IMG/VR virus record: IMGVR_UViG_3300024239_000011 | Location: 268,303-332,302 of that record | Source: a virus | DNA: 64,000 nt | Strand: one strand, 5' to 3' | In this document: piece by piece, positions 1 to 64,000 of the stretch | Layout of the letters: each line of letters opens with the position of its first letter | How positions within the stretch are numbered: position 1 is the first letter of the stretch | Position numbers and translations under genes: made by a program | Notes under the pieces: generated by a model | Told to the model about the DNA's origin: nothing | The model's database searches: none | The model's input: the letters and a program-made list of their open reading frames with translations, nothing else

Positions 1-446
1 GGTCCGATGGTGTTCCGAACACGACCATTTGCCATGGTCGCAAGATATGCCACCGGTTTGTTGGCGCGGTTGCGCAAGAAATACAAGCGCACTACATCAT
101 TACCTTCTTGATGGGTAATGTGAGAACCATCCCGAAAACCATGTTCTTCTTTGCCGGGCTTAGTTGGGTCTGTCCATACGGGACCGAGCTTGGTCAACCC
201 AATGTTCTGCCCGTCTCCGATCACCACCAGACCAAATTGCTCCACGAAGTGTTTGATGTGGTTGACGAAGTATGGGTGCTTAAATTCCGGCTGGACGTTG
301 GTTATGTGAGTGACGCAGCCGCGCTTCACCACCATTGTGTTCAATGGCTGATTGTCTGGTGATACCAACACGTAGGTGCGGGCGCCGTTGACGGGGATAA
401 CCAGTTCAACGATCTCAGCAACATGGTCGTCTCCGGGAAACGACAT
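1..446 (-). CDS. Unknown late protein, 3' end beyond window
   Basis: This leftward frame is open from an ATG at 446 to the window edge (148 codons, no stop), so the C-terminus is missing. The visible protein starts MSFPGDDHVAEIVELVIPV and reads like a compact alpha/beta protein with no signal peptide or membrane segment. I do not recognise the family. A TAAATA late promoter core lies about 50 bases upstream inside an inverted repeat, so it is probably a late, possibly virion-associated gene. The ribosome binding site is weak, so a slightly different start is possible. Confidence 0.75.
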   Translation of the reverse strand, partial: MSFPGDDHVAEIVELVIPVNGARTYVLVSPDNQPLNTMVVKRGCVTHITNVQPEFKHPYFVNHIKHFVEQFGLVVIGDGQNIGLTKLGPVWTDPTKPGKEEHGFRDGSHITHQEGNDVVRLYFLRNRANKPVAYLATMANGRVRNTIG

Positions 447-477
447 GATTGTTTTCTTCGGTTGGGTTGGGAATTGT

Positions 478-516
478 TCAAGTCCAAGCATATGGTTATT
501 TATTGCGCGGACTTGA
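478..516 (-). promoter_or_regulatory. Late promoter inside inverted repeat
   Basis: On the minus strand TAAATA (502-497) lies between perfect 8-base arms TCAAGTCC and GGACTTGA (478-485 and 509-516). It sits upstream of the leftward gene starting at 446. The right arm overlaps the -35 box of the rightward promoter at 513. Confidence 0.5.
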
Positions 517-541
517 CTTGGTTGGATGTAGATGATATTTT
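513..541 (+). promoter_or_regulatory. Sigma70-like promoter
   Basis: TTGACT (513-518), a 17-base spacer, then TATTTT (536-541), about 24 bases before the ATG at 565. Confidence 0.55.
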
Positions 542-564
542 AAATGATCCAATAAGAGGAATAA

Positions 565-939
565 ATGGATCGTTCTCGTGCAAAAGACAGGTCTTTTCGC
601 GTATGCTTACTCATGGCGCGACTAATGAAAGACCCTGCATGCTATCCCGATGAACGGGATACCGCAGCAATGCGGATACGAGAAGCCATCGATAAATGGG
701 GTTTCTGTCCGTCTGATTTTGGGTTGACGTGGGTTGACATTCCTCGGTTTTTACCCGGTGATAAGGAAAAATTTATCCAGGGATACAACGAGGGATACCG
801 GGGTATTTCCCATTCGGGGAATAGAGCGATTATTGACTATTATGAATCTGGTATTGATTGGGGTGATCATGACCGTCGCGTAAATTGGGTGCGTGATCCG
901 AACTATGTTTGGTTGCGCTATACCGAACAAGTCGATTAG
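565..939 (+). CDS. Unknown protein, 124 aa
   Basis: It starts at ATG 565 with AGAGGA upstream and a good sigma70-like promoter before it, so it is probably an early gene. The protein is charged and rich in Trp, Tyr and Asp in its C-terminal half, with no membrane segment or recognisable motif. Its last four bases overlap the end of the convergent gene 936-2132. I cannot assign a function. Confidence 0.75.
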   Translation: MDRSRAKDRSFRVCLLMARLMKDPACYPDERDTAAMRIREAIDKWGFCPSDFGLTWVDIPRFLPGDKEKFIQGYNEGYRGISHSGNRAIIDYYESGIDWGDHDRRVNWVRDPNYVWLRYTEQVD

Positions 940-2132
940 ATAATCCGCTTGATCGTTTCGATCTGACCCGGTGGAACCAAGAACTCAGACTCGGCATCCT
1001 GATACCGTTCCTTGCCAGTCAACCGCACCTGACATTCGAGAATGCCGACATCCTTGGGGGATCGTCCAACCAGCTTGGTCACCAGGGTTTTGGGACTCAT
1101 GAACACCGGGTTCGGGCGTTTGATCTTGTTCATCCAGAGGTACCAGTTGTACAGGCTGGCGGTATCTTCGATGTCTGGGTTCTTGGGATCGCGAACGCTT
1201 GCGTTGATGTGTAGGATCGCTGATAAGCTGTCCATTCCAGGCGTACCCTTGAACTGGTCGAAGATTTTCTCACGCTGACACCAGTCCAAAATCTGACGGA
1301 ATTTCAACTCGCCATTGGCGATCATCACCATTTCGATCAGGCAGCGCCGTAGCTCTTTGGCGATATGGATGTCATGAGTAAAGGAAATTTCGGTGGTGCT
1401 GATGGTCCCCAGACCCAACCGATCATCCGGTTTGCTCTCGTGGAACCCGTCCTTCTCGATCTCGGCGGCGAACGCAGAGGCGTGATAAAGAGTTTCTACG
1501 TCGCCATGCGCCGGGCGCCGATCTTTCTCGTCGCCATAGAGGTGGGTCTTGCGGAGCCATTCCTTGAGTTTCGGGACAGTTTCGTTGTAGAACTGCTCCC
1601 ACAGCTTAATCATTTCAGCCGTTTTCTTGAGAACTTCAACCGCCGCTTTGTGGGCAGCAAGCTCATCCGGTTCCATGTATTCCGGATTGAGGTATCCGTT
1701 CTCAACGTGTTTCTCGATTATTTGATCGACGTATGGGAACACCTTGACGATTTCTGCGCTACGGTATTGCTCGTAATTCCGCTCGACGCTTTCAATGAAA
1801 AGGTTCAGCCATTTGCGCGACTCGCCTTCACTGCGAAGAATCCACTCGGCAACGTTCTGCATGGAAGCAAAAGCATAGGTGTCGGAATTTATGCGTCGGA
1901 TGAATGTCTCGATATACCAAAACGCATCACTGGCTTCGGGATCATCCAACATCACACGACTGGCGGAATACTCGAAATCGCGCCAAGCCGAGTCCGCTTT
2001 CTTTATGAGTGCCTGAAGTTCTTTCGCGCGCCGGTCAAAATCGGTAAGCGCCTTGATCCGCAGTTGGATGAAGATGGCGATATTGCGAGGTGCGTTTTGA
2101 ATAGCTTCGGTGATGACTTCTCTGATGCGCAT
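936..2132 (-). CDS. Putative ADP-ribosyltransferase-like late protein, 398 aa
   Basis: The N-terminal half (about 1-200) is predicted helical and unrecognised. The C-terminal half shows an ordered set of motifs resembling ADP-ribosyltransferases: LYHAS at 215-219 (an NAD-binding H or R position), an STTEISFTHD stretch at 245-254 (like the STS strand), and an ESEFLVPPG stretch at 381-389, which resembles the ExE catalytic loop. If this is right it would transfer ADP-ribose to host proteins, as the virion protein Alt does in T4. The late promoter and hairpin upstream fit a virion-carried effector. All of this is by eye; a non-catalytic structural protein is possible. The ribosome binding site AAGGA overlaps the hairpin arm. 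Confidence 0.55.
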   Translation of the reverse strand: MRIREVITEAIQNAPRNIAIFIQLRIKALTDFDRRAKELQALIKKADSAWRDFEYSASRVMLDDPEASDAFWYIETFIRRINSDTYAFASMQNVAEWILRSEGESRKWLNLFIESVERNYEQYRSAEIVKVFPYVDQIIEKHVENGYLNPEYMEPDELAAHKAAVEVLKKTAEMIKLWEQFYNETVPKLKEWLRKTHLYGDEKDRRPAHGDVETLYHASAFAAEIEKDGFHESKPDDRLGLGTISTTEISFTHDIHIAKELRRCLIEMVMIANGELKFRQILDWCQREKIFDQFKGTPGMDSLSAILHINASVRDPKNPDIEDTASLYNWYLWMNKIKRPNPVFMSPKTLVTKLVGRSPKDVGILECQVRLTGKERYQDAESEFLVPPGQIETIKRII

Positions 2133-2141
2133 AGTGTGTTC

Positions 2142-2175
2142 CTTCGTTCGTTCTTATTTACCCGAGTGAACGAAG
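2142..2175 (-). promoter_or_regulatory. Late promoter nested in RBS-sequestering hairpin
   Basis: Perfect 8-base arms CTTCGTTC (2142-2149) and GAACGAAG (2168-2175) flank TATTTA (2155-2160; TAAATA on the minus strand). The arm nearer the gene overlaps the ribosome binding site of the gene starting at 2132. RNA starting at the late promoter would lack the upstream arm. Confidence 0.6.
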
Positions 2176-2204
2176 ATTTGGTGCCCATGTGATGGGCACC
2201 AAAT
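2176..2204 (-). terminator. Hairpin terminator after leftward operon
   Basis: Perfect 12-base arms ATTTGGTGCCCA and TGGGCACCAAAT with a 5-base loop lie just past the stop of gene 2208-2741. The following T-run is poor, so efficiency is uncertain. It would insulate the late gene at 2132 from the early operon. Confidence 0.6.
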
Positions 2205-2207
2205 GTA

Positions 2208-2741
2208 TTACGATGCTGTATTCAAACTGGTGTACCAGTATGCGCCGTCGAGACCCGGTTCGATGATCGCAGTAATTGGCGTTCCGTCAAAAGCGGTCAA
2301 CGGTGTTGCGATCAAGTTGAACTTCGGTTCATTTTTCGGTTTGCGCAGGCGTCGCAACATATCCCAACGTTGTGTTTGTGACATGGCCACCGTGGCTGGC
2401 AACTTACTGATGATTTCCTCGACCGCTATCACCGAGGTTTCGCCCAACCCGGAGAGCAGATCATACATCTGTTTTTCGGCATCGACGCGGTTCGGGGCGT
2501 CCTTGTCCACGGTCACGTCCAGGGTAATCAGACAATGCGGTCGCACACCCACGTTGAGGACCATCGTGGCATAGCGCGGCATGATTTCCGCCACCAAGAT
2601 GCCGTCGATGTAAATGTTTTCGACCTCGCCCTTTTTGTTGACGAGGACTTCAAACCCACGCCTTTCCGCAGCCTCCATCAATTGCCGGATGGCTTTTTTG
2701 GTGGTTTTAAAGCCACTGATGAACGAATTGGGATTTTTCAT
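2208..2741 (-). CDS. Unknown protein, 177 aa
   Basis: I chose ATG 2741 (MKNPNSFISGFK) because the longer upstream frame is Arg/Ser-rich and looks non-coding. It is the last gene of the leftward operon read from the promoter at 3717-3744. The protein is mixed alpha/beta, with a helical N-terminus (KKAIRQLMEAAERRGFEV) and a C-terminus reading LDGAYWYTSLNTAS. No family is recognised. Confidence 0.75.
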   Translation of the reverse strand: MKNPNSFISGFKTTKKAIRQLMEAAERRGFEVLVNKKGEVENIYIDGILVAEIMPRYATMVLNVGVRPHCLITLDVTVDKDAPNRVDAEKQMYDLLSGLGETSVIAVEEIISKLPATVAMSQTQRWDMLRRLRKPKNEPKFNLIATPLTAFDGTPITAIIEPGLDGAYWYTSLNTAS

Positions 2742-2743
2742 GG

Positions 2744-3088
2744 TTAACCCTCGGTTTCCTGGCGCATGCGACGATCTTCCTCGCGATGCCATGCTTCGTC
2801 CTGGGCGGCTCGTCCAAGACTTTCTGGTTGTTGATGATCGGCGTACCGGGAATCTTATGGTCCCAGAAGCCGATAGTGACCGTGGTGACGTGCATGACGG
2901 ACGCCGGGTGGGCAATCCTTTCCCGCTTCATCACCTCGGGGTCAAGGTACGGCAGCGCCGACCTGTAGGCATCGGTGGTTCGCAGCCACGCCGTTGAACA
3001 TGTCGGCGGCTTCGGTCAGCCCAGCATTGCGGACTTGTTCGATCAGCGCCGATACCTGCTCGACGCCTTTGCTGTCGATACCACTCAT
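2744..3088 (-). pseudogene. Apparently frameshifted gene
   Basis: Protein-like sequence continues from ATG 3088 to a stop at 2744, immediately before the next ATG, but switches frame twice. Frame A gives MSGIDSKGVEQVSALIEQ and on to about 2990. Frame B continues with WLRTTDAYRSALPYLDPE to about 2820. Frame A then resumes with SLGRAAQDEAWHREEDRR to the stop. Frame A between the joins contains stops, and the frame-B tail is full of AGG codons that look non-coding. Either there are two compensating indels (mutation or sequence error) or these are separate small ORFs (2942-3088 and 2707-2934). The product is unknown. Confidence 0.45.
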
Positions 3089-3453
3089 TGGGGAAATTCC
3101 TTCACAAATTCATCCCGCAATGCAGGGGCGGTGAATGCCAGCCACTTGGCGACTTGATCACGACGGACCAACCCAACCAACTTGGTCAAGTCGAGCGCGA
3201 AGGTACCGCGATCTTCGGGATAGAAGTTCAGCAGATCACCGATGATCAGATGAGCAGGGTCGCACAATTGGAAGTCGATGTTCCAATCCTGATGCGCCTG
3301 GAAGAACGCATGTGCGTCCTCACCAATGAACACCCGTCCGACCTCGGTGAATTCGAAGCTGTCGGCATACATCTTACCGTATTTGTTGCGCTGGTCCGTG
3401 AGGTAATACCCCAGGACCACGCCCATGATGGCGACCGGCTTACGCAGCGACAT
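3085..3453 (-). CDS. Unknown protein, 122 aa
   Basis: It starts at ATG 3453 (MSLRKPVAIMGVVLGYYLTD) and its stop overlaps the next ATG (ATGA at 3088-3085), typical of translational coupling. The sequence is soluble and acidic with many Phe residues and no recognised motif. It belongs to the early leftward operon from 3691 to 2208. Confidence 0.75.
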   Translation of the reverse strand: MSLRKPVAIMGVVLGYYLTDQRNKYGKMYADSFEFTEVGRVFIGEDAHAFFQAHQDWNIDFQLCDPAHLIIGDLLNFYPEDRGTFALDLTKLVGLVRRDQVAKWLAFTAPALRDEFVKEFPQ

Positions 3454-3691
3454 CCCACAGCCCCTTGTCCTTAGCAGCGTCCACAACGCGCTTGTAATGC
3501 TCGGGCATCTGACTGCCCAGCAACGCCAGGATGGTGCGCGGGACCGACTCGTAGTCGCTCGGCTCGTTGCTGCGACGGCGAATGATGCTGCCGTTGCACA
3601 CGTACATGTCCACCGGGATCGGACCCGTGCGATCCACCCCAACGAAGCGACATCCGCCACCATCATGAATGAATACCGGTTTCTCGGACAT
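3440..3691 (-). CDS. Unknown protein, 83 aa
   Basis: First gene of the early leftward operon. I chose ATG 3691 (MSEKPVFIHDGGG), which has AAGGGGG a few bases upstream and a promoter at 3717-3744; the longer frame would begin upstream of that promoter. The N-terminal part reads as beta strands. No family is recognised. Confidence 0.75.
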   Translation of the reverse strand: MSEKPVFIHDGGGCRFVGVDRTGPIPVDMYVCNGSIIRRRSNEPSDYESVPRTILALLGSQMPEHYKRVVDAAKDKGLWDVAA

Positions 3692-3716
3692 GGCAACCCC
3701 CTTGAAAGCTCCCTGA

Positions 3717-3744
3717 ACTATACCACCCACATTTGTAAAGTCAA
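3717..3744 (-). promoter_or_regulatory. Sigma70-like promoter
   Basis: On the minus strand TTGACT (3744-3739), a 16-base spacer, then TATAGT (3722-3717). It drives the leftward operon 3691-2208. Confidence 0.65.
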
Positions 3745-3782
3745 TAGCAGTAGGGAAATAAAGCCGTTGTTTAACCACGGGC

Positions 3783-3788
3783 TAAATA
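3783..3788 (+). promoter_or_regulatory. Late promoter (TAAATA)
   Basis: TAAATA lies 36 bases before the gp25-like gene, back to back with the early promoter at 3717-3744. A short palindrome GAGTTAACTC follows. Confidence 0.6.
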
Positions 3789-3818
3789 CACCTGAGTTAA
3801 CTCGGGATTGGAATTTGG

Positions 3819-4220
3819 ATGGTCCAGAAGGTTAAGCAATCAAACATCTTCATTGGTTTTAGCTCTGAGGGTGCAACCCCAGACAAGACCAAGTTGTTTG
3901 ATATCGAACTGGTGAAGCGCGATCTGCTCAATCACTTGTACACTGCTCGCGGTGAGCGGGTGATGAACCCTGAATACGGGTCGATCATATGGGAATTGCT
4001 TTTTGAACCATTGACCGAAGGCACTGCGGCGATGATTGTGGATGACGTGACGCGGATTGTGAATTCAGAACGGCGCCTTCAGTTGCAAAATTGCGATATC
4101 GAGCCGTTGGAACATGGCATCCGCATCAAGCTGGACTTGCTGTTCCTGCCATACGACATCGTGGACACAATGTTTGCTGATTTTGACAAAAGAAGTTATG
4201 AGCGCAGAGGTGGTGTATAA
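3819..4220 (+). CDS. Baseplate wedge protein, gp25-like
   Basis: The 133-aa protein has the length and pattern of the GPW/gp25 family: an N-terminal DIELVKRDLLNHLYTARGER stretch, then MNPEYGSIIWELLFEP, which is a family hallmark. In T4 gp25 sits in the baseplate wedge and contacts gp6 and the start of the sheath. The stop codon overlaps the start of the gp6-like gene (TAATG), matching the usual pairing. A late promoter precedes it. The ribosome binding site is weak. Confidence 0.93.
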   Translation: MVQKVKQSNIFIGFSSEGATPDKTKLFDIELVKRDLLNHLYTARGERVMNPEYGSIIWELLFEPLTEGTAAMIVDDVTRIVNSERRLQLQNCDIEPLEHGIRIKLDLLFLPYDIVDTMFADFDKRSYERRGGV

Positions 4221-7200
4221 TGAGTCAGGGTATTCGACAAAATAATCTCTTATCCGGTGAAGACTGGAAGAAAATCTATCGTGCATTCACCTCGGTAAAT
4301 TTCTCTGCATACGACTTCGACACCATCCGTCAGGCGATGGTTGATTACGTTCGCATCAACTTTCCCGAAGATTTCAACGACTGGATTGAATCGTCTGAGT
4401 TTGTTGCGCTCATTGATCTTCTTGCGTATCTTGGACAGAGCCTTGCGTTCCGTATGGACCTCAACGCCCGTGAGAACTTCATTGATACCGCCGAACGACG
4501 TGAAAGCATTTTACGTTTGGCGCGTCTGCTCTCATACAATCCACGTCGCAATTTCCCGGCAACGGGGCTGGTGAAGATTACCCAGGTCATCACCGATGAA
4601 GATATTCTCGACAGTAATGGCGTCAACCTCGCAAACACGCCGATTCTTTGGGACGACGCAAATAACCCCGATTGGTTTGAGCAGTTCATTCTTGTGATGA
4701 ATGCTTCGTTCGTGAAAACCAACCCCTATGGTCGTCCGGTTAATAATGGAATTGTGGGGCAGGTTCGCACGCATCTGTATGAATTTAACAATCAGAATAT
4801 GGCTCGCACGTCTTACGCATTTTCTGCAAATGCGGGTGGGAACACTTTGCCATTCGAAATTGTTAATCCGAATTTTGAAAATGGTGCCGCGTTTTATGAA
4901 CGTAGCCCAAATCCCGAAGAAGCTTTCCATATCGTTTACCGAAACGATGGGAATGGAAATAGTAGTTCGAATACCGGGTTCTTTTTGATGTTTAAACAGG
5001 GACAATTAAAGTATGAGGACTTTGAGCTTACTGTCCCTGTTGAAAATCGTGTTATCGAGATTAATACTGATGGTATTAATGATAATGATGTGTGGGTACA
5101 AGAAGTTGATGAACAGGGGCGTATCCTAAACGATTGGACCAAAGTACCGACGATTACTGGTAACAACATCATTTACAATAGTATTAACCGCAATGAGCGC
5201 GATATCTTTCAAGTCATAACTCGTGATCGCGATCAGATTAGCTTGCGTTTCGCAGATGGACGTTTTGGTAACGTTCCAACTGGTGTGATCCGGTGCTGGT
5301 ACCGCCAGAGCAGCGGTACTGAATATGAATTGCGTCCCCAGGATATCAGCGGATTCATTCTTAATATCCCTTATGTGAATAATCGGGGCGAAGTTCACAA
5401 CCTCGGTCTGCAATACGCACTACAGTACACTGTCACCAATGCTCAACAGCGTGAAACGATTGAGCAAATACGTCTACGTGCGCCACAGGTCAATCAGACT
5501 TATGGTCGCATGGTCAATGGTGAAGATTACAACGTCTATCCATTGAATACTAATCGCGCGATCAAGCTGAAGGCGGTCAACCGGACTTATGCCGGGCACA
5601 ACCGTTACTTCGATCTTAATGACCCGACCGGTAAGTATCAGAATACCAATGTCTTTGCCGAGGATGGTATCATCTACCGGGAGTTTGAGTACAAATATGA
5701 TGAAGAACCGTTGCCGACTTCCAAGGATGCCAGTGAGATTATCTATGACCGAATTATACCAATGGTACAGGCACCGGAGCTTGCGAATTTCTACTACTGG
5801 TACGTGACAACAAACGACACCATCCACCCGCATGTCGGGGATTTTCGGGTCGAGAACACCACTACGTTGATCTGGCGTCGTGCTGAAAAAGCGTTATATT
5901 CTTCGACTGGTGTATTTGGTACCAGTTTGACCAATCCGGTACCGGTGGGTGGAACAACAATTGGTGCCAGTCATTACATCACTGCGGGGGCAATCGCGAA
6001 GTTCCGGGATGCTGGTTGGGCCAATATCAAAAGTGTGCGGGGCGATGGTACCTATGTCGGAAATGGTGCAAGTGCTAGTGGACCTGGGGCAATTGAATTG
6101 GATCAGGCGGTGGCAACGGGTGATCCGTTAGAATTTATTATTCCGACTTTCCGCCGGGTATTCATTGATGCCGAACTTGAAAAAATACGTGAGCAAATTC
6201 GGGAAACCAATACATTTGGTCTACGCTATGATGTGTATGATCGGGCGTGGAAGGTCATCACTGCACCAAATCTAAACGAAGAGGCGGTATACAGCACTGA
6301 GTTTGCTGGCGATACCAGCCTGACGAATAAAGATGCAAGCTGGATGATTAAAGCGGTTTATACTCCAAGCTCGTGGAAGTTCACGTGCCGTGGTTTGCAG
6401 TATGTTTTTGAGAGCGACAAGGATGTTCGCTTCTTCTACTTCAACGGCTATAAGACGGTGGATATTGCGACCGCTAAGGCGGTTAAGGACTATATCCGTA
6501 TTCTTAAGGTTAACAACAAGCCACTCAACACTGAGCAGTTTGGTGAGGATATAAAGTTTGAATTGTATGATTCGTTTATGTACGAAGACGGTCATATTGA
6601 GCCGCGCCGAGTGAAGATTAAGCCGGTTGATAGTGATGATGATGGTAACCCGGACAATCCATTGGCGTTTGATGCCGTGGTATATCCTCACCGGTTTGAA
6701 CAGCCATGGGATACGACCCAAATACCATCACCAAATGAAGATTCGGTATGGGACTATCTGGTGTTCTGGCGTCTATACACTGATAATGACGGCTATCAGT
6801 ATTATAAGCCTATGGTCAAGGGTTCGGATATTCGTCGGTACGAAGACACCGCAAATGTAGATTGGCAGTATGGTGATGTTGGTTATAGCCCAATTACCAA
6901 AAAGTTCTATGAGTGCTTGGTTGAGGGTCAGAAGCCTACCACCCCGGCTGCCGCTGGTAAATATGTAGCCCATGAGGGTCGTGGTCTTGTGTCCGAGGCG
7001 GAAGATGCTGGATTGCTTTTCCAGTGGCGTCACTTCGCGGCATTCGATCACCGGATTGACCCGGCGCCGTCGAATATCATTGATATGTTCGTGTTGACCC
7101 AGGAATACTACAACCGCGTCACTACTTGGATCAACAGCAACCGCCGCGCCGCTGAGTTCCCCAAGGCGCCGACCAGCGATGATCTGCGTCAGTTGTTCAC

Positions 7201-7630
7201 CGATTTGAACGCAGTAAAGATGCAGGGCGACGAAGTGATCTACCACCCGGTGACGTTCAAGCCGGTGTTCGGTGAGAGCGCCCGCGAGGAATTGCGGGTC
7301 AAGTTCAAGGCGATCAAACTCCCCACCGCCACGCTGTCGGATGGTGAGATCAAGAGCCAGATCATCCGCTCGATCAATGACTTCTTCGTGATTGAAAATT
7401 GGGACTTCGGGGAAAGTTTCTACTTTACCGAACTGGCGACCTACATTCACCAGAACCTCATTACCGAAATTGCTTCGGTGGTACCAGTCCCGATGAATGA
7501 GGACGCAAAATTTGGTAACTTGTTCCAAATCCGTTGCGAGCCTGACGAAGTGTTTATCTCGACTGCTACCGTGGCGGACGTGCAGATTGTCACGACCTAT
7601 ACTCAGTCGAATCTTCGGATCGGTAACTGA
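4220..7630 (+). CDS. Baseplate wedge protein, gp6-like, 1136 aa
   Basis: The N-terminal region (about 15-120) contains a run beginning YDFDTIRQAMVDYVRINFPE and a later ENFIDTAERRESILRLARLL, closely following T4 gp6, which forms the dimeric ring of the baseplate wedge. It is much longer than T4 gp6 (about 660 aa), with a large middle insertion of beta-rich, Asn-rich sequence. Around residue 890-920 a segment with FYECLVEG resembles the small aromatic modules seen in the giant protein 18364-33330. It is translationally coupled to the gp25-like gene and followed by a strong terminator. Confidence 0.92.
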   Translation: MSQGIRQNNLLSGEDWKKIYRAFTSVNFSAYDFDTIRQAMVDYVRINFPEDFNDWIESSEFVALIDLLAYLGQSLAFRMDLNARENFIDTAERRESILRLARLLSYNPRRNFPATGLVKITQVITDEDILDSNGVNLANTPILWDDANNPDWFEQFILVMNASFVKTNPYGRPVNNGIVGQVRTHLYEFNNQNMARTSYAFSANAGGNTLPFEIVNPNFENGAAFYERSPNPEEAFHIVYRNDGNGNSSSNTGFFLMFKQGQLKYEDFELTVPVENRVIEINTDGINDNDVWVQEVDEQGRILNDWTKVPTITGNNIIYNSINRNERDIFQVITRDRDQISLRFADGRFGNVPTGVIRCWYRQSSGTEYELRPQDISGFILNIPYVNNRGEVHNLGLQYALQYTVTNAQQRETIEQIRLRAPQVNQTYGRMVNGEDYNVYPLNTNRAIKLKAVNRTYAGHNRYFDLNDPTGKYQNTNVFAEDGIIYREFEYKYDEEPLPTSKDASEIIYDRIIPMVQAPELANFYYWYVTTNDTIHPHVGDFRVENTTTLIWRRAEKALYSSTGVFGTSLTNPVPVGGTTIGASHYITAGAIAKFRDAGWANIKSVRGDGTYVGNGASASGPGAIELDQAVATGDPLEFIIPTFRRVFIDAELEKIREQIRETNTFGLRYDVYDRAWKVITAPNLNEEAVYSTEFAGDTSLTNKDASWMIKAVYTPSSWKFTCRGLQYVFESDKDVRFFYFNGYKTVDIATAKAVKDYIRILKVNNKPLNTEQFGEDIKFELYDSFMYEDGHIEPRRVKIKPVDSDDDGNPDNPLAFDAVVYPHRFEQPWDTTQIPSPNEDSVWDYLVFWRLYTDNDGYQYYKPMVKGSDIRRYEDTANVDWQYGDVGYSPITKKFYECLVEGQKPTTPAAAGKYVAHEGRGLVSEAEDAGLLFQWRHFAAFDHRIDPAPSNIIDMFVLTQEYYNRVTTWINSNRRAAEFPKAPTSDDLRQLFTDLNAVKMQGDEVIYHPVTFKPVFGESAREELRVKFKAIKLPTATLSDGEIKSQIIRSINDFFVIENWDFGESFYFTELATYIHQNLITEIASVVPVPMNEDAKFGNLFQIRCEPDEVFISTATVADVQIVTTYTQSNLRIGN

Positions 7631-7659
7631 GGGGTCTAGCACCCCTCAGTTTCTCTTCT
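7628..7659 (+). terminator. Rho-independent terminator
   Basis: Arms TGAGGGGT and ACCCCTCA with a 5-base loop (7628-7648), followed by a T-rich tail, overlap the stop codon of the gp6-like gene. Confidence 0.85.
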
Positions 7660-7702
7660 GTCAAGTCAATTTTACTTTTGCACAACGGGTCAAAAAGGAA
7701 AT

Positions 7703-7733
7703 TTGACCTGAGGTCCATGACACTCGTAGTGTC
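7703..7733 (+). promoter_or_regulatory. Possible promoter with operator-like palindrome
   Basis: TTGACC (7703-7708) is followed 18 bases later by TAGTGT (7727-7732). The -10 region lies inside the palindrome GACACT-cgt-AGTGTC (7719-7733), a plausible repressor site. GACACT recurs before the gene start. Confidence 0.35.
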
Positions 7734-7781
7734 CGTGTATTCGTCGTAAAGACGCTCTGACACTAGACTACGAGGTAACAC

Positions 7782-8177
7782 ATGGCAACCATCACTAAGA
7801 CCGCAAAGCAGGCAGAAATCATCCGCACCGCTCTGGTCACCGACAAGCTCCCGACCGCTCTGCGCCCGTCCCTGAACAGCTACGCTACCACCCAGAACTT
7901 CCCCCACAACGAAGACTTCGTGAAGACCATCGTTGCGCTCCGTCCGGAGTGGCTGCCGACCCGTTCGACCGAGATCAAGGGTTCGTTTGCGACCAACAAG
8001 AAGGCGCTGCTGCTGATGGCTGCTGCCGGTTGGAATAAGCCGCATGCCAAGACCAAGGTCGGCACCGCGCTGATCAACTATTGCTCGACCAAGCACAAGA
8101 ACCATGACGCCGTGTTCGCCGCCACCATCAAGGCGCTGCGTCCGGATTGGTTCGGTGGCGAGCGCGTGCTGCCTTAA
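7782..8177 (+). CDS. Unknown protein with internal duplication, 131 aa
   Basis: A basic soluble protein with a good GAGGT ribosome binding site. Two halves look related: residues near 40-60 (HNEDFVKTIVALRPEWLP) and near 107-126 (HDAVFAATIKALRPDWFG). Its high GC and clean codon use suggest good expression. The family is unknown; a small helical nucleic-acid-binding protein is possible but not shown. Confidence 0.8.
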   Translation: MATITKTAKQAEIIRTALVTDKLPTALRPSLNSYATTQNFPHNEDFVKTIVALRPEWLPTRSTEIKGSFATNKKALLLMAAAGWNKPHAKTKVGTALINYCSTKHKNHDAVFAATIKALRPDWFGGERVLP

Positions 8178-8189
8178 TCTGTGATCTGG

Positions 8190-8223
8190 CTTTGGGCACT
8201 TGTTTTGTGATAAGTGTCCAAAG
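8190..8223 (+). terminator. Hairpin terminator
   Basis: Arms CTTTGGGCACTT and AAGTGTCCAAAG pair with one G-U across a 10-base loop, just past the stop at 8177. The T-run is weak. Confidence 0.5.
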
Positions 8224-8259
8224 TCAAGTTTTGGCCCGACGAATCATTTGAGGTATTTG

Positions 8260-8463
8260 ATGCTTAGAGTTGTACTTGTTCGCCAGAAAATGAGTGACAT
8301 TCGGGCGCGTGATTTCGAAGAGAAGTATATCGACGCCCCGTTGCCGACCACTCGTGCCGACTATGATGCGCTTCGGAAGAAGCTGTCGGAAGCTGGTGAT
8401 CTTCTTGGCAGCAACGCATGCATGATCATCAGCGTCACGGAAGTGGAGGCTGATGATGCCTAA
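8260..8463 (+). CDS. Unknown small protein, 67 aa
   Basis: I chose ATG 8260, which has GAGGT five bases before the start spacer; an internal ATG at 8290 is the alternative. Helical middle (TRADYDALRKKLSEAGDLL), acidic C-terminus. It overlaps the next gene by 8 bases. No function recognised. Confidence 0.6.
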   Translation: MLRVVLVRQKMSDIRARDFEEKYIDAPLPTTRADYDALRKKLSEAGDLLGSNACMIISVTEVEADDA

Positions 8464-8860
8464 GATGACACGCCGTGGTTTCTTTGCTGGGTTGGTGGCG
8501 CTGGTCGCCAGTACGGCTCTTCCGAAGATTGCCACCGCCAATCCGACAAAGACCGAGGCGCTTGATCGGATACATACTCGCCGCGCGCTCATGACGATCC
8601 AACAAGACATCGAGAAGGTGATGCGCGAGTTTGTTTTCGAACGAAATGACGCTGCCACGCGCGTCGCAGTTCGGAACAACCTGATCTCGATGCTCGAACG
8701 CTATATTCCCTACGATTACAGCGTTGTGTGCGACCCGACCAATAATACGGACGCTCGTATTGAGCGCGGTGAATTGTGGGTGGATATCGTGCTGAAATTC
8801 GATCCCACCGACCGAGATTACATCTATATCCCCGCCCGTCTGGTCGGAATGAAGGTCTGA
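8456..8860 (+). CDS. Tat-signal protein with tail-sheath C-terminal-like domain, 134 aa
   Basis: The N-terminus MPKMTRRGFFAGLVALVAST carries a twin-arginine motif (TRRGFF), a hydrophobic stretch and an AxA cleavage site (ATA) near residue 28. The rest follows the C-terminal domain of contractile tail sheath proteins: FERNDAATR, then a DYSVVCDPTNNTDARIERGE stretch, then ELWVDIVLK. Sheath proteins are not exported, so this combination is unexpected. It may be a sheath-derived protein whose N-terminus mimics a Tat signal, or a truly exported derivative. GGAGG six bases before ATG 8456 supports the start. An essentially adjacent kinase gene follows. Confidence 0.7.
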   Translation: MPKMTRRGFFAGLVALVASTALPKIATANPTKTEALDRIHTRRALMTIQQDIEKVMREFVFERNDAATRVAVRNNLISMLERYIPYDYSVVCDPTNNTDARIERGELWVDIVLKFDPTDRDYIYIPARLVGMKV

Positions 8861-8861
8861 T

Positions 8862-9821
8862 ATGAGACAGAAAGTCGTCATGATGGTGGGGTTCCCCGCC
8901 GCAGGGAAGGGCACCCTCACCCGTGAATTATCCGACGAAGGCTATGTGGTGTTGAACCGCGATAGCGTCGGTGGATCGATTGCGGGTCTGGTTCCGAAGC
9001 TGGAAGACCTTCTGGCGGCTGGCAAGTCTGTGGTGCTGGACAACACCAACGGGACCGTCGAAACCCGCAAGCAGTTCATCGACGTGTGCAAGAACCGTGG
9101 CGTTGCCATTGAGGCGTTCCACGTCGATACGTCGATTGAAGATGCCCAGATCAACGCTCTGCATCGCATGTGGGACCGTTACCGGATGATCTTCTACACC
9201 GATGCCGATATCAAGGCGCATCCGGACGCGAAGAAAGACCCCAATATCTTCCCGGTGCATGTGCTGTTCTCGTATCGCAAGCAGTTCGAGAAGCCCACTA
9301 CCGCCGAAGGTTTCACTGCGGTCAAGAAGATCAATTTCGAACGCCGTCCGCTGGGGTCAGAATACCATAATTCTGCGGTGATCTTCGACTACGACGACAC
9401 CTTGCGCACAGTGGCTCCCGGTGCTGCTTACAAGTACCCGACCAAGCCCGAAGAAGTGACCATTCTCCCTGGTCGTGCTGAGAAACTTCAGGCACTCGCC
9501 AATCAGGGCGTGATCCTGCTTGGGGTGTCCAATCAGTCGGGCATTGCCAAGGGTCATTTGTCGGTTGAAGACGCCGACCGGTGCTTCCGCCACACTAATG
9601 AGCAGCTTGGGGTGAATGTTGACTATAAGTTTTGTCGTCATGCGGTACCGCCGGTTAGTTGCTATTGTCGCAAGCCAGGGCAAGGTATCGCAATAGAACT
9701 AATACGCCGTTACTATCTTGATCCAGCGAAGGTGCTGTTTGTTGGTGATCAAACTACTGATAGGACATTTGCGATGCGGGCGGGATTTGCCTATTCGGAC
9801 CAAGCCGATTATTTCGCTTAG
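8862..9821 (+). CDS. Bifunctional polynucleotide kinase / 3'-phosphatase
   Basis: Two domains are visible. The N-terminal kinase (about 1-165) has a P-loop GFPAAGKGT at 10-18 and the DNTN motif at 60-63 typical of polynucleotide kinases. The C-terminal HAD phosphatase (about 170-319) has the nucleophile motif DYDDT at 176-180, SNQSG, and VGDQTTDR near the end. The order, kinase then phosphatase, is that of T4 Pnkp (PseT), which repairs RNA or DNA ends, for example after anticodon nuclease cleavage. The phosphatase half resembles the HisB/GmhB branch of HAD enzymes, so nucleotide specificity is inferred from the fusion. Confidence 0.85.
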   Translation: MRQKVVMMVGFPAAGKGTLTRELSDEGYVVLNRDSVGGSIAGLVPKLEDLLAAGKSVVLDNTNGTVETRKQFIDVCKNRGVAIEAFHVDTSIEDAQINALHRMWDRYRMIFYTDADIKAHPDAKKDPNIFPVHVLFSYRKQFEKPTTAEGFTAVKKINFERRPLGSEYHNSAVIFDYDDTLRTVAPGAAYKYPTKPEEVTILPGRAEKLQALANQGVILLGVSNQSGIAKGHLSVEDADRCFRHTNEQLGVNVDYKFCRHAVPPVSCYCRKPGQGIAIELIRRYYLDPAKVLFVGDQTTDRTFAMRAGFAYSDQADYFA

Positions 9822-9871
9822 GTAGCCCGTCTGATCTAATTGCCTGTTTTGTTCTCACGATGGTGGGTGAC

Positions 9872-9943
9872 ATGACTACTGACAAGACTTGGGCTACCAA
9901 ACTTGGTTTCACCTTCGTAGATGTGGATGAGTATTTCAAATGA
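9872..9943 (+). CDS. Possible 23-aa mini-gene
   Basis: A 23-codon ORF (MTTDKTWATKLGFTFVDVDE...) preceded by GGTGGGTG, whose stop overlaps the next start (ATGA at 9940). It could be a real micro-protein or a leader that couples translation of the next gene. Confidence 0.35.
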   Translation: MTTDKTWATKLGFTFVDVDEYFK

Positions 9944-10170
9944 AAGATTTTGTTGAATTGGTGAGAACCGGACAAACCGAAGCAGCCTACCGACGTTTAC
10001 AATACGTTTTGCGGTCCAAGATTACCGAGCAACTAAAAATGGCACCGGATGAAGCGAATGCTTTCGTCGCGCGGGCGTATACCGTTCCCATGCCTCCGGA
10101 GCGGAGCATGACGCTTGAAGAAGCCTTTAAAGAATGCCGGTTAGCATTTATGCAAATTATGTCGGTATGA
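9940..10170 (+). CDS. Unknown protein, paralogue of next gene, 76 aa
   Basis: Short helical protein. Its first half (ELVRTGQTEAAYRRLQYVLR, QLKM, DEANAFVARAY) matches the next gene position by position, so the two are probably tandem duplicates. The shared core reads G-x-x-x-A-(5-6)-LQYV-R, then QLKM-P, then FV-R. Function unknown. Confidence 0.7.
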   Translation: MKDFVELVRTGQTEAAYRRLQYVLRSKITEQLKMAPDEANAFVARAYTVPMPPERSMTLEEAFKECRLAFMQIMSV

Positions 10171-10190
10171 CCGAACACTTGAGGTGAACG

Positions 10191-10427
10191 ATGAGAACAT
10201 ACCTTCATTTAATGGGTCAGGGAAAAGCTCGTGAAGCATTTTTGCATTTGCAATATGTCACCCGGTACGAGCTTGCAACACAACTAAAGATGTCACCAAC
10301 ATCACGTGATGACTTTGTTCAACGAAGCGATCCATATAAAGTATTGTCAGTGAATAATGCTCTGCAATATTATCATATGGCAACCGAGGCATTGAAAAAT
10401 GGAATCGAAGGAGATTGCTCCCTATGA
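10191..10427 (+). CDS. Unknown protein, paralogue of preceding gene, 78 aa
   Basis: It has the same core as the preceding gene (GQGKAREAFLHLQYVTR, QLKMSP, DDFVQR) with a divergent C-terminus. GAGGTGA precedes the ATG. Probably a small helical accessory protein; no function recognised. Confidence 0.7.
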   Translation: MRTYLHLMGQGKAREAFLHLQYVTRYELATQLKMSPTSRDDFVQRSDPYKVLSVNNALQYYHMATEALKNGIEGDCSL

Positions 10428-10738
10428 ATAGTTATCAAATCATTAAATTGTGGTCTGTCCACACTACGGTTAATGAGTGGGGTGCTGTCGGTTCATTGGT
10501 TGGTTATTTCACCAGCGAAGACAAAGCCAAAGTCGCTGCTGAAGGGCGCGGCTGGTGGGGTGGCGAAGGGGCGATCCGTGAGACGGCGGGGATTACCGTC
10601 CATCCCGGTTTGACCTTCCCGTTGGCGGACATCACGCCGTTGAAACTCGATGTGGATTTGATCACCGATGCCGCAAAGGTGCGGCAGGATGCTTTGAAGA
10701 AGTTGACACCGCGTGAACGAGAAATCCTGGGGGTGTAA
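10424..10738 (+). CDS. Unknown protein, 104 aa
   Basis: I chose ATG 10424 (overlapping the previous stop) with AAGGAG ten bases upstream; a TTG at 10415 is a weaker alternative. The N-terminal half is beta-rich (SYQIIKLWSVHTTVNEWGAV), and the C-terminus ends in a charged helix, LTPREREILGV. Its last base is shared with the next start (TAATG). Confidence 0.7.
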   Translation: MNSYQIIKLWSVHTTVNEWGAVGSLVGYFTSEDKAKVAAEGRGWWGGEGAIRETAGITVHPGLTFPLADITPLKLDVDLITDAAKVRQDALKKLTPREREILGV

Positions 10739-11052
10739 TGTTTAGTTTCTATGTTCTCAGCATCCTTGCCTGTATTTTTGGGGCAATGGCATCCGTGTTG
10801 ATTTCTCATCTCATCTACGATTTATTTGGATTGATTACGAACGCTTGGATACGGCGCCCGATCCGGTTAGCGGTGGTAATTGTAGCGGTGCCGTTTATTA
10901 TGCTTTGTACCTATTCTGGTCGCATCATCCATGCATTCACCGGGCAGGTAAAACAGATCGAGCTTGCTCAGATTGACGGTAAGCCGGTTTATGCAAAAGC
11001 GTGGCGCTACAAGGAATTGTGGCAAGACGAATGGACAGATTGGGAGTTGTAG
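10738..11052 (+). CDS. Small membrane protein, 104 aa
   Basis: Two hydrophobic segments (about 5-32 and 42-60) are separated by a short basic loop (NAWIRRPIR), followed by a soluble acidic C-terminal tail. This predicts an inner-membrane protein with two spans. It is translationally coupled to the upstream gene. No family recognised. Confidence 0.7.
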   Translation: MFSFYVLSILACIFGAMASVLISHLIYDLFGLITNAWIRRPIRLAVVIVAVPFIMLCTYSGRIIHAFTGQVKQIELAQIDGKPVYAKAWRYKELWQDEWTDWEL

Positions 11053-11055
11053 CAA

Positions 11056-11325
11056 ATGGTTGCCTATAATAGTGGACCCATGTCGATGGGACAACTGATC
11101 AAGCAAGCACATAGTATTGGAAATTTCGCAGATGACGCACCTCTGTTCTTGGATTTTACGGGTGGTTATTGGTGTTGTGGTCGGGTTGAATTTATTACCA
11201 ACGATGCTGTGCTGATGCACATGCTTGAGGATGATGACGGGAAGTATACCGGTGAGAATGTCACTGTTGTCCCGCTTGAGGGTTTAGAACTTGCGTGGTG
11301 GAACCATGCCGAGAAAGAAGACTAA
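11056..11325 (+). CDS. Unknown acidic protein, 89 aa
   Basis: Starts four bases after the upstream stop. Beta-rich core (DAPLFLDFTGGYWCCGRVEF) with acidic segments. It overlaps the next gene by 20 bases. No function recognised. Confidence 0.65.
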   Translation: MVAYNSGPMSMGQLIKQAHSIGNFADDAPLFLDFTGGYWCCGRVEFITNDAVLMHMLEDDDGKYTGENVTVVPLEGLELAWWNHAEKED

Positions 11326-11659
11326 GGAACAGAAGGCATCCAAGCCGACAAATACGGCTATCAATGTCTTACAGAAAACGCTTGAAAAATCCATCACAAC
11401 AGCCGAACAGCAGTTTGAAAAACTGCGTGGTAGGGTTGCCTTGGAGATATTGGTTTTTTCAGAGCATGGGTTTAAAAACGTACCCGTGCGCATGGAAGAA
11501 GATGTTCTTCTGCTCGCAACTGCATACGACAAATTCCTAAAAGGAGATGTCTTTGCGAAGTTTAGTGCGTGGTGCAAAAACGAGGGATACCGGTTCAAAC
11601 TCTGGCAGACCGACGATGGTGCGTCAAAGATTGTTCGTGGTGTGTTGATGGAGTGGTAA
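11306..11659 (+). CDS. Unknown basic protein, 117 aa
   Basis: The lysine-rich N-terminus (MPRKKTKEQKASKP) precedes a long helix and a compact C-terminal domain. I chose ATG 11306, with GGTGG upstream, rather than the longer TTG start. A nucleic-acid-binding role is possible from its charge but not shown. Confidence 0.65.
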   Translation: MPRKKTKEQKASKPTNTAINVLQKTLEKSITTAEQQFEKLRGRVALEILVFSEHGFKNVPVRMEEDVLLLATAYDKFLKGDVFAKFSAWCKNEGYRFKLWQTDDGASKIVRGVLMEW

Positions 11660-11896
11660 GTGAATATTTTTCAATTCATGTCGGATAGTCCGGTGTTGAC
11701 GTTTTTTCTGGCTGTCATCGCATCGAACCTGATTTTTCAGTGTTGGAATAGATTCTGGCGTCATTGGACATTGCGCAAAAATGGTTATCCCCCGGCGCAT
11801 TGCAATGCCGATGGTGATTTTCAAACAGAAGTAAACATTGAGGATGAGATCGAGGATGACGATTATGAAAAAGTTCGTAGAACCCGTACAGCTTGA
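11660..11896 (+). CDS. Small single-span membrane protein, 78 aa
   Basis: GTG start directly after the previous stop. One hydrophobic segment (about 10-28) is followed by a basic stretch and a very acidic C-terminus (VNIEDEIEDDDYEKV). It probably has its acidic tail in the cytoplasm. Function unknown. Confidence 0.55.
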   Translation: MNIFQFMSDSPVLTFFLAVIASNLIFQCWNRFWRHWTLRKNGYPPAHCNADGDFQTEVNIEDEIEDDDYEKVRRTRTA

Positions 11897-12374
11897 ACTT
11901 CCATATGTTCCGCCCAAACCTCGTCCTCGGCGTTTTAGCGACGACATGTGGCGATTGGCCACTGAGCAATCAATGCCAGATATCATCGCGTGGCTGGGTA
12001 ACAGCTACAAACCGTCACAGTATGAGGAAGTATTCGAAGACATCCTTGACGTAGTGATGCACGAAGATAGTGGGTATGACCGTCTAAAGCGTCTGGATAC
12101 CAAACATGGTTGGTATGGGTCTGACGACGATCTTCATGAGATCATCGCTTGTATTGACACCTTCAACGTTCACCAACAAGCAATGCGTTATTGGGTACAG
12201 GCATACAACGTAAAACCTCAATACCACATGGGCACCTTGGTACATACTAAGTATGGTCTTGGTGAAATTACCCGTATCATTGAAGAAACGGCTGAATATG
12301 TCGTGCGGTGTGATGGTCAATCGGCGGGGAGTGGCTACGTTCTTGCGTATGAAGATATCAATGTTTCCCGCTGA
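11865..12374 (+). CDS. Unknown protein, 169 aa
   Basis: I chose ATG 11865 (MKKFVEPVQLELPYVPPKPR), preceded by GAGG. A proline-rich N-terminus leads to a helical middle and a C-terminal beta segment (HMGTLVHTKYGLGEITRIIE) that resembles a small SH3-like or CarD-like strand pattern; this is only suggestive. It overlaps the next gene by 14 bases. Confidence 0.65.
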   Translation: MKKFVEPVQLELPYVPPKPRPRRFSDDMWRLATEQSMPDIIAWLGNSYKPSQYEEVFEDILDVVMHEDSGYDRLKRLDTKHGWYGSDDDLHEIIACIDTFNVHQQAMRYWVQAYNVKPQYHMGTLVHTKYGLGEITRIIEETAEYVVRCDGQSAGSGYVLAYEDINVSR

Positions 12375-12783
12375 AATTGTTAAACAGCAGACCGATTCGG
12401 ATTGCTTCTTGTGTTGCGTGGCAATGGCTCTCGCAGTTCCATATGAAACCCTCTGTAAGCGTATTGGTGATCTGGTCAAGCCAATACAGGTGCGCGGTTC
12501 ATATGATGCTGACGAGGTTGTTGTGCTGACACGGATGGGGTTGACCGAACATGTCCATTACATACGCCTAATTATGATGCCGCAATACGCCCAGACGCCG
12601 TTCCTGCGCAACGTATTATGGGGTAGGAGAGCAATTATCGCGGTGGCGAGCAAGAACAACCGAGATGGTAAACATGCCATCTACTGGGATGGAAACGAGC
12701 TTCACGACCCATCCAACCGCGAGATTTACTCGTGGGGCGAAGTCCACCCGATTTCCATGATCATTTTTCAAGAGGTTAGTTGA
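12361..12783 (+). CDS. Papain/C39-like cysteine-peptidase-fold protein, 140 aa
   Basis: I chose ATG 12361 (MFPAEIVKQQTDSDCFLCCV). The pattern Q-(4-5)-C at Q9/Q10 and C15, an AMALAVP helix, then H105 in KHAIYWDG and D116 in LHDPS, matches the oxyanion Gln, Cys, His, Asp order of the C39/BtrH-like papain fold. It is short and lacks any ABC or leader-recognition domain. Possible roles are peptidase, acyltransferase or inactive binding protein. Confidence 0.55.
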   Translation: MFPAEIVKQQTDSDCFLCCVAMALAVPYETLCKRIGDLVKPIQVRGSYDADEVVVLTRMGLTEHVHYIRLIMMPQYAQTPFLRNVLWGRRAIIAVASKNNRDGKHAIYWDGNELHDPSNREIYSWGEVHPISMIIFQEVS

Positions 12784-13085
12784 TGAAACTTATGGAGAAA
12801 GTCACGGTCACTCGTGAAATTGATGTAGCGCCCTGTGTGAAGTGCGGTGGTGATGACATCGACATTTATGACTGTGGATATTCAACCTTCAATGTCGGTG
12901 GTGGTGAGTGTCGCACATGTGGTCATAAGGTGACGAATAACCACCTGGGTTGCTTTCCAACAAAGACGGAATTGGCAGCCATCTGGAATGCCGGGAATGA
13001 CCTTGAGGGGTTGATAAAAGCCGAGAAAGACAAAATTGAAATTGCCCAGGCTCGGATTGCCGAACTGGAAAAGCACCGGAAATGA
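12783..13085 (+). CDS. Lar-like zinc ribbon protein, 100 aa
   Basis: CxxC pairs at 18/21 and 43/46 make a zinc ribbon, followed by ELAAIWNAGND, which resembles the end of the restriction-alleviation protein Lar family. The C-terminal 30 residues form a charged coiled coil. Lar of Rac prophage modulates type I restriction. Many phage Lar-like ribbons are uncharacterised, so anti-restriction is only a possibility. The start overlaps the previous stop by one base. Confidence 0.6.
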   Translation: MKLMEKVTVTREIDVAPCVKCGGDDIDIYDCGYSTFNVGGGECRTCGHKVTNNHLGCFPTKTELAAIWNAGNDLEGLIKAEKDKIEIAQARIAELEKHRK

Positions 13086-13112
13086 AAATGGGGTCCGATG
13101 GACCCCATTTTC
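13084..13112. terminator. Bidirectional terminator
   Basis: Arms GAAAATGGGGTCC and GGACCCCATTTTC pair perfectly over a 3-base loop, between convergent genes ending at 13085 and 13114. Confidence 0.85.
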
Positions 13113-13113
13113 T

Positions 13114-13533
13114 TTAGATCGGACGGAAGCGCGGCGTGCGATCTTCCTGTGTGGTGCGCGCCGCCAGGAATTCCCGCACTTTCGGATTGGAGTGCGGACG
13201 GAACACATGCTCGTGGTGCTTCCAGAACGCCTTGCGATCATCCGGGGACGTACCCCGATAGTCGCCGCTGCCTTCCATGCCGTTGTGCATCGTCTTGAAG
13301 CACAGCATGTTCTCCCCGAACCGGCGAATGCGGTAGTGAACGATGTCCAGCGTGCCGATCACGGTGAAGCACTCGAACCCGCCGATGGCGCCGCTTACCA
13401 CGAGGTCGATGCCGTGTTCGAAGTTCTCGATGGGCGTGTTCATGTTCTCGATGGCAGTGACACCGAACGGCGCCACCGGCTTATCCAGCACGACCACTTC
13501 CGCTTCATCGATGTATTCAAGACCGGTTTTCAT
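13114..13533 (-). CDS. Unknown protein, 139 aa
   Basis: I chose ATG 13533 (MKTGLEYIDEAEVVVLDKPV) with AAAGGGG upstream. Beta-rich N-terminal half, then a basic C-terminal part rich in His and Arg. It is transcribed alone from the promoter at 13560-13588. No family recognised. Confidence 0.75.
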   Translation of the reverse strand: MKTGLEYIDEAEVVVLDKPVAPFGVTAIENMNTPIENFEHGIDLVVSGAIGGFECFTVIGTLDIVHYRIRRFGENMLCFKTMHNGMEGSGDYRGTSPDDRKAFWKHHEHVFRPHSNPKVREFLAARTTQEDRTPRFRPI

Positions 13534-13559
13534 GCGCAACCCCTTTAAATGTTGGGCAG

Positions 13560-13588
13560 ACAATAACAACCCCCAATCATAAAGTCAA
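13560..13588 (-). promoter_or_regulatory. Sigma70-like promoter
   Basis: On the minus strand TTGACT (13588-13583), 17-base spacer, TATTGT (13565-13560). It is back to back with the promoter at 13600. Confidence 0.55.
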
Positions 13589-13599
13589 TCGGATGGGGG

Positions 13600-13627
13600 T
13601 TGACAATTATGGGTTGCCATGTATTAT
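13600..13627 (+). promoter_or_regulatory. Sigma70-like promoter
   Basis: TTGACA (13600-13605), 16-base spacer, TATTAT (13622-13627). It drives the small genes at 13639 and 13778. Confidence 0.65.
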
Positions 13628-13638
13628 TACCCGAGATT

Positions 13639-13781
13639 TGATGAGGCAACGACAATGGCTGCGTTCGGTAGGGGTCACCCAGAACCCGCGAAGCGATGCC
13701 ATATACCCGTACTTCCAATTGCTGGGTCCGCAGGATGTGTCCAACGTCCTTGCTTTCCGTTTGGGGCTGATGTTGCGATGA
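13639..13781 (+). CDS. Possible small protein, about 47 codons
   Basis: ORF starting MRQRQWLRSVGVTQ, ending LGLMLR, whose stop overlaps the next start (ATGA at 13778). The promoter lies directly upstream, so the RNA leader would be very short and the ribosome binding site is weak. It may be a coupling ORF. Confidence 0.4.
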
Positions 13782-14140
13782 CTGATCTTTACACCTCCCT
13801 GGTATCCATCGGCTTTGGTCTGGGTGCCAGTCTGAGCATCGGGCTTGGCTTCCTGACCATGGTCGAAACCAAGGTCGAACAGTGTCGGCGTGAGCGCCTG
13901 TACGAAGCCATGGTCAAGTATGCGTTCAAGGGTCGTCAGGGCATGTTTTCATCCGTGCTGCGGGAGACATGGGAACTCGGGCTGCCTCTGAAGCCCTTGG
14001 TCGCGTACCTCGACTGGTTCCGCTTCCAGAAGCTTCAGTACCCGTGGTATGCTGAGCAGTTGGATCGCATCTTCCTCTATAGTCTGCGCCGGGTCGTAAT
14101 CGAGGGCGAAACCCCCGAGAACCTTCGGTACTATAGATAA
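13778..14140 (+). CDS. Membrane-anchored unknown protein, 120 aa
   Basis: I chose ATG 13778 (MTDLYTSLVSIGFGLGASLS). One glycine-rich hydrophobic segment (about 5-28) is followed by a helical, basic, Tyr-rich cytoplasmic part. The longer in-frame extension is Pro/Cys-rich and looks non-coding. Function unknown. Confidence 0.7.
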   Translation: MTDLYTSLVSIGFGLGASLSIGLGFLTMVETKVEQCRRERLYEAMVKYAFKGRQGMFSSVLRETWELGLPLKPLVAYLDWFRFQKLQYPWYAEQLDRIFLYSLRRVVIEGETPENLRYYR

Positions 14141-14148
14141 AACCCGGT

Positions 14149-14186
14149 TTTTACCCTCGCTAAATAACCAAAACGCGGGGGTAAAA
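14149..14186 (+). promoter_or_regulatory. Late promoter nested in RBS-sequestering hairpin
   Basis: Arms TTTTACCCTCGC (14149-14160) and GCGGGGGTAAAA (14175-14186) pair with one G-U. TAAATA (14161-14166) starts the loop. The second arm holds the GGGGG ribosome binding site and the first base of the ATG at 14186. Confidence 0.65.
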
Positions 14187-15130
14187 TGACCGACGATCTG
14201 ATTGTTTTTCCTGAAGAGAACAAAACAAGAACATCAACTGAACTTGTCATTGGTGACTGTCTCGAAGTCGTGAAGAGATTGCGGGATGACGGAGTGCGTT
14301 TCGATGCCATCGTCACTGATCCGCCCTACGAGATCAACTACATGAATAAGGCATGGGATTCCACTGGCGTGGCATTCTCGGTCAATACCTGGGCATTGTT
14401 TCGTGAAGTATTAAAGCCGGGTGGGTTCTTGTTGGCGTTCTCAGCCACCCGTCTCTATCATCGAATGGCAGTTGCGATTGAAGACGCTGGGTATGAGGTC
14501 TACCCAATGCTCGCGTGGCAATTCCCCGGTGGACTTCCCAAGCCAATGAACGTCGCGAATCTTTTCGACCGCGACAATCAGGTTGAACGAAAGGTCGTTG
14601 GTACCAAAAAAGCTTCTGGATATACCAAGGCACTGGTTCAGCACGGGGTCCAGAATTACAATTCCTTTGAGTTCGCGCAGTATGAAACTGCGGTGTCCGA
14701 CGAAGCAAAGGAATGGAACGGCTACTACTACGGTGTGAATACACTGAAGCCTGCGATGGAGCCGATCTTCATGGGCCGGAACCCGATCTCGGAACCGCGC
14801 GTCATTGACAATTTGCGGGTCCATCGTACCGGGGCGATCAATATTGGGGAACTAAAAGAACGCCGGGGTGGGAATTATCCGACCAACGTCATTGAATGTC
14901 GGAAGTCAAACAAGAACGAACACCAGTCGGACCATCCGACTGTCAAGCCGACATTGTTGATGGAGGACTTGGTTACTTTGGTTTGTCCGAAGGGAGGCCG
15001 TGTTCTTGATCCGTTCGCCGGAACCGGTACAACCGGTATCGCGTGTCAAAATGTCGGTCGGGATTGTACTCTCATCGAACACAATCCCGACATGGAACCA
15101 GTAATTCGGCGCCGTCTCAACCAGGGATGA
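14186..15130 (+). CDS. DNA (adenine-N6 or cytosine-N4) methyltransferase, beta class
   Basis: The catalytic motif DPPY is at 45-48. The AdoMet motif (LDPFAGTGTTG) comes near the C-terminus, after HPTVKP, giving the beta-class order with the target recognition region between. DPPY suggests adenine-N6 methylation, as in CcrM-like enzymes of alphaproteobacteria, but the target cannot be read from the sequence. It probably protects phage DNA. Late promoter and hairpin suggest methylation of progeny DNA. No restriction partner is adjacent. Its 3' end overlaps the convergent gene by 14 bases. Confidence 0.9.
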   Translation: MTDDLIVFPEENKTRTSTELVIGDCLEVVKRLRDDGVRFDAIVTDPPYEINYMNKAWDSTGVAFSVNTWALFREVLKPGGFLLAFSATRLYHRMAVAIEDAGYEVYPMLAWQFPGGLPKPMNVANLFDRDNQVERKVVGTKKASGYTKALVQHGVQNYNSFEFAQYETAVSDEAKEWNGYYYGVNTLKPAMEPIFMGRNPISEPRVIDNLRVHRTGAINIGELKERRGGNYPTNVIECRKSNKNEHQSDHPTVKPTLLMEDLVTLVCPKGGRVLDPFAGTGTTGIACQNVGRDCTLIEHNPDMEPVIRRRLNQG

Positions 15131-16301
15131 AGTCCTCTTCTTCCTCGTGGATGACCAGACTAAAACCCAGCGTGTCCGGAATACTCGGGTCTTTCCCAAT
15201 GAGAGCGACCAGTTCTTGGAGAAGATCGGCGGCACGTGTCAAGTCGTTTCCGACTCGTTCTTCTTTGACCTTCCGAGTTCCATCTTCATGGAAGTTGTTG
15301 TAGACGCCCTTGATGCCGCCATTCCCCTTCAGAAACGCCAGTGCCTTTTCTTCATCCGTAATCCCCATGTTGCGCAAGCGAGTTACCACACCTGCCATTT
15401 CAGAAATTCTGCTGCGCGCCCACCGTGTACAAGCATCCTTTACCGGTGTTACATAATGCGCCACGCAGACGCTCGTGATAGGAACCTTTGTATTCTCTGC
15501 GGGTTTGAGTCCGCTTTCCGCGATCAGATGGGCGAACACCGAAGGGTTCGCCTCGACGTGCGCTACCATGGCGGGCATACGCGCAAGCTGACGTAATCTA
15601 ATTTCATCCGAACATCCCGCTTGCATGAGAAGGGTCCGGTCGGCGTCGCAGTCGGCGGAACGGTCATCCATCGGGATGAAGTTAAAGTTCAAGCCCCACA
15701 GGAAGGAGAACTGCTCCTTCAAGAACTCACGCGGGGCGCCAAGCTTGGTCTGGAAAGCCACAAAGGCACTGCGCGCCCTCTCGTGGTCCAGGCAGTCCGC
15801 CAGTTCGTAGCGCGACTCCTTACCGTCACACACCGCTTTCCACATGGGGCAACCGAGGTATTCCGCCCACAGCAGAAAGAGGTGCTTCATGTCCTTCCGA
15901 CTGACTTTGCACGGAAGGCGGTGTTTGCCGTAACGAAGCGCGCTTACTTCCCACGGGTACGGAATGCGCATTTTCCATACGGAGCGCGCGGGGGAACCCT
16001 GGCGCGGCACCTCCTTGAACCAGCCGAGGCTAAAATCCGATGCCCAATAAAGGGTCTTCGGAATGCCCAGGCGTTCGGACAAGGCCGCTTGCCAGGACTT
16101 GTCCCGCCAGCGCATTACGCCTTCCGCCACACCCTTGGATTGGGTGGAGGTACCATGCTCGAACCTGAAACAAATGACCGGCGCCATCGTCTCATAGACG
16201 ATATAATCCGGGCGGTTCCCCACGCCCCAGCCGTCGCCATAGAAAAAATCGGGTCCACTGATCGCCGGGGCGCTGTGACCGGCACGGGCAGATTTGAGCA
16301 T
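15117..16301 (-). CDS. Unknown protein, 394 aa
   Basis: A full-length soluble protein rich in Trp, Cys and Arg, with an acidic C-terminus (VIHEEEEDFIPG). No catalytic motif I can name. It has its own strong promoter at 16325-16352, so it is probably expressed early. Codon use is normal for the window. Confidence 0.8.
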   Translation of the reverse strand: MLKSARAGHSAPAISGPDFFYGDGWGVGNRPDYIVYETMAPVICFRFEHGTSTQSKGVAEGVMRWRDKSWQAALSERLGIPKTLYWASDFSLGWFKEVPRQGSPARSVWKMRIPYPWEVSALRYGKHRLPCKVSRKDMKHLFLLWAEYLGCPMWKAVCDGKESRYELADCLDHERARSAFVAFQTKLGAPREFLKEQFSFLWGLNFNFIPMDDRSADCDADRTLLMQAGCSDEIRLRQLARMPAMVAHVEANPSVFAHLIAESGLKPAENTKVPITSVCVAHYVTPVKDACTRWARSRISEMAGVVTRLRNMGITDEEKALAFLKGNGGIKGVYNNFHEDGTRKVKEERVGNDLTRAADLLQELVALIGKDPSIPDTLGFSLVIHEEEEDFIPG

Positions 16302-16324
16302 TTTCGCCTCCCTCTATCTCTTTC

Positions 16325-16352
16325 ATCCTATCTTCTCGCGAAAAAATGTCAA
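16325..16352 (-). promoter_or_regulatory. Sigma70-like promoter
   Basis: On the minus strand a consensus TTGACA (16352-16347), 16-base spacer, TAGGAT (16330-16325), 24 bases before the ATG at 16301. Confidence 0.65.
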
Positions 16353-16524
16353 GCCGCCCTGGATCATTCAAAGCGATTTTCGCTCTAACTCCGTGAAAAC
16401 AATCACCTTTTCCTCATTCAGTTTGTCGCCTTGCCAAAATCGGTCAAAGTGTGTACAAATAGATCATCGAATTGCCACACGGCGTAATAACGAAATGCCA
16501 CCCGGCTCAAACGGAGTAACTGCC

Positions 16525-17166
16525 ATGAACTTCAGCCCCGCCCTGTCGAACAGCATGCCCACCGAAGAGCGCATCCAGCAGATGCGCGAAAACATCCTGA
16601 ACAACTCGCCGCGTGGCACGGACGACGCCATGACCGCCATCGGGGTCACCGAAGAGTTCCAGCGCCGCATTCTGCGCCGTGCCTTCAACTCCACCCTGAA
16701 GCCCGGCGGCTCCAACCATGATCTGGTCACCACCGGCAAGTGGATGCGCCACCGCGAAAAGACCGCCGGGCTGGAAGGCGCCCCCAAGGGCAAGCCGGTG
16801 ATGGCTTACCAGCCCACCGTGTCCACGGTGGTCGAAATGCAGCGGATTATTGGGTCGCATGCCGACGCTCTTCCTCCCGCTGTCATTGAAAATATGGCGG
16901 TGGTCGCGGACATCTTTACTCAGCGATCCGGCAAATCGCTGCGCGAAATGGACCTCTACACCATCGGTGAAGCGATCTCCAAATCGCACGAAGCCAGCGC
17001 GACCCAGTTGATCATCGAGCGCAAGGATCGCGAAACGGCTGAAAAGCTTCTGGAAGCCGAGCGCCGTGTTTCCGAAACTGAGCGGAAGGCTAAGGAACAG
17101 CTTGCCGATATCGTCAATCGTCTGCTGCCCGCCGGGTCCGCCAATCTTCCTGCCGCTGCTGGCTAA
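16525..17166 (+). CDS. Unknown protein, 213 aa
   Basis: I chose ATG 16525 (MNFSPALSNSMPTEERIQQM), with GGAG upstream; ATG 16495 is an alternative and the longer frame looks non-coding. The C-terminal third (about 150-205) is a strongly charged helix, probably a coiled coil. No family recognised. A weak promoter (TTGCCA, 17 bases, TACAAA near 16433-16461) may serve it. Confidence 0.7.
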   Translation: MNFSPALSNSMPTEERIQQMRENILNNSPRGTDDAMTAIGVTEEFQRRILRRAFNSTLKPGGSNHDLVTTGKWMRHREKTAGLEGAPKGKPVMAYQPTVSTVVEMQRIIGSHADALPPAVIENMAVVADIFTQRSGKSLREMDLYTIGEAISKSHEASATQLIIERKDRETAEKLLEAERRVSETERKAKEQLADIVNRLLPAGSANLPAAAG

Positions 17167-17183
17167 AACTTCGCCGCAGGCTC

Positions 17184-17221
17184 TTTACATTAAGTCCCCG
17201 CCACGTTATACTGGCGGGGAC
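17184..17221 (+). promoter_or_regulatory. Promoter with inverted repeat over the -10 box
   Basis: TTTACA (17184-17189), 17-base spacer, TATACT (17207-17212). Perfect 9-base arms GTCCCCGCC and GGCGGGGAC flank the -10 box (about 17194-17221). It could be an operator or a terminator hairpin for the upstream gene; there is no T-run. Confidence 0.55.
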
Positions 17222-17238
17222 TTCGTTTGGAGGTAGTC

Positions 17239-18330
17239 ATGGACCCGCTTCTTCTTTCCGACAAGCTTACGAAGGCGTTCCAGCGTGTGGTTGACACACC
17301 GGACGCAGTGGCGGGCGCCATTGTCCGAATGCTCACCGCCGAGGGCAAAACCCTCCACGACGTGAGGCTGATCGTTGACGATACGTTGATCGATCTGGTC
17401 CGCCGCCAAGCCGCTGAACTGGAAACTCTCCGTCAGTACGCGCCCCGTACCTGGGCTGACTTCGAACAACTGGCTGCGTCCAAGATCAGCATGAAGGGTG
17501 CCAAGGGTACGTGGATTGGCAATTTGGCGAAGCGTATCAAGTTCGATCCCAATATGCTGAAACAGTGCAAGGACACTGGTTATGTACCCAGGTCCGTCGT
17601 GCAAATGGTGATGCAGCTTCCTGATCTGGACACGACCGGCGTTGACCTGACCAAGGAAATCGAAGACTTCCTGATCCAGTGTGACAACAACGGCATCAGT
17701 CAGTACACTCTTGCTAAGGTTCTGTCGGCTATTGCCGGGAAGGACATTACCGAAGGGCAGATACAGCGAGCCTATCAGAAAGCGCCCAAGGGCGAGATTC
17801 TGCCCGCCGACAGCGACGTGTCCCTGAAATCCGCCGAACTCAAGCGCATTGGCGAAAGCCTGTTCGGTATGTCGAACAAGCGGAAGCTGTATCGCTTCAT
17901 GGATACCTGGGGGGTCCACAACGGTGTCGAATATGTGAGAGGCGGGGCGGATAAGGTTCTCAAACTTTCTCAAACGAAGAAACTTCGGGAGGCGTACTAC
18001 CGCGAACTGAAGCTTCGTGCTGCCAACCCGAAGTATGCTGCGCTGAGCCTTCAATATGCTCTGGTTCCGCGCTGCAAGAAGGGTTCCAAGGATCGTGGCA
18101 ACATGTCGTCTGAGGCGTTCGTTGCTCTGGCGAAGGGCTGGTTCGGGGATGATTTCGTCCCGTACATCGCCGCCTTCATCGGTTTCGATGAACGCAGCAT
18201 TCGCGACATCGTTAGCGGCTCTCGCCCGGTCACCGTTGAGTTGGAACAGTGGTTGCAGCAAGTTGTGAGCAACCCGGCCCCGGTCAACGATGATGGCGGC
18301 GCCGACGAGGAAGAACGCGAAGCGGTGTAA
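17239..18330 (+). CDS. Unknown protein, 363 aa
   Basis: I chose ATG 17239 (MDPLLLSDKLTKAFQRVVDT) after GGAGGT; an in-frame TTG lies at 17227. The protein is largely helical and basic with an acidic C-terminus (DDGGADEEEREAV). A DNA-binding or regulatory role is possible from the helical repeats near 140-180 and 300-345 but no motif is certain. Strong promoter upstream, terminator downstream. Confidence 0.8.
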   Translation: MDPLLLSDKLTKAFQRVVDTPDAVAGAIVRMLTAEGKTLHDVRLIVDDTLIDLVRRQAAELETLRQYAPRTWADFEQLAASKISMKGAKGTWIGNLAKRIKFDPNMLKQCKDTGYVPRSVVQMVMQLPDLDTTGVDLTKEIEDFLIQCDNNGISQYTLAKVLSAIAGKDITEGQIQRAYQKAPKGEILPADSDVSLKSAELKRIGESLFGMSNKRKLYRFMDTWGVHNGVEYVRGGADKVLKLSQTKKLREAYYRELKLRAANPKYAALSLQYALVPRCKKGSKDRGNMSSEAFVALAKGWFGDDFVPYIAAFIGFDERSIRDIVSGSRPVTVELEQWLQQVVSNPAPVNDDGGADEEEREAV

Positions 18331-18334
18331 AGGA

Positions 18335-18365
18335 AAAGGCGGGGATCACTCCCCGCCTTTCTCTT
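18335..18365. terminator. Bidirectional terminator
   Basis: Arms AAAGGCGGGG and CCCCGCCTTT over a 6-base loop, with T-rich flanks on both strands, between convergent genes 17239-18330 and 18364-33330. Confidence 0.88.
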
Positions 18366-21300
18366 AGTTACCCCAGTAATGGGTGGCTGGTTTTTCCCGT
18401 AGGAATTGTGCCATCGCACTGTTGGAGTATTGCAGCCCGCGATACGAGCGGAGGTGCAGAATAATGTTGTTCTGCCCGTTCGTCGGCGCCGGGATGTTCC
18501 GGCGGAACTTCAGGATGGTTCCGTCGATGAACCAATCCTGATACCGTATCAACTGTTCTTCAATCGTTCGCGTTTCACCGGTTTCAGGATCAACAAATCC
18601 TTCGTGTTCGATAATAACGCGAATATCTAGAAGCTCAGCATCATATGCGCGTGACAATTGATACCAACGCCCAGCATCAGCCTGGGTCACGCCTTTCGTC
18701 CCAACTGGGATGGCATCTAGCTGTCCTTGGAAGCCCTTATCCAACAATCCTTCCCAGCGATACCCACCGGGAATATATTGCGGTGCCCCACCATCGACAA
18801 CAATTGTTCCAGCCGGGTAAGACGCACCGGAAATTTCCCAGTTCGAGACGGTGGCAGAGAAGGTCAGTACCCATCCTTCAGTTGGGGCATATGGGAATTT
18901 CACTACAACTTCATCCGTGTCATTGCGAGTAACGGTGTAGCTTTCCTTCCGATACTCTTTCACCATCACCTTGCCGTGATCAACATACTCTGCCTTGATC
19001 ATTACGGCATCGTCATTCATGGGGTCGAACCAACCAGGGAGAATAAATTCTTCCTTTAGCCCATCAGATACTTCCATATGATTTCGATAAATGTTGCGAA
19101 TACCAGATGATGTTCCGCCAGTACCACGACGAATATTCAACAGACGGTTATTCACCACGTCGATGCCCATGTATTCGATTCGTTCACCATCTACAAATAC
19201 GGCTTCTGGGGTCAGTAGCGGACGTACCGACGAAACAACGTTATTCCCAAAGAATGCAGTTGCTAATGCATCAGATGCACTGTCACTGATTGAGAAATCT
19301 TGTCCGTCTACCCGACGTATGATCAAATGCCCATGTTCGGTAATCGCTGCTGAAATCGTAACTGCACGAAGATCGGCGTTCGAGTTGATTGCCATTGCGA
19401 TGTCCGCGTGAGTGATGATCCCATCCGCAGCACCACCAGCGGCATTGTCGCTGACAACCACGTGTACTGGTGGAACTGGTGTTGATGACAGTAGATCAAT
19501 GTTGACCACCAACGTTGCAGTGGTTGCATACATTGTCACGTCTTTTCGTGACAGAATAGCAGCTTCATTATTAGTCACGAACACTTTTGCATCAACAACC
19601 TGCATATGACGATCATCAAAATCCAATGCAGTATTCAGCTTGGTCTTGTGGGCATCAGCAATGCGTAGGTATTCCCATTCGTCCTGGCTGTTCTTGAATA
19701 ATCGGAAACCAACCGGCTGTTGCGCGGAGCGATTGGTAAACGTCGTTACAACCACACGCCAATCCCCACTATGCCGATTGTTGAAGCTCACGAGCGGGCG
19801 GCTTCGGTTATCATCCCATCCAAAATACGCATCCCAACTGAGATTATCCCAGCCGATGGTGCTGTTTTGAATGGTGTAATCCATGCCGTAGATATTACGG
19901 CGCCCGTTTGTGTTGACCCACAACGAATTTGCATCGCTGGGGACACGGGTCAGTGGATATTTTCCATTTACAGTCGCGGTGAAGACCTCAGTCCGAATAC
20001 CCATCGCTTCATCGTCACTAAATGTGGTGACAGTAATCCAGTCACCATCTTCCAACGTCAGCCCTGCAAACGTTGGACCATAGAGATGCAATTCGTTTCC
20101 GTTCTTGATGTCGTAGTCATACTTGCCATGTTCATACCAAACAAAGCAAATATCGGCATTCTTGCTGGGTGCATCAAAGAAGTGAATCTCGCGGGTAGCT
20201 TCTTCAACCGCACGAGCCAATGATGCTGCGTAGTTTCCGGTATTACGCATTCCGGCGCTGGTAATCATACGACTCCAACGACCGCGCCCCAAATAGAGGA
20301 TCATATCCCCATCTTCGAACCCGAACTCGTTCTGATTGGTTTGATTTGGGTTAGGACGATTCATCCCTTTCGTTGCCCACGTACCAGCAAACGCCACTCC
20401 CAGCCAATTACGAACATTGGTGCCTTCTGGTTTTGGGGTGTTATCAAATGGCACGCCATCATAACCACCATCGTCAAACCCGAAATACCCTTCTATAACA
20501 AAGTAATCACCCGCTTTTAGATCGTCATCACCATCACATGGTAACGCATCATTAGCATCGATTGGCCCTCGGAAACGCTGCGGAATGGTAAAACTGCCCA
20601 CATCCACCGTTCCCGTCGCATCACCACCGACTGTTCCTGCGGGATACACGGGGACAAGTGGAGTCGTATTCTGCCCAATCCAGATTTGGGTGTCAGCAAC
20701 CGAGGTAATTGGACGTTCGAAGCGGTATGCAAAGCAACCGCCGTCACCCAGGAAGTACCGAGTTGTTGGTGGCATCAGACGAATACCACGACCAACGTCA
20801 TCCGCTACCAACGGATCGCCAATTGACGTTCCGGCTGGTTGACCGTTCTCACAGATCAAATCAGCTTCGGTGATCTTTTTATAAACCAATACAGCCCCAT
20901 GGTGCGGTACCGTTGGGGACGGGACATCAGTCAGAATAATCGGCTCACCGGCAGTATATTGATACTGATGAGTACGAACTTTGACAATGTTCGGGGTGTT
21001 GAATGCGACGATAGCAACCTCTCCCGGTTCACCATCAGTCAGAACAACTTCATGAGTACCGGTATCATGTTTGATCACGGAATAATCACCGAGGGACAAC
21101 ACTTCGCCGTCACGAACAACCGATATATGTGACTGAGAATAGGTAATCCCTTCTGGATTTTTCAGCATCAATGGCGGCATGATGCCATTAGTCGGGCTAA
21201 ACCGAGCGATTTCCACAATGCGCTGGTTCTGATTGTTTTGGAAGTCATTCGATGCCGCATCCTCGATCTCGTATGTCACCGTCACGAGGGTTCCTTCAGT

Positions 21301-24300
21301 GGGGGCAACCCCAAGGAACAATTGCTGTTCGATAACATTAAATTCGGTGATCTCAGTGACCGGTTGAGTGCCAGCTTGTGTCCAAACGCGAATATTTGGA
21401 GTTGCTGCCGGAAGTTTGGTCAATGTAAATTCACCCACGCCAACCGACACAAACGTATCGATGTTTTCCACATTGGTACCACCAGTAGAGAATGATGTGA
21501 TCTTGATGACCGCACCCTTCGGCGGGGCAATACCCAATTCAACTACACCAGTGTCCCAGTGCAAGTAATACTGATCAGCACGTACCGCAGTATCGCTGCT
21601 AAACAATGGATCACCGGTCATTGGGTTGCGCGAAACCATTTCAAGCATCATGTTCTCGCCGTCCAGCCCGACCGTGACAAATACCGTTTCGCGGCTTGAT
21701 GGCTTTTGTCGCAGTTCAAAGTGCGTCGTAACATCATCAGCTTCGTAACGCGCCGATACAACAGACGGCGCACCAGCGGTGGCTTCGGTGTATACGGTGA
21801 TGCCTAGGCTATCCGCCGTCCGCGTTGCTATCAGTTCTTGTGGACGATTTTCATCCATATAAGGGTTGGTCATGGCAGGTTTGCCCTGTAATTCGATGCG
21901 GACTTCCGTACCTTGCACAACACTTTCATCGAAAATGACATGCCATGTGCCAGCTATATTTTCGAGATGATAACCATCTAGTCTACGGCGTCCGTTGACA
22001 TACACACGTGCATGCCAATTTAGGTCATCCGCACTACCGATAACGCCTACAACAGGCGCCCCATCAAGTTGGAAATCTTGTTGCCCGTCGAGGGCTTCAA
22101 AGGTTTTGGACGGACCCGCCAGGAAGAAACCACCATCAACAATTACATCATCAAACCCGCTGGTAGAAGCCGGGGCAGTAAACGTGCCTCCCATTATGTT
22201 CATATCGTAGTAACGAGTTGATTTCTTCTCGCTCATGGTTGTTTCTACACCATCTACAATATCATTGGTGACAACCGCAACCGTGATTAGATCACCGTGA
22301 TTAGGAAGTGCGTTGAACCTTACTTTCCACAGGTCTTCTGTTGTATTGTAATAGAAATCATATGCATCGGAAAGTTGAACTATGCCGTTGTATTCAACAA
22401 CCACTACATCGCCGTCCATCTTGTCGCGAATGCTATCGAAGATATGGTCGCCCCATCCAAGGGAGTTGTCCATTCCATCCTGCCAATATGTGACAGGGAC
22501 TTCATCTTGACCGTTGTACACGAAATTCATCACTGGAACATGGTTGCCCACATCTTCAGAGAACTTGGTGTCCAACAGATCGCCACCATCCATGCGGGTA
22601 CCCTTGAAGTTGATATCCAAGAGTTCTCGCATATCTTTCGCAGGCATACCAGGGGTTGGGCGATAGTAAAGCATGATGCGCTCAGCCTGGGTCAACAAAT
22701 TCGGGTCCATGGTATTGTCGTATGGAACCGTAATATTGTCTCCTTTCTCATTAACCAGGGTCAACACATCATCCCGGTACGTGAGTAGGTTCATCGGTAT
22801 GTTGTCACTACCAAAGATAATGTCACTTGGAAGTGACGCTTTGATTTCGATAGTGTTGGCATCAACATACTTCATAACCTTATATGCGCCCACCATGGTC
22901 GTTTGCGAACGACGACGAATGTAAATGGTCTGTCCATCCTTAGGCGTTTCATTAATACGCAGACGTACCCCTGGATCGGTCTTATAGGTGATCATTAGTT
23001 GATCACCGGATTTTGGTGTTGGACTGATCATCACAATTTGCCCATTACCATACATAAACGTGTACAAAGGATCGGCATTTGTTACACGCGGCGTTCCGTT
23101 GCGCGGAATAATCGCGTCAGGTGTAATCAACTCCCAATTAGATTGATCGGTTGCAAAATCCACGCTGGTATGCGAGGTGGTACACACAAAAACTGATCCG
23201 CTGTGTTTAGCCAAATCATTGACCACATACACCTTTTCCGCTGCCCATGCCTTAACTCCACGTAAATTGCGCTTTACTTTTACGCTAATAGTGGATTCGT
23301 GATATGGTATGTTTTTAAGTGCAATTGTACCGGTGCTTGTCCCACGAATAACGATATCTTCGCGTTGTTCCATCGAGACAATTTCATAGTCAGGTGTGTA
23401 GGTTTTTGCATCATTATCTCGTGAGATTTCTAACGCATCACCATCGGTGTAATAATTTGCCGTTGTTGCCCAATCAAGTAGACGACCATCCACGTAGACT
23501 TCGAGATCATGTTCATCTACCCGGAACGGCAATTCAAACAGCTTCGTGTGTCCATCACCAGTCAGCACTACTTCTGGAATTGGCTGGGGGATAACCACAT
23601 AAGCGGCAATCTGGGGGATTGCATCGCTCCAATGTTTTAGTTTTTCGCCGTCAAAATCACCAGTGGAAACATACGATTTGATGCACAAGTAGTTCTTTGT
23701 GCGCCAACGGATAATATCCCCAACCACATACGAAATATTAGCGTCATATGCAGACGGATTCATATCATAATGCGGTGCCACCACATTGTGGTTGGCTGGG
23801 GTTTTAACAATGACTCGGTTGGATGCCCCAGGTTTTAGGCTGGCAATGCGTGTTGGAATTGGGTGGTTGGGTGAACGCAAATACACAACTTTCCAATGAT
23901 CTTGGTTTAGACCATCGTAGTTATGGAACCACACACGATCACCAAGACGATGCGCACGCTTGGTGGTCGATTCCTCACGTTGACCATAGTGTTCACGGTA
24001 CAACTTCAACAGAGCTTGCTCACCATCCACGTACCAATCAATCCATTTTACACGGTCAAAGTGAATCGTAGTCTTCATCGAGCGTACCGGATAATGGTCG
24101 TCCGCGATTTTCTGGAAGTTTTCGTACCAATCCTTGTGATGTCGGCTGTTACGAAAATCCGTGGCCGTATATGGATCAGCAATAGTGTACGTACCATCCC
24201 CATTCCATACCACGTCGATTACTGCGTGATCCTTAATGGTACGATCCAATGGGAATACTGGCTTATCAAAGTCGGTAACACGGGCATGACCGGTTTCCAT

Positions 24301-27300
24301 CGGGAGAATCTTCGACAATGTAAAATCGCGGATTTTCGAGTGGTACGGCTTGACTTCGTTGATGTATCCAATAATTGAGTCGGTCTTGTCTTTACGCAAC
24401 ACCGGTTCTTGAATCAACGGCTCGTTGATACCCTTGATGAACAGAAACGATGTTTTGAATGCCCAATCGACCATCCGGTGTTCGGTATGAGCGTAATGTA
24501 CCATAGCAAAGAACAGGGCATTGATTTCACCCTTGGACAGTAACCCTGGTATATCAGCATCACCCATCAATGCTTTCAGCATAGCCTTGAACTCAAGGCT
24601 ACCATCACGGAGGCGGACAGTCTCCCAATATGCGTTCAAATCAGTTGGATGATTGTCCTTAATGATTTGGCGCCGACTTTCGTCGTAGAACCGATCACTC
24701 AGCTTAATAGTACCATTCTTGTAGGCTACCATTTTCCAACGACCGAAGGCTTCACCATCAACCTTGCCCTGGTATTCCTGCCAGTACCAGAGGTCAATGT
24801 CCTTTTTGTCAATCCGGATCAGATCGCCTGCTGAGAAACCAACCTCACGGTCGTGGATATCGCGTTCAACTTCACTTGGGAATACATAACGCGGGATGTT
24901 CAGCTTCGAATAACCAGTATCATACCAGTCAACGGTAGACCAGAAATCAATAGTTTTATAATGCTGAACTGCATCGCAAGACCAACGACCGGCAACGGTC
25001 GGATCGTAACTCCACAGAGACCAGAAGCCATAGGTTGAAGTATTACCACGAACCAGAACTCGGGTACCACGTTCTAGAACGAAGTCAGGGTCGATTTCCT
25101 TGGCATTGCGTTCGTCAAATGAGTCAACTTCCATGTGGTAGTCTAAATCACCAACTACCTCAAACCAATTGTTGTTGTCCACGCCAACCACTGCGTTCGA
25201 AACACACTGTATCCACTTGGTGCCACGATTGTCATTACCACGACGAACATAGATATTAGCCCCTTCCGGTAGGTGGCTACCGGCGGCACAATCAGTGGCG
25301 CGAACGAATACCTTGTCGTTTTCGTGGTAAACGTAGATGCCGTTCTCCGTGGCATCTATCTGGTTCTTCACCAGTACGCGGTTGCCCTCCCGGACAAACA
25401 CACGGTCGATGGTACCAGGGAATGTACCGCCAGTTAAATCAACGTTGCCGTCAATCGTCGCGGTGGCCAAATCGACATCAATCTTCGCAAGCAGACCTAT
25501 ACTTGAACCAACATGCTTCTGCGCTACTAATGCCCGTGGAGATTTTTCAGTGAACGTCAGCAAACCTTCATCGGACGATTGAAGATACGTAAGATCACCT
25601 TGCATGACCGGGCGCTTGGTCAGCATGGTATTCACTCGCTCTACAATGATGCGACGTGCCATGTAGCGGTCATTGAACCATGACTGGCGCGGACGGAAGA
25701 GGTTGCCATAACGTTCCACCGTGGACAGGCTCAGGTCGGGAACGTCCATGTATTCGACGTTGAAGCCAACCAACGAGTCGGTCATCTTTCGCCACAATAA
25801 TGGATCGGGGTATGACCGGTCATCACCTTCGCGCATCAACACCCATTCACGGTGAACGTTGTCTTCGCGGTCGGTACGACGATAGTTAACCTGAACAATA
25901 CTGTTCTCATCGTTGAGCAGATAATCAACACCTGAAATGATTGTCGCATCTGGTGAGATTGGTGCGAACCATGGCATATCAAATGTCGATGGGTTCTCAA
26001 TGAACTTAGCAACCTGAGTGGTCGTCAATTTGCGCCATTCAACCGGGGGAACTGTTGCCTTGTTTTTGACCCAGAAATAGTATACGGTTTTATAATCACC
26101 GGTAGCCGGATCATATTCGGTGCGCTCACACCATGCCGGGTTGTTGGCATCCTTTACTGATCCAGTTGGTTTGGCGTCAAATGCTTCGATTGCCTTACCC
26201 TTGTTGATTTCGACTTGACGTGCCCATTCGGTGGGAGGAACCGTTGAACGGGTCCACTCGTACACATCAATCGTGGCACGGGGCGCCAAACGACCCCACA
26301 CGTACTTGCGATACTTGTTATCACTAATCTCGTAGTCGAGGAACTTGACGGTACTCAAATCCCACCACAGGCGATGTTCTTCTCCACCACCCCAGGCAAT
26401 TTCCGGATTCATACGATGGTATTTGGGGTCGCCATTATTGTATACTGCCGGATCAATTTCCAGTTTGTACCAAATTTCTGCATCAGCCGTGCCCGGTATG
26501 ATGCCCTTGGCAGGATCATACAGGTGAACGTACTGCTGTACCTCAGTGGTTTTCTTGTCATAGATTACCGCATTGAAAATACGATTGTTATCTACTTTTG
26601 CTGGTTGGATACGAACCGGTATGGTATCGAAATTATTACCGTTGTATTGATATACTGCATACTTACCATTACCCGCATCATCTACATAGGCAAGGTCACC
26701 TGACAACCACTGCCCGGTATTCAGCGTTGCATTGCGTGCAGATATGGTTGCAAAACGGCGTGGGAAGAATTTCATCACGGCAGGACCAGTGGTTCCGCCC
26801 TGCGAAGTCCAATCAAACATGTCGTCAATTACCACCGGAATGATGAATTCCGTAGTAGATGGTACTGACTTCACATAATGAATACCACGTACATCCGGTA
26901 TCGACTTGGTATCTGTAGTGATTACGATCAAGTCGTCAATAGCAAGATTATGGGTGTCCGAAACTGTGATTTTAGTTTCAGTATCCGACACATATTCGAC
27001 CTTGGTAACATTAACAACAGCCGTACCGAGGTTCTGAACAGAGAACATCTGCCATTCGTCATTGATGTCGTATACCCAAATTTTTTCACCCGTCACAAAG
27101 TTCTTACCCTTCTGAAGGATTTCGTAGTGAACACTGGACAAGTCGGTAAGATCAAGGGCATAATGATCAGATTCATCCACACGGGCATAACCAGCAACCG
27201 GAAGATCACCCTCACGGGTTTCATTGATTGCGCGTAGCGGGAAAATGGTTTCCATTTCCCGGTTTGGTTTCACCACCCACCGGTTCTCGGTTTCTACCAA

Positions 27301-30300
27301 CCGTCCAGCGTCAATGTCTTCCACGATAGTTGAAGCACTGGTGTGTGCGGACAACACCGAGTAATACCGGTTGTCGAATTTAACCTCTTCATATTTTGAA
27401 TAGAAGGTATTCGGTGCCCATGACTGAACTTCAAGTGGAATATTGACTACATCATCGTTCGGCAGATCAGCAATGGTACTGTTGTTGGCGAAAAACTCAA
27501 CCAACTGCGGACGTGACCGTACTTCTCGTTGACGCAACAAGAATTCAAAGGTCAATTTATTGGTAACGCCACCATAGTTTCCGACGCGGAATGCCCATTC
27601 ATCAAAGAATTTAACTTCTTCCGCGTCCAGCACAAAGAAACTACGCAAGAGTTTTTGCATAGCATCAGAGGTGCCTTTCTGACGCATGGCACCCTGGAAG
27701 AACTGGAACTCGGTCTTAGGATCAAGCAACAGATCATTCATATAAGCGCGACCCTGGTAGCCCACTAAGTGCAGCGAGTAATTACGCAGGGTTGGATTAT
27801 CTACCCCATCTTCAATACCAAAGAAATGACGGAAGTCATCCACGGTCTTTTCGAAGTTTGGGATCAAAACATTGTCGGTCACAATAAAACCGGGGGCATC
27901 CATGCGCCCAACCCAATCCATTGACCGCGTTGCCGACAGACGGAGACGTGGCTGACGCAGGTTGAATACCGGATCATAGATCAGATCATTGAAAATTGTC
28001 ACGTTGTCGAAAATGATAACGTGTTCAACTTCACTGACAAACAAACGGGTCAGATAAATCAATTGGTCGTTACGTGACGTGACCACCAATTCATTACCGA
28101 CGCGCGAGACATCGGTTTCGCGCGGTTGTATCATAAAGCCATCGCGATTAAGCATCGAATATGCACCACGCACAATGCGTTCGATATTCTGTACTTCGCC
28201 ATGGTCGGTGACGAATTTGACATATTTTGATGCCGGTGACAGTGCAATAGTATTACCCGGTGCCCAACGTCCGAGAGACCAGAACAAAAAGTCCTTGCCA
28301 ACCGAGACCCAATCAATCGTCTCTTCGTTGGCAAAATCCATTTGTTCGAAAACCCATCCGTCTTTCTTCAGCCAGCGTCCATAATCCACAAGGAAGTCAA
28401 AAACATCTTGTGGATTGTAAAATTCAGTACCATACGGTACATTAAGAATGTTTCCGGCACGGTTTGCATCAAGATAATGAATTACCGTGATGCCTTTATT
28501 ATTCGGACCAAGATCAAGTGGTTTCCAGAAGGAATCCCCAAACTCTTCACCGGAACGATGGTTGTCAATGCACTTGTATTCAACTCCCTGATTAACAACG
28601 ATATCCCCTGCCGTGTACACAACATGAGCTTGCCATGGACGACCAGTTTTTTCGGTCTTACCAACGGCAACCTTGGTCTTGCGACCATTGATATCACTTG
28701 GAATGGTGCGGAATACTGGATCAACCACATCGTAACCAAACACCTTCCATCCTCGACCGGTCCACTGCACGATTACGCCGCTATAGGTGTGATCGGCAAT
28801 GCTCGGGCTGCGATATAGGAAGACGTTGATGTTTTCGCTCGGGACCAAACCGAAGTTATCGGCACGAGCCTGTAAGGTGTTCTGATCCACAAACCCCGCC
28901 ATTTTGTGACCAAGACGCACGTCAATACCACGAATGACCTTACCGAACGCCTCGGTAATATCCTGACCACGGCTTTTGATGTAATCACAAACCCATTGTT
29001 GTACCCCGGTCACGCGATAACGCTGCGGAAGATCAACCTCAGAGGATTCTTCGCCATGCAAGGTCAAATAGCTGTGCGGACGACGGGCACGAATATCATC
29101 GTACACCCACTGACGGGTTTGCTTCTGGTTGCGATAAATTTCCTTCAGGCGGACGGTATCCCAACAGTATTCGATCAGTCGCACCGGCTTGATCAAATAT
29201 CCGCTCATGGTAGCAGCGAACGGGAAGTTCGGGCTGCGGCGCCATGCGGTTTCTGTCGGTCCATGATCCCCGAATTTCCATTCCTGCTGTGCTTCAAACG
29301 CAGTCGGAAGGCGCGAACAAATACCAGCAGATACCGGATCAATCAAATTACCAAGATCATCTACCGGAATGTACTGCGACATTCCGGGACGCTGGTACTC
29401 TGAATAGGTACCAGCGGTCGGTCCACGAGCGATAATGCCGTTTTCAAGATCGCCCCACAACTTGGTATTGCCGCGCGTATATGGAGCCACGCCGTAATGG
29501 GCATCCCACCAATCCGGCTTTTGTGACATACCAAGCATTTCCCATGGGTGTGTATGGGGGCGGTCGGTATCAAAATAGTACAAATAGATGCCACGCCAAT
29601 GCCCTGGCAACGGCTGCCCGTCACGATCAGGAACCGCTCCGTAATTCCATGTGAATGGATTGTCGGCAATCCACGTCTGGTTTTCACGATAATTGACGCG
29701 AGACATCGTTGCCCACCGTTCAAAGGCAGGACGGATAATGCTGTTCCATTCAGCCCATGAATAATCGGTCAAATAGCCTGCACCACCCTCACTCGCGGGG
29801 CGCCGGAATTTACCAGATACGTACCGACGATGGTCGAAAATCCGTTCAGCCCCTCGTTGGGCAAAACGCAGCGACGAATTGTTGTAAACGCGCTTCTCAA
29901 ATTCGAGTACAACGCTGTTCAGGAACTCATATTCCCCGGTGAAGCTTTCGATATACGAACCATCATGTGCCTGAATAAACTGACGTGGGTTCAGCAGCGT
30001 CTCATCCACTACCATCCCAGGACGGAAAATAGCATAGATGCCCATTTGAGAGGGCGACGGTGGCACGTAGGTGAAATACCCATCATACCGGATCAGACGA
30101 ATTTTATCGGTTTCATTGAGGCTGAAATCGCCAAGCAGACGTATTTCGTCTACGTCAGTCTCGTAGTCCCACCCACGATCCAATAATTTCGGAAATTCGC
30201 CGTTCTTTTCCAAATAGACGAATGATTTTTCGATGTTCTCGCGGGTGCCTGGAATCAGATATTCGTTGACACCGGTAAAGCAGTCCACCGAAACTTCGAA

Positions 30301-33300
30301 AACCTTGAAGTTATCACCCGCCGGGCACATTGTGGAGTATGCAAAGGGGAAATCAACAGTCTTACCAACATTGATTTCTTCCAATGCCCGATTGACGAAA
30401 TCTTCAGGGGAAATCAGTCGATCAATACCCTGCTCATAGATATCCACAATCTTACGGATAAATTTGTTACGGAAACGGCTGAACTCATGTTCCGCATACT
30501 GTATCGACAACATGAAGTCAATGTTTTGATCTGATGCCATAATCATAGTCTTCAACATCGGCGCTCGATGTTGAAGAATTACGCGACCAAACGAACGATC
30601 CTTTGGGGTGTCACGGTAGTTGTTTACCCCGTACACGTTCCCGTTAAAATTCTTCTGACTCTTCAATATCGTCGTGAAGTGATCAAAGAATTCATTATAA
30701 CTGATTTCACTTACTTCACGAGAATCCGGGTTGCCCTGAAGATTGAACGGAACCTCATAGACGCCAACCAGATTATCTGGCGCTCGCCGCACATAGGTGT
30801 AAATGGTCACAAGGTTATTCTTCGCAACACCGTTACGCAAACTGACAACACCATCAGATACCGAATAATCAGTGTACAAATTGAGTTCTTCGGCATTAAC
30901 CATTACAGAAATGGCATCCGGATCGATCAATTCATCAACGGTTAAGTTGTGCGAAATTGCGAAATCAGTTTGACCTTCGGTAGAGATGTAGGTGTGTTTG
31001 ATGCGCTGACGGCTTGGCATATCCACCAAGTACCAGTCGTTTGAATAATCAAAACTGCCATCAATTTTCTGGGTACGATGGAAGTAATACCCCGTAATCT
31101 CATCCTTATCCAGGGCATAATTGAACCGTTCGGTGGTTAAGTAATTCTTGTAAATGGGATGACCACTTGCGCTGTGTTTGACGCGCATTTCAAGAATTGT
31201 GTCCATTGGAACGCCCGCCGATGCTTCATCGGTGAATCCAAAAACGCGGCTACCGGCGAACGTGGATTCTGGGTAACGCCCCGGATCATCCAAGGCAACG
31301 CCGTCGATGTCGTAGAGTGCAAATAATGGGGGCTGGTTCGAGTGGGTCTTGCGCTGAACTTCAATCCAGTTGTCGCCATCGAAGCGGAAATCACGGTCAA
31401 GGTTTGAGAACCCGTATCGAGAACGAATGGTGTCGCCAACCGAAGGAAGACCACTTTCATTCTCGCCAACAATGACCGGCGATAGTACCACACGTCCAGT
31501 GGATTTGATACCAGATACACGGTAAATGCGATTGTTGTATTCTGGGTTTGGATCATTGGTGATCAAGATGGTCATACCATCGCGGATCAAAATGCCCTTC
31601 TCGGTATCCCAGATAATCGCGGTGATCTTGGTTTGTGCAGTCCCGGTAGGTTTACGAATGCTTAGTGTGTTATTGGCGTTGATACGATAATCGAAACCAA
31701 TACGCACTGGACGATCATTGAAATAGAATACCGCACGCAACGCTTCGTCCGGAGTTAACCCAAGACCCATCGTCGGATTGGATAGATCAATGGTGTACGA
31801 TCCCGCATCGACAAACCAAGTCGAAGTCGGATCATTGGCAGTATCTACCCAGTTTTTACCACGTGCTGATACATCAAGCAGCAAGGGTGCAATACCAAAC
31901 TCACGTAACGGGGGCTGATTGTGAATAAAATCAGGATTGGAAGCAGCGAACCCATTGATCTGAGTGAACGTTAATACGTCTTCCTTAACATCCACATCAC
32001 CAACACGACGTTGACCATACTGATACAATTCCAAATTACGCTTGAACTCAATGATTGGACGCTCAGCGCGAATCGCGTCGTCCGTACCACGGTCGGCACG
32101 AGCAACGACATCCTCGTGGAACCACCGGTTCCCGCGACTCCATGGATTGCCGTCAATACAACCACGCTCCATCACAAGATAATCTGGACGGGCACTGGTT
32201 GTCGCCAAAGCAACACTACCCCAACCAAGACCCTGCTCGGCATCCCACCCAAATGGTTCAATGCGCAGATTGATTTCTTTTCCAACCCCGGCAACTTTAT
32301 ACATACAGGTCTTGTAGGTATACTTGGTGACTTGTTCGAAACCATATGTAACAAAGATGATCAGCATGTTGTTGGTCAGCGCAATCGGCTCGGACGGCGA
32401 CGCATACGATGCTTCCCATTTGTCGTCATAGGGGTCAGTCACATCCGGTGGGGTCATCGGATCAAATGGACGCCACGGGTTGTCCTGATTTGCTCGCTTG
32501 TAATGACCACTAAAATCAAAATATTTCTTACCGTTAATGGTCGTGATGAAGTTTTGAATATCAGTATTCGGGTCTTCAATGAAAAATACGTAGGGTGTGA
32601 CCGTATAACGACCAAGATCATCCCAGCGATGACCACCTTCACCCTCTGGTTCTTCAATCAGGAATGCAGATACACCAACTCCTTCAATAATGAAAGTCTT
32701 GTTGTTGAACTGATCGCTATTCACGTCGCGGCGAATAGTCAAACGCATTCCACTGGTGAGGGTTAGCGGTTCTACCGTTCCGTCGTGCGGCTCAGTGATG
32801 CTGTCATCAGACGGCAGCCGATATTTTCCCGTGAATATTAATGGATAATCCGTATTCCCGACCAAAGTTCGTTCCACATCAGTCAAACTGAGAATTTCAA
32901 TCGGTTTCGGTCCACGCGGCATCCAATAATACCGTTTGAAATTCATAAGCTTATCGATGTCTACCGGCGGACACCATGAATAAAACTCATTGTCGAAAAG
33001 ACGGTTATGGTCGTTTATCAAACCGCCATGAAAACGCAGATGGTTCAATAGATCATCGTAGAACAAAGCATGCGTCACCGAAGCAGTTTCCGTGGCGCGG
33101 CTGATTGCTATGGGTTCCATCGAATAATCTTGGCGTGTCTTTGATGGCTCCTGAATGTAGAAATCCTTTTCAGGGTCAGTATACAATGGATAGCGTCCAA
33201 TGTATCCACTGACTACTTCCGATGCCTGTGGCTGGAATAGATGATCTACAGTGGCGCCAAAAAACCGCTGAAGGGTCTGGCTTTGAAGAACCGAAGGCAA

Positions 33301-33330
33301 ATGCTTGATTACTTGTCTTTTCTCGACCAT
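18364..33330 (-). CDS. Giant virion structural protein, 4988 aa
   Basis: One uninterrupted 15-kb frame encodes about 560 kDa. The N-terminus (HLPSVLQSQTLQRFFGATVD, later YYWMPRGPKPIEIL) resembles very large structural proteins of marine T4-like phages, often annotated VrlC-like; this is from memory. Four short aromatic modules resemble CBM5/12 carbohydrate-binding folds (pattern W-x-Y-x-G-D-x-V, then Y-x-C, H-x-S, W) near residues 1565-1607, 1968-2020, 3200-3237 and 3360-3400. Repeated beta-rich units fill the rest. Late promoters lie upstream. It is probably a baseplate or tail protein contacting the cell surface. Antisense ORFs along it are shadows. Confidence 0.85.
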   Translation of the reverse strand: MVEKRQVIKHLPSVLQSQTLQRFFGATVDHLFQPQASEVVSGYIGRYPLYTDPEKDFYIQEPSKTRQDYSMEPIAISRATETASVTHALFYDDLLNHLRFHGGLINDHNRLFDNEFYSWCPPVDIDKLMNFKRYYWMPRGPKPIEILSLTDVERTLVGNTDYPLIFTGKYRLPSDDSITEPHDGTVEPLTLTSGMRLTIRRDVNSDQFNNKTFIIEGVGVSAFLIEEPEGEGGHRWDDLGRYTVTPYVFFIEDPNTDIQNFITTINGKKYFDFSGHYKRANQDNPWRPFDPMTPPDVTDPYDDKWEASYASPSEPIALTNNMLIIFVTYGFEQVTKYTYKTCMYKVAGVGKEINLRIEPFGWDAEQGLGWGSVALATTSARPDYLVMERGCIDGNPWSRGNRWFHEDVVARADRGTDDAIRAERPIIEFKRNLELYQYGQRRVGDVDVKEDVLTFTQINGFAASNPDFIHNQPPLREFGIAPLLLDVSARGKNWVDTANDPTSTWFVDAGSYTIDLSNPTMGLGLTPDEALRAVFYFNDRPVRIGFDYRINANNTLSIRKPTGTAQTKITAIIWDTEKGILIRDGMTILITNDPNPEYNNRIYRVSGIKSTGRVVLSPVIVGENESGLPSVGDTIRSRYGFSNLDRDFRFDGDNWIEVQRKTHSNQPPLFALYDIDGVALDDPGRYPESTFAGSRVFGFTDEASAGVPMDTILEMRVKHSASGHPIYKNYLTTERFNYALDKDEITGYYFHRTQKIDGSFDYSNDWYLVDMPSRQRIKHTYISTEGQTDFAISHNLTVDELIDPDAISVMVNAEELNLYTDYSVSDGVVSLRNGVAKNNLVTIYTYVRRAPDNLVGVYEVPFNLQGNPDSREVSEISYNEFFDHFTTILKSQKNFNGNVYGVNNYRDTPKDRSFGRVILQHRAPMLKTMIMASDQNIDFMLSIQYAEHEFSRFRNKFIRKIVDIYEQGIDRLISPEDFVNRALEEINVGKTVDFPFAYSTMCPAGDNFKVFEVSVDCFTGVNEYLIPGTRENIEKSFVYLEKNGEFPKLLDRGWDYETDVDEIRLLGDFSLNETDKIRLIRYDGYFTYVPPSPSQMGIYAIFRPGMVVDETLLNPRQFIQAHDGSYIESFTGEYEFLNSVVLEFEKRVYNNSSLRFAQRGAERIFDHRRYVSGKFRRPASEGGAGYLTDYSWAEWNSIIRPAFERWATMSRVNYRENQTWIADNPFTWNYGAVPDRDGQPLPGHWRGIYLYYFDTDRPHTHPWEMLGMSQKPDWWDAHYGVAPYTRGNTKLWGDLENGIIARGPTAGTYSEYQRPGMSQYIPVDDLGNLIDPVSAGICSRLPTAFEAQQEWKFGDHGPTETAWRRSPNFPFAATMSGYLIKPVRLIEYCWDTVRLKEIYRNQKQTRQWVYDDIRARRPHSYLTLHGEESSEVDLPQRYRVTGVQQWVCDYIKSRGQDITEAFGKVIRGIDVRLGHKMAGFVDQNTLQARADNFGLVPSENINVFLYRSPSIADHTYSGVIVQWTGRGWKVFGYDVVDPVFRTIPSDINGRKTKVAVGKTEKTGRPWQAHVVYTAGDIVVNQGVEYKCIDNHRSGEEFGDSFWKPLDLGPNNKGITVIHYLDANRAGNILNVPYGTEFYNPQDVFDFLVDYGRWLKKDGWVFEQMDFANEETIDWVSVGKDFLFWSLGRWAPGNTIALSPASKYVKFVTDHGEVQNIERIVRGAYSMLNRDGFMIQPRETDVSRVGNELVVTSRNDQLIYLTRLFVSEVEHVIIFDNVTIFNDLIYDPVFNLRQPRLRLSATRSMDWVGRMDAPGFIVTDNVLIPNFEKTVDDFRHFFGIEDGVDNPTLRNYSLHLVGYQGRAYMNDLLLDPKTEFQFFQGAMRQKGTSDAMQKLLRSFFVLDAEEVKFFDEWAFRVGNYGGVTNKLTFEFLLRQREVRSRPQLVEFFANNSTIADLPNDDVVNIPLEVQSWAPNTFYSKYEEVKFDNRYYSVLSAHTSASTIVEDIDAGRLVETENRWVVKPNREMETIFPLRAINETREGDLPVAGYARVDESDHYALDLTDLSSVHYEILQKGKNFVTGEKIWVYDINDEWQMFSVQNLGTAVVNVTKVEYVSDTETKITVSDTHNLAIDDLIVITTDTKSIPDVRGIHYVKSVPSTTEFIIPVVIDDMFDWTSQGGTTGPAVMKFFPRRFATISARNATLNTGQWLSGDLAYVDDAGNGKYAVYQYNGNNFDTIPVRIQPAKVDNNRIFNAVIYDKKTTEVQQYVHLYDPAKGIIPGTADAEIWYKLEIDPAVYNNGDPKYHRMNPEIAWGGGEEHRLWWDLSTVKFLDYEISDNKYRKYVWGRLAPRATIDVYEWTRSTVPPTEWARQVEINKGKAIEAFDAKPTGSVKDANNPAWCERTEYDPATGDYKTVYYFWVKNKATVPPVEWRKLTTTQVAKFIENPSTFDMPWFAPISPDATIISGVDYLLNDENSIVQVNYRRTDREDNVHREWVLMREGDDRSYPDPLLWRKMTDSLVGFNVEYMDVPDLSLSTVERYGNLFRPRQSWFNDRYMARRIIVERVNTMLTKRPVMQGDLTYLQSSDEGLLTFTEKSPRALVAQKHVGSSIGLLAKIDVDLATATIDGNVDLTGGTFPGTIDRVFVREGNRVLVKNQIDATENGIYVYHENDKVFVRATDCAAGSHLPEGANIYVRRGNDNRGTKWIQCVSNAVVGVDNNNWFEVVGDLDYHMEVDSFDERNAKEIDPDFVLERGTRVLVRGNTSTYGFWSLWSYDPTVAGRWSCDAVQHYKTIDFWSTVDWYDTGYSKLNIPRYVFPSEVERDIHDREVGFSAGDLIRIDKKDIDLWYWQEYQGKVDGEAFGRWKMVAYKNGTIKLSDRFYDESRRQIIKDNHPTDLNAYWETVRLRDGSLEFKAMLKALMGDADIPGLLSKGEINALFFAMVHYAHTEHRMVDWAFKTSFLFIKGINEPLIQEPVLRKDKTDSIIGYINEVKPYHSKIRDFTLSKILPMETGHARVTDFDKPVFPLDRTIKDHAVIDVVWNGDGTYTIADPYTATDFRNSRHHKDWYENFQKIADDHYPVRSMKTTIHFDRVKWIDWYVDGEQALLKLYREHYGQREESTTKRAHRLGDRVWFHNYDGLNQDHWKVVYLRSPNHPIPTRIASLKPGASNRVIVKTPANHNVVAPHYDMNPSAYDANISYVVGDIIRWRTKNYLCIKSYVSTGDFDGEKLKHWSDAIPQIAAYVVIPQPIPEVVLTGDGHTKLFELPFRVDEHDLEVYVDGRLLDWATTANYYTDGDALEISRDNDAKTYTPDYEIVSMEQREDIVIRGTSTGTIALKNIPYHESTISVKVKRNLRGVKAWAAEKVYVVNDLAKHSGSVFVCTTSHTSVDFATDQSNWELITPDAIIPRNGTPRVTNADPLYTFMYGNGQIVMISPTPKSGDQLMITYKTDPGVRLRINETPKDGQTIYIRRRSQTTMVGAYKVMKYVDANTIEIKASLPSDIIFGSDNIPMNLLTYRDDVLTLVNEKGDNITVPYDNTMDPNLLTQAERIMLYYRPTPGMPAKDMRELLDINFKGTRMDGGDLLDTKFSEDVGNHVPVMNFVYNGQDEVPVTYWQDGMDNSLGWGDHIFDSIRDKMDGDVVVVEYNGIVQLSDAYDFYYNTTEDLWKVRFNALPNHGDLITVAVVTNDIVDGVETTMSEKKSTRYYDMNIMGGTFTAPASTSGFDDVIVDGGFFLAGPSKTFEALDGQQDFQLDGAPVVGVIGSADDLNWHARVYVNGRRRLDGYHLENIAGTWHVIFDESVVQGTEVRIELQGKPAMTNPYMDENRPQELIATRTADSLGITVYTEATAGAPSVVSARYEADDVTTHFELRQKPSSRETVFVTVGLDGENMMLEMVSRNPMTGDPLFSSDTAVRADQYYLHWDTGVVELGIAPPKGAVIKITSFSTGGTNVENIDTFVSVGVGEFTLTKLPAATPNIRVWTQAGTQPVTEITEFNVIEQQLFLGVAPTEGTLVTVTYEIEDAASNDFQNNQNQRIVEIARFSPTNGIMPPLMLKNPEGITYSQSHISVVRDGEVLSLGDYSVIKHDTGTHEVVLTDGEPGEVAIVAFNTPNIVKVRTHQYQYTAGEPIILTDVPSPTVPHHGAVLVYKKITEADLICENGQPAGTSIGDPLVADDVGRGIRLMPPTTRYFLGDGGCFAYRFERPITSVADTQIWIGQNTTPLVPVYPAGTVGGDATGTVDVGSFTIPQRFRGPIDANDALPCDGDDDLKAGDYFVIEGYFGFDDGGYDGVPFDNTPKPEGTNVRNWLGVAFAGTWATKGMNRPNPNQTNQNEFGFEDGDMILYLGRGRWSRMITSAGMRNTGNYAASLARAVEEATREIHFFDAPSKNADICFVWYEHGKYDYDIKNGNELHLYGPTFAGLTLEDGDWITVTTFSDDEAMGIRTEVFTATVNGKYPLTRVPSDANSLWVNTNGRRNIYGMDYTIQNSTIGWDNLSWDAYFGWDDNRSRPLVSFNNRHSGDWRVVVTTFTNRSAQQPVGFRLFKNSQDEWEYLRIADAHKTKLNTALDFDDRHMQVVDAKVFVTNNEAAILSRKDVTMYATTATLVVNIDLLSSTPVPPVHVVVSDNAAGGAADGIITHADIAMAINSNADLRAVTISAAITEHGHLIIRRVDGQDFSISDSASDALATAFFGNNVVSSVRPLLTPEAVFVDGERIEYMGIDVVNNRLLNIRRGTGGTSSGIRNIYRNHMEVSDGLKEEFILPGWFDPMNDDAVMIKAEYVDHGKVMVKEYRKESYTVTRNDTDEVVVKFPYAPTEGWVLTFSATVSNWEISGASYPAGTIVVDGGAPQYIPGGYRWEGLLDKGFQGQLDAIPVGTKGVTQADAGRWYQLSRAYDAELLDIRVIIEHEGFVDPETGETRTIEEQLIRYQDWFIDGTILKFRRNIPAPTNGQNNIILHLRSYRGLQYSNSAMAQFLREKPATHYWGN

Positions 33331-33361
33331 ATCGACCTTGACTGTTTAATTAATGCATAGG

Positions 33362-33394
33362 TATTTACGCCGGTATTATCACCGCAGTTATTTA
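33362..33394 (-). promoter_or_regulatory. Two late promoter cores
   Basis: TAAATA occurs on the minus strand at 33367-33362 and again at 33394-33389, 32-64 bases before the giant gene. No hairpin over the ribosome binding site was found here. Confidence 0.6.
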
Positions 33395-33442
33395 TCCCGA
33401 CCGAAAATAAAGCCGGGAACAAATAAAGTTTTCTGGACAGTC

Positions 33443-33471
33443 TTGACAGCATCAATCTAGCGTTGTATGGT
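33443..33471 (+). promoter_or_regulatory. Sigma70-like promoter
   Basis: TTGACA (33443-33448), 17-base spacer, TATGGT (33466-33471), before the gene at 33499. Confidence 0.65.
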
Positions 33472-33498
33472 ATTCACAACACAGCGGGAGTTATCTCG

Positions 33499-33675
33499 AT
33501 GTCCTCGAATACTAAGAAGCGTCATCCGGTCGAATACCTCGGTCATGTTGCCGGGTATGCCACCACCAAGCGCGGCGCTCTGCGCATCATGCGCAAGCTG
33601 AACAGCCTCGTGACCAAGATGGCTTTGAGCAAGGGCAAGAAGCCCGTCTGGCAGGCGGTCGAATGGGAGGGCTAA
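33499..33675 (+). CDS. Unknown basic protein, 58 aa
   Basis: I chose ATG 33499 (MSSNTKKRHPVEYLGHVAGY) with GCGGGAG upstream; the longer frame would start at the promoter. Highly basic (many Lys and Arg), so it may bind nucleic acid. First gene of a short operon with the next two. Confidence 0.7.
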   Translation: MSSNTKKRHPVEYLGHVAGYATTKRGALRIMRKLNSLVTKMALSKGKKPVWQAVEWEG

Positions 33676-33678
33676 GAC

Positions 33679-34161
33679 ATGTCCAGAACTGTTCGTAAGG
33701 TTCCCAATTGGGTGTCCAATCGCCACTGCAACAAGCATTTGGATAAGCCGTGTGCGGTTAGCTCTCATGGCTCCCCGCGCAAGTTCGATACCGACCGCGA
33801 CATGTTCATCTTCGAATATACGCATGGGCTGTCGAAGCCGATGAACCTGTTCGCGGGTGACGGGGTTTTGGTTGGTCGCAAGGGCGCCAAGGCGGTCAAG
33901 AAGGCGTATTCCAAGAAGGCGCGTCGTCAGAGCATGGCGGTTCTCGAAGCCGAATTGCTGATGGCGATGGAACCCATCGATCCGATCTTCGACCCCGAGG
34001 ATGATTACTTCCCGTCGTATGACGACGATCTGGACCTCGATCCGTTCGATGAGCATTATGCGGCGAACGACGATTGGGATTACGTCGATGACGGGATGGA
34101 TTTCTGCGATCCCTGGTACGACGATTACCACTCCCACTATTACCCCATGGCTGCGGAGTAA
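33679..34161 (+). CDS. Unknown protein with acidic tail, 160 aa
   Basis: The basic N-terminal two-thirds includes a Lys/Arg-rich helix near 75-90 (AVKKAYSKKARRQSM). The last 55 residues are extremely acidic and Tyr-rich (DDDLDLDPFDEHYAAND). This bipolar charge is typical of nucleic-acid mimic or histone-like accessory proteins, but the function is unknown. Cotranscribed with neighbours. Confidence 0.7.
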   Translation: MSRTVRKVPNWVSNRHCNKHLDKPCAVSSHGSPRKFDTDRDMFIFEYTHGLSKPMNLFAGDGVLVGRKGAKAVKKAYSKKARRQSMAVLEAELLMAMEPIDPIFDPEDDYFPSYDDDLDLDPFDEHYAANDDWDYVDDGMDFCDPWYDDYHSHYYPMAAE

Positions 34162-34166
34162 CCACC

Positions 34167-34346
34167 ATGTACATGATCACCGGCTACGACGACCTGTGCA
34201 TGGACATCAACATCAAGGTTGAGTCCTTCATGGAAGCCATCCAGATCATCCGCAAGCTGCGTGATACGTGTATCGTGTGGCTCACTCGCGAGAGTAAGAC
34301 CCCTGGGAAGTATGTCCCCACCAAGTATTCCACCGCGTGGGTCTAA
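34167..34346 (+). CDS. Unknown small protein, 59 aa
   Basis: A 59-codon frame (MYMITGYDDLCMDINIKVES...) starts six bases after the previous stop and ends directly before a terminator, so it is very likely real. Alpha/beta pattern, no known motif. Confidence 0.7.
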   Translation: MYMITGYDDLCMDINIKVESFMEAIQIIRKLRDTCIVWLTRESKTPGKYVPTKYSTAWV

Positions 34347-34349
34347 GGG

Positions 34350-34380
34350 AAAGGCGGGAGAAATCCCGCCTTTTCTTTTT
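34350..34380 (+). terminator. Rho-independent terminator
   Basis: Arms AAAGGCGGGA and TCCCGCCTTT with a 4-base loop, followed by a long T-rich run. It closes the 33499-34346 operon. Confidence 0.88.
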
Positions 34381-34444
34381 CTATCACTTGACTTTTAGTA
34401 CGGTGAATGTCAAAAATCCATAAGCGTTCACCGGAGTTTTCGCC

Positions 34445-35056
34445 ATGCCCTACGACCCCAGTGCTTTCATTCACTTCGCGATGCAGAACGGCGTGTTTCC
34501 TGAAGGCGGGAAGTACGGTGATCGTATTACCTTCACCATCCATGCGCCCAATAATCTAATGTTGGTGTTGGACGCCGGGCGGAATACCGGGGTACTGCCG
34601 CCCTCGTTGGAGTTCGACAAGCGCAACGGTAAGATCACCAAGGTCTGCAATGGGTTCGACAAGTACCCCGAAATGCTAAAGTGGATAATCACCTGCTACG
34701 TGTCCCAGCGCGTCACCCGTATGACTGGTTTGAAGGTAATCAAGATGACCCAACTGGTCGATTACGACGCTGCCACCCAGGAATTCGACAAGATGGGTCG
34801 CGGCGTCCGCTCTGGCATTCGTGACTGGTTCACGCGCCTGGGGCAGGACATGCTTGCGGTACCAGTGATGGAGGCGCTTGCCCTCACCGAACGTGCGATG
34901 ATACTGCTGTCGAAGTTGACGGAAGAACAGGCGGATGTTCTGTATGAGGAAACGGAAACCGTGCGTCGCAAGTCGCAATTGGGTTTAATCGAATATATGT
35001 CGGAGCAAGAGATTCTGGTTGAATTGCTCGACCAGATTGAGAAGGAAGTTCAGTGA
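34445..35056 (+). CDS. Unknown protein, 203 aa
   Basis: Starts MPYDPSAFIHFAMQNGVFPE. Soluble, helical C-terminus (MEALALTERAMILLSKLTEE). No family recognised. A TTGACT box at 34388 has no convincing -10 partner. The repeat array starts only a few bases past its stop. Confidence 0.7.
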   Translation: MPYDPSAFIHFAMQNGVFPEGGKYGDRITFTIHAPNNLMLVLDAGRNTGVLPPSLEFDKRNGKITKVCNGFDKYPEMLKWIITCYVSQRVTRMTGLKVIKMTQLVDYDAATQEFDKMGRGVRSGIRDWFTRLGQDMLAVPVMEALALTERAMILLSKLTEEQADVLYEETETVRRKSQLGLIEYMSEQEILVELLDQIEKEVQ

Positions 35057-35062
35057 TCATTT

Positions 35063-35982
35063 CTGTCGCACCACGATCCGTGGTAATTTCTTAGGTACGG
35101 TTTGTCCACCATGGTACTATCGCACCACGACTGCCGTGGTATTTCTTCGCTTTTACGGCTGGGTCCATGGCCACGCCCGTCTTTCGGACCACGAGCAGAT
35201 TGCCGTGATATTTGCTTCAAAGAAAGCACAAGGAATGGCGCTCTGCGAAACACTTTCGCACCACGATTGCCGTGGTATTACCAACATTCACGGTAATGGT
35301 TCTGAATCTGCGGCTTTCGCACCACGAGCAACCGTGGTATTGCCTTCCAACGACAGGAGGAATGCATGCGCAGTCTTTCACTTTCGCACCACGAGCAGAT
35401 TGCCGTGGTATGTTTCCCTGATCGGGACGACATCTACGCCCTGTTCAGACTTTCGCACCACGAGCAGATTGCCGTTGGTATTGCTTCGCGCGACCTGATC
35501 AATTTCCTCGAAGAGATTCGCCTTTCGCACCACGGGTGAATTGTCGTGGTATTTGCTTCCGATGAAATGGAACATGCCGCCAAAACCGACGTACTTTCGC
35601 ACCACGGGCAAGTTGCCATGGTATTGCTTCACCAGCAAAAACAGACCGCATGTCGCGATGGTCAGCTTTCGCACCACGGGCAAATTGCCGTGATATTGCT
35701 TCCAGCTTGGTCACCACCAGCGTGTCGCCCTCGCGCTTTCGCACCACGGGCGAATTGCCGTGGTATTGCTTCTCTGACTATCGCCAAGCAGCAGGTCGAT
35801 CTCTATCGCACCACGGGTGAATTGCCGTGGTATTGCTTCCCCCGGCAACTACCTTGCCTTCGTCCATGTTGATCCTTCGCACCACGGGCGAATTGCCGTG
35901 GTATTGCTTCCCATAGCTGCTGGATTTGACAGCATGATGTTCGAGCTTTCGCACCACGGGCGAATTGCCGTGGTATTGCTTC
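35063..35982. CRISPR. CRISPR-like array: 14 hairpin repeats with unique spacers
   Basis: Fourteen direct repeats (TCGCACCACG starts at 35066, 35120, 35184, 35256, 35317, 35384, 35453, 35525, 35597, 35669, 35739, 35806, 35877, 35949). The conserved right-hand unit is 37 bases: CTTTCGC, stem ACCACGG / CCGTGGT around a short loop, then ATTGCTTC. Intervening segments are 30-35 bases and unrelated to each other. Repeats are near identical on the right and progressively degenerate to the left, as if the leader end were at about 36000 with leftward transcription. No cas gene is in the window. Alternatives are an operator array, a centromere or a replication-related site. Confidence 0.5.
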
Positions 35983-36045
35983 ACCGCGCGCCCTGAGTAC
36001 ACGTAGCCGTCATGTAACGGGCTGTCATGTGCAGTTATCGATGCA

Positions 36046-36185
36046 TACCACGGTTCTCGTGGTGCGAACGACACCCTGTTCAAGGGCGTCGATTTGTATT
36101 TGGTAATACACCACGCCAATCGTGGTGCGACAGCTACCTACAATCGTTGCCAACAGTCCTATAACAATACCACGACAATCGTGGT
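36046..36185. repeat. Three inverted-orientation copies of the array hairpin
   Basis: Units at 36046-36067, 36107-36130 and 36169-36185 have the same ACCACG / CGTGGT stem, but the first two carry the flanking GTGCGA on the opposite side, so they face the main array. Loops differ (5, 5 and 3 bases). They could be degenerate repeats, a leader element, or anti-repeat-like sequence. The 35983-36045 stretch between them and the array holds nothing else I recognise. Confidence 0.5.
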
Positions 36186-36195
36186 CTTTTTATTT
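36169..36195 (+). terminator. Possible terminator formed by last hairpin
   Basis: ACCACGA-caa-TCGTGGT is followed by CTTTTTATTT, so the last inverted unit could end rightward transcription through the array. Confidence 0.5.
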
Positions 36196-36261
36196 GCCAT
36201 ACTATACAGACAGGTGTATGCATGTATGCATGAATGATTAACCGAATCATGAGGTGCAAAT

Positions 36262-36672
36262 ATGTCCTACCCTACTCGCGAAGAAATCCAAGCTGCCGCT
36301 CTGCCGCTGATGAAGGCTCAACAGCTTCGTCTTGGCTTCTATGTAACTGACGATATTGTGGCAGAACTGGCGAAGGAATTCGGCGTCGATCTCAACGAGA
36401 AGATCGAAACCGGTCGCAGCAAGTTCGGCAACCTGTTCGACTGGGTGACTGCTCGGATGACTTCCACCGGGCAGCACGTCAAGATCAAGCCGAAGCATTA
36501 TCGGCTGGTGCTTTTCCCGTCTGTGACCGATCAGCGGGATGCCAAGGTGGACCACAAGACGGCTCCATCCAAGAATGATTTGTTGCTCAAACTGGCACAG
36601 CAAATCGACACAATGGCGCAGAACATGGCGCAGATCAACGAAACATTCCGCCAGCTTCAAAAGGCGGCGTAA
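36262..36672 (+). CDS. Unknown protein, 136 aa
   Basis: Starts MSYPTREEIQAAALPLMKAQ with AGGTG upstream. The N-terminal 60 residues could be a small helix-rich DNA-binding domain; the C-terminal 40 (NDLLLKLAQQIDTMAQNMAQ) form a likely coiled coil for dimers. Its place beside the palindromic array makes it a candidate binder of those sites, by inference only. Terminator follows. Confidence 0.7.
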   Translation: MSYPTREEIQAAALPLMKAQQLRLGFYVTDDIVAELAKEFGVDLNEKIETGRSKFGNLFDWVTARMTSTGQHVKIKPKHYRLVLFPSVTDQRDAKVDHKTAPSKNDLLLKLAQQIDTMAQNMAQINETFRQLQKAA

Positions 36673-36677
36673 ACGAA

Positions 36678-36708
36678 GAAACCCCGCCACTGGCGGGGTT
36701 TCTTTTTC
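36678..36708 (+). terminator. Rho-independent terminator
   Basis: Arms GAAACCCCGCC and GGCGGGGTTTC over a 3-base loop, followed by a T-run. Confidence 0.9.
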
Positions 36709-36715
36709 GAGTTAT

Positions 36716-36949
36716 TCACCAACACTCTTCGCATCGCAATTCGAATACCGTGTCTTGATCACAGTTTTCGGGGATCGTCACTTTCAATTTCGCTCGATCT
36801 ATGTGAAGGATGCGTAGGGTGATTTTCACCGTGACATCAGGAAAGATCACAATGTCGTCAACCAAAGGGACGACAGGCATTGTTTTGGTGAATGATCTGC
36901 TCGACATACCATGGCGAAATGTCATATCGAATAAGACGAGGTATTTCAT
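36716..36949 (-). CDS. Unknown protein, 77 aa
   Basis: I chose ATG 36949 (MKYLVLFDMTFRHGMSSRSF), which overlaps the stop of the upstream gene (ATGA). Beta-rich with a C-terminal CEEC motif, perhaps metal-binding. Second gene of a two-gene leftward operon. Confidence 0.65.
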   Translation of the reverse strand: MKYLVLFDMTFRHGMSSRSFTKTMPVVPLVDDIVIFPDVTVKITLRILHIDRAKLKVTIPENCDQDTVFELRCEECW

Positions 36950-37623
36950 TCCGCTTCGTCCCATTCTTTATCAAACGGACGGATGAATTCCCACCGGTCA
37001 TTACACCAACGGATATGTTCACATGGCACTTCACTGTATGGGGTTTTACGCCCATCAATCCAGTCGATCTGCACTCTCTTGGTGTCCGTGTCGATAATGA
37101 CCACTGTACCTTCGCGGTCAGCGTCCTGCCACACCGAATCGCCTTCGAATAGGGTGTGTTCGGTTTGTTCCAAACGACGTTCAAGGGTTGCCATGATCTC
37201 TTCGGCTGACATGGCATACCGTGTGACAACGGTATCCGGTCCCAACAGCCCAAGTGCCCGTGATACCAGCCCATCGATGAAACCAAGTTTCACCCCATCA
37301 CTGGCTTCTTCACCCGCCAGTGTGGACATGAGGCGTGCTGCCATGATTGCTTCGAGGTAGATGTCCAGCTTGGCGACCCGGTGATTGTCGAAACCACCCG
37401 CATAAGCATGTAAGGCACGCGCCAATTCGGCATGTCCGATCCCAGCTTCGTCCGACATGGCATTGAGTGCGATGAGCAGCCCGCGCCCGATATCAGTCAT
37501 CACGTCGTCGGGAACATTTTCACCGCCATGGATACCACGCACCATCAGCACGGAGTTGACCAGATCGACTACTTGCTGGGCAATGACCATTGACAACCGA
37601 TCACCAATCACATCTTCAGCCAT
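36946..37623 (-). CDS. Unknown protein, 225 aa
   Basis: I chose ATG 37623 (MAEDVIGDRLSMVIAQQVVD) with GAGGG six bases before and a promoter just upstream; the longer frame would cross that promoter. The first 150 residues are helical; the C-terminal 70 look like a small beta-barrel (TVVIIDTDTKRVQIDWIDGR). No family recognised. Confidence 0.75.
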   Translation of the reverse strand: MAEDVIGDRLSMVIAQQVVDLVNSVLMVRGIHGGENVPDDVMTDIGRGLLIALNAMSDEAGIGHAELARALHAYAGGFDNHRVAKLDIYLEAIMAARLMSTLAGEEASDGVKLGFIDGLVSRALGLLGPDTVVTRYAMSAEEIMATLERRLEQTEHTLFEGDSVWQDADREGTVVIIDTDTKRVQIDWIDGRKTPYSEVPCEHIRWCNDRWEFIRPFDKEWDEAE

Positions 37624-37650
37624 TTTGCCCTCAGTCCCTTTGAAAAGGAT

Positions 37651-37679
37651 AGGATAACGATACTCGGTATGCGTGTCAA
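37651..37679 (-). promoter_or_regulatory. Sigma70-like promoter
   Basis: On the minus strand TTGACA (37679-37674), 17-base spacer, TATCCT (37656-37651). Back to back with the late promoters at 37702-37718. Confidence 0.65.
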
Positions 37680-37701
37680 GCCGGTGAATTAAAGCCAGAG
37701 A

Positions 37702-37718
37702 TAAATATTGGTTAAATA
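37702..37718 (+). promoter_or_regulatory. Two late promoter cores
   Basis: TAAATA at 37702-37707 and 37713-37718. The second begins the arm of a small hairpin (AAATACC / GGTATTT). ATGGTA-tt-ACCAT then overlaps the start codon at 37751. Confidence 0.6.
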
Positions 37719-37750
37719 CCACAGACGGTATTTCAGGGGATGGTATTACC

Positions 37751-38335
37751 ATGAATAAGAAGCAAACAATTGCAAAATGCGAAGTTGATGATTTCTTTGA
37801 TAAGGGCGGTGCTACCGCCATGGGTCACATCTTCATTCATGACCCGGAAACCGGTGAAGTATTTGTGAATAAACGTAATGCGATTCACTACGAATCATTT
37901 TCTATAGCCATCATCAAGGCATTGGCCCAAAAACAAGACGGGCACATTTACACGATGGCATTTGGTAATGGAGCCTCGGCGGTATCTGGTATTGGAACGA
38001 TCACTTACTTGACCCCAAATGTGGTTGGGTATGGAGCAGAATTGTATAACCAGACTTACGCTAAGAACATTCTCGAAGACAACATGGAAGTTCGTCATAC
38101 CCCTGGTGAACTTTATACCGATCTTGTTATTCGAGTAACATTGGGGTTTGGTGAACCCTCAGGACAACGTGCTTTTGATGACGCGATTAGTCTTGAAGAC
38201 GCTTATGTTTTTGATGAAATTGCGTTGAAAGCATTTGACGGCACTTTACTTACACATGTGATTTTTCACCCTGTGCAAAAAAGTTTGAATAGACAAATCG
38301 AATTAGTTTATACCATCCGCGTCGCGATGGTTTGA
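37751..38335 (+). CDS. Late, probably structural protein, 194 aa
   Basis: Starts MNKKQTIAKCEVDDFFDKGG. Beta-rich with a GHIFIHDPETGEVFVNKRNA stretch near 25-45 and a C-terminal beta segment (FHPVQKSLNRQIELVYTIRV). Double late promoter supports a virion role, perhaps baseplate or tail. I recall similar conserved proteins in T4-like marine phages but cannot name one. Confidence 0.7.
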   Translation: MNKKQTIAKCEVDDFFDKGGATAMGHIFIHDPETGEVFVNKRNAIHYESFSIAIIKALAQKQDGHIYTMAFGNGASAVSGIGTITYLTPNVVGYGAELYNQTYAKNILEDNMEVRHTPGELYTDLVIRVTLGFGEPSGQRAFDDAISLEDAYVFDEIALKAFDGTLLTHVIFHPVQKSLNRQIELVYTIRVAMV

Positions 38336-38347
38336 TGTGCGGATACT

Positions 38348-38381
38348 AATGAAAAACGGCGGGAACCCGCCGTTTTTCATT
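38348..38381. terminator. Bidirectional terminator
   Basis: Perfect 16-base arms AATGAAAAACGGCGGG and CCCGCCGTTTTTCATT over a 2-base loop, between convergent genes ending at 38335 and 38422. Confidence 0.92.
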
Positions 38382-38421
38382 ACGTACTCATGCTATTCCT
38401 CGAATTTCTTGTTCCGTGGGA

Positions 38422-39438
38422 TTAATACACCAATTCGTCTTGTTCGTGACCTTCGTAAATGATAATCTGCCCGGATACCGCCAGTTCCTTAGCAATAACG
38501 ACGATGAGCGACTGCGCCTGATCCACGTCGCGTAGGCGTACTGGTCCCATTGCGTCCATGTCTTCCTTAAGCATTTTTGCCGCACGTTCGGACATGTTCT
38601 TCATGAACAAGTCTTTGATGCCATCAGAGGCACCCTTGAGCGCCAGGGACAGTCGGTCTTTTTCCACCTGACGCAGTAATGTTTGGATACCAGCGGCATC
38701 CAAGCGCACCAAATCCTCGAAGGTGAACATCAGCGCCTTGATCTTTTCCGCCGATTCGCGGTTGCGTTCTTCGAGCGAGGACATCAAGCGGTTTTCGGTG
38801 GTGCGGTCGAGGTTGTTGAAAATATCTGCCATCAATTCGTGGGTATCGCGGCGTTGGGTGCGGGCGAGGTTGCCCATAAATTCGGTACGCAAGATATCTT
38901 CAACCTGATCCAACACTTCCTTCTGTACCGCCTCCATACGCAGCATGCGCATCACCACTTCCATGGCGAAATTTTCCGGCAGTAGTGCCAGCACGCGGGC
39001 GGCGTGGTCGGGCTTGATCTTGGCCAGCACGACGGCGACGGTCTGCGGGTATTCGTTCTTCAGGTAATTGGCCAGCACCGCTTCGTTGACGTTGCCCAGC
39101 TTGTCCCACATGGTACGACCAGCGGGACCGCGAATCTCTTCCATGATTCGGCTGGCTTGATCGCTGGGTAATGCCTTAGTGAGAAGTCGTTCCGTGCTTT
39201 CGATGGAACCGACTAGCGTACCAGTGGTCAAAAGGTTGTCTGCAAATTCTGCATACAGAGTTTCGATCAATTCAGGCGTAACGGTGCCTAGGTTCGCCAT
39301 GATCTGCGACACTTCCTTGATTTCGTCATCATCAAGGCGGTGCAGAATTTGCGACCCGTGATCTTCCCCGAGTGCCATGAGGAAGATGGCGGCTTTTTGT
39401 GGACCCGTCAGGCAACGATAGTCGGTCTTTATCGGCAT
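38422..39438 (-). CDS. fliG: Flagellar motor switch protein FliG
   Basis: Full-length FliG (338 aa; usual 330-345). The N-terminal FliF-binding domain ([20 protein letters not shown]), the middle domain with the EHPQ-like motif [11 protein letters not shown], and the C-terminal torque domain ([26 protein letters not shown]) are all present. Charged torque residues aligned to E. coli K264, R281, D289 and R297 are kept, and D288 is Glu. The wording is alphaproteobacterial in style. FliG transmits stator force to the rotor and sets rotation direction. Phage genes and terminators flank it, and a phage late promoter with hairpin precedes it, so it is phage-borne. It could replace, jam or re-tune the host motor late in infection. 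Confidence 0.95.
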
Positions 39439-39440
39439 TT

Positions 39441-39488
39441 TTCACCTGTTTGCATCAACGATGCCTTATTTAACCGGACAAAGGTGAA
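39441..39488 (-). promoter_or_regulatory. Late promoter nested in RBS-sequestering hairpin of fliG
   Basis: Arms TTCACCT (39441-39447) and AGGTGAA (39482-39488), extended by TTG/CAA across a 2-base bulge, flank TATTTA (39467-39472; TAAATA on the minus strand). The arm nearer the gene contains the AGGTGA ribosome binding site of fliG. Confidence 0.6.
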
Positions 39489-39516
39489 GAAATATCCGAG
39501 GAAAGTCAATAAGAGA

Positions 39517-39780
39517 TCAGCCCAAAATGGCGACTGGAAGCACTCCATGGTATTGCGGATACCGATGCCCCAGCACCGTTTTGGGAATGAATACGGTGGA
39601 CACTTCACCGCGATGAGCCGCGATGATCATATTCACCTGAAAGAACTGGTTGGGGTGTGACGTCATCCAGGCAGTTTCCGCTTTCTTATGCGCATCCAGG
39701 GCAGATTCCGCCGTCACGGTGATTGCATTCACTGGGTCGCCGTTGCCGTATGGGGGTGTAATAACGGTGAACTTGGTCAT
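39517..39780 (-). CDS. Unknown protein, 87 aa
   Basis: Starts two bases after the leucyltransferase stop, so the two are cotranscribed. Alpha/beta pattern (MTKFTVITPPYGNGDPVNAI..., then a helix DAHKKAETAWM). It could be a partner or an unrelated early protein. No family recognised. Confidence 0.7.
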   Translation of the reverse strand: MTKFTVITPPYGNGDPVNAITVTAESALDAHKKAETAWMTSHPNQFFQVNMIIAAHRGEVSTVFIPKTVLGHRYPQYHGVLPVAILG

Positions 39781-39782
39781 GA

Positions 39783-40505
39783 TCAGTCACCCTCGTTTTC
39801 CAATGGTTGCCACCCGTTCGAGCCGCAGACTTCGAGCGGTTTGAAGCGGGTTTTATATTTCATGGTTTGTGCCCCTTTTACCCAAAATCCCAGATAGAAA
39901 TACGGAAGGTTTTGGCGTTTGAGTTCTTCAATTACCCAGAGGATCGCAAAAGTACCTAGCGACCGTTTATCCATGGACGGCTCGAAGAACTGGTAGTTTC
40001 CAGAAAACCCGTCATTCAATCGGTCGATCAGGGTCACTCCGATAAGATGCCCATTGGCATCCCGGAATTCGTATAGGAACGTTTCAATCGGGCTGATCTC
40101 AACCATCGACCGATAGTCCTCAAAACTCATCAACGCCATGTCACCGCCAGTGTGTCGCGTTTCCTGATAGCGTGTGAACAATCCGTATTGTTCCTTGGTC
40201 GCAACATTCTTCACGCGAGTAACAATCAAATCGGTATTTGTCTTGATAATTTTGCGCATGGTGCGGTCAGGAGCAAACCCATCAACAACAATACGCACAG
40301 ATTTACACTCCGAGCAGCCCGTGCAGGTTGGAGTATAGATGATGTTATGACTGCGCCGATAGTTTGACGCTGCCATATCACTATAAAATTTCTCGGCATT
40401 TTTCAGGCTGGAAATTTCAGTCACGGTTTTACGTTCAGCCCGTGCCGGAAGATATGGGCACGGCAGCGGTGACGTTGTGAAGTAATATGGAGATTTTCTC
40501 GTCAT
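39783..40505 (-). CDS. bpt: Aspartate/glutamate leucyltransferase (Bpt)
   Basis: I chose ATG 40505 (MTRKSPYYFTTSPLPCPYLP), matching the usual Bpt start; length 240 aa is normal. Family signatures are all visible: CPYLP, a CTGCSECKSVRI cysteine cluster, ETRHTGGDM, LIDRLNDGFSGNYQFFEP, RSLGTFAILW and PYFYLGFWVKGAQTMKYK. Bpt transfers Leu from Leu-tRNA to proteins with N-terminal Asp or Glu, making them ClpS/ClpAP substrates (N-degron pathway). A sigma70-like promoter upstream suggests early expression, so it may redirect proteolysis of host proteins or remove host defences. Confidence 0.93.
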   Translation of the reverse strand: MTRKSPYYFTTSPLPCPYLPARAERKTVTEISSLKNAEKFYSDMAASNYRRSHNIIYTPTCTGCSECKSVRIVVDGFAPDRTMRKIIKTNTDLIVTRVKNVATKEQYGLFTRYQETRHTGGDMALMSFEDYRSMVEISPIETFLYEFRDANGHLIGVTLIDRLNDGFSGNYQFFEPSMDKRSLGTFAILWVIEELKRQNLPYFYLGFWVKGAQTMKYKTRFKPLEVCGSNGWQPLENEGD

Positions 40506-40531
40506 TGAACACCTGTGATACACCACCCGCC

Positions 40532-40560
40532 ATGTTAGCGTTCTGGTTGTGCATTGTCAA
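40532..40560 (-). promoter_or_regulatory. Sigma70-like promoter of bpt
   Basis: On the minus strand TTGACA (40560-40555), 17-base spacer, TAACAT (40537-40532), 27 bases before the ATG. Confidence 0.65.
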
Positions 40561-40579
40561 TGATCGCCTAAATACGATC

Positions 40580-40771
40580 ATGAGGTATTACCATATTACA
40601 ATTCGCTACGGTGGAACTAAAAAAACGCCTTTTTGGGATGAACCAAGAACGTTTTCGGTATGTGCAGATCGCGAAGATTTGGCACTCGAAGAACTTTTGC
40701 GCCGGTACCCAAGGTATCTTGGATTTGAGGTCGAACATATTGAAGAAAGCCTCATCTCAGAAAACGCATAA
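40580..40771 (+). CDS. Unknown protein, 63 aa
   Basis: I chose ATG 40580 (MRYYHITIRYGGTKKTPFWD). The frame upstream overlaps the bpt promoter and looks non-coding. TAAATA lies only 5 bases before the start, so it is probably too close to be its promoter unless the RNA is leaderless. Beta then helix pattern. Function unknown. Confidence 0.6.
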   Translation: MRYYHITIRYGGTKKTPFWDEPRTFSVCADREDLALEELLRRYPRYLGFEVEHIEESLISENA

Positions 40772-40784
40772 TAAAACTACCGGC

Positions 40785-40790
40785 TAAATA
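40785..40790 (+). promoter_or_regulatory. Late promoter (TAAATA)
   Basis: TAAATA 36 bases before the tail-fibre gene at 40821. Confidence 0.6.
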
Positions 40791-40820
40791 TCATCATTAC
40801 CATTTGGCGTAGGTGGAATG

Positions 40821-41627
40821 ATGGCGATTACGTATACACTTAATAAAACAGATGGAACACAACTTTGCATTGTAAATGAGCTTGTTGAAGATACAACCAC
40901 AATTCCATTGGCGCTTTTTGGTAAAAACCGACTTAATTACGGTAAAAAGCTAAACGAAAATTTTGTTAAGCTACTTGAAAACTTTAATGACGCTGCCGCG
41001 CCATCCAATCCTCTTATCGGGCAATTGTGGTATAATCGTACAACAGGCGATCTCAAGCTATACAATGGTACAACATTTGCTGGTTTGAACGCCGATACGT
41101 TGGACGGCGTTCATAGTGATGAACTGTTGCTAAAATCTCAAAATTTAGCAGATTTACCAGATAAAGCAACCGCGCGTAGTATTTTGTCCGTGTATGAAAA
41201 AACACAGGTATATACCCGAGCAGAAACGTACTCAAAAACTGAAGCTGAAAGTTTATTTGTCAATGTATCCGGCGACACCATGACCGGGTTCTTGTCTCTT
41301 CATGCTGACCCTACGAATGCACTTCACGCCACCACCAAACAATATGTGGATAACCTCGGTGCCTATGGTCACACCGATAACCCAACCATCGCCGCTGGTA
41401 CCTATGTGGACTACAACCTTCAGACTATTTTTGCAGACGCAGGGTATGACGCGAGGGCGGCAGATGTTGGTGTGAAGGTTCTCGACGTAACTAGTGGTTC
41501 GCCAACTGAGAATTGGTATATTGACGCAGGAGCGGTTGCAACTATTGCAGTAAACAATACCACAGTGCGAATAATAAACGAATATACGTCGGCACTTACT
41601 TTCTACATCACAATTATCAAGGTCTAA
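40821..41627 (+). CDS. Tail fibre-like protein, 268 aa
   Basis: I chose the second ATG (MAITYTLNKTDGTQLCIVNE), properly spaced from AGGTGG and equivalent to the start of the paralogue at 43648. The first about 85 residues (to GQLWYNRTTGDLKLYNGTTF) match that paralogue and are probably a virion attachment module. A DTMTGFLSLHADPTNALHAT stretch resembles phage tail-fibre repeats. The C-terminal part is beta-rich and may bind receptor. Confidence 0.8.
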   Translation: MAITYTLNKTDGTQLCIVNELVEDTTTIPLALFGKNRLNYGKKLNENFVKLLENFNDAAAPSNPLIGQLWYNRTTGDLKLYNGTTFAGLNADTLDGVHSDELLLKSQNLADLPDKATARSILSVYEKTQVYTRAETYSKTEAESLFVNVSGDTMTGFLSLHADPTNALHATTKQYVDNLGAYGHTDNPTIAAGTYVDYNLQTIFADAGYDARAADVGVKVLDVTSGSPTENWYIDAGAVATIAVNNTTVRIINEYTSALTFYITIIKV

Positions 41628-41628
41628 T

Positions 41629-43572
41629 ATGATCACCCGCACATACTACCGCGCAAATGGTAATTTCATATTGGTCCCTGACCGTGGTGTCAAAACCGCA
41701 GCGGACTACTATGGCTATAATACTTTATATGCGTCATCTGCTGCTAGTGGATATCAGGAAAGCTCAAAGGTCACCTTGCACTTGTACGAGGACATGACGA
41801 CTGGAAAATTGAGCTTGCACGTCATAAACGACATGTCCCAGGGATTGGGTGATACCGGTGGTGGTGCTAACTATGTTGTGGTGGATAATCTTCCGACAGG
41901 ACATCAAGTAATTGCAGCGGATGATCCTGGCGAGGCATGGTCTAATAGTACGACACAGGCTATTGGTAATTTTGGATGGGGTGATTGCTGCACTGATGGT
42001 ATGGTAATCGATAATATTCAAGATATGACTGCAATTATGATTACCTGTTCTGGGTATAGCGGCGTTGATCAATTCAAGCTTGCGAGCTATGATGGACGCA
42101 TTCAATATCTCCCTCTGACAACAACACTAACAATCGAGAAGATTGTCGAAGAGATAGACGAAACATTGTTTTTACAAGAAAACCCGGTCGCAGGGCAATA
42201 CACAGGTTCTCAAGTTGTATCTTTTACTAAGGCGGCGAATGTTACTGCTAAAATCGCGCTCAATGCCACCCCATCCAATTCAAAAATTATCGCATATGAC
42301 GCCAATGAAAATCCATTCATTGCGGTCGTTGATGACGGGCGTGGACGTGTAGTCTTTGATGGCGGGTTCCCTAGATACTACAACTCAAATTGGAACGGGG
42401 TTGGGTATTACACTCTGCTCAAAGCAGAGCATATGTTTCTCTATCAATGCATGAACTGGATTGTCAATCCGGTAAAGGTTCGTAATGGTAATAAGTCAAT
42501 ACTAATATTCAATGACAGCATCACTGGTGAGAATTACCCACTCAGTTCGTTTAATACAACATTGGATGGGGTTGCCGCGATTGCCGGTTATACTCTTGTA
42601 CACAAGGATCGGTCAAGCTTTGGGGCAGGAGATCAAGTAACAATCCCATTTGTTGAACTTGATCAGTATGCAGCGGTTATTGTGTTTTCAACAAGATACT
42701 GGGGTTCGCCCAGTATTACGGCAGAAACCGGGGCAAATTTCAAGATATACCGGGAAGCCGGAAACGGTATTATGGTGATCACGGACCATTCCGATGGCAC
42801 AACGTCATTTCAGCATACCGCGAACGTTATTGCAAACCAGTTTGGGGCTAATTTTTACGGGTCTGTGGATAGAACCCCCGTCGCAGTTTCGACGTTGAAG
42901 CAAAATTATGGCGTCCATCCTCTTTGGAATAATATCCCTGGAAGTATTGTTGGGGGAGGTAGTGAAGGTAATATATCCGTCACCAATTTCCCTGATTATA
43001 ATGACACGTCGTGGGTAATTGATCCGGCAGACATTTACACCTTTAATGCTCTTGTCCAAGACGAGATTGGGTTCTTCTATCATTTCTCATTTGGATATGC
43101 AATTGGCGTTGATGAACCGATACAATTGAATTTTTCACCGGAGACATTGAAGGATGTGGTGAACGTTGATTTCTACGTCGCTCAATATGCCGGTACTACG
43201 AGTGGGTTTGTGATTGATGCCATCGGAAATGTCCTCGGGTCATTTCGTAATGATGGGACGTTCTCAATGACGTGGTACGATCCAGATTTCGCGACCGTAC
43301 AATTGACGAAAGGTGATGCGCCAATTGTAATCAATATTCGTGTTACGCATCCCTTCTCGTATACCAAGAAAGTTTCTCTGATACGCTATGTGAAGGCGTG
43401 CAATCCTTTAAGTTCATCTTCAATTCTTGATGCACTTCATGGTGCTGAGTTGCGGGATCATCTTGGATCACCAGCAAGGATTATTCGTGACTTCCGCGAT
43501 ATTACCAATAATGATCCAAACAAGAAACCATCATTTGCGCTGTCATATCTGTACTACTATTTGCTTCCGTGA
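41629..43572 (+). CDS. Probable adhesin/tail protein with GATase-like domain, 647 aa
   Basis: N-terminal region (about 1-150) resembles secreted beta-jelly-roll proteins (GWGDCCTDGMVIDNI). Residues about 285-420 have a Rossmann-like order (SILIFNDSITGENYPLSSFN, YAAVIVFSTRY, NGIMVITDHSDGT) reminiscent of ThuA/DUF4350 class-I glutamine-amidotransferase folds; no catalytic Cys is evident. The C-terminus is beta-rich, then helical (SSSILDALHGAELRDHLGSP). It lies between two tail-fibre genes, starting one base after the first, so a receptor-binding or host-surface role is likely. Confidence 0.65.
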   Translation: MITRTYYRANGNFILVPDRGVKTAADYYGYNTLYASSAASGYQESSKVTLHLYEDMTTGKLSLHVINDMSQGLGDTGGGANYVVVDNLPTGHQVIAADDPGEAWSNSTTQAIGNFGWGDCCTDGMVIDNIQDMTAIMITCSGYSGVDQFKLASYDGRIQYLPLTTTLTIEKIVEEIDETLFLQENPVAGQYTGSQVVSFTKAANVTAKIALNATPSNSKIIAYDANENPFIAVVDDGRGRVVFDGGFPRYYNSNWNGVGYYTLLKAEHMFLYQCMNWIVNPVKVRNGNKSILIFNDSITGENYPLSSFNTTLDGVAAIAGYTLVHKDRSSFGAGDQVTIPFVELDQYAAVIVFSTRYWGSPSITAETGANFKIYREAGNGIMVITDHSDGTTSFQHTANVIANQFGANFYGSVDRTPVAVSTLKQNYGVHPLWNNIPGSIVGGGSEGNISVTNFPDYNDTSWVIDPADIYTFNALVQDEIGFFYHFSFGYAIGVDEPIQLNFSPETLKDVVNVDFYVAQYAGTTSGFVIDAIGNVLGSFRNDGTFSMTWYDPDFATVQLTKGDAPIVINIRVTHPFSYTKKVSLIRYVKACNPLSSSSILDALHGAELRDHLGSPARIIRDFRDITNNDPNKKPSFALSYLYYYLLP

Positions 43573-43601
43573 TTGTGGTTTGTGGGCGCACGCATTCACC
43601 A

Positions 43602-43635
43602 TACTCGAAGAATAAATACCAGGAATGTTTGAGTA
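43602..43635 (+). promoter_or_regulatory. Late promoter nested in hairpin
   Basis: Arms TACTCGAA (43602-43609) and TTTGAGTA (43628-43635) pair with one G-U around TAAATA (43613-43618). The GAGGGG ribosome binding site begins immediately after the second arm. Confidence 0.5.
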
Positions 43636-43647
43636 GAGGGGTTGCGG

Positions 43648-44982
43648 ATGGTCTATTTTATTAACAAATACGATGGCACACAGGTAGCGGCAATTGCCGA
43701 AGGTGCAATGGACACCACCAGCACTTCATTGAAGTTGCTTGGGAGAAATTTTATCAACTATGGTGAGATCATCTCCGAGAACTTCGTTCATCTGATGGAG
43801 AATTTTGCCAGCCCAAACCCGCCTGCTGGGGTGCCATTATCTGGGCAGTTGTGGTTCAACACTACCGACAACAAAATGTATTTGTTTAATGGTACGACTT
43901 GGGTTGTCGCCACCGCGATCAACGTGGGTAACACCGATGGTGATCCGAATAATAACGGGGATGGACCAAATGCATTACCACCGTCTGGTACAGCGGAAGG
44001 CGACCTCTATTGGGATGCCGATACGCAGCAGCTTTGGGGTTGGACCGAGATTGGCACCCCGCATTGGGTGTTGATTGGTCCGCCCGCACCGGACAGCGCA
44101 AATTCCAAGCTGGAATATCAGCAGATTGATGGTCATGATTGCCTTGTGATTACCATTGGTGGTCAATACATCGCCATCTGGTCAGCGGTATCGTTCACTC
44201 CAACCACTGCTCCGTGGAATAGCATTTTCCCGGCTGCCGCTACCGGCGTTGAAGGTATTGTTGCCGGATTAACATTCCGCCGCGATGATATGAATAGTAT
44301 CAGAAGTGGTTCGCATTATCCGAGCAAGAACAATAGTTTCAACCTTGGTTCCGCGTCGTTGCGGTGGGATACACTGCATGCGCGTGTTGTAGTTGCTGAT
44401 AATATCCAGCAAACTGGTCAAGGAAGCATTGCTTTTAATAAATTCATGCGTACCGACCAAACCAATGTCCCCGATGTTAATGTGGCTTACGACCTTGGAA
44501 GCACAACGAATCGGTATTCAAAAGTTTACGCAACCGATTTCATGGGTACTTCCACCGCAACGCGCCTTGCCGACTTGGCAGAACGTTTTGCTGCGGATGA
44601 GCCGATGGACGAAGGTACCGTTGTCAAGCTCGGGGGTTCCGCTGAAATTACCAAGACGACCGAAGCGGCAGATATCGATGTCCTCGGGGTGGTGTCCACT
44701 CGTGCGGCATTCAAAATGAATGCCGAAGCTGGTGATGATAACTCCCATCCGTTCGTTGCTTTTGCTGGTCGAGTGCCATGCAAAGTTGTTGGTAAGGTCG
44801 AAAAGGGTGAACGTTTGATTACCTCCAATATTCCTGGGGTTGCTATTGGATTCAAAACAGCGTATCCGGAGATTGCTGGTTTTGGTACAAACCGCCATGC
44901 GCTGGAAATTATTGGCCGTGCGCTTGAATGCAAAAACACTGACGAGGTGGGTTTGGTTATGATCGTGGTTGGTACGAAATAA
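43648..44982 (+). CDS. Tail fibre protein, 444 aa
   Basis: I chose ATG 43648 (MVYFINKYDGTQVAAIAEGA) with GAGGGG six bases upstream. The first about 85 residues are paralogous to the protein at 40821. The C-terminal 140 residues (RLADLAERFAADEPMDEGTV..., VVSTRAAFKMN, VPCKVVGKVEKGERLIT) match a domain common at the end of phage and marine virus fibres, sometimes called peptidase-G2-like. It is likely trimeric and exposed on the particle. Confidence 0.82.
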   Translation: MVYFINKYDGTQVAAIAEGAMDTTSTSLKLLGRNFINYGEIISENFVHLMENFASPNPPAGVPLSGQLWFNTTDNKMYLFNGTTWVVATAINVGNTDGDPNNNGDGPNALPPSGTAEGDLYWDADTQQLWGWTEIGTPHWVLIGPPAPDSANSKLEYQQIDGHDCLVITIGGQYIAIWSAVSFTPTTAPWNSIFPAAATGVEGIVAGLTFRRDDMNSIRSGSHYPSKNNSFNLGSASLRWDTLHARVVVADNIQQTGQGSIAFNKFMRTDQTNVPDVNVAYDLGSTTNRYSKVYATDFMGTSTATRLADLAERFAADEPMDEGTVVKLGGSAEITKTTEAADIDVLGVVSTRAAFKMNAEAGDDNSHPFVAFAGRVPCKVVGKVEKGERLITSNIPGVAIGFKTAYPEIAGFGTNRHALEIIGRALECKNTDEVGLVMIVVGTK

Positions 44983-45038
44983 TAATTTGACGCATTCTAA
45001 ATTTCACCCCATGATCATCCACGCAAAGGAGCGAAGCG

Positions 45039-46181
45039 TTGAAGGAAATTGATCTCTATCTCGGTGGCTATTTGCTGTGCTGTGGCGACGTATTCGTTGA
45101 CCTCGGTGATAAGCGATATGCTGATGCCGTATCGATACAGCCGCTTGCCGGGCGGTATGGCATCTACAACGTTCATCTGGATTCGAACCAGTTGAGCCTT
45201 ATCCCCGAGCTTGAGCAGACCTTCCAGGGCGCTACGGTTCGGTTCTACGTCCGCCTGATTGATGGGAACGTCAATTACGCCCCGGCGCCGAACGTCACGT
45301 TCTTCACCGATGATCAAGCGATCCTTGAACAGATGAATGCCGCAAACAGTGGACTTAATGTGACGTTCTTGCTCACCCCGGATGTTGCAATACAGCCAGT
45401 TGTTTCCCTGATTGAAACTTCGCAAAACACGATTCGCCTCCAACTGCTAGTGGTGAAGAATGGTACGGCTGTGAAGTGGAACCCAGGTACCCTGGATGAG
45501 GTGTTCTTTCACGTCTTTGATCATGTGGTTCGCACGGGTAATCCGCGTATCGTATTCGATTATCCGAGTATGCGTGGCGCAGAATACCATTGCTGGTTGG
45601 ATCAGTATTATTTTGTCAATGGTGATACTGAGATTCAATGTCCACTAGTTGGGCATCTTCGCCCCTATGATTTAAATTATGAGCCACTAACCACCGAATG
45701 CGCGTTATGTGCATTTAATAGTAAGTGCTTCAACTGTCGATGGGCGAACTATCATAATACCGCATCTTTTGTGAATACTGGATGTCGTGATGTGTCTGAG
45801 TTTTACGACAAATCATTGACTACCGTACACAACGTGCAATTATTTCAAGTGTTCAGTCAGATGTATGATAAATTCCGCGAGCAACCGGAAGAAATGCTCA
45901 AGGTTTATACGTTTCTGATATCGGAGAACCGCCCTGATCAATGGATTTCGGTGCGGGAGGTATTTGGTGAATTGCTCAAGGAAGCAACCACCAAGGATTA
46001 TGCATTTGATTTTATGGTTTCTGTGATCTCGGCATATACCGATCCGCTTGCGGTATTTTCCACGGAAACTGTGCATACCATTGGGCGAAATATGTTTGAG
46101 ATTGCCGAACCAAATCTCAATCAGCTTTTAGGATACCTATTCCTTATCGAATACGCGAAGATTTACCACGGGGAAGGTTAA
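45039..46181 (+). CDS. SPASM-like protein lacking the radical SAM motif, 380 aa
   Basis: It starts at TTG 45039, supported by AAGGAG seven bases upstream. There is no CX3CX2C motif. Residues 185-249 hold a cysteine cluster (C185, C201, C221, C224, C230, C233, C249) whose CALCAFNSKCFNC core mirrors CQSCVLNPKCFQC in the radical SAM enzyme at 51212, so it probably binds an auxiliary Fe-S cluster. The N-terminal 150 residues are beta-rich and could recognise substrate. First gene of the operon, overlapping the next by one base (TAATG). A variant late core TAAATT lies at 44998. Confidence 0.7.
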   Translation: MKEIDLYLGGYLLCCGDVFVDLGDKRYADAVSIQPLAGRYGIYNVHLDSNQLSLIPELEQTFQGATVRFYVRLIDGNVNYAPAPNVTFFTDDQAILEQMNAANSGLNVTFLLTPDVAIQPVVSLIETSQNTIRLQLLVVKNGTAVKWNPGTLDEVFFHVFDHVVRTGNPRIVFDYPSMRGAEYHCWLDQYYFVNGDTEIQCPLVGHLRPYDLNYEPLTTECALCAFNSKCFNCRWANYHNTASFVNTGCRDVSEFYDKSLTTVHNVQLFQVFSQMYDKFREQPEEMLKVYTFLISENRPDQWISVREVFGELLKEATTKDYAFDFMVSVISAYTDPLAVFSTETVHTIGRNMFEIAEPNLNQLLGYLFLIEYAKIYHGEG

Positions 46182-47401
46182 TGCATAAGATCACCGGGAA
46201 GGTTAAGGGGACGGTCCTGTTCTATGATGAAAGGACCGCGATTCTCTACGACCATGACATGGTTCCGATCACCCAGACCCGTGACTATCAACGGTCTAAG
46301 TTTGGTGGTGCTATTGGTTTGTATAACATCGCCAGCGTGCAGTTTGGGCAATTCTGTAATCTCCGATGCACATACTGCCTGCAACGCACTATAGGAAGTG
46401 TTGATAGCGTTCATACCCCGGAGCGTGGTACGAAAATCCAACAGACGGTTGAGTATATTAGACGTACACTTGATCCGTGTATTCCAACCAAGGTTGATTT
46501 GTGGGGCGGCGAACCGCTGTTCTATTGGGATGATCTGAAGGAGGTTGTCACCAGCCTGGAACCGCATGGGCAGATGCACTTCACGGTGTTTACCAATGGT
46601 ATGGCACTCAAGGAAGAACATCTGGCGTGGTTCGCCAGCCGTCCATCCAAATTCACGGTGTCATTAAGCCATGATGGGTTTGGACAAGCCGCGCGTGGTA
46701 AAGACGTTCTGGACAAAGTGCTTGATTTGTTTGCTCACATAATTGCACCGAATATTGATTATTCAATTGCAACTACTGTGTCAAATACCAACCACGACCT
46801 TCTTGCGCTGAATGATTTGTTCATGGTAGCACTGGATCGTCATGGGCTGCGGGATAGGGCGAAGTGGATCATTGAAATCCCACTGGTGTTCAGCGCAAAG
46901 GATGCTTTTGACCCCAAGCAGTTGCATAAGTTTACCGAGAACCTTAGGGCGTTCTTAACAGAAAATGAGCGCGGAAACCCACGCATTCTTAACAACACCT
47001 TATGGTCTACTTTCGATCTGTTCGGTATATTTGCCCTGCTGAATCGTTTCAACAGCAAACATATACCAGGGTTCTACCGGTGCCATTTGTCCTATGATAA
47101 TGCCGTGGTTGTCAACACCAATGGTGAAGTGCTTCTCTGTCCTCATTCAACTTCTCCGACGCATGTGTTGGGGTCGGTTGACGGCGGTCAGGTCAAACAC
47201 AAATCCGAGGTGATTCGCACCGGATATGATCCGCGTTGCGACGGTTGCCTCGTTCGTGATTTTTGTCGAAGCAGTTGCCCAATCATTGGTGGTACTTTTG
47301 AAGATAATCACAAAGTAATGTGGGCGTACTTCTCGACGTTGTACGAGTTCGCCTTTAAGCGTCTTCTTATGGAAGATGAAGTCGTAATCGAGCGAGTGTG
47401 A
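46181..47401 (+). CDS. Radical SAM/SPASM enzyme 1, 406 aa
   Basis: The radical SAM motif CNLRCTYC is at 59-66 and GGEP at 108-111, after a 50-residue N-terminal extension. The SPASM region near 320-375 has CPHS and CDGCLVRDFCRSSCP, enough for auxiliary clusters. Enzymes of this class modify peptides (thioether, C-C or C-O crosslinks, epimers, oxidation). The extension (TVLFYDERTAILYDHDMVPI) is shared with the next protein. One-base overlap with the upstream gene, one-base gap to the next. Confidence 0.9.
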   Translation: MHKITGKVKGTVLFYDERTAILYDHDMVPITQTRDYQRSKFGGAIGLYNIASVQFGQFCNLRCTYCLQRTIGSVDSVHTPERGTKIQQTVEYIRRTLDPCIPTKVDLWGGEPLFYWDDLKEVVTSLEPHGQMHFTVFTNGMALKEEHLAWFASRPSKFTVSLSHDGFGQAARGKDVLDKVLDLFAHIIAPNIDYSIATTVSNTNHDLLALNDLFMVALDRHGLRDRAKWIIEIPLVFSAKDAFDPKQLHKFTENLRAFLTENERGNPRILNNTLWSTFDLFGIFALLNRFNSKHIPGFYRCHLSYDNAVVVNTNGEVLLCPHSTSPTHVLGSVDGGQVKHKSEVIRTGYDPRCDGCLVRDFCRSSCPIIGGTFEDNHKVMWAYFSTLYEFAFKRLLMEDEVVIERV

Positions 47402-47402
47402 T

Positions 47403-48674
47403 ATGAAATTCAAGATCAGCGCCTTGGATACCCAAGCAACCATCATCTATGACAACGAAGCTAACATCTTTTTTGACGACACGGGAGTGCCGCTCACACA
47501 AACCGCGAATTACATTCGTAGACGCGCGGCCAATTGGGACAAAACGCCGACGTGGCAAACATCCACTAATATTCGGCAAATCAAAATTTCTCTTGGGCAG
47601 TTCTGCAACTATTCCTGTACCTACTGTATGCAGAGCCAAATCGGTGAAGTGGGTAAGGAAGGTTTTGCGAAGAACGTCAACACCGACCGCATCATCGAAA
47701 TCCTCAAGACCAATTACACGGTCCCCGACAACGTTCGCATCGAACTGTGGGGTGGTGAACCATTCTTCTATTGGGAAGATATGGTCAAGCTCATGGAGGC
47801 GTTCGATCATGAAACTGCTGAATTCCAGATTTTCACCAACGGATCAACTTTGCGACGCAAGCACCTTGATTTTTTCAAGGGTTTGAAGAGCCGTAAGATC
47901 GATCTGGGGCTGTCGCACGACGCAGCCAAACAGGAAACCACCCGTGGTAAAAACTATCTCGCTGAAAACCTTGAACTGCTTCGCGAGTATCGTGAATTTA
48001 CGAATATCCAACCTTTCTTGAGTGCCACGTTGACCAACGTGAATTATGATTTGTTGGAAATCAATGACTACTTTCGTGCTATGTTGGAGGCGCACTACGG
48101 GGATACGAACCTGTGGATCAACTTCGACGTGCCGATGATTCACGAAAAGCAGAGTCTCAAGTTCTCACAAGACCAGCTTGATGGTTATAGCGCCAACTTG
48201 CGCAAGTACCTTCAAGCGTGTTGGGAGGATAAGAATCACGAGCGTATGATCCGTGGTTCGTTTTTTGAAGGCGGACAGCCAAGCTTCAAGCGCATCATGG
48301 AATCCTTCCATTCCAAGGATATTGAGTCATTCATCAAATGTGCAGTGGGTTCGCCTAATTCGTTGACCCTCGATCTGGAAGGCAATGTTAAAACCTGCCC
48401 ACACGCCGGGGATGCACATATATTTGGGAACGTCCTTGAGAGCGAAGACCACATTTTCAAGAATGATCCCACCTATGTGCGCACGGTAGAATACGACCAG
48501 TGTCAAAAGTGCTTGGTGCGCCGCTTCTGCCAAGGCGGTTGCCCTATCGTGATTGATAAAAACACGTGGTACTCGTATCACCATGTTTTGTGGACCCACT
48601 ACAGCACCATGTTCCAACTGGCTATGGAATTGTTGCTAGGTAGCAAAAAAGTGATGATCACAAATGTTGACTGA
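47403..48674 (+). CDS. Radical SAM/SPASM enzyme 2, 423 aa
   Basis: CNYSCTYC at 69-75 region (C68, C72, C75), then LWGGEPFFYWED. SPASM cysteines include CAVGS, CPHAGD and CQKCLVRRFCQGGCP. It is the closest relative of the preceding enzyme, including the N-terminal extension (QATIIYDNEANIFFDDTGVP), so the pair arose by duplication. The reaction is unknown. The gene overlaps the next by 11 bases. Confidence 0.9.
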   Translation: MKFKISALDTQATIIYDNEANIFFDDTGVPLTQTANYIRRRAANWDKTPTWQTSTNIRQIKISLGQFCNYSCTYCMQSQIGEVGKEGFAKNVNTDRIIEILKTNYTVPDNVRIELWGGEPFFYWEDMVKLMEAFDHETAEFQIFTNGSTLRRKHLDFFKGLKSRKIDLGLSHDAAKQETTRGKNYLAENLELLREYREFTNIQPFLSATLTNVNYDLLEINDYFRAMLEAHYGDTNLWINFDVPMIHEKQSLKFSQDQLDGYSANLRKYLQACWEDKNHERMIRGSFFEGGQPSFKRIMESFHSKDIESFIKCAVGSPNSLTLDLEGNVKTCPHAGDAHIFGNVLESEDHIFKNDPTYVRTVEYDQCQKCLVRRFCQGGCPIVIDKNTWYSYHHVLWTHYSTMFQLAMELLLGSKKVMITNVD

Positions 48675-49707
48675 TCTGTGCCGCAACGTCTCTATCATCA
48701 ATTTGTTGCTGACCAAAAAGTGCAACTACTCTTGCTCATATTGTCACCAGCTTCACAAAGACGATGTGCGACTTGCGGTATCACCACCCGAGCGTATCCA
48801 CGAAATTGTGGAAAAGCTTGCTACGATCAATGATATCCCGAAGAACGTGCGATTTTTCGGCGGGGAAACGCTACTGCGTTTCCCCGATATCAAAGCCTAT
48901 TTTGAGGCATACCAACCGAACTATCCGGCACTGGGGTTTAGTGTTTATTCGAACGGATCACTCCTAACTCCTGACATGGGCGAATTCCTCGCCAAGAACG
49001 GCGTAGACCTCACATTATCCATCGATGGGTATACAGAGGACGGTCAGCTTGAAAAGGACTATAAACGCCTAGAAACCGTCTTCCCGGCGATCTATCGCAT
49101 CTACGCCACTCACGGACGTATGATATCGGTGTCGGTGACCATCGACATTGCCAAAGTTCAGGCAGCGAAGAACCTGATGGTGTTGTTTACTCGGCGTTTT
49201 CCACGCACCAAACTTTTCATTTCTCCCGTTTTCCATTCGAAGGGTGATGGGAATACCCCATGGAGCATGGATGCGATTGATGACCTTCTGGGGTTTGTGG
49301 AGACCATCAACCAACAACGGGCAACACCGATCCTACAGGGATTGAATGTGATCTCATCGCCTCAGAAATGTATTAGCGTGGATTGGACATTGGCAGTGGA
49401 CCTGTCGGGCGATCTGTCCAGTTGCTTCTTCACGATCACCGACAAGCTGACCTTCCCCGAGTACGTCTATGGGAACCTGTTGGACGACCGATTTGACGCG
49501 CCCCAATATGCTGCGATCTTGGAGCGGAAGCGTCAGATGTTCGACAACCCGTATTGCGCGGCATGCAGGTTCAAAGAAACCTGCATATCTTGCTCGACGT
49601 GCGGGATGCTGTTCAACGAGAACCGGTGGTTCGAAAACGGCGAATGCAAGCCCTTGGTACATTTCTTGTCTGGGATGCATCACATGACCAGGGATGAACC
49701 ACTATGA
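48664..49707 (+). CDS. Radical SAM/SPASM enzyme 3, 347 aa
   Basis: The motif CNYSCSYC (C20, C24, C27) lies near the N-terminus without the long extension. FFGGET replaces the usual GGEP. SPASM cysteines: CISVDW, SSCFF, CAACRFKETCISCSTCG. The C-terminal pattern resembles the enzymes at 51212 and the SPASM-only protein. Likely a peptide-modifying enzyme. Four-base overlap (ATGA) with the next gene. Confidence 0.88.
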   Translation: MLTDLCRNVSIINLLLTKKCNYSCSYCHQLHKDDVRLAVSPPERIHEIVEKLATINDIPKNVRFFGGETLLRFPDIKAYFEAYQPNYPALGFSVYSNGSLLTPDMGEFLAKNGVDLTLSIDGYTEDGQLEKDYKRLETVFPAIYRIYATHGRMISVSVTIDIAKVQAAKNLMVLFTRRFPRTKLFISPVFHSKGDGNTPWSMDAIDDLLGFVETINQQRATPILQGLNVISSPQKCISVDWTLAVDLSGDLSSCFFTITDKLTFPEYVYGNLLDDRFDAPQYAAILERKRQMFDNPYCAACRFKETCISCSTCGMLFNENRWFENGECKPLVHFLSGMHHMTRDEPL

Positions 49708-51209
49708 ATGAAATTACCACTCTGCTGCGTAGCCGTGGGGTCTTTCAAGTGGTACTCACCAATCGCTGCAACTACAATTGCAACTACTGCTATCAGGAAC
49801 GCAATTTTAAGAAGTTCCCGAACGAGTTCGATAGCGCCGAGCAACTTGATCGTGTTTGCGGTAAATTGGTCGAACACCGCAAGGACGACACCCACTTCGA
49901 GTTCCAATTTCTCGGCGGCGAACCGCTGTTGAAGAAAAATGTTTTAATGAATTTTATGCGGGATTATGCATGGAAATATCCCAAGGTAGTATTCAACGTA
50001 ATCACCAATGGTAAACTTCTCGATCACGAAACGGCAGTAGAGTATATCACGAGTCACCCTCTGGCGAAAATCTATTTTTCCTGTGACGGTATTGACCTGA
50101 ATACCAATACGCATCCCAAGACCTGGGAACGTATTGCGATACTGTATGACCGGCTCTATCAACGCTTCCCAGAGCGCATTGGCATCATCCCGGTACTAAC
50201 CAGCAGTACCATCCCTAATTACGTTGCCCTATTGGATTTGATGGCGGAAAAATATCCACTCAGTCATGTTCATGCATTGGCCGCAATCAGCGACCATTTC
50301 GATACCAACTTCGAATGGTCGCCCGAGCATATTCGCAGCGTCGGGGAACAAATCCGTCCGTTCTTCCTGAAACACCCAGGTTGGACCATTGACTATTACA
50401 TGTGGGATTATCCGCTCGATTCCTTCCTCGATTCGGCGGACGACCCGGCGGTGATGCCAAACGGTGACATACATCTGATGCCATCGTATTTTATGGGTGA
50501 AGCAGCAGACCTAAGCAATAAACCAGACTTCAATGTAATCACCGGGGAAGTATACCCGTACCTTGCCCAGAAACAGATCAAAGAGCGGTTGATTCAAGCG
50601 GCGAAAACTGCCAACTCGCGCTGTCAGACATGCCCGATTTCGGGGCATTGTCTTCCGATGAAATTCTTCACATTGGTACACTTACCGGACGAGCAAATTA
50701 CCGCAGAGACCGTGGTTGATGCAGAATGTAACACCATGCTTGATTTCTTCTGGAATATGCCGGTGTTCGCACATTTTCCCACCGGCATATTTCAGAACCT
50801 TCAACAGCAAGTCCAACTGTTCCAGAAGTATCGGACACGATATGTTCGGGCGCTTTATGTTTTAGACCGTTTGGCTATTCCAGTTCTGCAACTTCTAAAT
50901 GACGATTTTGTTGAGAATATCGAAAAACTTGGCGTTGGAAAATATTTCTATCTAGATATGTATGGGGTTTCCCGCCATACCGAAGAAGTGCGCTCCGCAT
51001 ATAATACTCCATTGCGGGATATTTTTTGTCATTTCAAGCATCATCCGAAACGTCGTCCACTTCACCCGGCATTGGTATGTAAAGTTGTTCGTGAATTGTT
51101 GGATAAACCGACCGACCATTTGTTTGAGTTAATTATTCCGAACCTTTACCACAAGGTCTATTATGGTCCAACGTGGCATTGGTCGTTTGACGACACTTAT
51201 AGGTGGTAA
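49704..51209 (+). CDS. Radical SAM enzyme 4 with reduced SPASM, 501 aa
   Basis: CNYNCNYC (C22, C26, C29) and FLGGEPLLKK are intact. Only CQTCPISGHCLPM of the SPASM cluster is obvious; the first cysteine region is replaced by MPNGDIHLMPSY. A 150-residue helical C-terminal extension follows (from about 350) with no cysteine cluster. It has probably diverged in auxiliary cluster or substrate. It has the longest product in the operon and ends three bases before the ATG of the next gene. Confidence 0.85.
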   Translation: MNEITTLLRSRGVFQVVLTNRCNYNCNYCYQERNFKKFPNEFDSAEQLDRVCGKLVEHRKDDTHFEFQFLGGEPLLKKNVLMNFMRDYAWKYPKVVFNVITNGKLLDHETAVEYITSHPLAKIYFSCDGIDLNTNTHPKTWERIAILYDRLYQRFPERIGIIPVLTSSTIPNYVALLDLMAEKYPLSHVHALAAISDHFDTNFEWSPEHIRSVGEQIRPFFLKHPGWTIDYYMWDYPLDSFLDSADDPAVMPNGDIHLMPSYFMGEAADLSNKPDFNVITGEVYPYLAQKQIKERLIQAAKTANSRCQTCPISGHCLPMKFFTLVHLPDEQITAETVVDAECNTMLDFFWNMPVFAHFPTGIFQNLQQQVQLFQKYRTRYVRALYVLDRLAIPVLQLLNDDFVENIEKLGVGKYFYLDMYGVSRHTEEVRSAYNTPLRDIFCHFKHHPKRRPLHPALVCKVVRELLDKPTDHLFELIIPNLYHKVYYGPTWHWSFDDTYRW

Positions 51210-51211
51210 TC

Positions 51212-52588
51212 ATGGACAACCCTTTCAGTCAGGTCTATTGGATCAATCTGCTCCTGACTAATAAATGTAACAAGCAGTGTTCGTACTGCTATGAGCAGCA
51301 TAAAGCCGAGTTTGAACGGTCGTACATCAATGCACATCGTGTGGATGAAATCTGCGCGAAGATGGACACCATGAACTCGCTTCAGAAAACCCTCCATTTT
51401 TTTGGCGGCGAACCCATGCTGAAGTTCGACACCATCATGGAGTACATGCGGGCATCGTCCCATAAATACCCCACATTGTCTTACGTGATTATCACCAACG
51501 GCACGCTACTGACTCCTCAGAAATTCGAGGATTTCGTTTCGCACGGCGGCTCATTCTACATTTCCTGCGACGGCTGGGGGATCGATAACACTGACATCAC
51601 AACCAAGGATTTCAGTGCTATCAAGGATGTGGTTGAGGCATGCTTCCCGGTGGTCGCAGCCTATGATAAACGCATTACGTTCGACGTAGTTGTGCATCCC
51701 CGTGAGGTCGCGTCGTTCGGGCGGTTTATGCAGTACCTCGCCGGAAGTCCGCATTTCGAGCAAATCAATATCCACATCAAGCCATTGCTATACAGCATGA
51801 CCGATGGGTTGGTGCGCTGGGATGACGCAGCGATTAATCAATTCTTACAGGAATGTATGAATGCCATTGTGAAATCAAAGGGCATCAATTTCGAGATAGA
51901 AGGGTTCTACGAGAAGTCATGGGGCACGTGCATGACCATGGCAAACAACCTGAATGTTGATGTTGAGGGTAATTTTTCAGGGTGTTATTTTCTACTGAAC
52001 CAACATAAAGCCACCTCGGCATTCGATGATGCCATTTTTGGCAACATTCTAACCGGCGAGATTGATACTGCCAAAATCGCCAACTTTAAACGCCTGGAAC
52101 AGGAACTCTACCAGTCCTCTAAATGCCAATCTTGCGTATTGAACCCAAAATGCTTCCAGTGCAGTGCTGGACTGTACACAACCCTTGGAAAGTGGTACGA
52201 CAACGACAAGCATTGCGAAATCGTTATCCCATTCATCCAACGGTTGAATTCCTTCCAAGCCATGAAAGAGGATGCATATATCATTGGCTGCCTGAAGGAG
52301 AAAATCCAGGAACATGGGTCTGAGTGGTTTGTGACTCGCCTTAAGTATTGGACGACAGTTCACATGCAAGCGACGTTGCTGGAAATTTGTAATGCACATA
52401 TCCCAGCACAAAACATTATGGCGGGAAATGCGCCACTTGATTTGGGTCAGTGGCTCAGTGATGCGGGGGCAAAGCAAGTAGCAGAGCTTCATCACATTTT
52501 CACGCCTGCATTGGCTGATCTTTCTGCTCAAGATCAGTTTACGCTTTGCGTTGCGCGTGTGATTGAGAAAGAACATCCCAAAACCTAA
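51212..52588 (+). CDS. Radical SAM/SPASM enzyme 5, 458 aa
   Basis: I chose ATG 51212 with AGGTGG upstream, over the GTG at 51203. CNKQCSYC (C19, C23, C26) and FFGGEPMLKF are present. SPASM: CMTMANN, SGCYFLL, CQSCVLNPKCFQCSAG and a later C in NDKHC. A C-terminal helical extension of about 100 residues follows. Last gene of the operon, followed by the inverted repeat and late promoter of the discoidin-like gene. Confidence 0.9.
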   Translation: MDNPFSQVYWINLLLTNKCNKQCSYCYEQHKAEFERSYINAHRVDEICAKMDTMNSLQKTLHFFGGEPMLKFDTIMEYMRASSHKYPTLSYVIITNGTLLTPQKFEDFVSHGGSFYISCDGWGIDNTDITTKDFSAIKDVVEACFPVVAAYDKRITFDVVVHPREVASFGRFMQYLAGSPHFEQINIHIKPLLYSMTDGLVRWDDAAINQFLQECMNAIVKSKGINFEIEGFYEKSWGTCMTMANNLNVDVEGNFSGCYFLLNQHKATSAFDDAIFGNILTGEIDTAKIANFKRLEQELYQSSKCQSCVLNPKCFQCSAGLYTTLGKWYDNDKHCEIVIPFIQRLNSFQAMKEDAYIIGCLKEKIQEHGSEWFVTRLKYWTTVHMQATLLEICNAHIPAQNIMAGNAPLDLGQWLSDAGAKQVAELHHIFTPALADLSAQDQFTLCVARVIEKEHPKT

Positions 52589-52596
52589 TAGAAAAC

Positions 52597-52633
52597 CCTC
52601 CATGGACTGCTAAATACGTGCAGTCCATGGAGG
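52597..52633 (+). promoter_or_regulatory. Late promoter nested in perfect RBS-sequestering hairpin
   Basis: Perfect 14-base arms CCTCCATGGACTGC (52597-52610) and GCAGTCCATGGAGG (52620-52633) enclose TAAATACGT. The second arm ends in the GGAGG ribosome binding site of the gene at 52640. Read-through RNA from the radical SAM operon would bury the site; RNA from the late promoter would not. Confidence 0.75.
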
Positions 52634-52639
52634 TGCTTG

Positions 52640-53503
52640 ATGGTGGTAACGGTAATCAGCGGCGGTGATAATTCATCCAGCTATGCAAAAGACAAAGCTT
52701 TTGATAATTCGATAACGACATCCTGGCGAAGCTTACAGACCGGCGTTGATGTTGTAAATGCCGCATGGCTCGGTCAAGATTTCGGTATTCCAGTTTACGT
52801 GATTTCTGCGAGCTACCGTAAAGGGTCATACGATCCGGCATCGGTTGCGATACAGTACAGTGATGATGGATTGTCATGGACGAATACTGGTGTAACGTTT
52901 ACCAGTTTTAGCAACGCGGTGGAAAAGAAAAGTATAGCAGTGGGTACACCGCATCGTTACTGGCGTGCAATTGCCACAGGTGCCACGGCAGGTACCAACC
53001 CATGGGAAATTGTAGAATTGACTTTCGGCATCGCCACAACAGGATTACCCAAGTACATAACGAAGGTAGTGTCTCTTGGCGCAATAACCAATTTGAACGC
53101 AACGGCATTGAAGGCACGGGTGAATACGTTGAAGACAAAGTTTGTTCAGAACGGCATTCTCACGGCAGTAGATATGCAGGAATTTTGGAGCATTCTTCGG
53201 GATTTCAGCCAACACTACCACCCATACACGGAAACGAAGCAGGCGATTGATAATATTCAGGCTGGTATTGATGCTATTACCGATTCAACAACAAAGACCA
53301 ATGCCCAGAACGCCGCAAACCCTCATAAGGTAACCGTTTTGAGTAACACCGGTCCTATATTATTTGACAATCCGATCACATCTGGGTTTTCTGTGGGGTT
53401 TGTATTGGATAAAGTGACAATGAATACGTTTATTGAAATGATAAATGCATCCCAACGTCATAAACATAGTGTAACTGATCGTTTTTTTGACACAGCAGTC
53501 TAA
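52640..53503 (+). CDS. Tail protein with discoidin-like (F5/8C) domain, 287 aa
   Basis: I chose ATG 52640, six bases after GGAGG. The first about 140 residues match the F5/8 type C (discoidin) pattern: SSSYAKDKAFDNSITTSWRS, then WLGQDFG, YRKGSYDPASVAIQYSDDG, YWRAIATG. Such domains bind sugars. The C-terminal half has two short His motifs (SQHYHPYT and RHKHSVTD) like the metal-binding HxH motifs of T4-type fibre tips. Probably a tail-fibre or tip protein. Confidence 0.72.
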   Translation: MVVTVISGGDNSSSYAKDKAFDNSITTSWRSLQTGVDVVNAAWLGQDFGIPVYVISASYRKGSYDPASVAIQYSDDGLSWTNTGVTFTSFSNAVEKKSIAVGTPHRYWRAIATGATAGTNPWEIVELTFGIATTGLPKYITKVVSLGAITNLNATALKARVNTLKTKFVQNGILTAVDMQEFWSILRDFSQHYHPYTETKQAIDNIQAGIDAITDSTTKTNAQNAANPHKVTVLSNTGPILFDNPITSGFSVGFVLDKVTMNTFIEMINASQRHKHSVTDRFFDTAV

Positions 53504-53514
53504 GGAAGTCCGAT

Positions 53515-53898
53515 ATGGCTGAACAAAATGTTCCTTCGAATACCGATGCAGCAACGTATTCGACCACAGCAGCGGAAACCCCGCAAATCACCGCACCGCA
53601 AATACTGACGGCCAACATGTTCCAAAACATGTTGAATGTGCTGGAAAATGCTCTCGGTAGCCATACCCATACGCATCAAGATACCGCATTGAATGCGTGT
53701 ACGTGTTGGAACTATACACCGTGTGACCGTTTAGTGACCAACCTTACCTGTGTTGATTGTTCGCCTGGAAATTGTGCTGGGCAGTGCCGCACGTGTGGTA
53801 CCGCGCAATGTGGGACTTATGAGTGTGCCTGTGCTGATGTTCAGGGATGGGTTGATAATACTCCTGGGGGTAACGGGACACCCTGCACACTGCCTTGA
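53515..53898 (+). CDS. Cysteine-rich tail-tip-like protein, candidate radical SAM substrate, 127 aa
   Basis: Residues 1-60 look like a tail-fibre segment with a helix (LTANMFQNMLNVLENALG) and HTHTH at 50-54. Residues 62-124 hold 12 cysteines (62, 64, 70, 79, 82, 87, 91, 94, 99, 104, 106, 124), rich in Gly, Thr and Asn. This leader-plus-Cys-core layout resembles precursors of thioether-crosslinked peptides. It lies 0.9 kb after the radical SAM operon. Alternatives are a disulfide-rich or metal-binding tip. Cytoplasmic expression makes free thiols available. Confidence 0.65.
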   Translation: MAEQNVPSNTDAATYSTTAAETPQITAPQILTANMFQNMLNVLENALGSHTHTHQDTALNACTCWNYTPCDRLVTNLTCVDCSPGNCAGQCRTCGTAQCGTYECACADVQGWVDNTPGGNGTPCTLP

Positions 53899-53918
53899 AT
53901 AATTACCTAAACAAATTG

Positions 53919-53962
53919 ACCAGAAACCTCGAACCATGCGATTTTGGACGAGGTTCTGGTTA
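53919..53962 (+). repeat. Inverted repeat, possible regulatory hairpin
   Basis: ACCAGAAACCTCG and CGAGGTTCTGGT (12 pairs with one bulged base) lie between the Cys-rich gene and the next. There is no T-run; it may be a weak terminator or an RNA stability element. Confidence 0.4.
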
Positions 53963-53976
53963 ATGAAGGTATTAGG

Positions 53977-54447
53977 ATGATCGAGTGTAAATCGGGTGAG
54001 AGCAATCCACGTTTTCAATTTGATATTACTCGCGGTGAGCGCGAGTATTTTGATGCTTTTGCTGCGGAATGCGAACTGTTGTTCAACTTTGAGCGACAAC
54101 TTGCCCTTGTAATGCAAACACCCGTACCCGACCCCGCCTTGCATTACCACGATACATTGTCGGTGCTGTTTCGGGTTGATAAAGCACCGACGCTTGATCT
54201 TGACCATGCACGCGCATGGCTCGAAGAAAACAAACCTGATTTGCCGCCACAACTTATTTTTCGCCGAGTGTTCCCTGATGATGCGGAGGGTGAAGCGTGG
54301 TTGGCGGAATTGACAATCCCCGAAACGGTGTCGGTGTCGAAGCTTGGGTATGTTGATCCCATGACGTTTGATATTTGGACCATGTACCAGTTCGAATGCC
54401 CCACGGTTGATGATGCCGCTGTGGTTGGTCCACTGGTGGAGGTTTAA
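53977..54447 (+). CDS. Unknown acidic protein, 156 aa
   Basis: I chose ATG 53977 (MIECKSGESNPRFQFDITRG); a TTG at 53944 would fall in the inverted repeat. Strongly acidic, with beta strands in the C-terminal half (GEAWLAELTIPETVSVSKLG). First gene of the long small-gene run. No family recognised. Confidence 0.65.
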   Translation: MIECKSGESNPRFQFDITRGEREYFDAFAAECELLFNFERQLALVMQTPVPDPALHYHDTLSVLFRVDKAPTLDLDHARAWLEENKPDLPPQLIFRRVFPDDAEGEAWLAELTIPETVSVSKLGYVDPMTFDIWTMYQFECPTVDDAAVVGPLVEV

Positions 54448-54450
54448 TCC

Positions 54451-54735
54451 ATGACGGCAGTATCGCAAAGAGAATTCGAGCGTATGGCGCAAGCAGTTTA
54501 CCAACAGGAATTGAAAACTCCATGGTTTGCGCCAGTGGGGTTGATGCGCAGCATCAACCCCACGGACTACAATCCGTGTGCGGAGATTGCGTCGGTACCT
54601 TATATAAGCCTTCAAACCCGACTGAAGATGGCGGGGCTTGATACGTTCGAGGTCGTATGTGACGAGCGGAACAACACCACCGAAACAAAGTCCAAGGTTG
54701 ATTACTTGGCAGCTATTCGAGAGGTAGTGGGATAA
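54451..54735 (+). CDS. Unknown protein with shared C-terminal motif, 94 aa
   Basis: Starts MTAVSQREFERMAQAVYQQE with GAGGT upstream. Its C-terminus KVDYLAAIREVVG recurs, slightly varied, at the ends of the proteins at 55248, 59274 and perhaps 61112. The rest has no known motif. Overlaps the next start by one base (TAATG). Confidence 0.7.
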   Translation: MTAVSQREFERMAQAVYQQELKTPWFAPVGLMRSINPTDYNPCAEIASVPYISLQTRLKMAGLDTFEVVCDERNNTTETKSKVDYLAAIREVVG

Positions 54736-55049
54736 TGACGACCGTAGGCGCACTTATCACGGAGAAGGCATACTTGATTCTGTCCGAGCATCATAAGGAT
54801 TTATGGGATCGGCTTGGTATCGAGGTTATTGGGATTGAAGAACTTGACGGCGATGAAGTAGGTGACGAGGGTCCAAACCTACTTCTTGATTTGAAGGTAA
54901 AACGCGATCTCCCGGATGGCACTTTACTGTTCGTGCGGGTCGGGCGTGTGGTTGAAGGTGAAAACGGTCCCGTAATGGACAAGAGTGCCTATGGGGCAAC
55001 GCCACTCATTGATGGGGAGCGTCGGGACGATCTGACGTGGTGGGGATGA
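54735..55049 (+). CDS. Unknown acidic protein, 104 aa
   Basis: N-terminal helix (ITEKAYLILSEHHKDLWDRL) and acidic beta-rich remainder. Coupled on both sides by overlapping stop and start codons. No function recognised. Confidence 0.65.
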   Translation: MTTVGALITEKAYLILSEHHKDLWDRLGIEVIGIEELDGDEVGDEGPNLLLDLKVKRDLPDGTLLFVRVGRVVEGENGPVMDKSAYGATPLIDGERRDDLTWWG

Positions 55050-55258
55050 GTTGGACGAAGCATGTTGTTTTCTTCACGCCATTGTATCCAGCACTTCCTT
55101 GTGTTCCGGTGAACCAAACAAAAATTCTCCTTACCCAGGAAATAATTGACCGGATGCGTCAGGCATATATACAACACAAAAAACAAGAACTACTAGACGA
55201 TTCTATCGTCTACCAGCACTCATCCCCACGAGGAAAGATCGAATATTATGAGCAATAA
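55046..55258 (+). CDS. Unknown protein, 70 aa
   Basis: I chose ATG 55046 (MSWTKHVVFFTPLYPALPCV), overlapping the previous stop (ATGA). Helical C-terminus. Overlaps the next gene by 11 bases. Function unknown. Confidence 0.6.
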   Translation: MSWTKHVVFFTPLYPALPCVPVNQTKILLTQEIIDRMRQAYIQHKKQELLDDSIVYQHSSPRGKIEYYEQ

Positions 55259-55460
55259 AATAATATGCCTGGAAATCCAGGCAGTGGGGCGTGGACTTCG
55301 TGAGGTTTCAGGGTATATCGAATTCGTTAATTTTACACCGTCATGTGACGACGATGTGGAACTGGAACGTCTCGCAAACGATATTGAATCCTTGGAAACC
55401 ATTGAAACCGAACAGGTTGATTATCTTGGTATTATCCGACAAGTCATTGGGTCTAAATAA
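55248..55460 (+). CDS. Unknown protein with shared C-terminal motif, 70 aa
   Basis: Starts MSNKIICLEIQAVGRGLREV and ends QVDYLGIIRQVIGSK, the shared tail motif. Its stop codon lies inside the TAAATA core of the promoter for CheY. Confidence 0.6.
   Translation: MSNKIICLEIQAVGRGLREVSGYIEFVNFTPSCDDDVELERLANDIESLETIETEQVDYLGIIRQVIGSK
55454..55459 (+). promoter_or_regulatory. Late promoter (TAAATA) of cheY
   Basis: CTAAATAA overlaps the stop of the previous gene and lies 28 bases before the CheY ATG, the same spacing as other late promoters here. Confidence 0.55.
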
Positions 55461-55486
55461 GTCAAACTGTCAATCAGAGGTGGTAA

Positions 55487-55870
55487 ATGGTCAATTTTGA
55501 TATGCGCATTCTGGTAGTCGATGACTATGCTACGATGCAGAAGATTGAGCGCAATTTGCTCAAGCAGATTGGTTTCGGGAATGTTGATACCGCAAATGAC
55601 GGCTCCCAGGCACTTCAAATGCTTCGGTTGCAGCACTATGATCTTATCCTGTCCGATTGGAACATGGAGCCGATGACCGGTCTGATGTTGTTGCGCGAAG
55701 TGCGCAATGACCCTGCCCTGAAGCATATCCCATTCATCATGGTAACTGCGGAAACTAAACAGGAAAATGTGATCGCTGCTCGGGAAGCAGGGGTGTCCAA
55801 CTATATAATTAAACCCTTTACGGCGGATACATTAAAGAAGAAACTACAGTCGGTTATCGGGGATTTCTAA
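55487..55870 (+). CDS. cheY: CheY-like chemotaxis response regulator
   Basis: A single receiver domain of 127 aa with every CheY landmark: acidic pair D12/D13, phosphoacceptor D57 (LSDWNMEPMTG), T87 (MVTAE), switch residue Y106 and K109-P110. The wording DWNMEPMTGLMLLREVR and ENVIAAREAGVSNYIIKPF is alphaproteobacterial in style. Phospho-CheY binds the flagellar switch and changes rotation. No kinase or output domain is attached. With the phage FliG it suggests control of host motility. AGGTGG precedes the ATG; its last base is shared with the next start. Confidence 0.94.
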   Translation: MVNFDMRILVVDDYATMQKIERNLLKQIGFGNVDTANDGSQALQMLRLQHYDLILSDWNMEPMTGLMLLREVRNDPALKHIPFIMVTAETKQENVIAAREAGVSNYIIKPFTADTLKKKLQSVIGDF

Positions 55871-56322
55871 TGTTCTCTCGAAAGCGCGATGCGCTTGAAC
55901 TCCTATGCACGTTGTACGTCATTTTTAAACTGGCAAAAACCAAAGGCGACCTCGCCCTTGAGTCGCATTGCGAGCAACCAGAACACAGCCCGATATTTGT
56001 TAATTCCAGCTTGTCAAAAGCAGAAAAGGTCGTACTTGCGGATTCGATGCGACTCTTAACACTCGGGTTAGATAGTCCTGATGATGTGGAACGTTTTATG
56101 GTCGGTATGTTTGTCATATCCGTCAAACATACCGACAGGATGGATGTGATTATTGAAGCATTTGTGGCACATTGCAAAGGCTATGCACCGCAAATTTCCA
56201 TTGAATTTGCTCGTGCCGCGTTCGGTATTAAAAACCGCCCGACTTTTCAGGAAACTGAGGAAGCAATCACTAACCTCCTTCTTGATGATTATCAGTATAA
56301 ATGGCAACATCACGGGAAATAA
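55870..56322 (+). CDS. Unknown protein, 150 aa
   Basis: Coupled to cheY (TAATG), so it may be cotranscribed and functionally linked. Helical throughout (MFSRKRDALELLCTLYVIFK), with moderate hydrophobicity but no clear membrane segment. No CheX, CheC or CheZ motif was seen. Confidence 0.65.
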   Translation: MFSRKRDALELLCTLYVIFKLAKTKGDLALESHCEQPEHSPIFVNSSLSKAEKVVLADSMRLLTLGLDSPDDVERFMVGMFVISVKHTDRMDVIIEAFVAHCKGYAPQISIEFARAAFGIKNRPTFQETEEAITNLLLDDYQYKWQHHGK

Positions 56323-56399
56323 TCACGCGCATATGTTTCGTCTTTGCGATCTTCACAAACCCGTGCTAAAAATGGCCAAAATGGTTTTGTGAGGTCGAA

Positions 56400-56966
56400 A
56401 TGTTTAAGTGGCTGGGTAGACTGCGATGTGATGTTTCGGCTCAAGAGATTGAGCCGCCCTCGGTGGTAGTATCACCAACCCCAGAGGAATACCTGAATCG
56501 GGATTTCCCGCCATTGTGTTCGGAATTCAATTCCAGTGGGGAAGTTGAGACGGCACGCACTGCGTGGGTACAATACCAGAATGAAAAACGGCGATCCGAG
56601 CAGCAGCCCGAATTAGACAAACTGATTACTCAAGACAATATCGACCGGGAAGCGGCACAAACCTTCAAACCGAACGTGAAGATCGTTCGGTACGCGGCTG
56701 GTGATTTTCTAGTTTACGAAGGGCAGGAATACCCTCGTAATTTCATTGAGTCCATTGTTATTACCAATCCTGGCGTCGAACCGCAAGTGGTGCAACTTCA
56801 CTGGACGATGCGTTTTCCGGGAACATTTGCCGCTGTATTAGTTCCGGCATCAATAACGATGCGTTTGTGTTCGGGGACGGAAATCGTCATTACCTGTAAC
56901 CGGTGGAACGTGGATATTCTTCATAAAGCATTGATTCATGCATGGAAACATGGAGAGCCGGATTGA
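56400..56966 (+). CDS. Unknown protein, 188 aa
   Basis: GAGGTC precedes the ATG. The N-terminal 90 residues are hydrophilic; the C-terminal half is beta-rich (HWTMRFPGTFAAVLVPASIT). No family recognised. Confidence 0.7.
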   Translation: MFKWLGRLRCDVSAQEIEPPSVVVSPTPEEYLNRDFPPLCSEFNSSGEVETARTAWVQYQNEKRRSEQQPELDKLITQDNIDREAAQTFKPNVKIVRYAAGDFLVYEGQEYPRNFIESIVITNPGVEPQVVQLHWTMRFPGTFAAVLVPASITMRLCSGTEIVITCNRWNVDILHKALIHAWKHGEPD

Positions 56967-57268
56967 ACATTGTGCTGGTTTCATCGGATATGTGGGCACG
57001 ACTGCATGAGGTATTACCATCTCGCGATGCCATCATTATGATAGTGCGCGAGACAATGCAAACTGTTATGAATACCTATTTGTTCGAAATGGTTGATGAA
57101 AACACTCGGCAATCCCTTTCCTTACATATGAGGCGTCAATTGTCCGTTTTACCACTCGAAGATTTCGCAGTGTTTGCTAAATTTCAGGGCAATGGTATTA
57201 CGGTTGATGTCATGGTCAAACACAATGGGGAATGGATTTCGTTCCCCGGTAAGATGGGTACTTGCTGA
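56963..57268 (+). CDS. Unknown protein, 101 aa
   Basis: I chose TTG 56963 (MNIVLVSSDMWARLHEVLPS), which has GGAG upstream and overlaps the previous stop; ATG 56942 in the same frame is the alternative. Alpha/beta pattern. Unknown function. Confidence 0.55.
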   Translation: MNIVLVSSDMWARLHEVLPSRDAIIMIVRETMQTVMNTYLFEMVDENTRQSLSLHMRRQLSVLPLEDFAVFAKFQGNGITVDVMVKHNGEWISFPGKMGTC

Positions 57269-57711
57269 TGTTTCTTGACCCAACCCCTGAAATTCGGAAG
57301 AAGCATCGATTTGCTTCAAACGAATATTTGTACGATGACAATGTTGTCGTGATTCATGCGGATTGGTTTGGGAACCGTACCATCGAGGTTGTGCGTCCAC
57401 ATCACATTCCGACCAGCGATCTTACCGGCTCTGTTGTCGGTTTGTATCAGTGTTTTGCTGTATTACCACCCACCACGGCAACCATTATCGACACGCCATT
57501 TGGGTTCTGTGTCGAAGACGGGAATCGGTACTACGCATCGGATTTTTACGACAGCAAAACTGATCCCTTGCTGGTGGTCGAGCAAGTTGCCGTGCATGTG
57601 ATGGATCAAGCTCGTTGGCACATTACCGAGCGAATTCACGAGGCAGTCCAGTGTATCCTTGCGTTGGTTCCGGAACAATGCGATACTCGGCCAACCGAAT
57701 CTTCCATATGA
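57268..57711 (+). CDS. Unknown protein, 147 aa
   Basis: I chose ATG 57268 (MFLDPTPEIRKKHRFASNEY), which shares a base with the previous stop. Beta-rich core (FGNRTIEVVRPHHIPTSDL), helical C-terminus. No motif recognised. Confidence 0.65.
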   Translation: MFLDPTPEIRKKHRFASNEYLYDDNVVVIHADWFGNRTIEVVRPHHIPTSDLTGSVVGLYQCFAVLPPTTATIIDTPFGFCVEDGNRYYASDFYDSKTDPLLVVEQVAVHVMDQARWHITERIHEAVQCILALVPEQCDTRPTESSI

Positions 57712-57721
57712 GTTTTGGTCA

Positions 57722-57883
57722 ATGACTGAAATATGGGACTACAAACAACCAGAACCGTTTCGGTGTCCCCTCAATAGTAGCTGCCAAAGCTGTGACGAGG
57801 CATGTGTACCGTTAGTTCCGGAGGATTTTGAACAACAAATCAAGGCTTACAAAGACTTGATGGACGGCAGCAGCAACGATTGA
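57722..57883 (+). CDS. Small Cys-containing protein, 53 aa
   Basis: I chose ATG 57722 (MTEIWDYKQPEPFRCPLNSS). Four cysteines in CPLNSSCQSCDEACV suggest a small metal site or disulfides; there is no signal peptide. The longer frame overlaps the upstream gene. Confidence 0.5.
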   Translation: MTEIWDYKQPEPFRCPLNSSCQSCDEACVPLVPEDFEQQIKAYKDLMDGSSND

Positions 57884-57890
57884 GGCGAAC

Positions 57891-58064
57891 ATGACGATAA
57901 GCGGTGGGTTGATGATTTTTGTGGCGGCTATGGCTATTGCCATTGTGATGTTTGGGCTGAAAGCGGCGGTGTTCTTGGCAATCGGTGCAACCGTCGTCTT
58001 GGTATTCTTGCGTCCAGAGGTGGGACGGACATGTATTACCAAGATTCGTGAGCATTTGAAATGA
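57891..58064 (+). CDS. Small membrane protein, 57 aa
   Basis: A 57-codon frame (MTISGGLMIFVAAMAIAIVM...) with GAGGCGA upstream and two adjacent hydrophobic segments (about 6-24 and 26-40) ending in a basic tail. Its stop overlaps the next start (ATGA). Confidence 0.6.
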   Translation: MTISGGLMIFVAAMAIAIVMFGLKAAVFLAIGATVVLVFLRPEVGRTCITKIREHLK

Positions 58065-58330
58065 AGAAACTCACGTTCCTACTGGTGCTAATAGCACCGA
58101 CCATCGCTCACGCCGATTACGCTTTGCTATACCCTGCGGGGCACTCTCGACCTGGGGTGCAATTGGAAACGATTGAGGCATGTCGTCGTGGCGCAGCAGA
58201 GATATACCATTTCTGGGATACGTCCGGTAGATATAGCTTCCTCTGCATGAACACTAAAACCGGGGTGATTGAGGAAGAAGTAAAATGCGACGACCGCAAA
58301 TGCACCGCGTATCAGAAAGCCGACAAATGA
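58061..58330 (+). CDS. Exported small Cys protein A, 89 aa
   Basis: Signal peptide MKKLTFLLVLIAPTIAHA with cleavage near residue 18. Mature part has four cysteines in EAC...FLC...VKC...KC, the pattern shared with genes 58327 and 58918. Probably periplasmic with two disulfides. Function unknown; a periplasmic exclusion or lysis-related factor is conceivable. Confidence 0.7.
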   Translation: MKKLTFLLVLIAPTIAHADYALLYPAGHSRPGVQLETIEACRRGAAEIYHFWDTSGRYSFLCMNTKTGVIEEEVKCDDRKCTAYQKADK

Positions 58331-58665
58331 TTCGATCCCTGCTTGCGCTTATGCTTATCAGTGTGCCGTCACTGGTGCATGCCGGTGAATACATACTGAC
58401 GATGGGTATTGGGTACAACACTGCAACAACAGCAACACTCAATAATATCGAAGCCTGCATCACAATGGCGGCTGAGTTACACGGGCGATGGCGCGGTGGT
58501 GAACGGTATCAGTGCTTCGACAAGGATACCGGGAAAATGGTTGTAAAAATCGGATGTAACGACAATCGCGAGTGTAAAGCCTGGGATCGCACCGAGCGGT
58601 TGGTTGCCATTGTAGATATCACCAACGATGGTAAGGAAACCTCATTGCGGGCGGTGATGCCGTAA
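58327..58665 (+). CDS. Exported small Cys protein B, 112 aa
   Basis: Signal peptide MIRSLLALMLISVPSLVHAG. The mature part repeats the EAC, YQC, IGC, EC pattern of the preceding gene (NNIEACITMAAELHGRWRGG). ATG 58327 overlaps the previous stop. Probably a paralogue. Confidence 0.7.
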   Translation: MIRSLLALMLISVPSLVHAGEYILTMGIGYNTATTATLNNIEACITMAAELHGRWRGGERYQCFDKDTGKMVVKIGCNDNRECKAWDRTERLVAIVDITNDGKETSLRAVMP

Positions 58666-58686
58666 CTGTTTCAACAGGAGAAGATT

Positions 58687-58908
58687 GTGATCTATCCGAT
58701 TACCAAAGAACTGGAAGCGCAATTGAATAGCGACCAGCTTCATGCTTTGCGCGAGAAAATCGCTTCGACCAAAGTCCTTGCTCATTCGAGTAAAATGGAT
58801 ATTTGGTTGAGTGACCCGCGCCCGTGTTATGCAAGCAAGCACATTGCCTATTTCACCATGGCGGTGATCGTGTCTGCATTCGCTGTATTCATTATCAGCT
58901 TCGCCTAA
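58687..58908 (+). CDS. Tail-anchored membrane protein, 73 aa
   Basis: GTG start with AGGAG upstream. Soluble helical N-terminal 50 residues, then a C-terminal hydrophobic segment (IAYFTMAVIVSAFAVFIISF) at the very end, predicting a tail-anchored inner-membrane protein. A holin role is possible only by size; nothing specific supports it. Confidence 0.6.
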   Translation: MIYPITKELEAQLNSDQLHALREKIASTKVLAHSSKMDIWLSDPRPCYASKHIAYFTMAVIVSAFAVFIISFA

Positions 58909-58917
58909 GAGGGTGCT

Positions 58918-59277
58918 ATGAAGAAATTCTTGCTCGCAACCGTTTTGTTCTTCCCGTTGTTTGCCAACGCGGCAGATTTGGAACATACGCTGATTGTTGA
59001 AATGGGCTTTCAACATGCGGTCTCGGTGCCTGTTAGCGGATCGGAGGCGTGCAAGAATTTGGCGTTCGACATCTACGCGAAGAAGAATGGTAATAATGGC
59101 GCACCACGCGGGGCACAAACTCTTCGGGTTGGGTCTGCTAATGTTGATATTGGACAGCGTATCATCGACCCTTGGTTCTTCGATTGCGTCAACTCAAAAC
59201 TCGGTAAAATCACGCATAGCATTATGTGTGAAAAAGGCGAGTGCAGCGTCATTGAGTACAAGGGAGACATAAAATGA
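58918..59277 (+). CDS. Exported small Cys protein C, 119 aa
   Basis: Signal peptide MKKFLLATVLFFPLFANA. The mature part again carries SEAC, FFDC, IMC, EC. An insert of about 30 residues separates the first two cysteines. Third member of the probable paralogue set with 58061 and 58327; overlaps the next start by four bases. Confidence 0.7.
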   Translation: MKKFLLATVLFFPLFANAADLEHTLIVEMGFQHAVSVPVSGSEACKNLAFDIYAKKNGNNGAPRGAQTLRVGSANVDIGQRIIDPWFFDCVNSKLGKITHSIMCEKGECSVIEYKGDIK

Positions 59278-59867
59278 ACATTACCGGAGACACATTCACT
59301 GCCGACGCCGAAGTTATCGAGTACGATTGTTTTCAAATTCCGATTTTCATTCATACCATCAAATCAGTGGCAGACCTTCGTGGTGGTTGGATGTTCGAAG
59401 ATGGTATTCATTATGCGGTCAACGAGGTTCGGGATGAGAAGGCGCTTCGCAGCGTCCTCATTGAGAAACTGCACGAATCCTTGAATGATTTCAATGCTCC
59501 ACCGGCTGGACATGTGCGGGGTGTGATTAACTCGGCGTTGTGCCATAGTAATCGGCTGACCCCGCATGATATTGACGAAATCTACGCCATGGGAATCAAT
59601 CCCATTCGATTTATCAATGGGGCATTGGTGATCTGGGGACAACGCATCGTCAACCGGGGTAGCCCCCAGAACATGTATTGGGACCGGGGTAGGGGGAAAT
59701 TTGACCTCAATCCATGGTTTGAGCAGTTCAGCACGACCACAAAGATACGTTGGGAGTTTCCCATGATTTGGGATATGTCGAAACTTTTGGCGTCCGCACC
59801 CGCACCAGAAGCCCTGAAAACCGATTACCTTGCCGCCATCCATGACATCTGCAAGGCGGAACAATGA
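59274..59867 (+). CDS. Unknown protein with shared C-terminal motif, 197 aa
   Basis: Starts MNITGDTFTADAEVIEYDCF. Mixed alpha/beta, ending ALKTDYLAAIHDICKAEQ, the shared tail motif. Coupled to neighbours by ATGA overlaps on both sides. No known family. Confidence 0.7.
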   Translation: MNITGDTFTADAEVIEYDCFQIPIFIHTIKSVADLRGGWMFEDGIHYAVNEVRDEKALRSVLIEKLHESLNDFNAPPAGHVRGVINSALCHSNRLTPHDIDEIYAMGINPIRFINGALVIWGQRIVNRGSPQNMYWDRGRGKFDLNPWFEQFSTTTKIRWEFPMIWDMSKLLASAPAPEALKTDYLAAIHDICKAEQ

Positions 59868-60046
59868 GCCAGTATGGTTTTTATACGGCGATCACCTCGT
59901 CAGTAGTTGCATTGGTCAACACCGTGATCATGCAATTACTGCGACTGTGGTACGGGTTCGAAGCCATGATCGCTTACGGTGCAATTATCTTGCTGATCTG
60001 TATGACAATCATTTGGCAGATGTTCCGTAAAAAGGACAAGTCATGA
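59864..60046 (+). CDS. Small membrane protein, 60 aa
   Basis: Two hydrophobic segments (about 8-26 and 32-52) with a basic C-terminus (FRKKDKS), predicting both ends in the cytoplasm. Overlaps both neighbours by four bases. Holin-like in size, but no supporting motif. Confidence 0.6.
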   Translation: MSQYGFYTAITSSVVALVNTVIMQLLRLWYGFEAMIAYGAIILLICMTIIWQMFRKKDKS

Positions 60047-60405
60047 CCGAGAAACCGTTAGAAGTCCGGTTCACGGATTGGAGAGGGCATTACCGGGGCA
60101 ACCCCGGTGATATCGCGATCACGGTGACGTATCCACGTTCTTTTACCAAACGACGCCAGAAAAACCTTATTAAGTTCTTTACGTTCATTGGACCATTGGC
60201 TGAATTTACCGAACCATATGTTGCTGATGGGCGCGTCGAGGTGTTCTTTTTGGACCAAAATCAATGGCAAAACCGGTTGGCGACTTTGACCTTTGTATTC
60301 AAGGAACATCAACTGGCGACGTTGTTCCGGCTAAAATTTGACGGCGCGCTGGGTATCACGTTCAAAAACATTGAGAATCTGTCTCAAATTGTCCGGGTGG
60401 CATAG
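60043..60405 (+). CDS. Unknown protein, 120 aa
   Basis: Basic, beta-rich (EVFFLDQNQWQNRLATLTFV, LFRLKFDGALGITF). It resembles part of the protein at 61112 (FFFQDPNIAIKFRFKF), so the two may share a fold. Function unknown. Confidence 0.65.
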   Translation: MTEKPLEVRFTDWRGHYRGNPGDIAITVTYPRSFTKRRQKNLIKFFTFIGPLAEFTEPYVADGRVEVFFLDQNQWQNRLATLTFVFKEHQLATLFRLKFDGALGITFKNIENLSQIVRVA

Positions 60406-60413
60406 GAAATACC

Positions 60414-60761
60414 ATGACGTATCTCGGTGAAATCTTCGAACTACGCGAAGAGCATTTTGCTCTTCTTGCCGGGATGGCGGGCGCGTTGGAGTGGTGTGAG
60501 GAACCCTACGAAGGTATTCCTCTGTTCGACATCAAACGCCCCTACGGTAATTCCGGTCGTGTGGCTATTGCCGCAGATGTAGCGGTACAAGTCGGACACG
60601 ACCGGGAATACGTTGAGGATAACGAAGAGCGCATTGAAGAAATGTTGGCACTGCATCGGGAAACCGCCGATGCACTTCACATCATCCTCACGGTGCGCAA
60701 CGCAACCCCCGGAAAATATCGGCGGATATTCCGGAATGAATGGCTACGGGTGGAAGGGTAA
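60414..60761 (+). CDS. Unknown acidic protein, 115 aa
   Basis: Acidic and helical C-terminus (EDNEERIEEMLALHRETADA), beta segment in the middle (GRVAIAADVAVQVG). No family recognised. A GGAAA ribosome binding site precedes it. Confidence 0.65.
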   Translation: MTYLGEIFELREEHFALLAGMAGALEWCEEPYEGIPLFDIKRPYGNSGRVAIAADVAVQVGHDREYVEDNEERIEEMLALHRETADALHIILTVRNATPGKYRRIFRNEWLRVEG

Positions 60762-60767
60762 TTGGCG

Positions 60768-61115
60768 ATGAGTGACCAGTTCGAGAAGAAAGCCAGTGAT
60801 GTCCTGGCACGGTTCCCCGCTCCGTCCAATTGGGCGGCTGGCGTCAAAGCCCAGCGTCTTGAACTGGCGTTGACCAATGCTCTGCGTGAAACATTTGAGC
60901 AAGGTCGCGCCTCGGTCGGCGGAAACACGGACGGGCTGGTGGCAATTGCCAAAGCAACGAAAAAATTCTTGTTGGCGTTGCATGACTATCGCGAGCGCCC
61001 GCTTGATGAATACAATGTGGCAACCGATGACCGTATTTCCTGTGTTGAAGACCTCGAAGACGAACTGATCGATGTTGTGAATGCCAATAAGCATGTGTTC
61101 GGGGATCACCAATGA
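60768..61115 (+). CDS. Unknown helical protein, 115 aa
   Basis: I chose ATG 60768 (MSDQFEKKASDVLARFPAPS). Mostly helical and acidic. ATGA overlap with the next gene. Unknown function. Confidence 0.65.
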   Translation: MSDQFEKKASDVLARFPAPSNWAAGVKAQRLELALTNALRETFEQGRASVGGNTDGLVAIAKATKKFLLALHDYRERPLDEYNVATDDRISCVEDLEDELIDVVNANKHVFGDHQ

Positions 61116-61660
61116 TTACGTTCTATACCTCCAAGCCTATTGGAATCTTGAAAAAAGAACGTCCATGGGTACGTTTGACGGTTGATCCTGATCTGGTTAG
61201 TAATCTCGCGACAACATTGAATAACGAGCGAAATATTTCGGCGGATGATCTTATTGCGCGTGCCCGGACATGGCAACGTGACCGCAACTGGGATACTTTC
61301 TTTACTGCGTTTGAATGGCTTGCTTCGTGTGGTGATGATGTTGCTGTTAAACGCGGCGGGTTTCCCAAAAGCTCTCTGTTGTTTTTCTTTCAAGACCCAA
61401 ATATCGCCATCAAATTTCGTTTTAAATTTCAAAGCGAATTTGCGGTCGATGGTATTAGTGTGTTGGGCACGGGTAAATTGCGTATCCATGATACCAGCGA
61501 ACTAAATTGGGAGCAAACCCAACAGTTTTTTGAGCGTTTTGCGCAAATGTATCCGCAGATGCTTGAACAATGTATTATCGAAGCTATGGGGTCGTCCCCA
61601 AATGATGCCGGTGGGATGAACCCATACGACGCAATCCATGCTGTGGTAGGGGCACGTTAA
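61112..61660 (+). CDS. Unknown protein, 182 aa
   Basis: Middle beta region SLLFFFQDPNIAIKFRFKFQ is similar to one in the protein at 60043. C-terminus NPYDAIHAVVGAR is a weak version of the shared tail motif. No known family. Confidence 0.65.
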   Translation: MITFYTSKPIGILKKERPWVRLTVDPDLVSNLATTLNNERNISADDLIARARTWQRDRNWDTFFTAFEWLASCGDDVAVKRGGFPKSSLLFFFQDPNIAIKFRFKFQSEFAVDGISVLGTGKLRIHDTSELNWEQTQQFFERFAQMYPQMLEQCIIEAMGSSPNDAGGMNPYDAIHAVVGAR

Positions 61661-61661
61661 T

Positions 61662-62489
61662 ATGAAGTTCAGTTTTAAATGGGAAATGGAGTACCAAGCC
61701 TATAATAGCTGGGCTGGTGGTAACGTGACCTACAACCGGTGGTATGACAAGGACATTGACGCTGAGAATATTACCGAAGCCTATGATATGTTTATGGAAA
61801 AGCGCACCCGCGCTGTCTCTGCCTGGATTTCAATTAAGGATGAAAATGGCATAGAATACTACAACTGCACGGTGAAGGTTATCCGGGGTTACCTGCGCCC
61901 GCGAATTACCGACATGATGGTGATGACCAAGCGTGCCGGGTTTGATGTTCAGCACAGCCCTGATGGGCTTTATAACGCCCTTTCGGGGCGCAAGATTAAA
62001 CGGTACGTGGACATTGGCAACGGCTATGTCGTGTCTCCCGCTGACATGAAAGACGTAGTGTTGGAGCGGGTGGCTGCGTATCGGTACGGTAAGGACCGGG
62101 GTACGACAATTCCCTACATGACGTTCGAAGAGATTGTCGCGTATTTCCGCAGCAACCCCAAGGCTGGTATTTGGCGGTCGTCGCGTGATTACACGGTGAT
62201 CTCGGATCAATCCAATGGTCAGTCGGAGATTGGTTTTACCGACCGCACAACCAAGACCGCGTTGCAAGAACTTGGTCATTTGAGCGCCAACACTTACGGC
62301 GGTTTCAAAAATTATTATTCGTGCTACCACTGCATTCCTGAAGGTGAAACGGCGCCCGATGAAGTCGTACCGATGTGGTTGCAGTGCAATCGGGTCGCAC
62401 ATAGCATGGCAGCGGCGACGGGGTTGCCCGCCGATATGTTCTCGTCTGAGGCGCTTACGGTAGTCCAGCATCAGAATGGGATGAAGTAA
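61662..62489 (+). CDS. Unknown protein, 275 aa
   Basis: Largest gene of this block, starting MKFSFKWEMEYQAYNSWAGG. Residues 225-260 contain CYHC and a helix WLQCNRVAHSMAAATGLPAD. Tyr-rich. No catalytic motif recognised. Stop and next start overlap (TAATG). Confidence 0.7.
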   Translation: MKFSFKWEMEYQAYNSWAGGNVTYNRWYDKDIDAENITEAYDMFMEKRTRAVSAWISIKDENGIEYYNCTVKVIRGYLRPRITDMMVMTKRAGFDVQHSPDGLYNALSGRKIKRYVDIGNGYVVSPADMKDVVLERVAAYRYGKDRGTTIPYMTFEEIVAYFRSNPKAGIWRSSRDYTVISDQSNGQSEIGFTDRTTKTALQELGHLSANTYGGFKNYYSCYHCIPEGETAPDEVVPMWLQCNRVAHSMAAATGLPADMFSSEALTVVQHQNGMK

Positions 62490-62641
62490 TGACCGATAAA
62501 CCCGCCACACAAGCTGCCCATGAGGCGGGAAGTTCGCAATCGGTGGTGACCATTGACAACTTGATGAGGGTCGGGACTTCGGTTCCTGGGTGGTCACCAT
62601 CGAGCGCCGAACACGAACCCAATAGAGGAACATATGTCTGA
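62489..62641 (+). CDS. Possible small protein, 50 aa
   Basis: A 50-codon frame (MTDKPATQAAHEAGSSQSVV...) coupled to the previous stop and overlapping the next gene by 8 bases. Low-complexity, probably unstructured. The tight packing supports it. Confidence 0.5.
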   Translation: MTDKPATQAAHEAGSSQSVVTIDNLMRVGTSVPGWSPSSAEHEPNRGTYV

Positions 62642-62984
62642 AAAACGCAACGTAACGGTGACCGTTTCATCTCAAGCGGGATGTGGCAAGACTGAGGTCA
62701 TTTTTCGCATTGCCGATGCATTGCATCACCTCGGCTACGAAGTCGATATGGGCAATGCGCTGGATGAATTGTGCCCGGTTGGGGTCTACGAGCGCATGCG
62801 ATATCCACGTGATCTTTCGGAGAAAATTCGGATCATCATGCGTGAGCAGTATAATCGTATTCCCTCGGATAATGCTCGTCTTCAAGCGGAAATCGCGACG
62901 TTGACCGCGCAACTTCGCGTTGCCAAAGAAGAAGCGGATCATTGGCGATCCAAATACTACGAACCCAATCCCTGCCATTTGTGA
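62634..62984 (+). CDS. Small P-loop-like protein with coiled coil, 116 aa
   Basis: A beta strand followed by SSQAGCGKTEVI (13-23) looks like a Walker A motif, then a helix and VDMGNALDEL. It lacks any Walker B domain and ends in a coiled coil (ARLQAEIATLTAQLRVAKEE). It could be a truncated NTPase or a nucleotide-binding regulator. GAGGA precedes the ATG. Confidence 0.6.
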   Translation: MSEKRNVTVTVSSQAGCGKTEVIFRIADALHHLGYEVDMGNALDELCPVGVYERMRYPRDLSEKIRIIMREQYNRIPSDNARLQAEIATLTAQLRVAKEEADHWRSKYYEPNPCHL

Positions 62985-62991
62985 GGGCATC

Positions 62992-63201
62992 ATGGACAAC
63001 AAAACACGACACAGCTTCAAGAAAGCCGAAGAGGGTATGGACCTCACGGAAGATGAGTTGACCAATTTGTATTGTGAGGCACCGATAGTGCTGCGCGAGC
63101 GTGACGGACTGGAAGAAATGCTGTGGAAGATCGCCACCATGCCCGAGCATATCGGCGCTGCCGAACTTCGTCACCTCGCTGGTCGGGCTATCGGTCTGTA
63201 G
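62992..63201 (+). CDS. Unknown helical protein, 69 aa
   Basis: I chose ATG 62992 (MDNKTRHSFKKAEEGMDLTE) with GAGGG upstream. Helical and acidic. The 93 bases after it (to 63294) hold no gene I can support. Confidence 0.6.
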   Translation: MDNKTRHSFKKAEEGMDLTEDELTNLYCEAPIVLRERDGLEEMLWKIATMPEHIGAAELRHLAGRAIGL

Positions 63202-63294
63202 TTTTGTGGCAAGAAATACTACGACCATCCACCTGTTATTGGCGCCCTATGGCTGACGAAATGTGATGGTCTGTTGGTAAAATTGTGAGGAACC

Positions 63295-63582
63295 ATGGGT
63301 GTGATTAAAGAAGTAATTATGTATGAAGTTGCAGGCGAAACATTTGCGGATAAAAAACAAGCACTGCGTCATGCTGCTGAATTAAAAATAGCTATTATGA
63401 TACATGACCATACTTTTGGGAATGATCCTTTATTTCGTGGTCGGATCAGCACTGCGGCGCGTGAAATCGCGTCCCATATTGTAGAGATATTCAACTTTTA
63501 CAGTGAATCGGGCGAAGCCCTGCCGTTAGTTTCTGATGCATGGGTGATCTGGCAGAAAATTCACAAGGAGTCAAACCAATGA
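63295..63582 (+). CDS. Unknown helical protein, 95 aa
   Basis: GAGGA precedes the ATG. A beta hairpin start (VIMYEVAGETFADKKQALRH) is followed by helices. No family recognised. Overlaps the next start by four bases. Confidence 0.65.
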   Translation: MGVIKEVIMYEVAGETFADKKQALRHAAELKIAIMIHDHTFGNDPLFRGRISTAAREIASHIVEIFNFYSESGEALPLVSDAWVIWQKIHKESNQ

Positions 63583-63821
63583 GCGACAATGTTTCTACCG
63601 TCCTGGCGCGTGGATATTATCACGTTTGTAATGGCGGGGTAATGGTTGATGTGACTTTGGAGAATGGCATGGTTTCGGTGAATATTGACACCAGCACTCA
63701 CGGGTTTGGTGGTCAGTTTAGTTTCAATCTTCCGAACCCCACGGAAGGGCTTGCTATGCTCGCGAAGGTATTCACTGACGCAGCAACAAATTATGAAACT
63801 CGGAAACCTGACGATGAATAA
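63579..63821 (+). CDS. Unknown beta-rich protein, 80 aa
   Basis: I chose ATG 63579 (MSDNVSTVLARGYYHVCNGG) with AAGGAG eight bases upstream. Beta-rich. Overlaps the next gene by 8 bases. Confidence 0.65.
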   Translation: MSDNVSTVLARGYYHVCNGGVMVDVTLENGMVSVNIDTSTHGFGGQFSFNLPNPTEGLAMLAKVFTDAATNYETRKPDDE

Positions 63822-64000
63822 TTATCAGCGATACGTTATTGTACAACAAGGAGACGCATACCAGTTCTTTTACAATGCAAAAACGTTTCGTTGGACTAAA
63901 GGGATTGACAATGCGTCGTTCCACTCGTTGGAAGCTGCTAAAAAACAGGTAGATTTCTGGAAAGAGCATCGTATTGCTGATCTTTGTGACGCGGTGGTGA
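63814..64000 (+). CDS. Unknown protein, cut by window end
   Basis: Frame from ATG 63814 (MNNYQRYVIVQQGDAYQFFY) is open to the window end (62 codons seen). A beta-rich start is followed by a helix with aromatic residues. Function unknown. Confidence 0.6.
   Translation, partial: MNNYQRYVIVQQGDAYQFFYNAKTFRWTKGIDNASFHSLEAAKKQVDFWKEHRIADLCDAVV

Follow-up and report, generated by a model that had tools for sequence, protein, structure and literature searches.

The window analysed here is a 64,000-nucleotide stretch (positions 268303-332302) of a 543,035-bp (~543 kb) virus record from an uncultured giant phage, and at 45039-52588 on the + strand it carries five radical SAM (rSAM) genes together with a gene for a protein that has a SPASM-like cysteine cluster alone. 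These five are the only rSAM genes in the whole 543,035-bp record. Successive ORFs of the operon are joined by an overlap of 1 base, a gap of 1 base, and overlaps of 11, 4 and 7 bases. A sequence-only reading had described five CX3CX2C proteins, mostly of SPASM type, and one SPASM-only protein in a tightly joined six-gene operon; all six ORFs are confirmed on the + strand, and what that reading passed over is a cysteine-rich ORF at 53515-53898, the likely substrate. Its placement of the operon among tail genes is borne out on both sides by PHROGs, Pfam or cluster matches. Upstream, all on the + strand, lie a tail-fibre-like protein (40818..41627; PHROGs tail fibre/virion structural matches) homologous to tail fibres of Agrobacterium phage Atu_ph07 and Sinorhizobium phage Phosso, a virion structural protein (41629..43572; phrog_11065, E=5.8e-76; 34% identity over 96% to a protein of Salicola phage SCTP-2), and, directly before the operon, a second tail-fibre-like protein (43642..44982; tail-fibre cluster c2, E=6e-14) homologous to the fibres that adjoin the rSAM operons of Atu_ph07 and Phosso (E=1e-65 to 1e-68). 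Downstream, a tail protein (52637..53503, +) combines an N-terminal F5/8 type C-like domain (PF00754, E=7.6e-6, slightly under the cut-off) with a C-terminal HxH module, this C-terminal part being homologous to cluster c3 of phage rSAM cassettes (E=3.4e-13); it is preceded by a perfect 14-bp RNA hairpin (52597..52633, +; -29.4 kcal/mol, z=-6.3) whose 3' arm contains the gene's Shine-Dalgarno sequence. A scan of viral contigs with tail protein 41629 found no relatives of this phage, and SCTP-2, the carrier of the 41629 homologue, has no rSAM gene.

The five enzymes, RS2 to RS6, all score above the curated Pfam Radical_SAM cut-off (E 6e-10 to 2e-13) and match phrog_1802 (E 5e-25 to 4e-38), and in an alignment of the rSAM proteins the CX3CX2C motif and three SPASM cysteines are invariant. 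RS2 (46181..47401, +; PF04055 7.5e-11) clusters with class C of the phage cassettes, as does the rSAM/SPASM enzyme RS3 (47403..48674, +; PF04055 2.3e-13), which matches the rSAM protein of Achromobacter phage JWF at 94% coverage; against the SPASM model TIGR04085, RS3 scores 40 bits vs a cut-off of 27 and RS2 is borderline at 26.9. Class A comprises the rSAM/SPASM enzyme RS4 (48664..49707, +; PF04055 1.5e-13), RS5 with a C-terminal extension (49704..51209, +; PF04055 5.8e-10), and the rSAM/SPASM enzyme RS6 with a helical C-terminal extension (51203..52588, +; PF04055 6.6e-13). Among solved structures the thioether-forming maturase CteB stands nearest to class A, both in a sequence-profile comparison (E=3e-28) and in fold, and the predicted structure of RS6 (pLDDT 72) has CteB 5WGG/5WHY as its top fold match. 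In NCBIfam, RS2, RS4 and RS6 each match PapB best (for RS4, the PapB ranthipeptide maturase at 1.1e-22, under the cut-off); no operon protein reaches any NCBIfam equivalog cut-off, and with a best window score of 80.7 bits vs 340 for PapB/SCIFF we do not file these enzymes as members. Scanned singly against viral contigs, RS6 returned no relatives, and the divergent rSAM c1 and B12-type rSAM c11 of the family cassettes described below are both absent from the window.

The first protein of the operon (45039..46181, +) lacks CX3CX2C, falls below the Radical_SAM cut-off and has no accepted family match. Its SPASM-like CX2CX5CX2C cluster was seen by eye and in a non-significant profile match to the SPASM cysteines (hhalign, Prob 2.8%); hhalign against the rSAM classes gave no significant match, and single-sequence structure prediction did not yield a fold (pLDDT 37). 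It is possible that this protein is a degenerate rSAM partner or scaffold.

Two genes downstream of the operon, the cysteine-rich ORF (53515..53898, +) encodes a 127-aa protein, the proposed substrate, with a leader/HxH module at residues 14-56 (53554..53682, +; profile alignment) and a cysteine-rich core at residues 62-127 (53698..53895, +) that holds 12 Cys within the final 66 residues. With the cysteines excluded, its N-terminal half is homologous to a conserved family of 63-93 aa proteins of the form MLxVLxxLxxHxHxFYDDYxTxC(xC)n-xRG, which we define here as the phage CxCxC tip-precursor family. When the 629 ORFs of the window were searched with a leader-only profile, built from 37 cassette precursor sequences stripped of their cysteine cores, 53515 alone gave a significant match (E=3.9e-7), the next best having E=0.63. 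The core does not follow the family's uninterrupted C(xC)n ending in xRG; its 12 cysteines have mixed spacing, so 53515 is a divergent relative of the family and its chemistry may differ. The HxH module also resembles the virion-type HxH module of the neighbouring tail protein 52637. A single-protein scan of viral contigs with 53515 found no relatives.

Across phages, rSAM operons and tail-type proteins whose C-termini carry cysteine repeats are linked in the genome almost perfectly, whichever of the two is taken as the starting point. For the CxCxC family, with counts that take in related phages, 52 of 53 multi-rSAM phage loci carry a precursor, directly upstream and on the same strand in 49, the one locus without it being incomplete in sequence at that spot; conversely, alternating-cysteine ORFs number 53/1702 at no more than 3 kb from an rSAM gene and 3/1953 beyond that distance (odds ratio 21, p=8e-15). 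A motif-only search of 2.9 million viral contigs places at least 51 of the 52 listed matches on rSAM contigs, 50 with the rSAM gene in the stretch examined and one more with it elsewhere on the same contig. Among bacterial and archaeal genomes all three true motif matches have a cassette, and 12 chance matches are without any. The residues between core cysteines in 28 distinct CxC cores are exclusively N, Q, A, D or E (101/101), as expected of a recognised substrate. The Ewingella precursor bears one additional HxH module, and some cassettes add a B12-type rSAM gene and a DUF3050/haem-oxygenase-like protein; a DUF3050 neighbour was sought in GenBank phages and none was found.

Other phages place different cysteine tips beside rSAM genes, and some of these tips form the extreme C-terminus of tail-fibre-like proteins of 300-600 aa. 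Among the matches listed, NCNCNCNC at the C-termini of tail-fibre-like proteins is accompanied by rSAM at 52 of 77 true-frame loci, and the NCNCNCNC loci without rSAM are mostly spurious short frames or incomplete stretches; likewise among the matches listed, 73 of 79 instances of CHxSCHxSCHxSRxRR* adjoin rSAM, all on the same strand, at a median of 537 bp. The latter motif, which we first met in gp065 of Pseudomonas phage DT01, recurs in Atu_ph07, Phosso and Burkholderia phage FLC6, and the DT01 and FLC6 operons additionally encode 2OG-Fe oxygenases. In SPN3US, CR5, phiEaH2, Asesino and Phobos, paired ORFs with 20-21 Cys are followed downstream by two rSAM genes, and the tail fibre of the JWF-like Achromobacter phage 2-1 contains NCNCDCNCSC. 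The suggested check for linkage to tail genes in other phages finds rSAM operons paired with tail-type cysteine-repeat proteins. The view that five enzymes are unusual is only partly right: 11 rSAM genes are present in Campylobacter phage CP220 (PMC2853527), six in DT01 (PMC8541153), and the accessible text on Aeromonas phage 332-Vera gives eight inside its structural cluster (PMC12390700). Campylobacter phages do carry rSAM genes, as the sequence-only reading stated, and the analogy to the window may fail: CP220 has no cysteine-repeat ORF within 60-108 kb (48 kb examined) despite its many rSAM genes, so not all phage rSAM genes are of this kind.

Taking together the gene order, the enzymes' homology to peptide maturases, the linkage of the 53515 family and the tail context, we hold with good confidence that through this operon the virus encodes its own RiPP-like system, which matures a structural tail protein. 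RS2-RS6, two of class C and three of class A, would act on the cysteine-rich C-terminal core of 53515, perhaps assisted by the SPASM-like protein 45039 and probably guided by the N-terminal HxH module of 53515. The likeliest chemistry would be sulfur-to-carbon (thioether) cross-linking, which may make the far end of a tail fibre or baseplate spike into a compact and rigid tip, presumably for use in host contact; hardening or a more diverse receptor-binding surface may be the purpose. The earlier proposal of a phage-modified tail or tip protein gains support from the two-way linkage between rSAM genes and cysteine-repeat tail proteins, and among the candidate targets it named 53515 is favoured and the proteins at 43648 and 52640 are not. 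The results suggest that phages chemically cross-link tail tips the way bacteria make modified peptides, and we lean towards the wider reading that rSAM cross-linking of virion tips is a widespread, so far unrecognised tail-assembly step, with at least three architectures (CxC, CHxSC, CxGxC) in many unrelated phages; within that reading the window, whose enzymes number five and whose tip has 12 cysteines, would represent an elaborate form.

As in a RiPP operon, a precursor with a conserved leader and variable core, recognised by the leader profile and the family-wide linkage, lies beside maturases, and a small protein of this build next to RiPP-type enzymes might be a classical precursor, destined for cleavage and export as a bacteriocin-like, signalling or superinfection-excluding product. 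We judge this unlikely, since neither the operon nor the conserved cassette clusters revealed a leader protease or exporter, equivalent tips end 300-600 aa tail-fibre-like proteins in other phages, the Ewingella precursor has its extra HxH module, and 53515 has a virion-type HxH module in common with tail protein 52637; the product would most likely be retained in the virion, not secreted. That the enzymes instead serve host metabolism or cofactor, tRNA or DNA repair functions, their adjacency to tail genes being incidental, is very improbable given the linkage, seen from both sides in unrelated phages, of rSAM genes and cysteine-tip proteins, the affinity to peptide maturases and the position among tail genes, although such roles have been suggested for the rSAM genes of CP220 and DT01 (PMC2853527, PMC8541153) and CP220 shows no evident cysteine partner in the region examined. 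Queuosine or other metabolism was rejected, and chance is excluded by the domain and linkage statistics. Weak pVip matches (RS5 56 bits, RS6 58 bits) could hint at an antiviral or superinfection function such as that of a prokaryotic viperin, to which we give practically no weight: with ~58 bits at best vs the NF038283 cut-off of 180, SPASM C-termini and peptide-maturase affinity, viperin-type defence was rejected.

A more serious alternative, though one we consider doubtful, concerns the chemistry: the tip may be a metal- or iron-sulfur-binding or disulfide-linked spike, with the rSAM proteins as cluster donors or as catalysts of epimerisation, methylation or oxidation in place of thioether formation. 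HxH motifs occur in metal-binding tail tips, the B12-type rSAM and DUF3050/haem-oxygenase-like proteins of some cassettes and the 2OG-Fe oxygenases of DT01 and FLC6 fit such a scheme, and among the fold neighbours is anSME, an enzyme that oxidises a residue without forming a cross-link. Against it, class A has its nearest solved relative in the thioether-forming CteB, and PapB is the family that RS2, RS4 and RS6 fit best.

The nearest known parallel to the proposed tail-tip maturation is ranthipeptide/SCIFF maturation by CteB and PapB, in which an rSAM/SPASM enzyme is likewise encoded beside a short cysteine-rich substrate, and which is linked to the window through CteB as class A's closest solved relative and PapB as the best named family for several enzymes. 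Unlike those systems, the window is phage-encoded within a tail module, its substrate module is common to a tail protein, no exporter or protease is recognised and the equivalog cut-off is not reached; in the phage systems, moreover, each substrate is accompanied by four to five different rSAM enzymes. Phages JWF and 2-1 have a class C rSAM enzyme as well, two genes downstream of a tail fibre, but it is a single enzyme and the tail fibre is full-length, with the motif ahead of a Hint domain. The jumbo phages DT01, Atu_ph07, Phosso and FLC6 resemble the window in having a multi-rSAM operon by tail genes around a C-terminal cysteine-repeat protein (with the adjacent tail fibre in common for Atu_ph07 and Phosso) and differ in their CHxSCHxSCHxSRxRR-like repeat, distantly related enzymes and, in some, 2OG-Fe oxygenases. 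SPN3US, CR5, phiEaH2 and Phobos share two rSAM genes downstream of cysteine-rich ORFs in a virion gene cluster, whereas their 20-21-Cys proteins are paired and have CxGxC-like repeats. In 332-Vera the rSAM genes similarly lie within the structural cluster, where the accessible text describes them as highly unusual and names no substrate (PMC12390700).

If the reading is right, tail assembly gains a new enzymatic step, radical chemistry at tail tips; to our knowledge, virion proteins are generally taken as unmodified except for proteolysis. In the open-access literature we found no paper that connects rSAM enzymes with the modification of tail proteins in phages, and the accessible text of PMC11118758 deals with the RiPPs of prokaryotes and their bearing on phages, leaving phage tail proteins aside. 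The reading would also account for a large class of phage rSAM genes annotated as "metabolic" and would open up a big natural collection of enzyme-substrate pairs. Phages already cultured (Atu_ph07, Phosso, SPN3US, DT01 and JWF) allow direct testing, and for Atu_ph07 virion mass spectrometry has been published (PMC6102473). Overlooked genes come to light as well: in the records examined, cysteine-rich ORFs of the SPN3US type are absent or set in a wrong frame or on the wrong strand.

The sequence-only reading had described a closely packed operon of six ORFs between phage tail genes (window 45039-52588), and all of this holds: the six lie on the + strand, tail-fibre and virion proteins lie upstream, and 52637, an F5/8C-like protein with an HxH module, lies downstream. 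Five of the six proteins (RS2-RS6) match Radical_SAM above the curated cut-off and also match phrog_1802, and these are the only radical SAM (rSAM) genes in the 543,035-bp record, of which the window spans 268303-332302. The first ORF, 45039, has a SPASM-like cysteine cluster alone; family and profile comparison established no kinship for it. A good Shine-Dalgarno sequence stands before each of 45039, 52637 and the cysteine-rich gene 53515. A baseplate wedge gene lies at window 4220-7630, and a T4-type Gp23 capsid gene lies in the same record outside the window. By eye, the ORF at 39783-40526 (-) resembles an aspartate/glutamate leucyltransferase (Bpt) of bacteria or an arginyl-transferase; either would be unusual for a phage. 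Phages with clustered rSAM genes have been reported (PMC2853527, PMC8541153, PMC12390700, PMC5468394); the available open-access text names no substrate for those clusters.

A tight association of such enzymes with small cysteine-repeat proteins is evident from viral contigs. Relatives of RS2/RS3, sought with a three-sequence alignment, gave 529 confirmed candidates and 80 retained loci, to which an RS4/RS6 search added 15. At least three rSAM genes are present in 53 of the loci retained, and their order, A, B, c1, C, is conserved. Gene c1 too is an rSAM, though a divergent one: 38 of 43 copies have CX3CX2C, and the remaining five are without the N-terminal part. A B12-binding rSAM is additionally present in 19 loci. 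Of these 53, 52 have an ORF of 63-93 aa with a conserved MLxVLxxLxxHxHxFYDDY followed by a terminal C(xC)n-xRG(S/T)x, directly upstream and on the same strand in 49; the single locus without it is truncated on that side. Of 1702 ORFs lying no more than 3 kb from an rSAM gene, 53 have alternating cysteines, vs 3 of 1953 farther off (p=8e-15). The loci behind this and the other counts include related phages and are not phylogenetically independent. For the converse test, HxHxxxD(D/N)(Y/F)xxxCxCxC was turned into a DNA pattern and run across 2.9 million viral contigs and the genomes of 84,980 bacteria and archaea. The counts given for the pattern scans here and below are of the matches listed, and for two of the scans they are lower bounds. 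The viral matches listed comprise 52 stretches, 50 with rSAM within the fetched stretch; one of the other two is on a contig already represented by a locus with three rSAM genes (L133 and L065). Of the 15 prokaryotic matches, three are genuine precursor ORFs, each accompanied by the cassette (a Bdellovibrio MAG, an Alteromonadales MAG and Ewingella americana E4), and the other 12 are chance matches, none with rSAM. The Ewingella cassette is in an isolate assembly (L166, scaffold8.1), and its precursor has an extra N-terminal HxH module. A DUF3050/haem-oxygenase-like protein is a frequent cassette neighbour (L090 14945-15700 and 37 other loci), and three adjacent ORFs of 283-327 aa with 27-33 cysteines each lie near one cassette (L038 3-2813, -).

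The window's only same-strand cysteine-rich ORF is 53515 (127 aa, 12 cysteines within the last 66 residues). Because a profile built from precursor leaders alone, with cysteines removed, matches only 53515 among 629 window ORFs (E=3.9e-7; runner-up 0.63), we assign it by sequence as a divergent member of the cassette precursor family, its core being larger and irregular. Two further window genes have counterparts in the cassettes: c3 for the C-terminal part of 52637 (E=3.4e-13) and c2 for tail fibre 43642. Part of a 4988-aa ORF at 18364-33330 (-), on the strand opposite to the operon, matches the RCC1-repeat-like tail protein cluster c13 (E=2e-9), which occurs near rSAM cassettes.

A tree of 158 sequences places RS4-RS6 in class A at a support of 0.92; RS2-RS3 join class C and single-enzyme loci, at a support of only 0.44. 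The grouping suggests that two enzyme classes have expanded in the operon. The nearest solved structure to the class A profile is CteB (E=3e-28), likewise the first structural match of the RS6 model (pLDDT 72); the top class C matches are TigE, anSME and CteB. In NCBIfam, RS2, RS4 and RS6 match the PapB ranthipeptide maturase best, and for RS3 and RS5 it ranks second or third; every one of these scores is far under its cut-off, so we class no window enzyme as a PapB or SCIFF maturase.

Other tip classes show the same partnership. Tail-fibre-like proteins, most of them 93-600 aa long, carry the motif NCNCNCNC at their end or close to it. Among the matches listed, 52 of 77 true-frame loci have rSAM in the stretch; most of the rest are spurious short frames or stretches that are cut short. 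In DT01, six rSAM genes surround gp065, whose C-terminus is CHTSCHTSCHSARGRR*. A cysteine-repeat tip was expected in further phages whose rSAM genes are related, and all three checked afterwards have one: Atu_ph07 (CHSSCHASCHNSRSRR*), Phosso (CHTSCHASCHSSRSRR*) and FLC6 (CHSSCHTSCHGSRGRR*). The DT01-type repeat, CHxSCHxSCHxSRxRR*, scanned alone, gave 79 true-frame loci among the matches listed; 73 of them have rSAM in the stretch, always in the same orientation and at a median distance of 537 bp. SPN3US-type phages have paired 20-21-cysteine ORFs with CxGxC-like repeats and two rSAM genes downstream. In the records of SPN3US, Phobos and phiEaH2 the cysteine-rich ORFs (L287 3094-3486 and 3497-3901; L003 8055-8852; L284 5021-5814) are absent or annotated in a different frame or strand. 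The check proposed with the original reading, operon linkage to tail genes in other phages, came out in its favour: the Atu_ph07 and Phosso rSAM operons adjoin fibres homologous to that beside the window operon (E=1e-65 to 1e-68), so different enzyme/tip pairs occupy the same tail locus in related giant phages. In CP220 no cysteine-repeat partner was evident in the region examined, so an evident partner of this kind does not accompany all phage rSAM clusters. A CP220 protein with 27 cysteines and NCxxC-like repeats, gp032 (L002 16842-17213), is encoded roughly 7 kb from one of the rSAM genes.

Our reading is based on homology, gene order and linkage. The rSAM enzymes would be guided to 53515 by its leader/HxH module and would cross-link the cysteine core, probably through thioethers, giving a rigid tip. 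PapB cross-links Cys to Asp/Glu carbons. In the regular CxC family cysteine neighbours are N, Q, A, D or E only (101 of 101), which fits a recognised substrate. A perfect 14-bp hairpin (52597-52633, z=-6.3) stands between the enzyme genes and the structural genes, and the Shine-Dalgarno sequence of 52637 falls within its 3' arm. The hairpin is a possible RNA processing site or translational switch and could set the ratio of enzymes to structural proteins. A second strong hairpin (53895-53985, z=-6.1) lies just 3' of 53515.

Follow-up and report, generated by a model that had tools for sequence, protein, structure and literature searches.

The question raised by this locus is whether the radical SAM (rSAM) operon in the tail region of a large virus acts on the small, cysteine-rich protein encoded just downstream of it, and if so, what becomes of that protein's cysteines. 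The window, as the whole stretch of 64,000 nucleotides analyzed here is called, belongs to a virus record that is 543,035 bases long. The gene at 53515–53898 (+ strand) starts 11 nt after the stop codon of the preceding gene, and the Shine-Dalgarno-like aaggaag ahead of its ATG makes a good ribosome-binding site. Its translation, a protein of 127 amino acids, bears out the original prediction of 12 cysteines at residues 62–124 following a segment with HTHTH, as all of its 12 cysteines fall within that span. The protein can be divided into a leader, or HxH tail module (residues 1–61, 53515–53697, with a helix at 33–48 and HTHTH at 50–54), and a Cys-rich core with the 12 cysteines (residues 62–127, 53698–53895) that is predicted to be disordered. 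AF2 yields the leader helix only, at a pLDDT of 82–90, and the core remains below 50.

Against a background Cys frequency of 1.8% in 16 neighboring genes, the probability of at least 12 cysteines is 3e-6 in 127 residues and 2e-9 in 66 residues. These values are descriptive only, since the region was picked for being Cys-rich, but no second coding-like ORF in the window has this Cys density. The core is long and Thr/Gly-rich, its cysteines are surrounded mainly by Thr, Gly, Asn, Pro and Ala, and apart from the units CTC and CAC it harbors no CxC array. No relatives of the exact 12-Cys core were found anywhere searched, nor did direct searches with the 127-aa protein reveal relatives in viral contigs or phage records. 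The CADVQGWV in the core resembles the T4-like motif CDxQxWLQ, but this is a resemblance only, and homology has not been established.

The operon consists of five consecutive ORFs on the + strand (46181–52588), each scoring above the Pfam Radical_SAM (PF04055) cut-off and carrying the CX3CX2C and GGE motifs; these are the only rSAM domains in the entire record. The SPASM cysteines CX9-15GX4C ... CX2CX5CX3C are present in the enzymes at 46181–47401 and 47403–48674, and the variant CX2CX5CX2C in those at 48664–49707 and 51203–52588, whereas the SPASM domain of the remaining enzyme (49704–51209, 501 aa) is degraded. A 380-aa protein encoded upstream at 45039–46181 (+) has a SPASM-like CX2CX5CX2C...C pattern without the rSAM CxxxCxxC, and no relatives of it were present in the fetched loci. 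The predicted structure of the 47403 enzyme (pLDDT 81.7) includes a short N-terminal extension of three strands and one helix, and the 48664, 49704 and 51203 enzymes begin directly at the rSAM core. Among the genes of the window neighborhood there was no Pfam match to PqqD/RRE. PHROG 1802 is the best PHROG for all five enzymes.

Searches of viral contigs with single enzymes yielded no relatives; alignment queries were needed, and those built with the window enzymes led to 120 viral loci, some of which are overlapping stretches of one contig. Three 'phage' matches (L010, L011 and L014) were read as bacterial fragments and set aside. Most multi-enzyme loci contain a common operon of three rSAM genes and a 381-aa CxxxCxxC protein. 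In the enzyme tree, 46181 and 47403 form a pair whose sister is the third enzyme ('rSAM3') of this common operon. The larger clade around them also contains the single enzymes that accompany CN arrays, and to judge from their sequences the two are duplicated copies of this array-partner rSAM. The 48664, 49704 and 51203 enzymes are nearest the first enzyme ('rSAM1'), with weak support and long branches. Based on this placement, the window operon looks like two of the common components doubled and tripled; it lacks two others, a 359-aa rSAM and the 381-aa protein.

Nearly all multi-enzyme loci also encode a protein of 63–93 aa, arranged in the order leader, H(T/N/S)HxFYDDY, C(E/N)C(Q/N)CxC, RG(T/S)(L/I), in which a Cys core such as CECQCQC or CNCNCNC is placed right after the HxH module. 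No PHROG, Pfam or NCBIfam model is dedicated to this small family. With the Cys-density cut-off set at 8 in 50, later refined, wrong-frame ORFs were flagged and the main family was missed, as its cores have only 3–6 cysteines. A same-strand Cys/HxH pattern was found near the enzymes in 93 of the 120 loci, a few of these matches being wrong-frame or far off. Complete operons missed by this pattern had the gene on the opposite strand or a different Cys-rich protein, and complete loci with at least three rSAM genes have a Cys-core protein. An HMM of the family that excluded the window protein matches residues 12–72 of the 53515–53898 product (32.4 bits, E 3.7e-9), its sole significant match among all window ORFs, and a single-sequence phmmer comparison with the leader family gives 2e-6. 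What aligns with the 63–93 aa family is the leader. The window protein thereby has the features of this family: a match to its HMM, a Cys core directly after the HxH, and an adjacent rSAM operon.

It had been proposed that the Cys protein and the rSAM operon belong together and that this would be visible as co-occurrence across phages. When viral contigs were searched with the leader motif alone, rSAM genes lay within a few kb in 39/39 contigs, upholding the proposed link; in two of the 39 the gene was convergent to the operon. The same search of bacterial genomes yielded three loci, with rSAM in L291 and L292 and none in L293. Co-occurrence was also seen for tail proteins with Cys arrays, for which reading frame provides a control. 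DNA that could code for CNCNCNC was present in at least 120 viral stretches, in which ORFs of at least 60 aa were counted. Among the matches listed, an rSAM was present within 5 kb of 45/65 in-frame ORFs, rising to 37/44 for those with at least 6 kb of flank and 13/14 for those with full flank, as opposed to 0/55 for out-of-frame occurrences (0/28 with at least 6 kb of flank). All 45 in-frame arrays with a nearby rSAM in this set are on the same strand as the rSAM, and 43 of the 45 end no more than 11 residues from the C-terminus. The corresponding Fisher p, again for the matches listed, is 1.3e-17, which overstates the evidence because related contigs are not independent, although the contrast between in-frame and out-of-frame occurrences remains absolute.

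The pairing of Cys-rich tail proteins with rSAM operons is, therefore, well supported. The tail region is rich in other candidate proteins, and it can be argued that the operon acts on another target, such as a tail protein, a nucleotide or a host factor, with the Cys protein a mere bystander in the tail locus. The counts of 39/39 and, among the matches listed, 45/65 versus 0/55 speak against such a bystander, as does the occurrence of the array-partner rSAM clade with very different tail proteins that share only the array as a feature, and this alternative appears very improbable. That the core of 53515–53898 is a modified substrate is instead inferred with high confidence. With neither a CxC array nor, in anything searched, a relative of the core to draw on, the claim for this particular core depends on the leader, the position and the Cys content.

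The leader of 53515–53898 had also been read as a tail module, and the neighborhood agrees with this: in most loci, a neighboring structural-type gene carries the same HxH module again. The leader HMM matches two HxH modules in a protein of ~125 aa that is usually encoded nearby and, weakly, copies of the module in the window's 288-aa neighbor (52637–53503, +), a tail-type protein directly upstream of the Cys-rich gene that combines an F5/8 type C-like domain with two HxH modules. Upstream of the operon (40818–44982, +) are three tail-fiber or virion structural genes, with matches to the tail fiber and virion structural PHROGs. In T4 gp37, P2 gpV and R-pyocin fibers, iron is bound by HxH pairs, one iron per trimer site (PMC6116203). 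The N-terminal HxH module may thus allow the protein to join the neighboring tail proteins, or to be recognized as one of them is. By inference, it becomes part of a trimeric tail structure with its Cys core at the end, and a position at the virion tip is considered fairly likely.

A different fate for the product has to be weighed at this point. A small precursor with a leader and a core, accompanied by peptide-maturase enzymes, is what might be expected of a secreted or injected RiPP, such as a bacteriocin-like peptide that is carried by the phage and is not part of its structure. The neighboring genes that were scanned include no peptidase or transporter, so that a leader protease was not found, and no immunity gene was present among the neighbors tested. 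The leader, moreover, is a repeated tail module, and in other phages the array forms the C-terminus of a long tail protein, making a secreted peptide an improbable outcome compared with a structural tip.

Several other genes in the window deserve mention in their own right. A full-length FliG, the flagellar motor switch protein, is encoded at 38422–39438 (−) with all three FliG domains over cut-off, and a stand-alone CheY-like response-regulator receiver at 55487–55870 (+); together these suggest interference with host motility or chemotaxis. The gene at 39783–40526 (−) encodes an arginine/leucine-tRNA-protein transferase, an N-degron enzyme in a phage, with ATE_N and ATE_C both over cut-off. 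At 35060–36190, at least ten diverged repeats of ~42 nt with a spacing of ~70–72 nt place ACCACG...CGTGGT palindromes between genes.

As to the chemistry, the top NCBIfam matches of the window enzymes include PapB, sulfatase maturase, viperin and similar maturase models, and the predicted structure of the 47403 enzyme is closest to CteB and anSMEcpe, in agreement with sequence profiles. Every NCBIfam equivalog cut-off is far above the window-enzyme scores, and the curated maturase models (PapB NF047865, SCIFF TIGR03974) are not met, the best score being 80.7 bits versus a cut-off of 340. In the proposed mechanism, the adjacent rSAM/SPASM enzymes act on the Cys-rich C-terminal core, where they would use a 5'-deoxyadenosyl radical to join Cys sulfurs to carbons of core residues, most likely as thioether bridges. 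There are no mass data, and whether the modification is a thioether is, for now, an even bet. Since Thr, Gly, Asn, Pro and Ala surround the cysteines of the window core, its bridge pattern would differ. PapB-type targets are acidic residues. In the small family, the X of CxC is Q, N, A, E or D in 163/173 cases, a bias that fits targets of this type but does not prove them.

The same bias is compatible with several chemistries, and some of the enzyme matches are to epimerases or carbon-carbon bond formers (EpeE, SuiB, YhhB-type). As several different rSAM clades also act together, the core may undergo a change other than thioether formation, such as epimerization, carbon-carbon cyclophane bonding, decarboxylation or methylthiolation. 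This possibility is kept open, albeit as a distinctly weaker one: what remains constant across the substrates is cysteine, and CteB, which forms thioethers, and PapB-type enzymes are among the best neighbors by sequence and fold whose products are known. It is also conceivable that the cysteines bind a metal (Zn, Cu, Fe or an Fe-S cluster) at the tail tip in the manner of a metallothionein, and that the rSAM enzymes only load or tune this site. CxC arrays are good soft-metal ligands, and the HxH motif of the leader is a known iron site in tail fibers, but a metal site would not need two to five SPASM enzymes, and the link with rSAM is seen specifically for the in-frame array. SPASM enzymes of known function, furthermore, act mostly on peptides or proteins. 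Metal binding is, therefore, a doubtful explanation for the locus, yet not an excluded one, as modified cysteines could also bind metal.

The partners of these enzymes are diverse. Long tail proteins ending in NCNCNCNC constitute one class of array partner. T4-like marine phages, so labeled based on neighboring genes, encode 132-aa proteins with 20 cysteines at 10–25 bp from an rSAM, and further partners are Gly-rich proteins with a short CxC cluster. At a few single-rSAM loci there are only three cysteines ahead of a Gly-rich run, or none are evident. Achromobacter phage JWF has NCNCDCNCNCSC directly ahead of a Hint domain. In this arrangement (L002:5790–7241 and L090:8373–9227), the array sits immediately before the self-cleaving Hint domain, and cleavage would expose the array as a new C-terminus. 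Erwinia/Salmonella jumbo phages, including SPN3US, encode GCSxxCSG proteins ahead of two rSAM genes; such Cys-repeat genes (L294:5001–5168 in SPN3US) also occur in other Seoulvirus/Erskinevirus members and are unannotated in many named jumbo-phage genomes. The SPN3US genetics paper does not mention the Cys-repeat or rSAM genes under the terms looked for. Two DUF3050 (haem-oxygenase-like) proteins, a possible further maturation enzyme, come right after the common rSAM operon at L016:11216–12830; relatives are present in 67 fetched stretches, many of which overlap.

Taken together, a tail-tip protein with a Cys core modified by adjacent, phage-encoded rSAM/SPASM enzymes is the best overall explanation for this locus, and a likely one. 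The predicted outcome would be a tip, located distally on a trimeric tail part, that is stapled and resists oxidation and that by inference may benefit host adsorption or stability. The recurrence of the pairing in many unrelated phages suggests that viruses cross-link their own tail tips with peptide-natural-product chemistry. The broader proposal, favored by a small measure only, is that several phage lineages have their own machinery for cross-linking Cys arrays that form the C-terminal tips of their tail proteins, and direct RiPP-type chemistry at a part of the virion instead of a secreted peptide; the window would be an elaborated version, with five enzymes, a SPASM-only helper and a 12-Cys core. 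If true, the installation of radical-made cross-links in viral tails would have consequences for adhesion and stability, and a function would be at hand for a phage rSAM family so far annotated by domain only. For enzymology and peptide stapling, the pairs also offer a large set of natural enzymes and substrates whose cores (CNCNCNC, CECQCQC) are very simple.

No description of the pairing of Cys arrays with rSAM was found in the open-access literature, and its novelty is provisional because the search was limited to such papers, leaving most subscription journals and preprints outside its scope. PHROG 1802 is listed as a radical SAM domain-containing protein in category other, with no function or partner protein given. 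The T4 gp37 and pyocin fibers have HxH modules in a tail part, as is the case here, but in the parts of the sources that were available (PMC6116203, PMC11705849), neither a Cys core nor an rSAM partner is described for them. Another parallel is phrog_6085 of the Erwinia/Salmonella jumbo phages, a Cys-repeat protein of the tail region encoded upstream of two rSAM genes, although its leader is unrelated to the HxH leader and its function is listed as unknown. CXXX-repeat systems (TIGR04114/TIGR04115/TIGR04117) also place an rSAM beside long Cys-repeat proteins, and CSG-type repeat proteins beside an rSAM are found in phages as well (L008, L132). These three models do not match the window protein, and the arrays described here are CxC or irregular and reside within tail proteins.

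Among the nearest known systems are also the ranthipeptides and SCIFF sactipeptides (CteB, PapB), which likewise combine rSAM/SPASM enzymes with a Cys-rich core after a leader, and CteB is both the top fold match and among the top sequence matches of the window enzyme type. As in these systems, a Cys-rich precursor is encoded beside its maturase. The resemblance to sactipeptide or ranthipeptide precursors that had been noted from the DNA alone holds for the type of enzyme, which is related to CteB and PapB, and fails for the fate of the product, given the tail leader and the absence of export genes among the neighbors scanned. With scores far below the family cut-offs, the window thus differs from ranthipeptides and sactipeptides in having a tail HxH leader, five enzymes, no detected RRE and no export, and in that its product is probably part of the virion.
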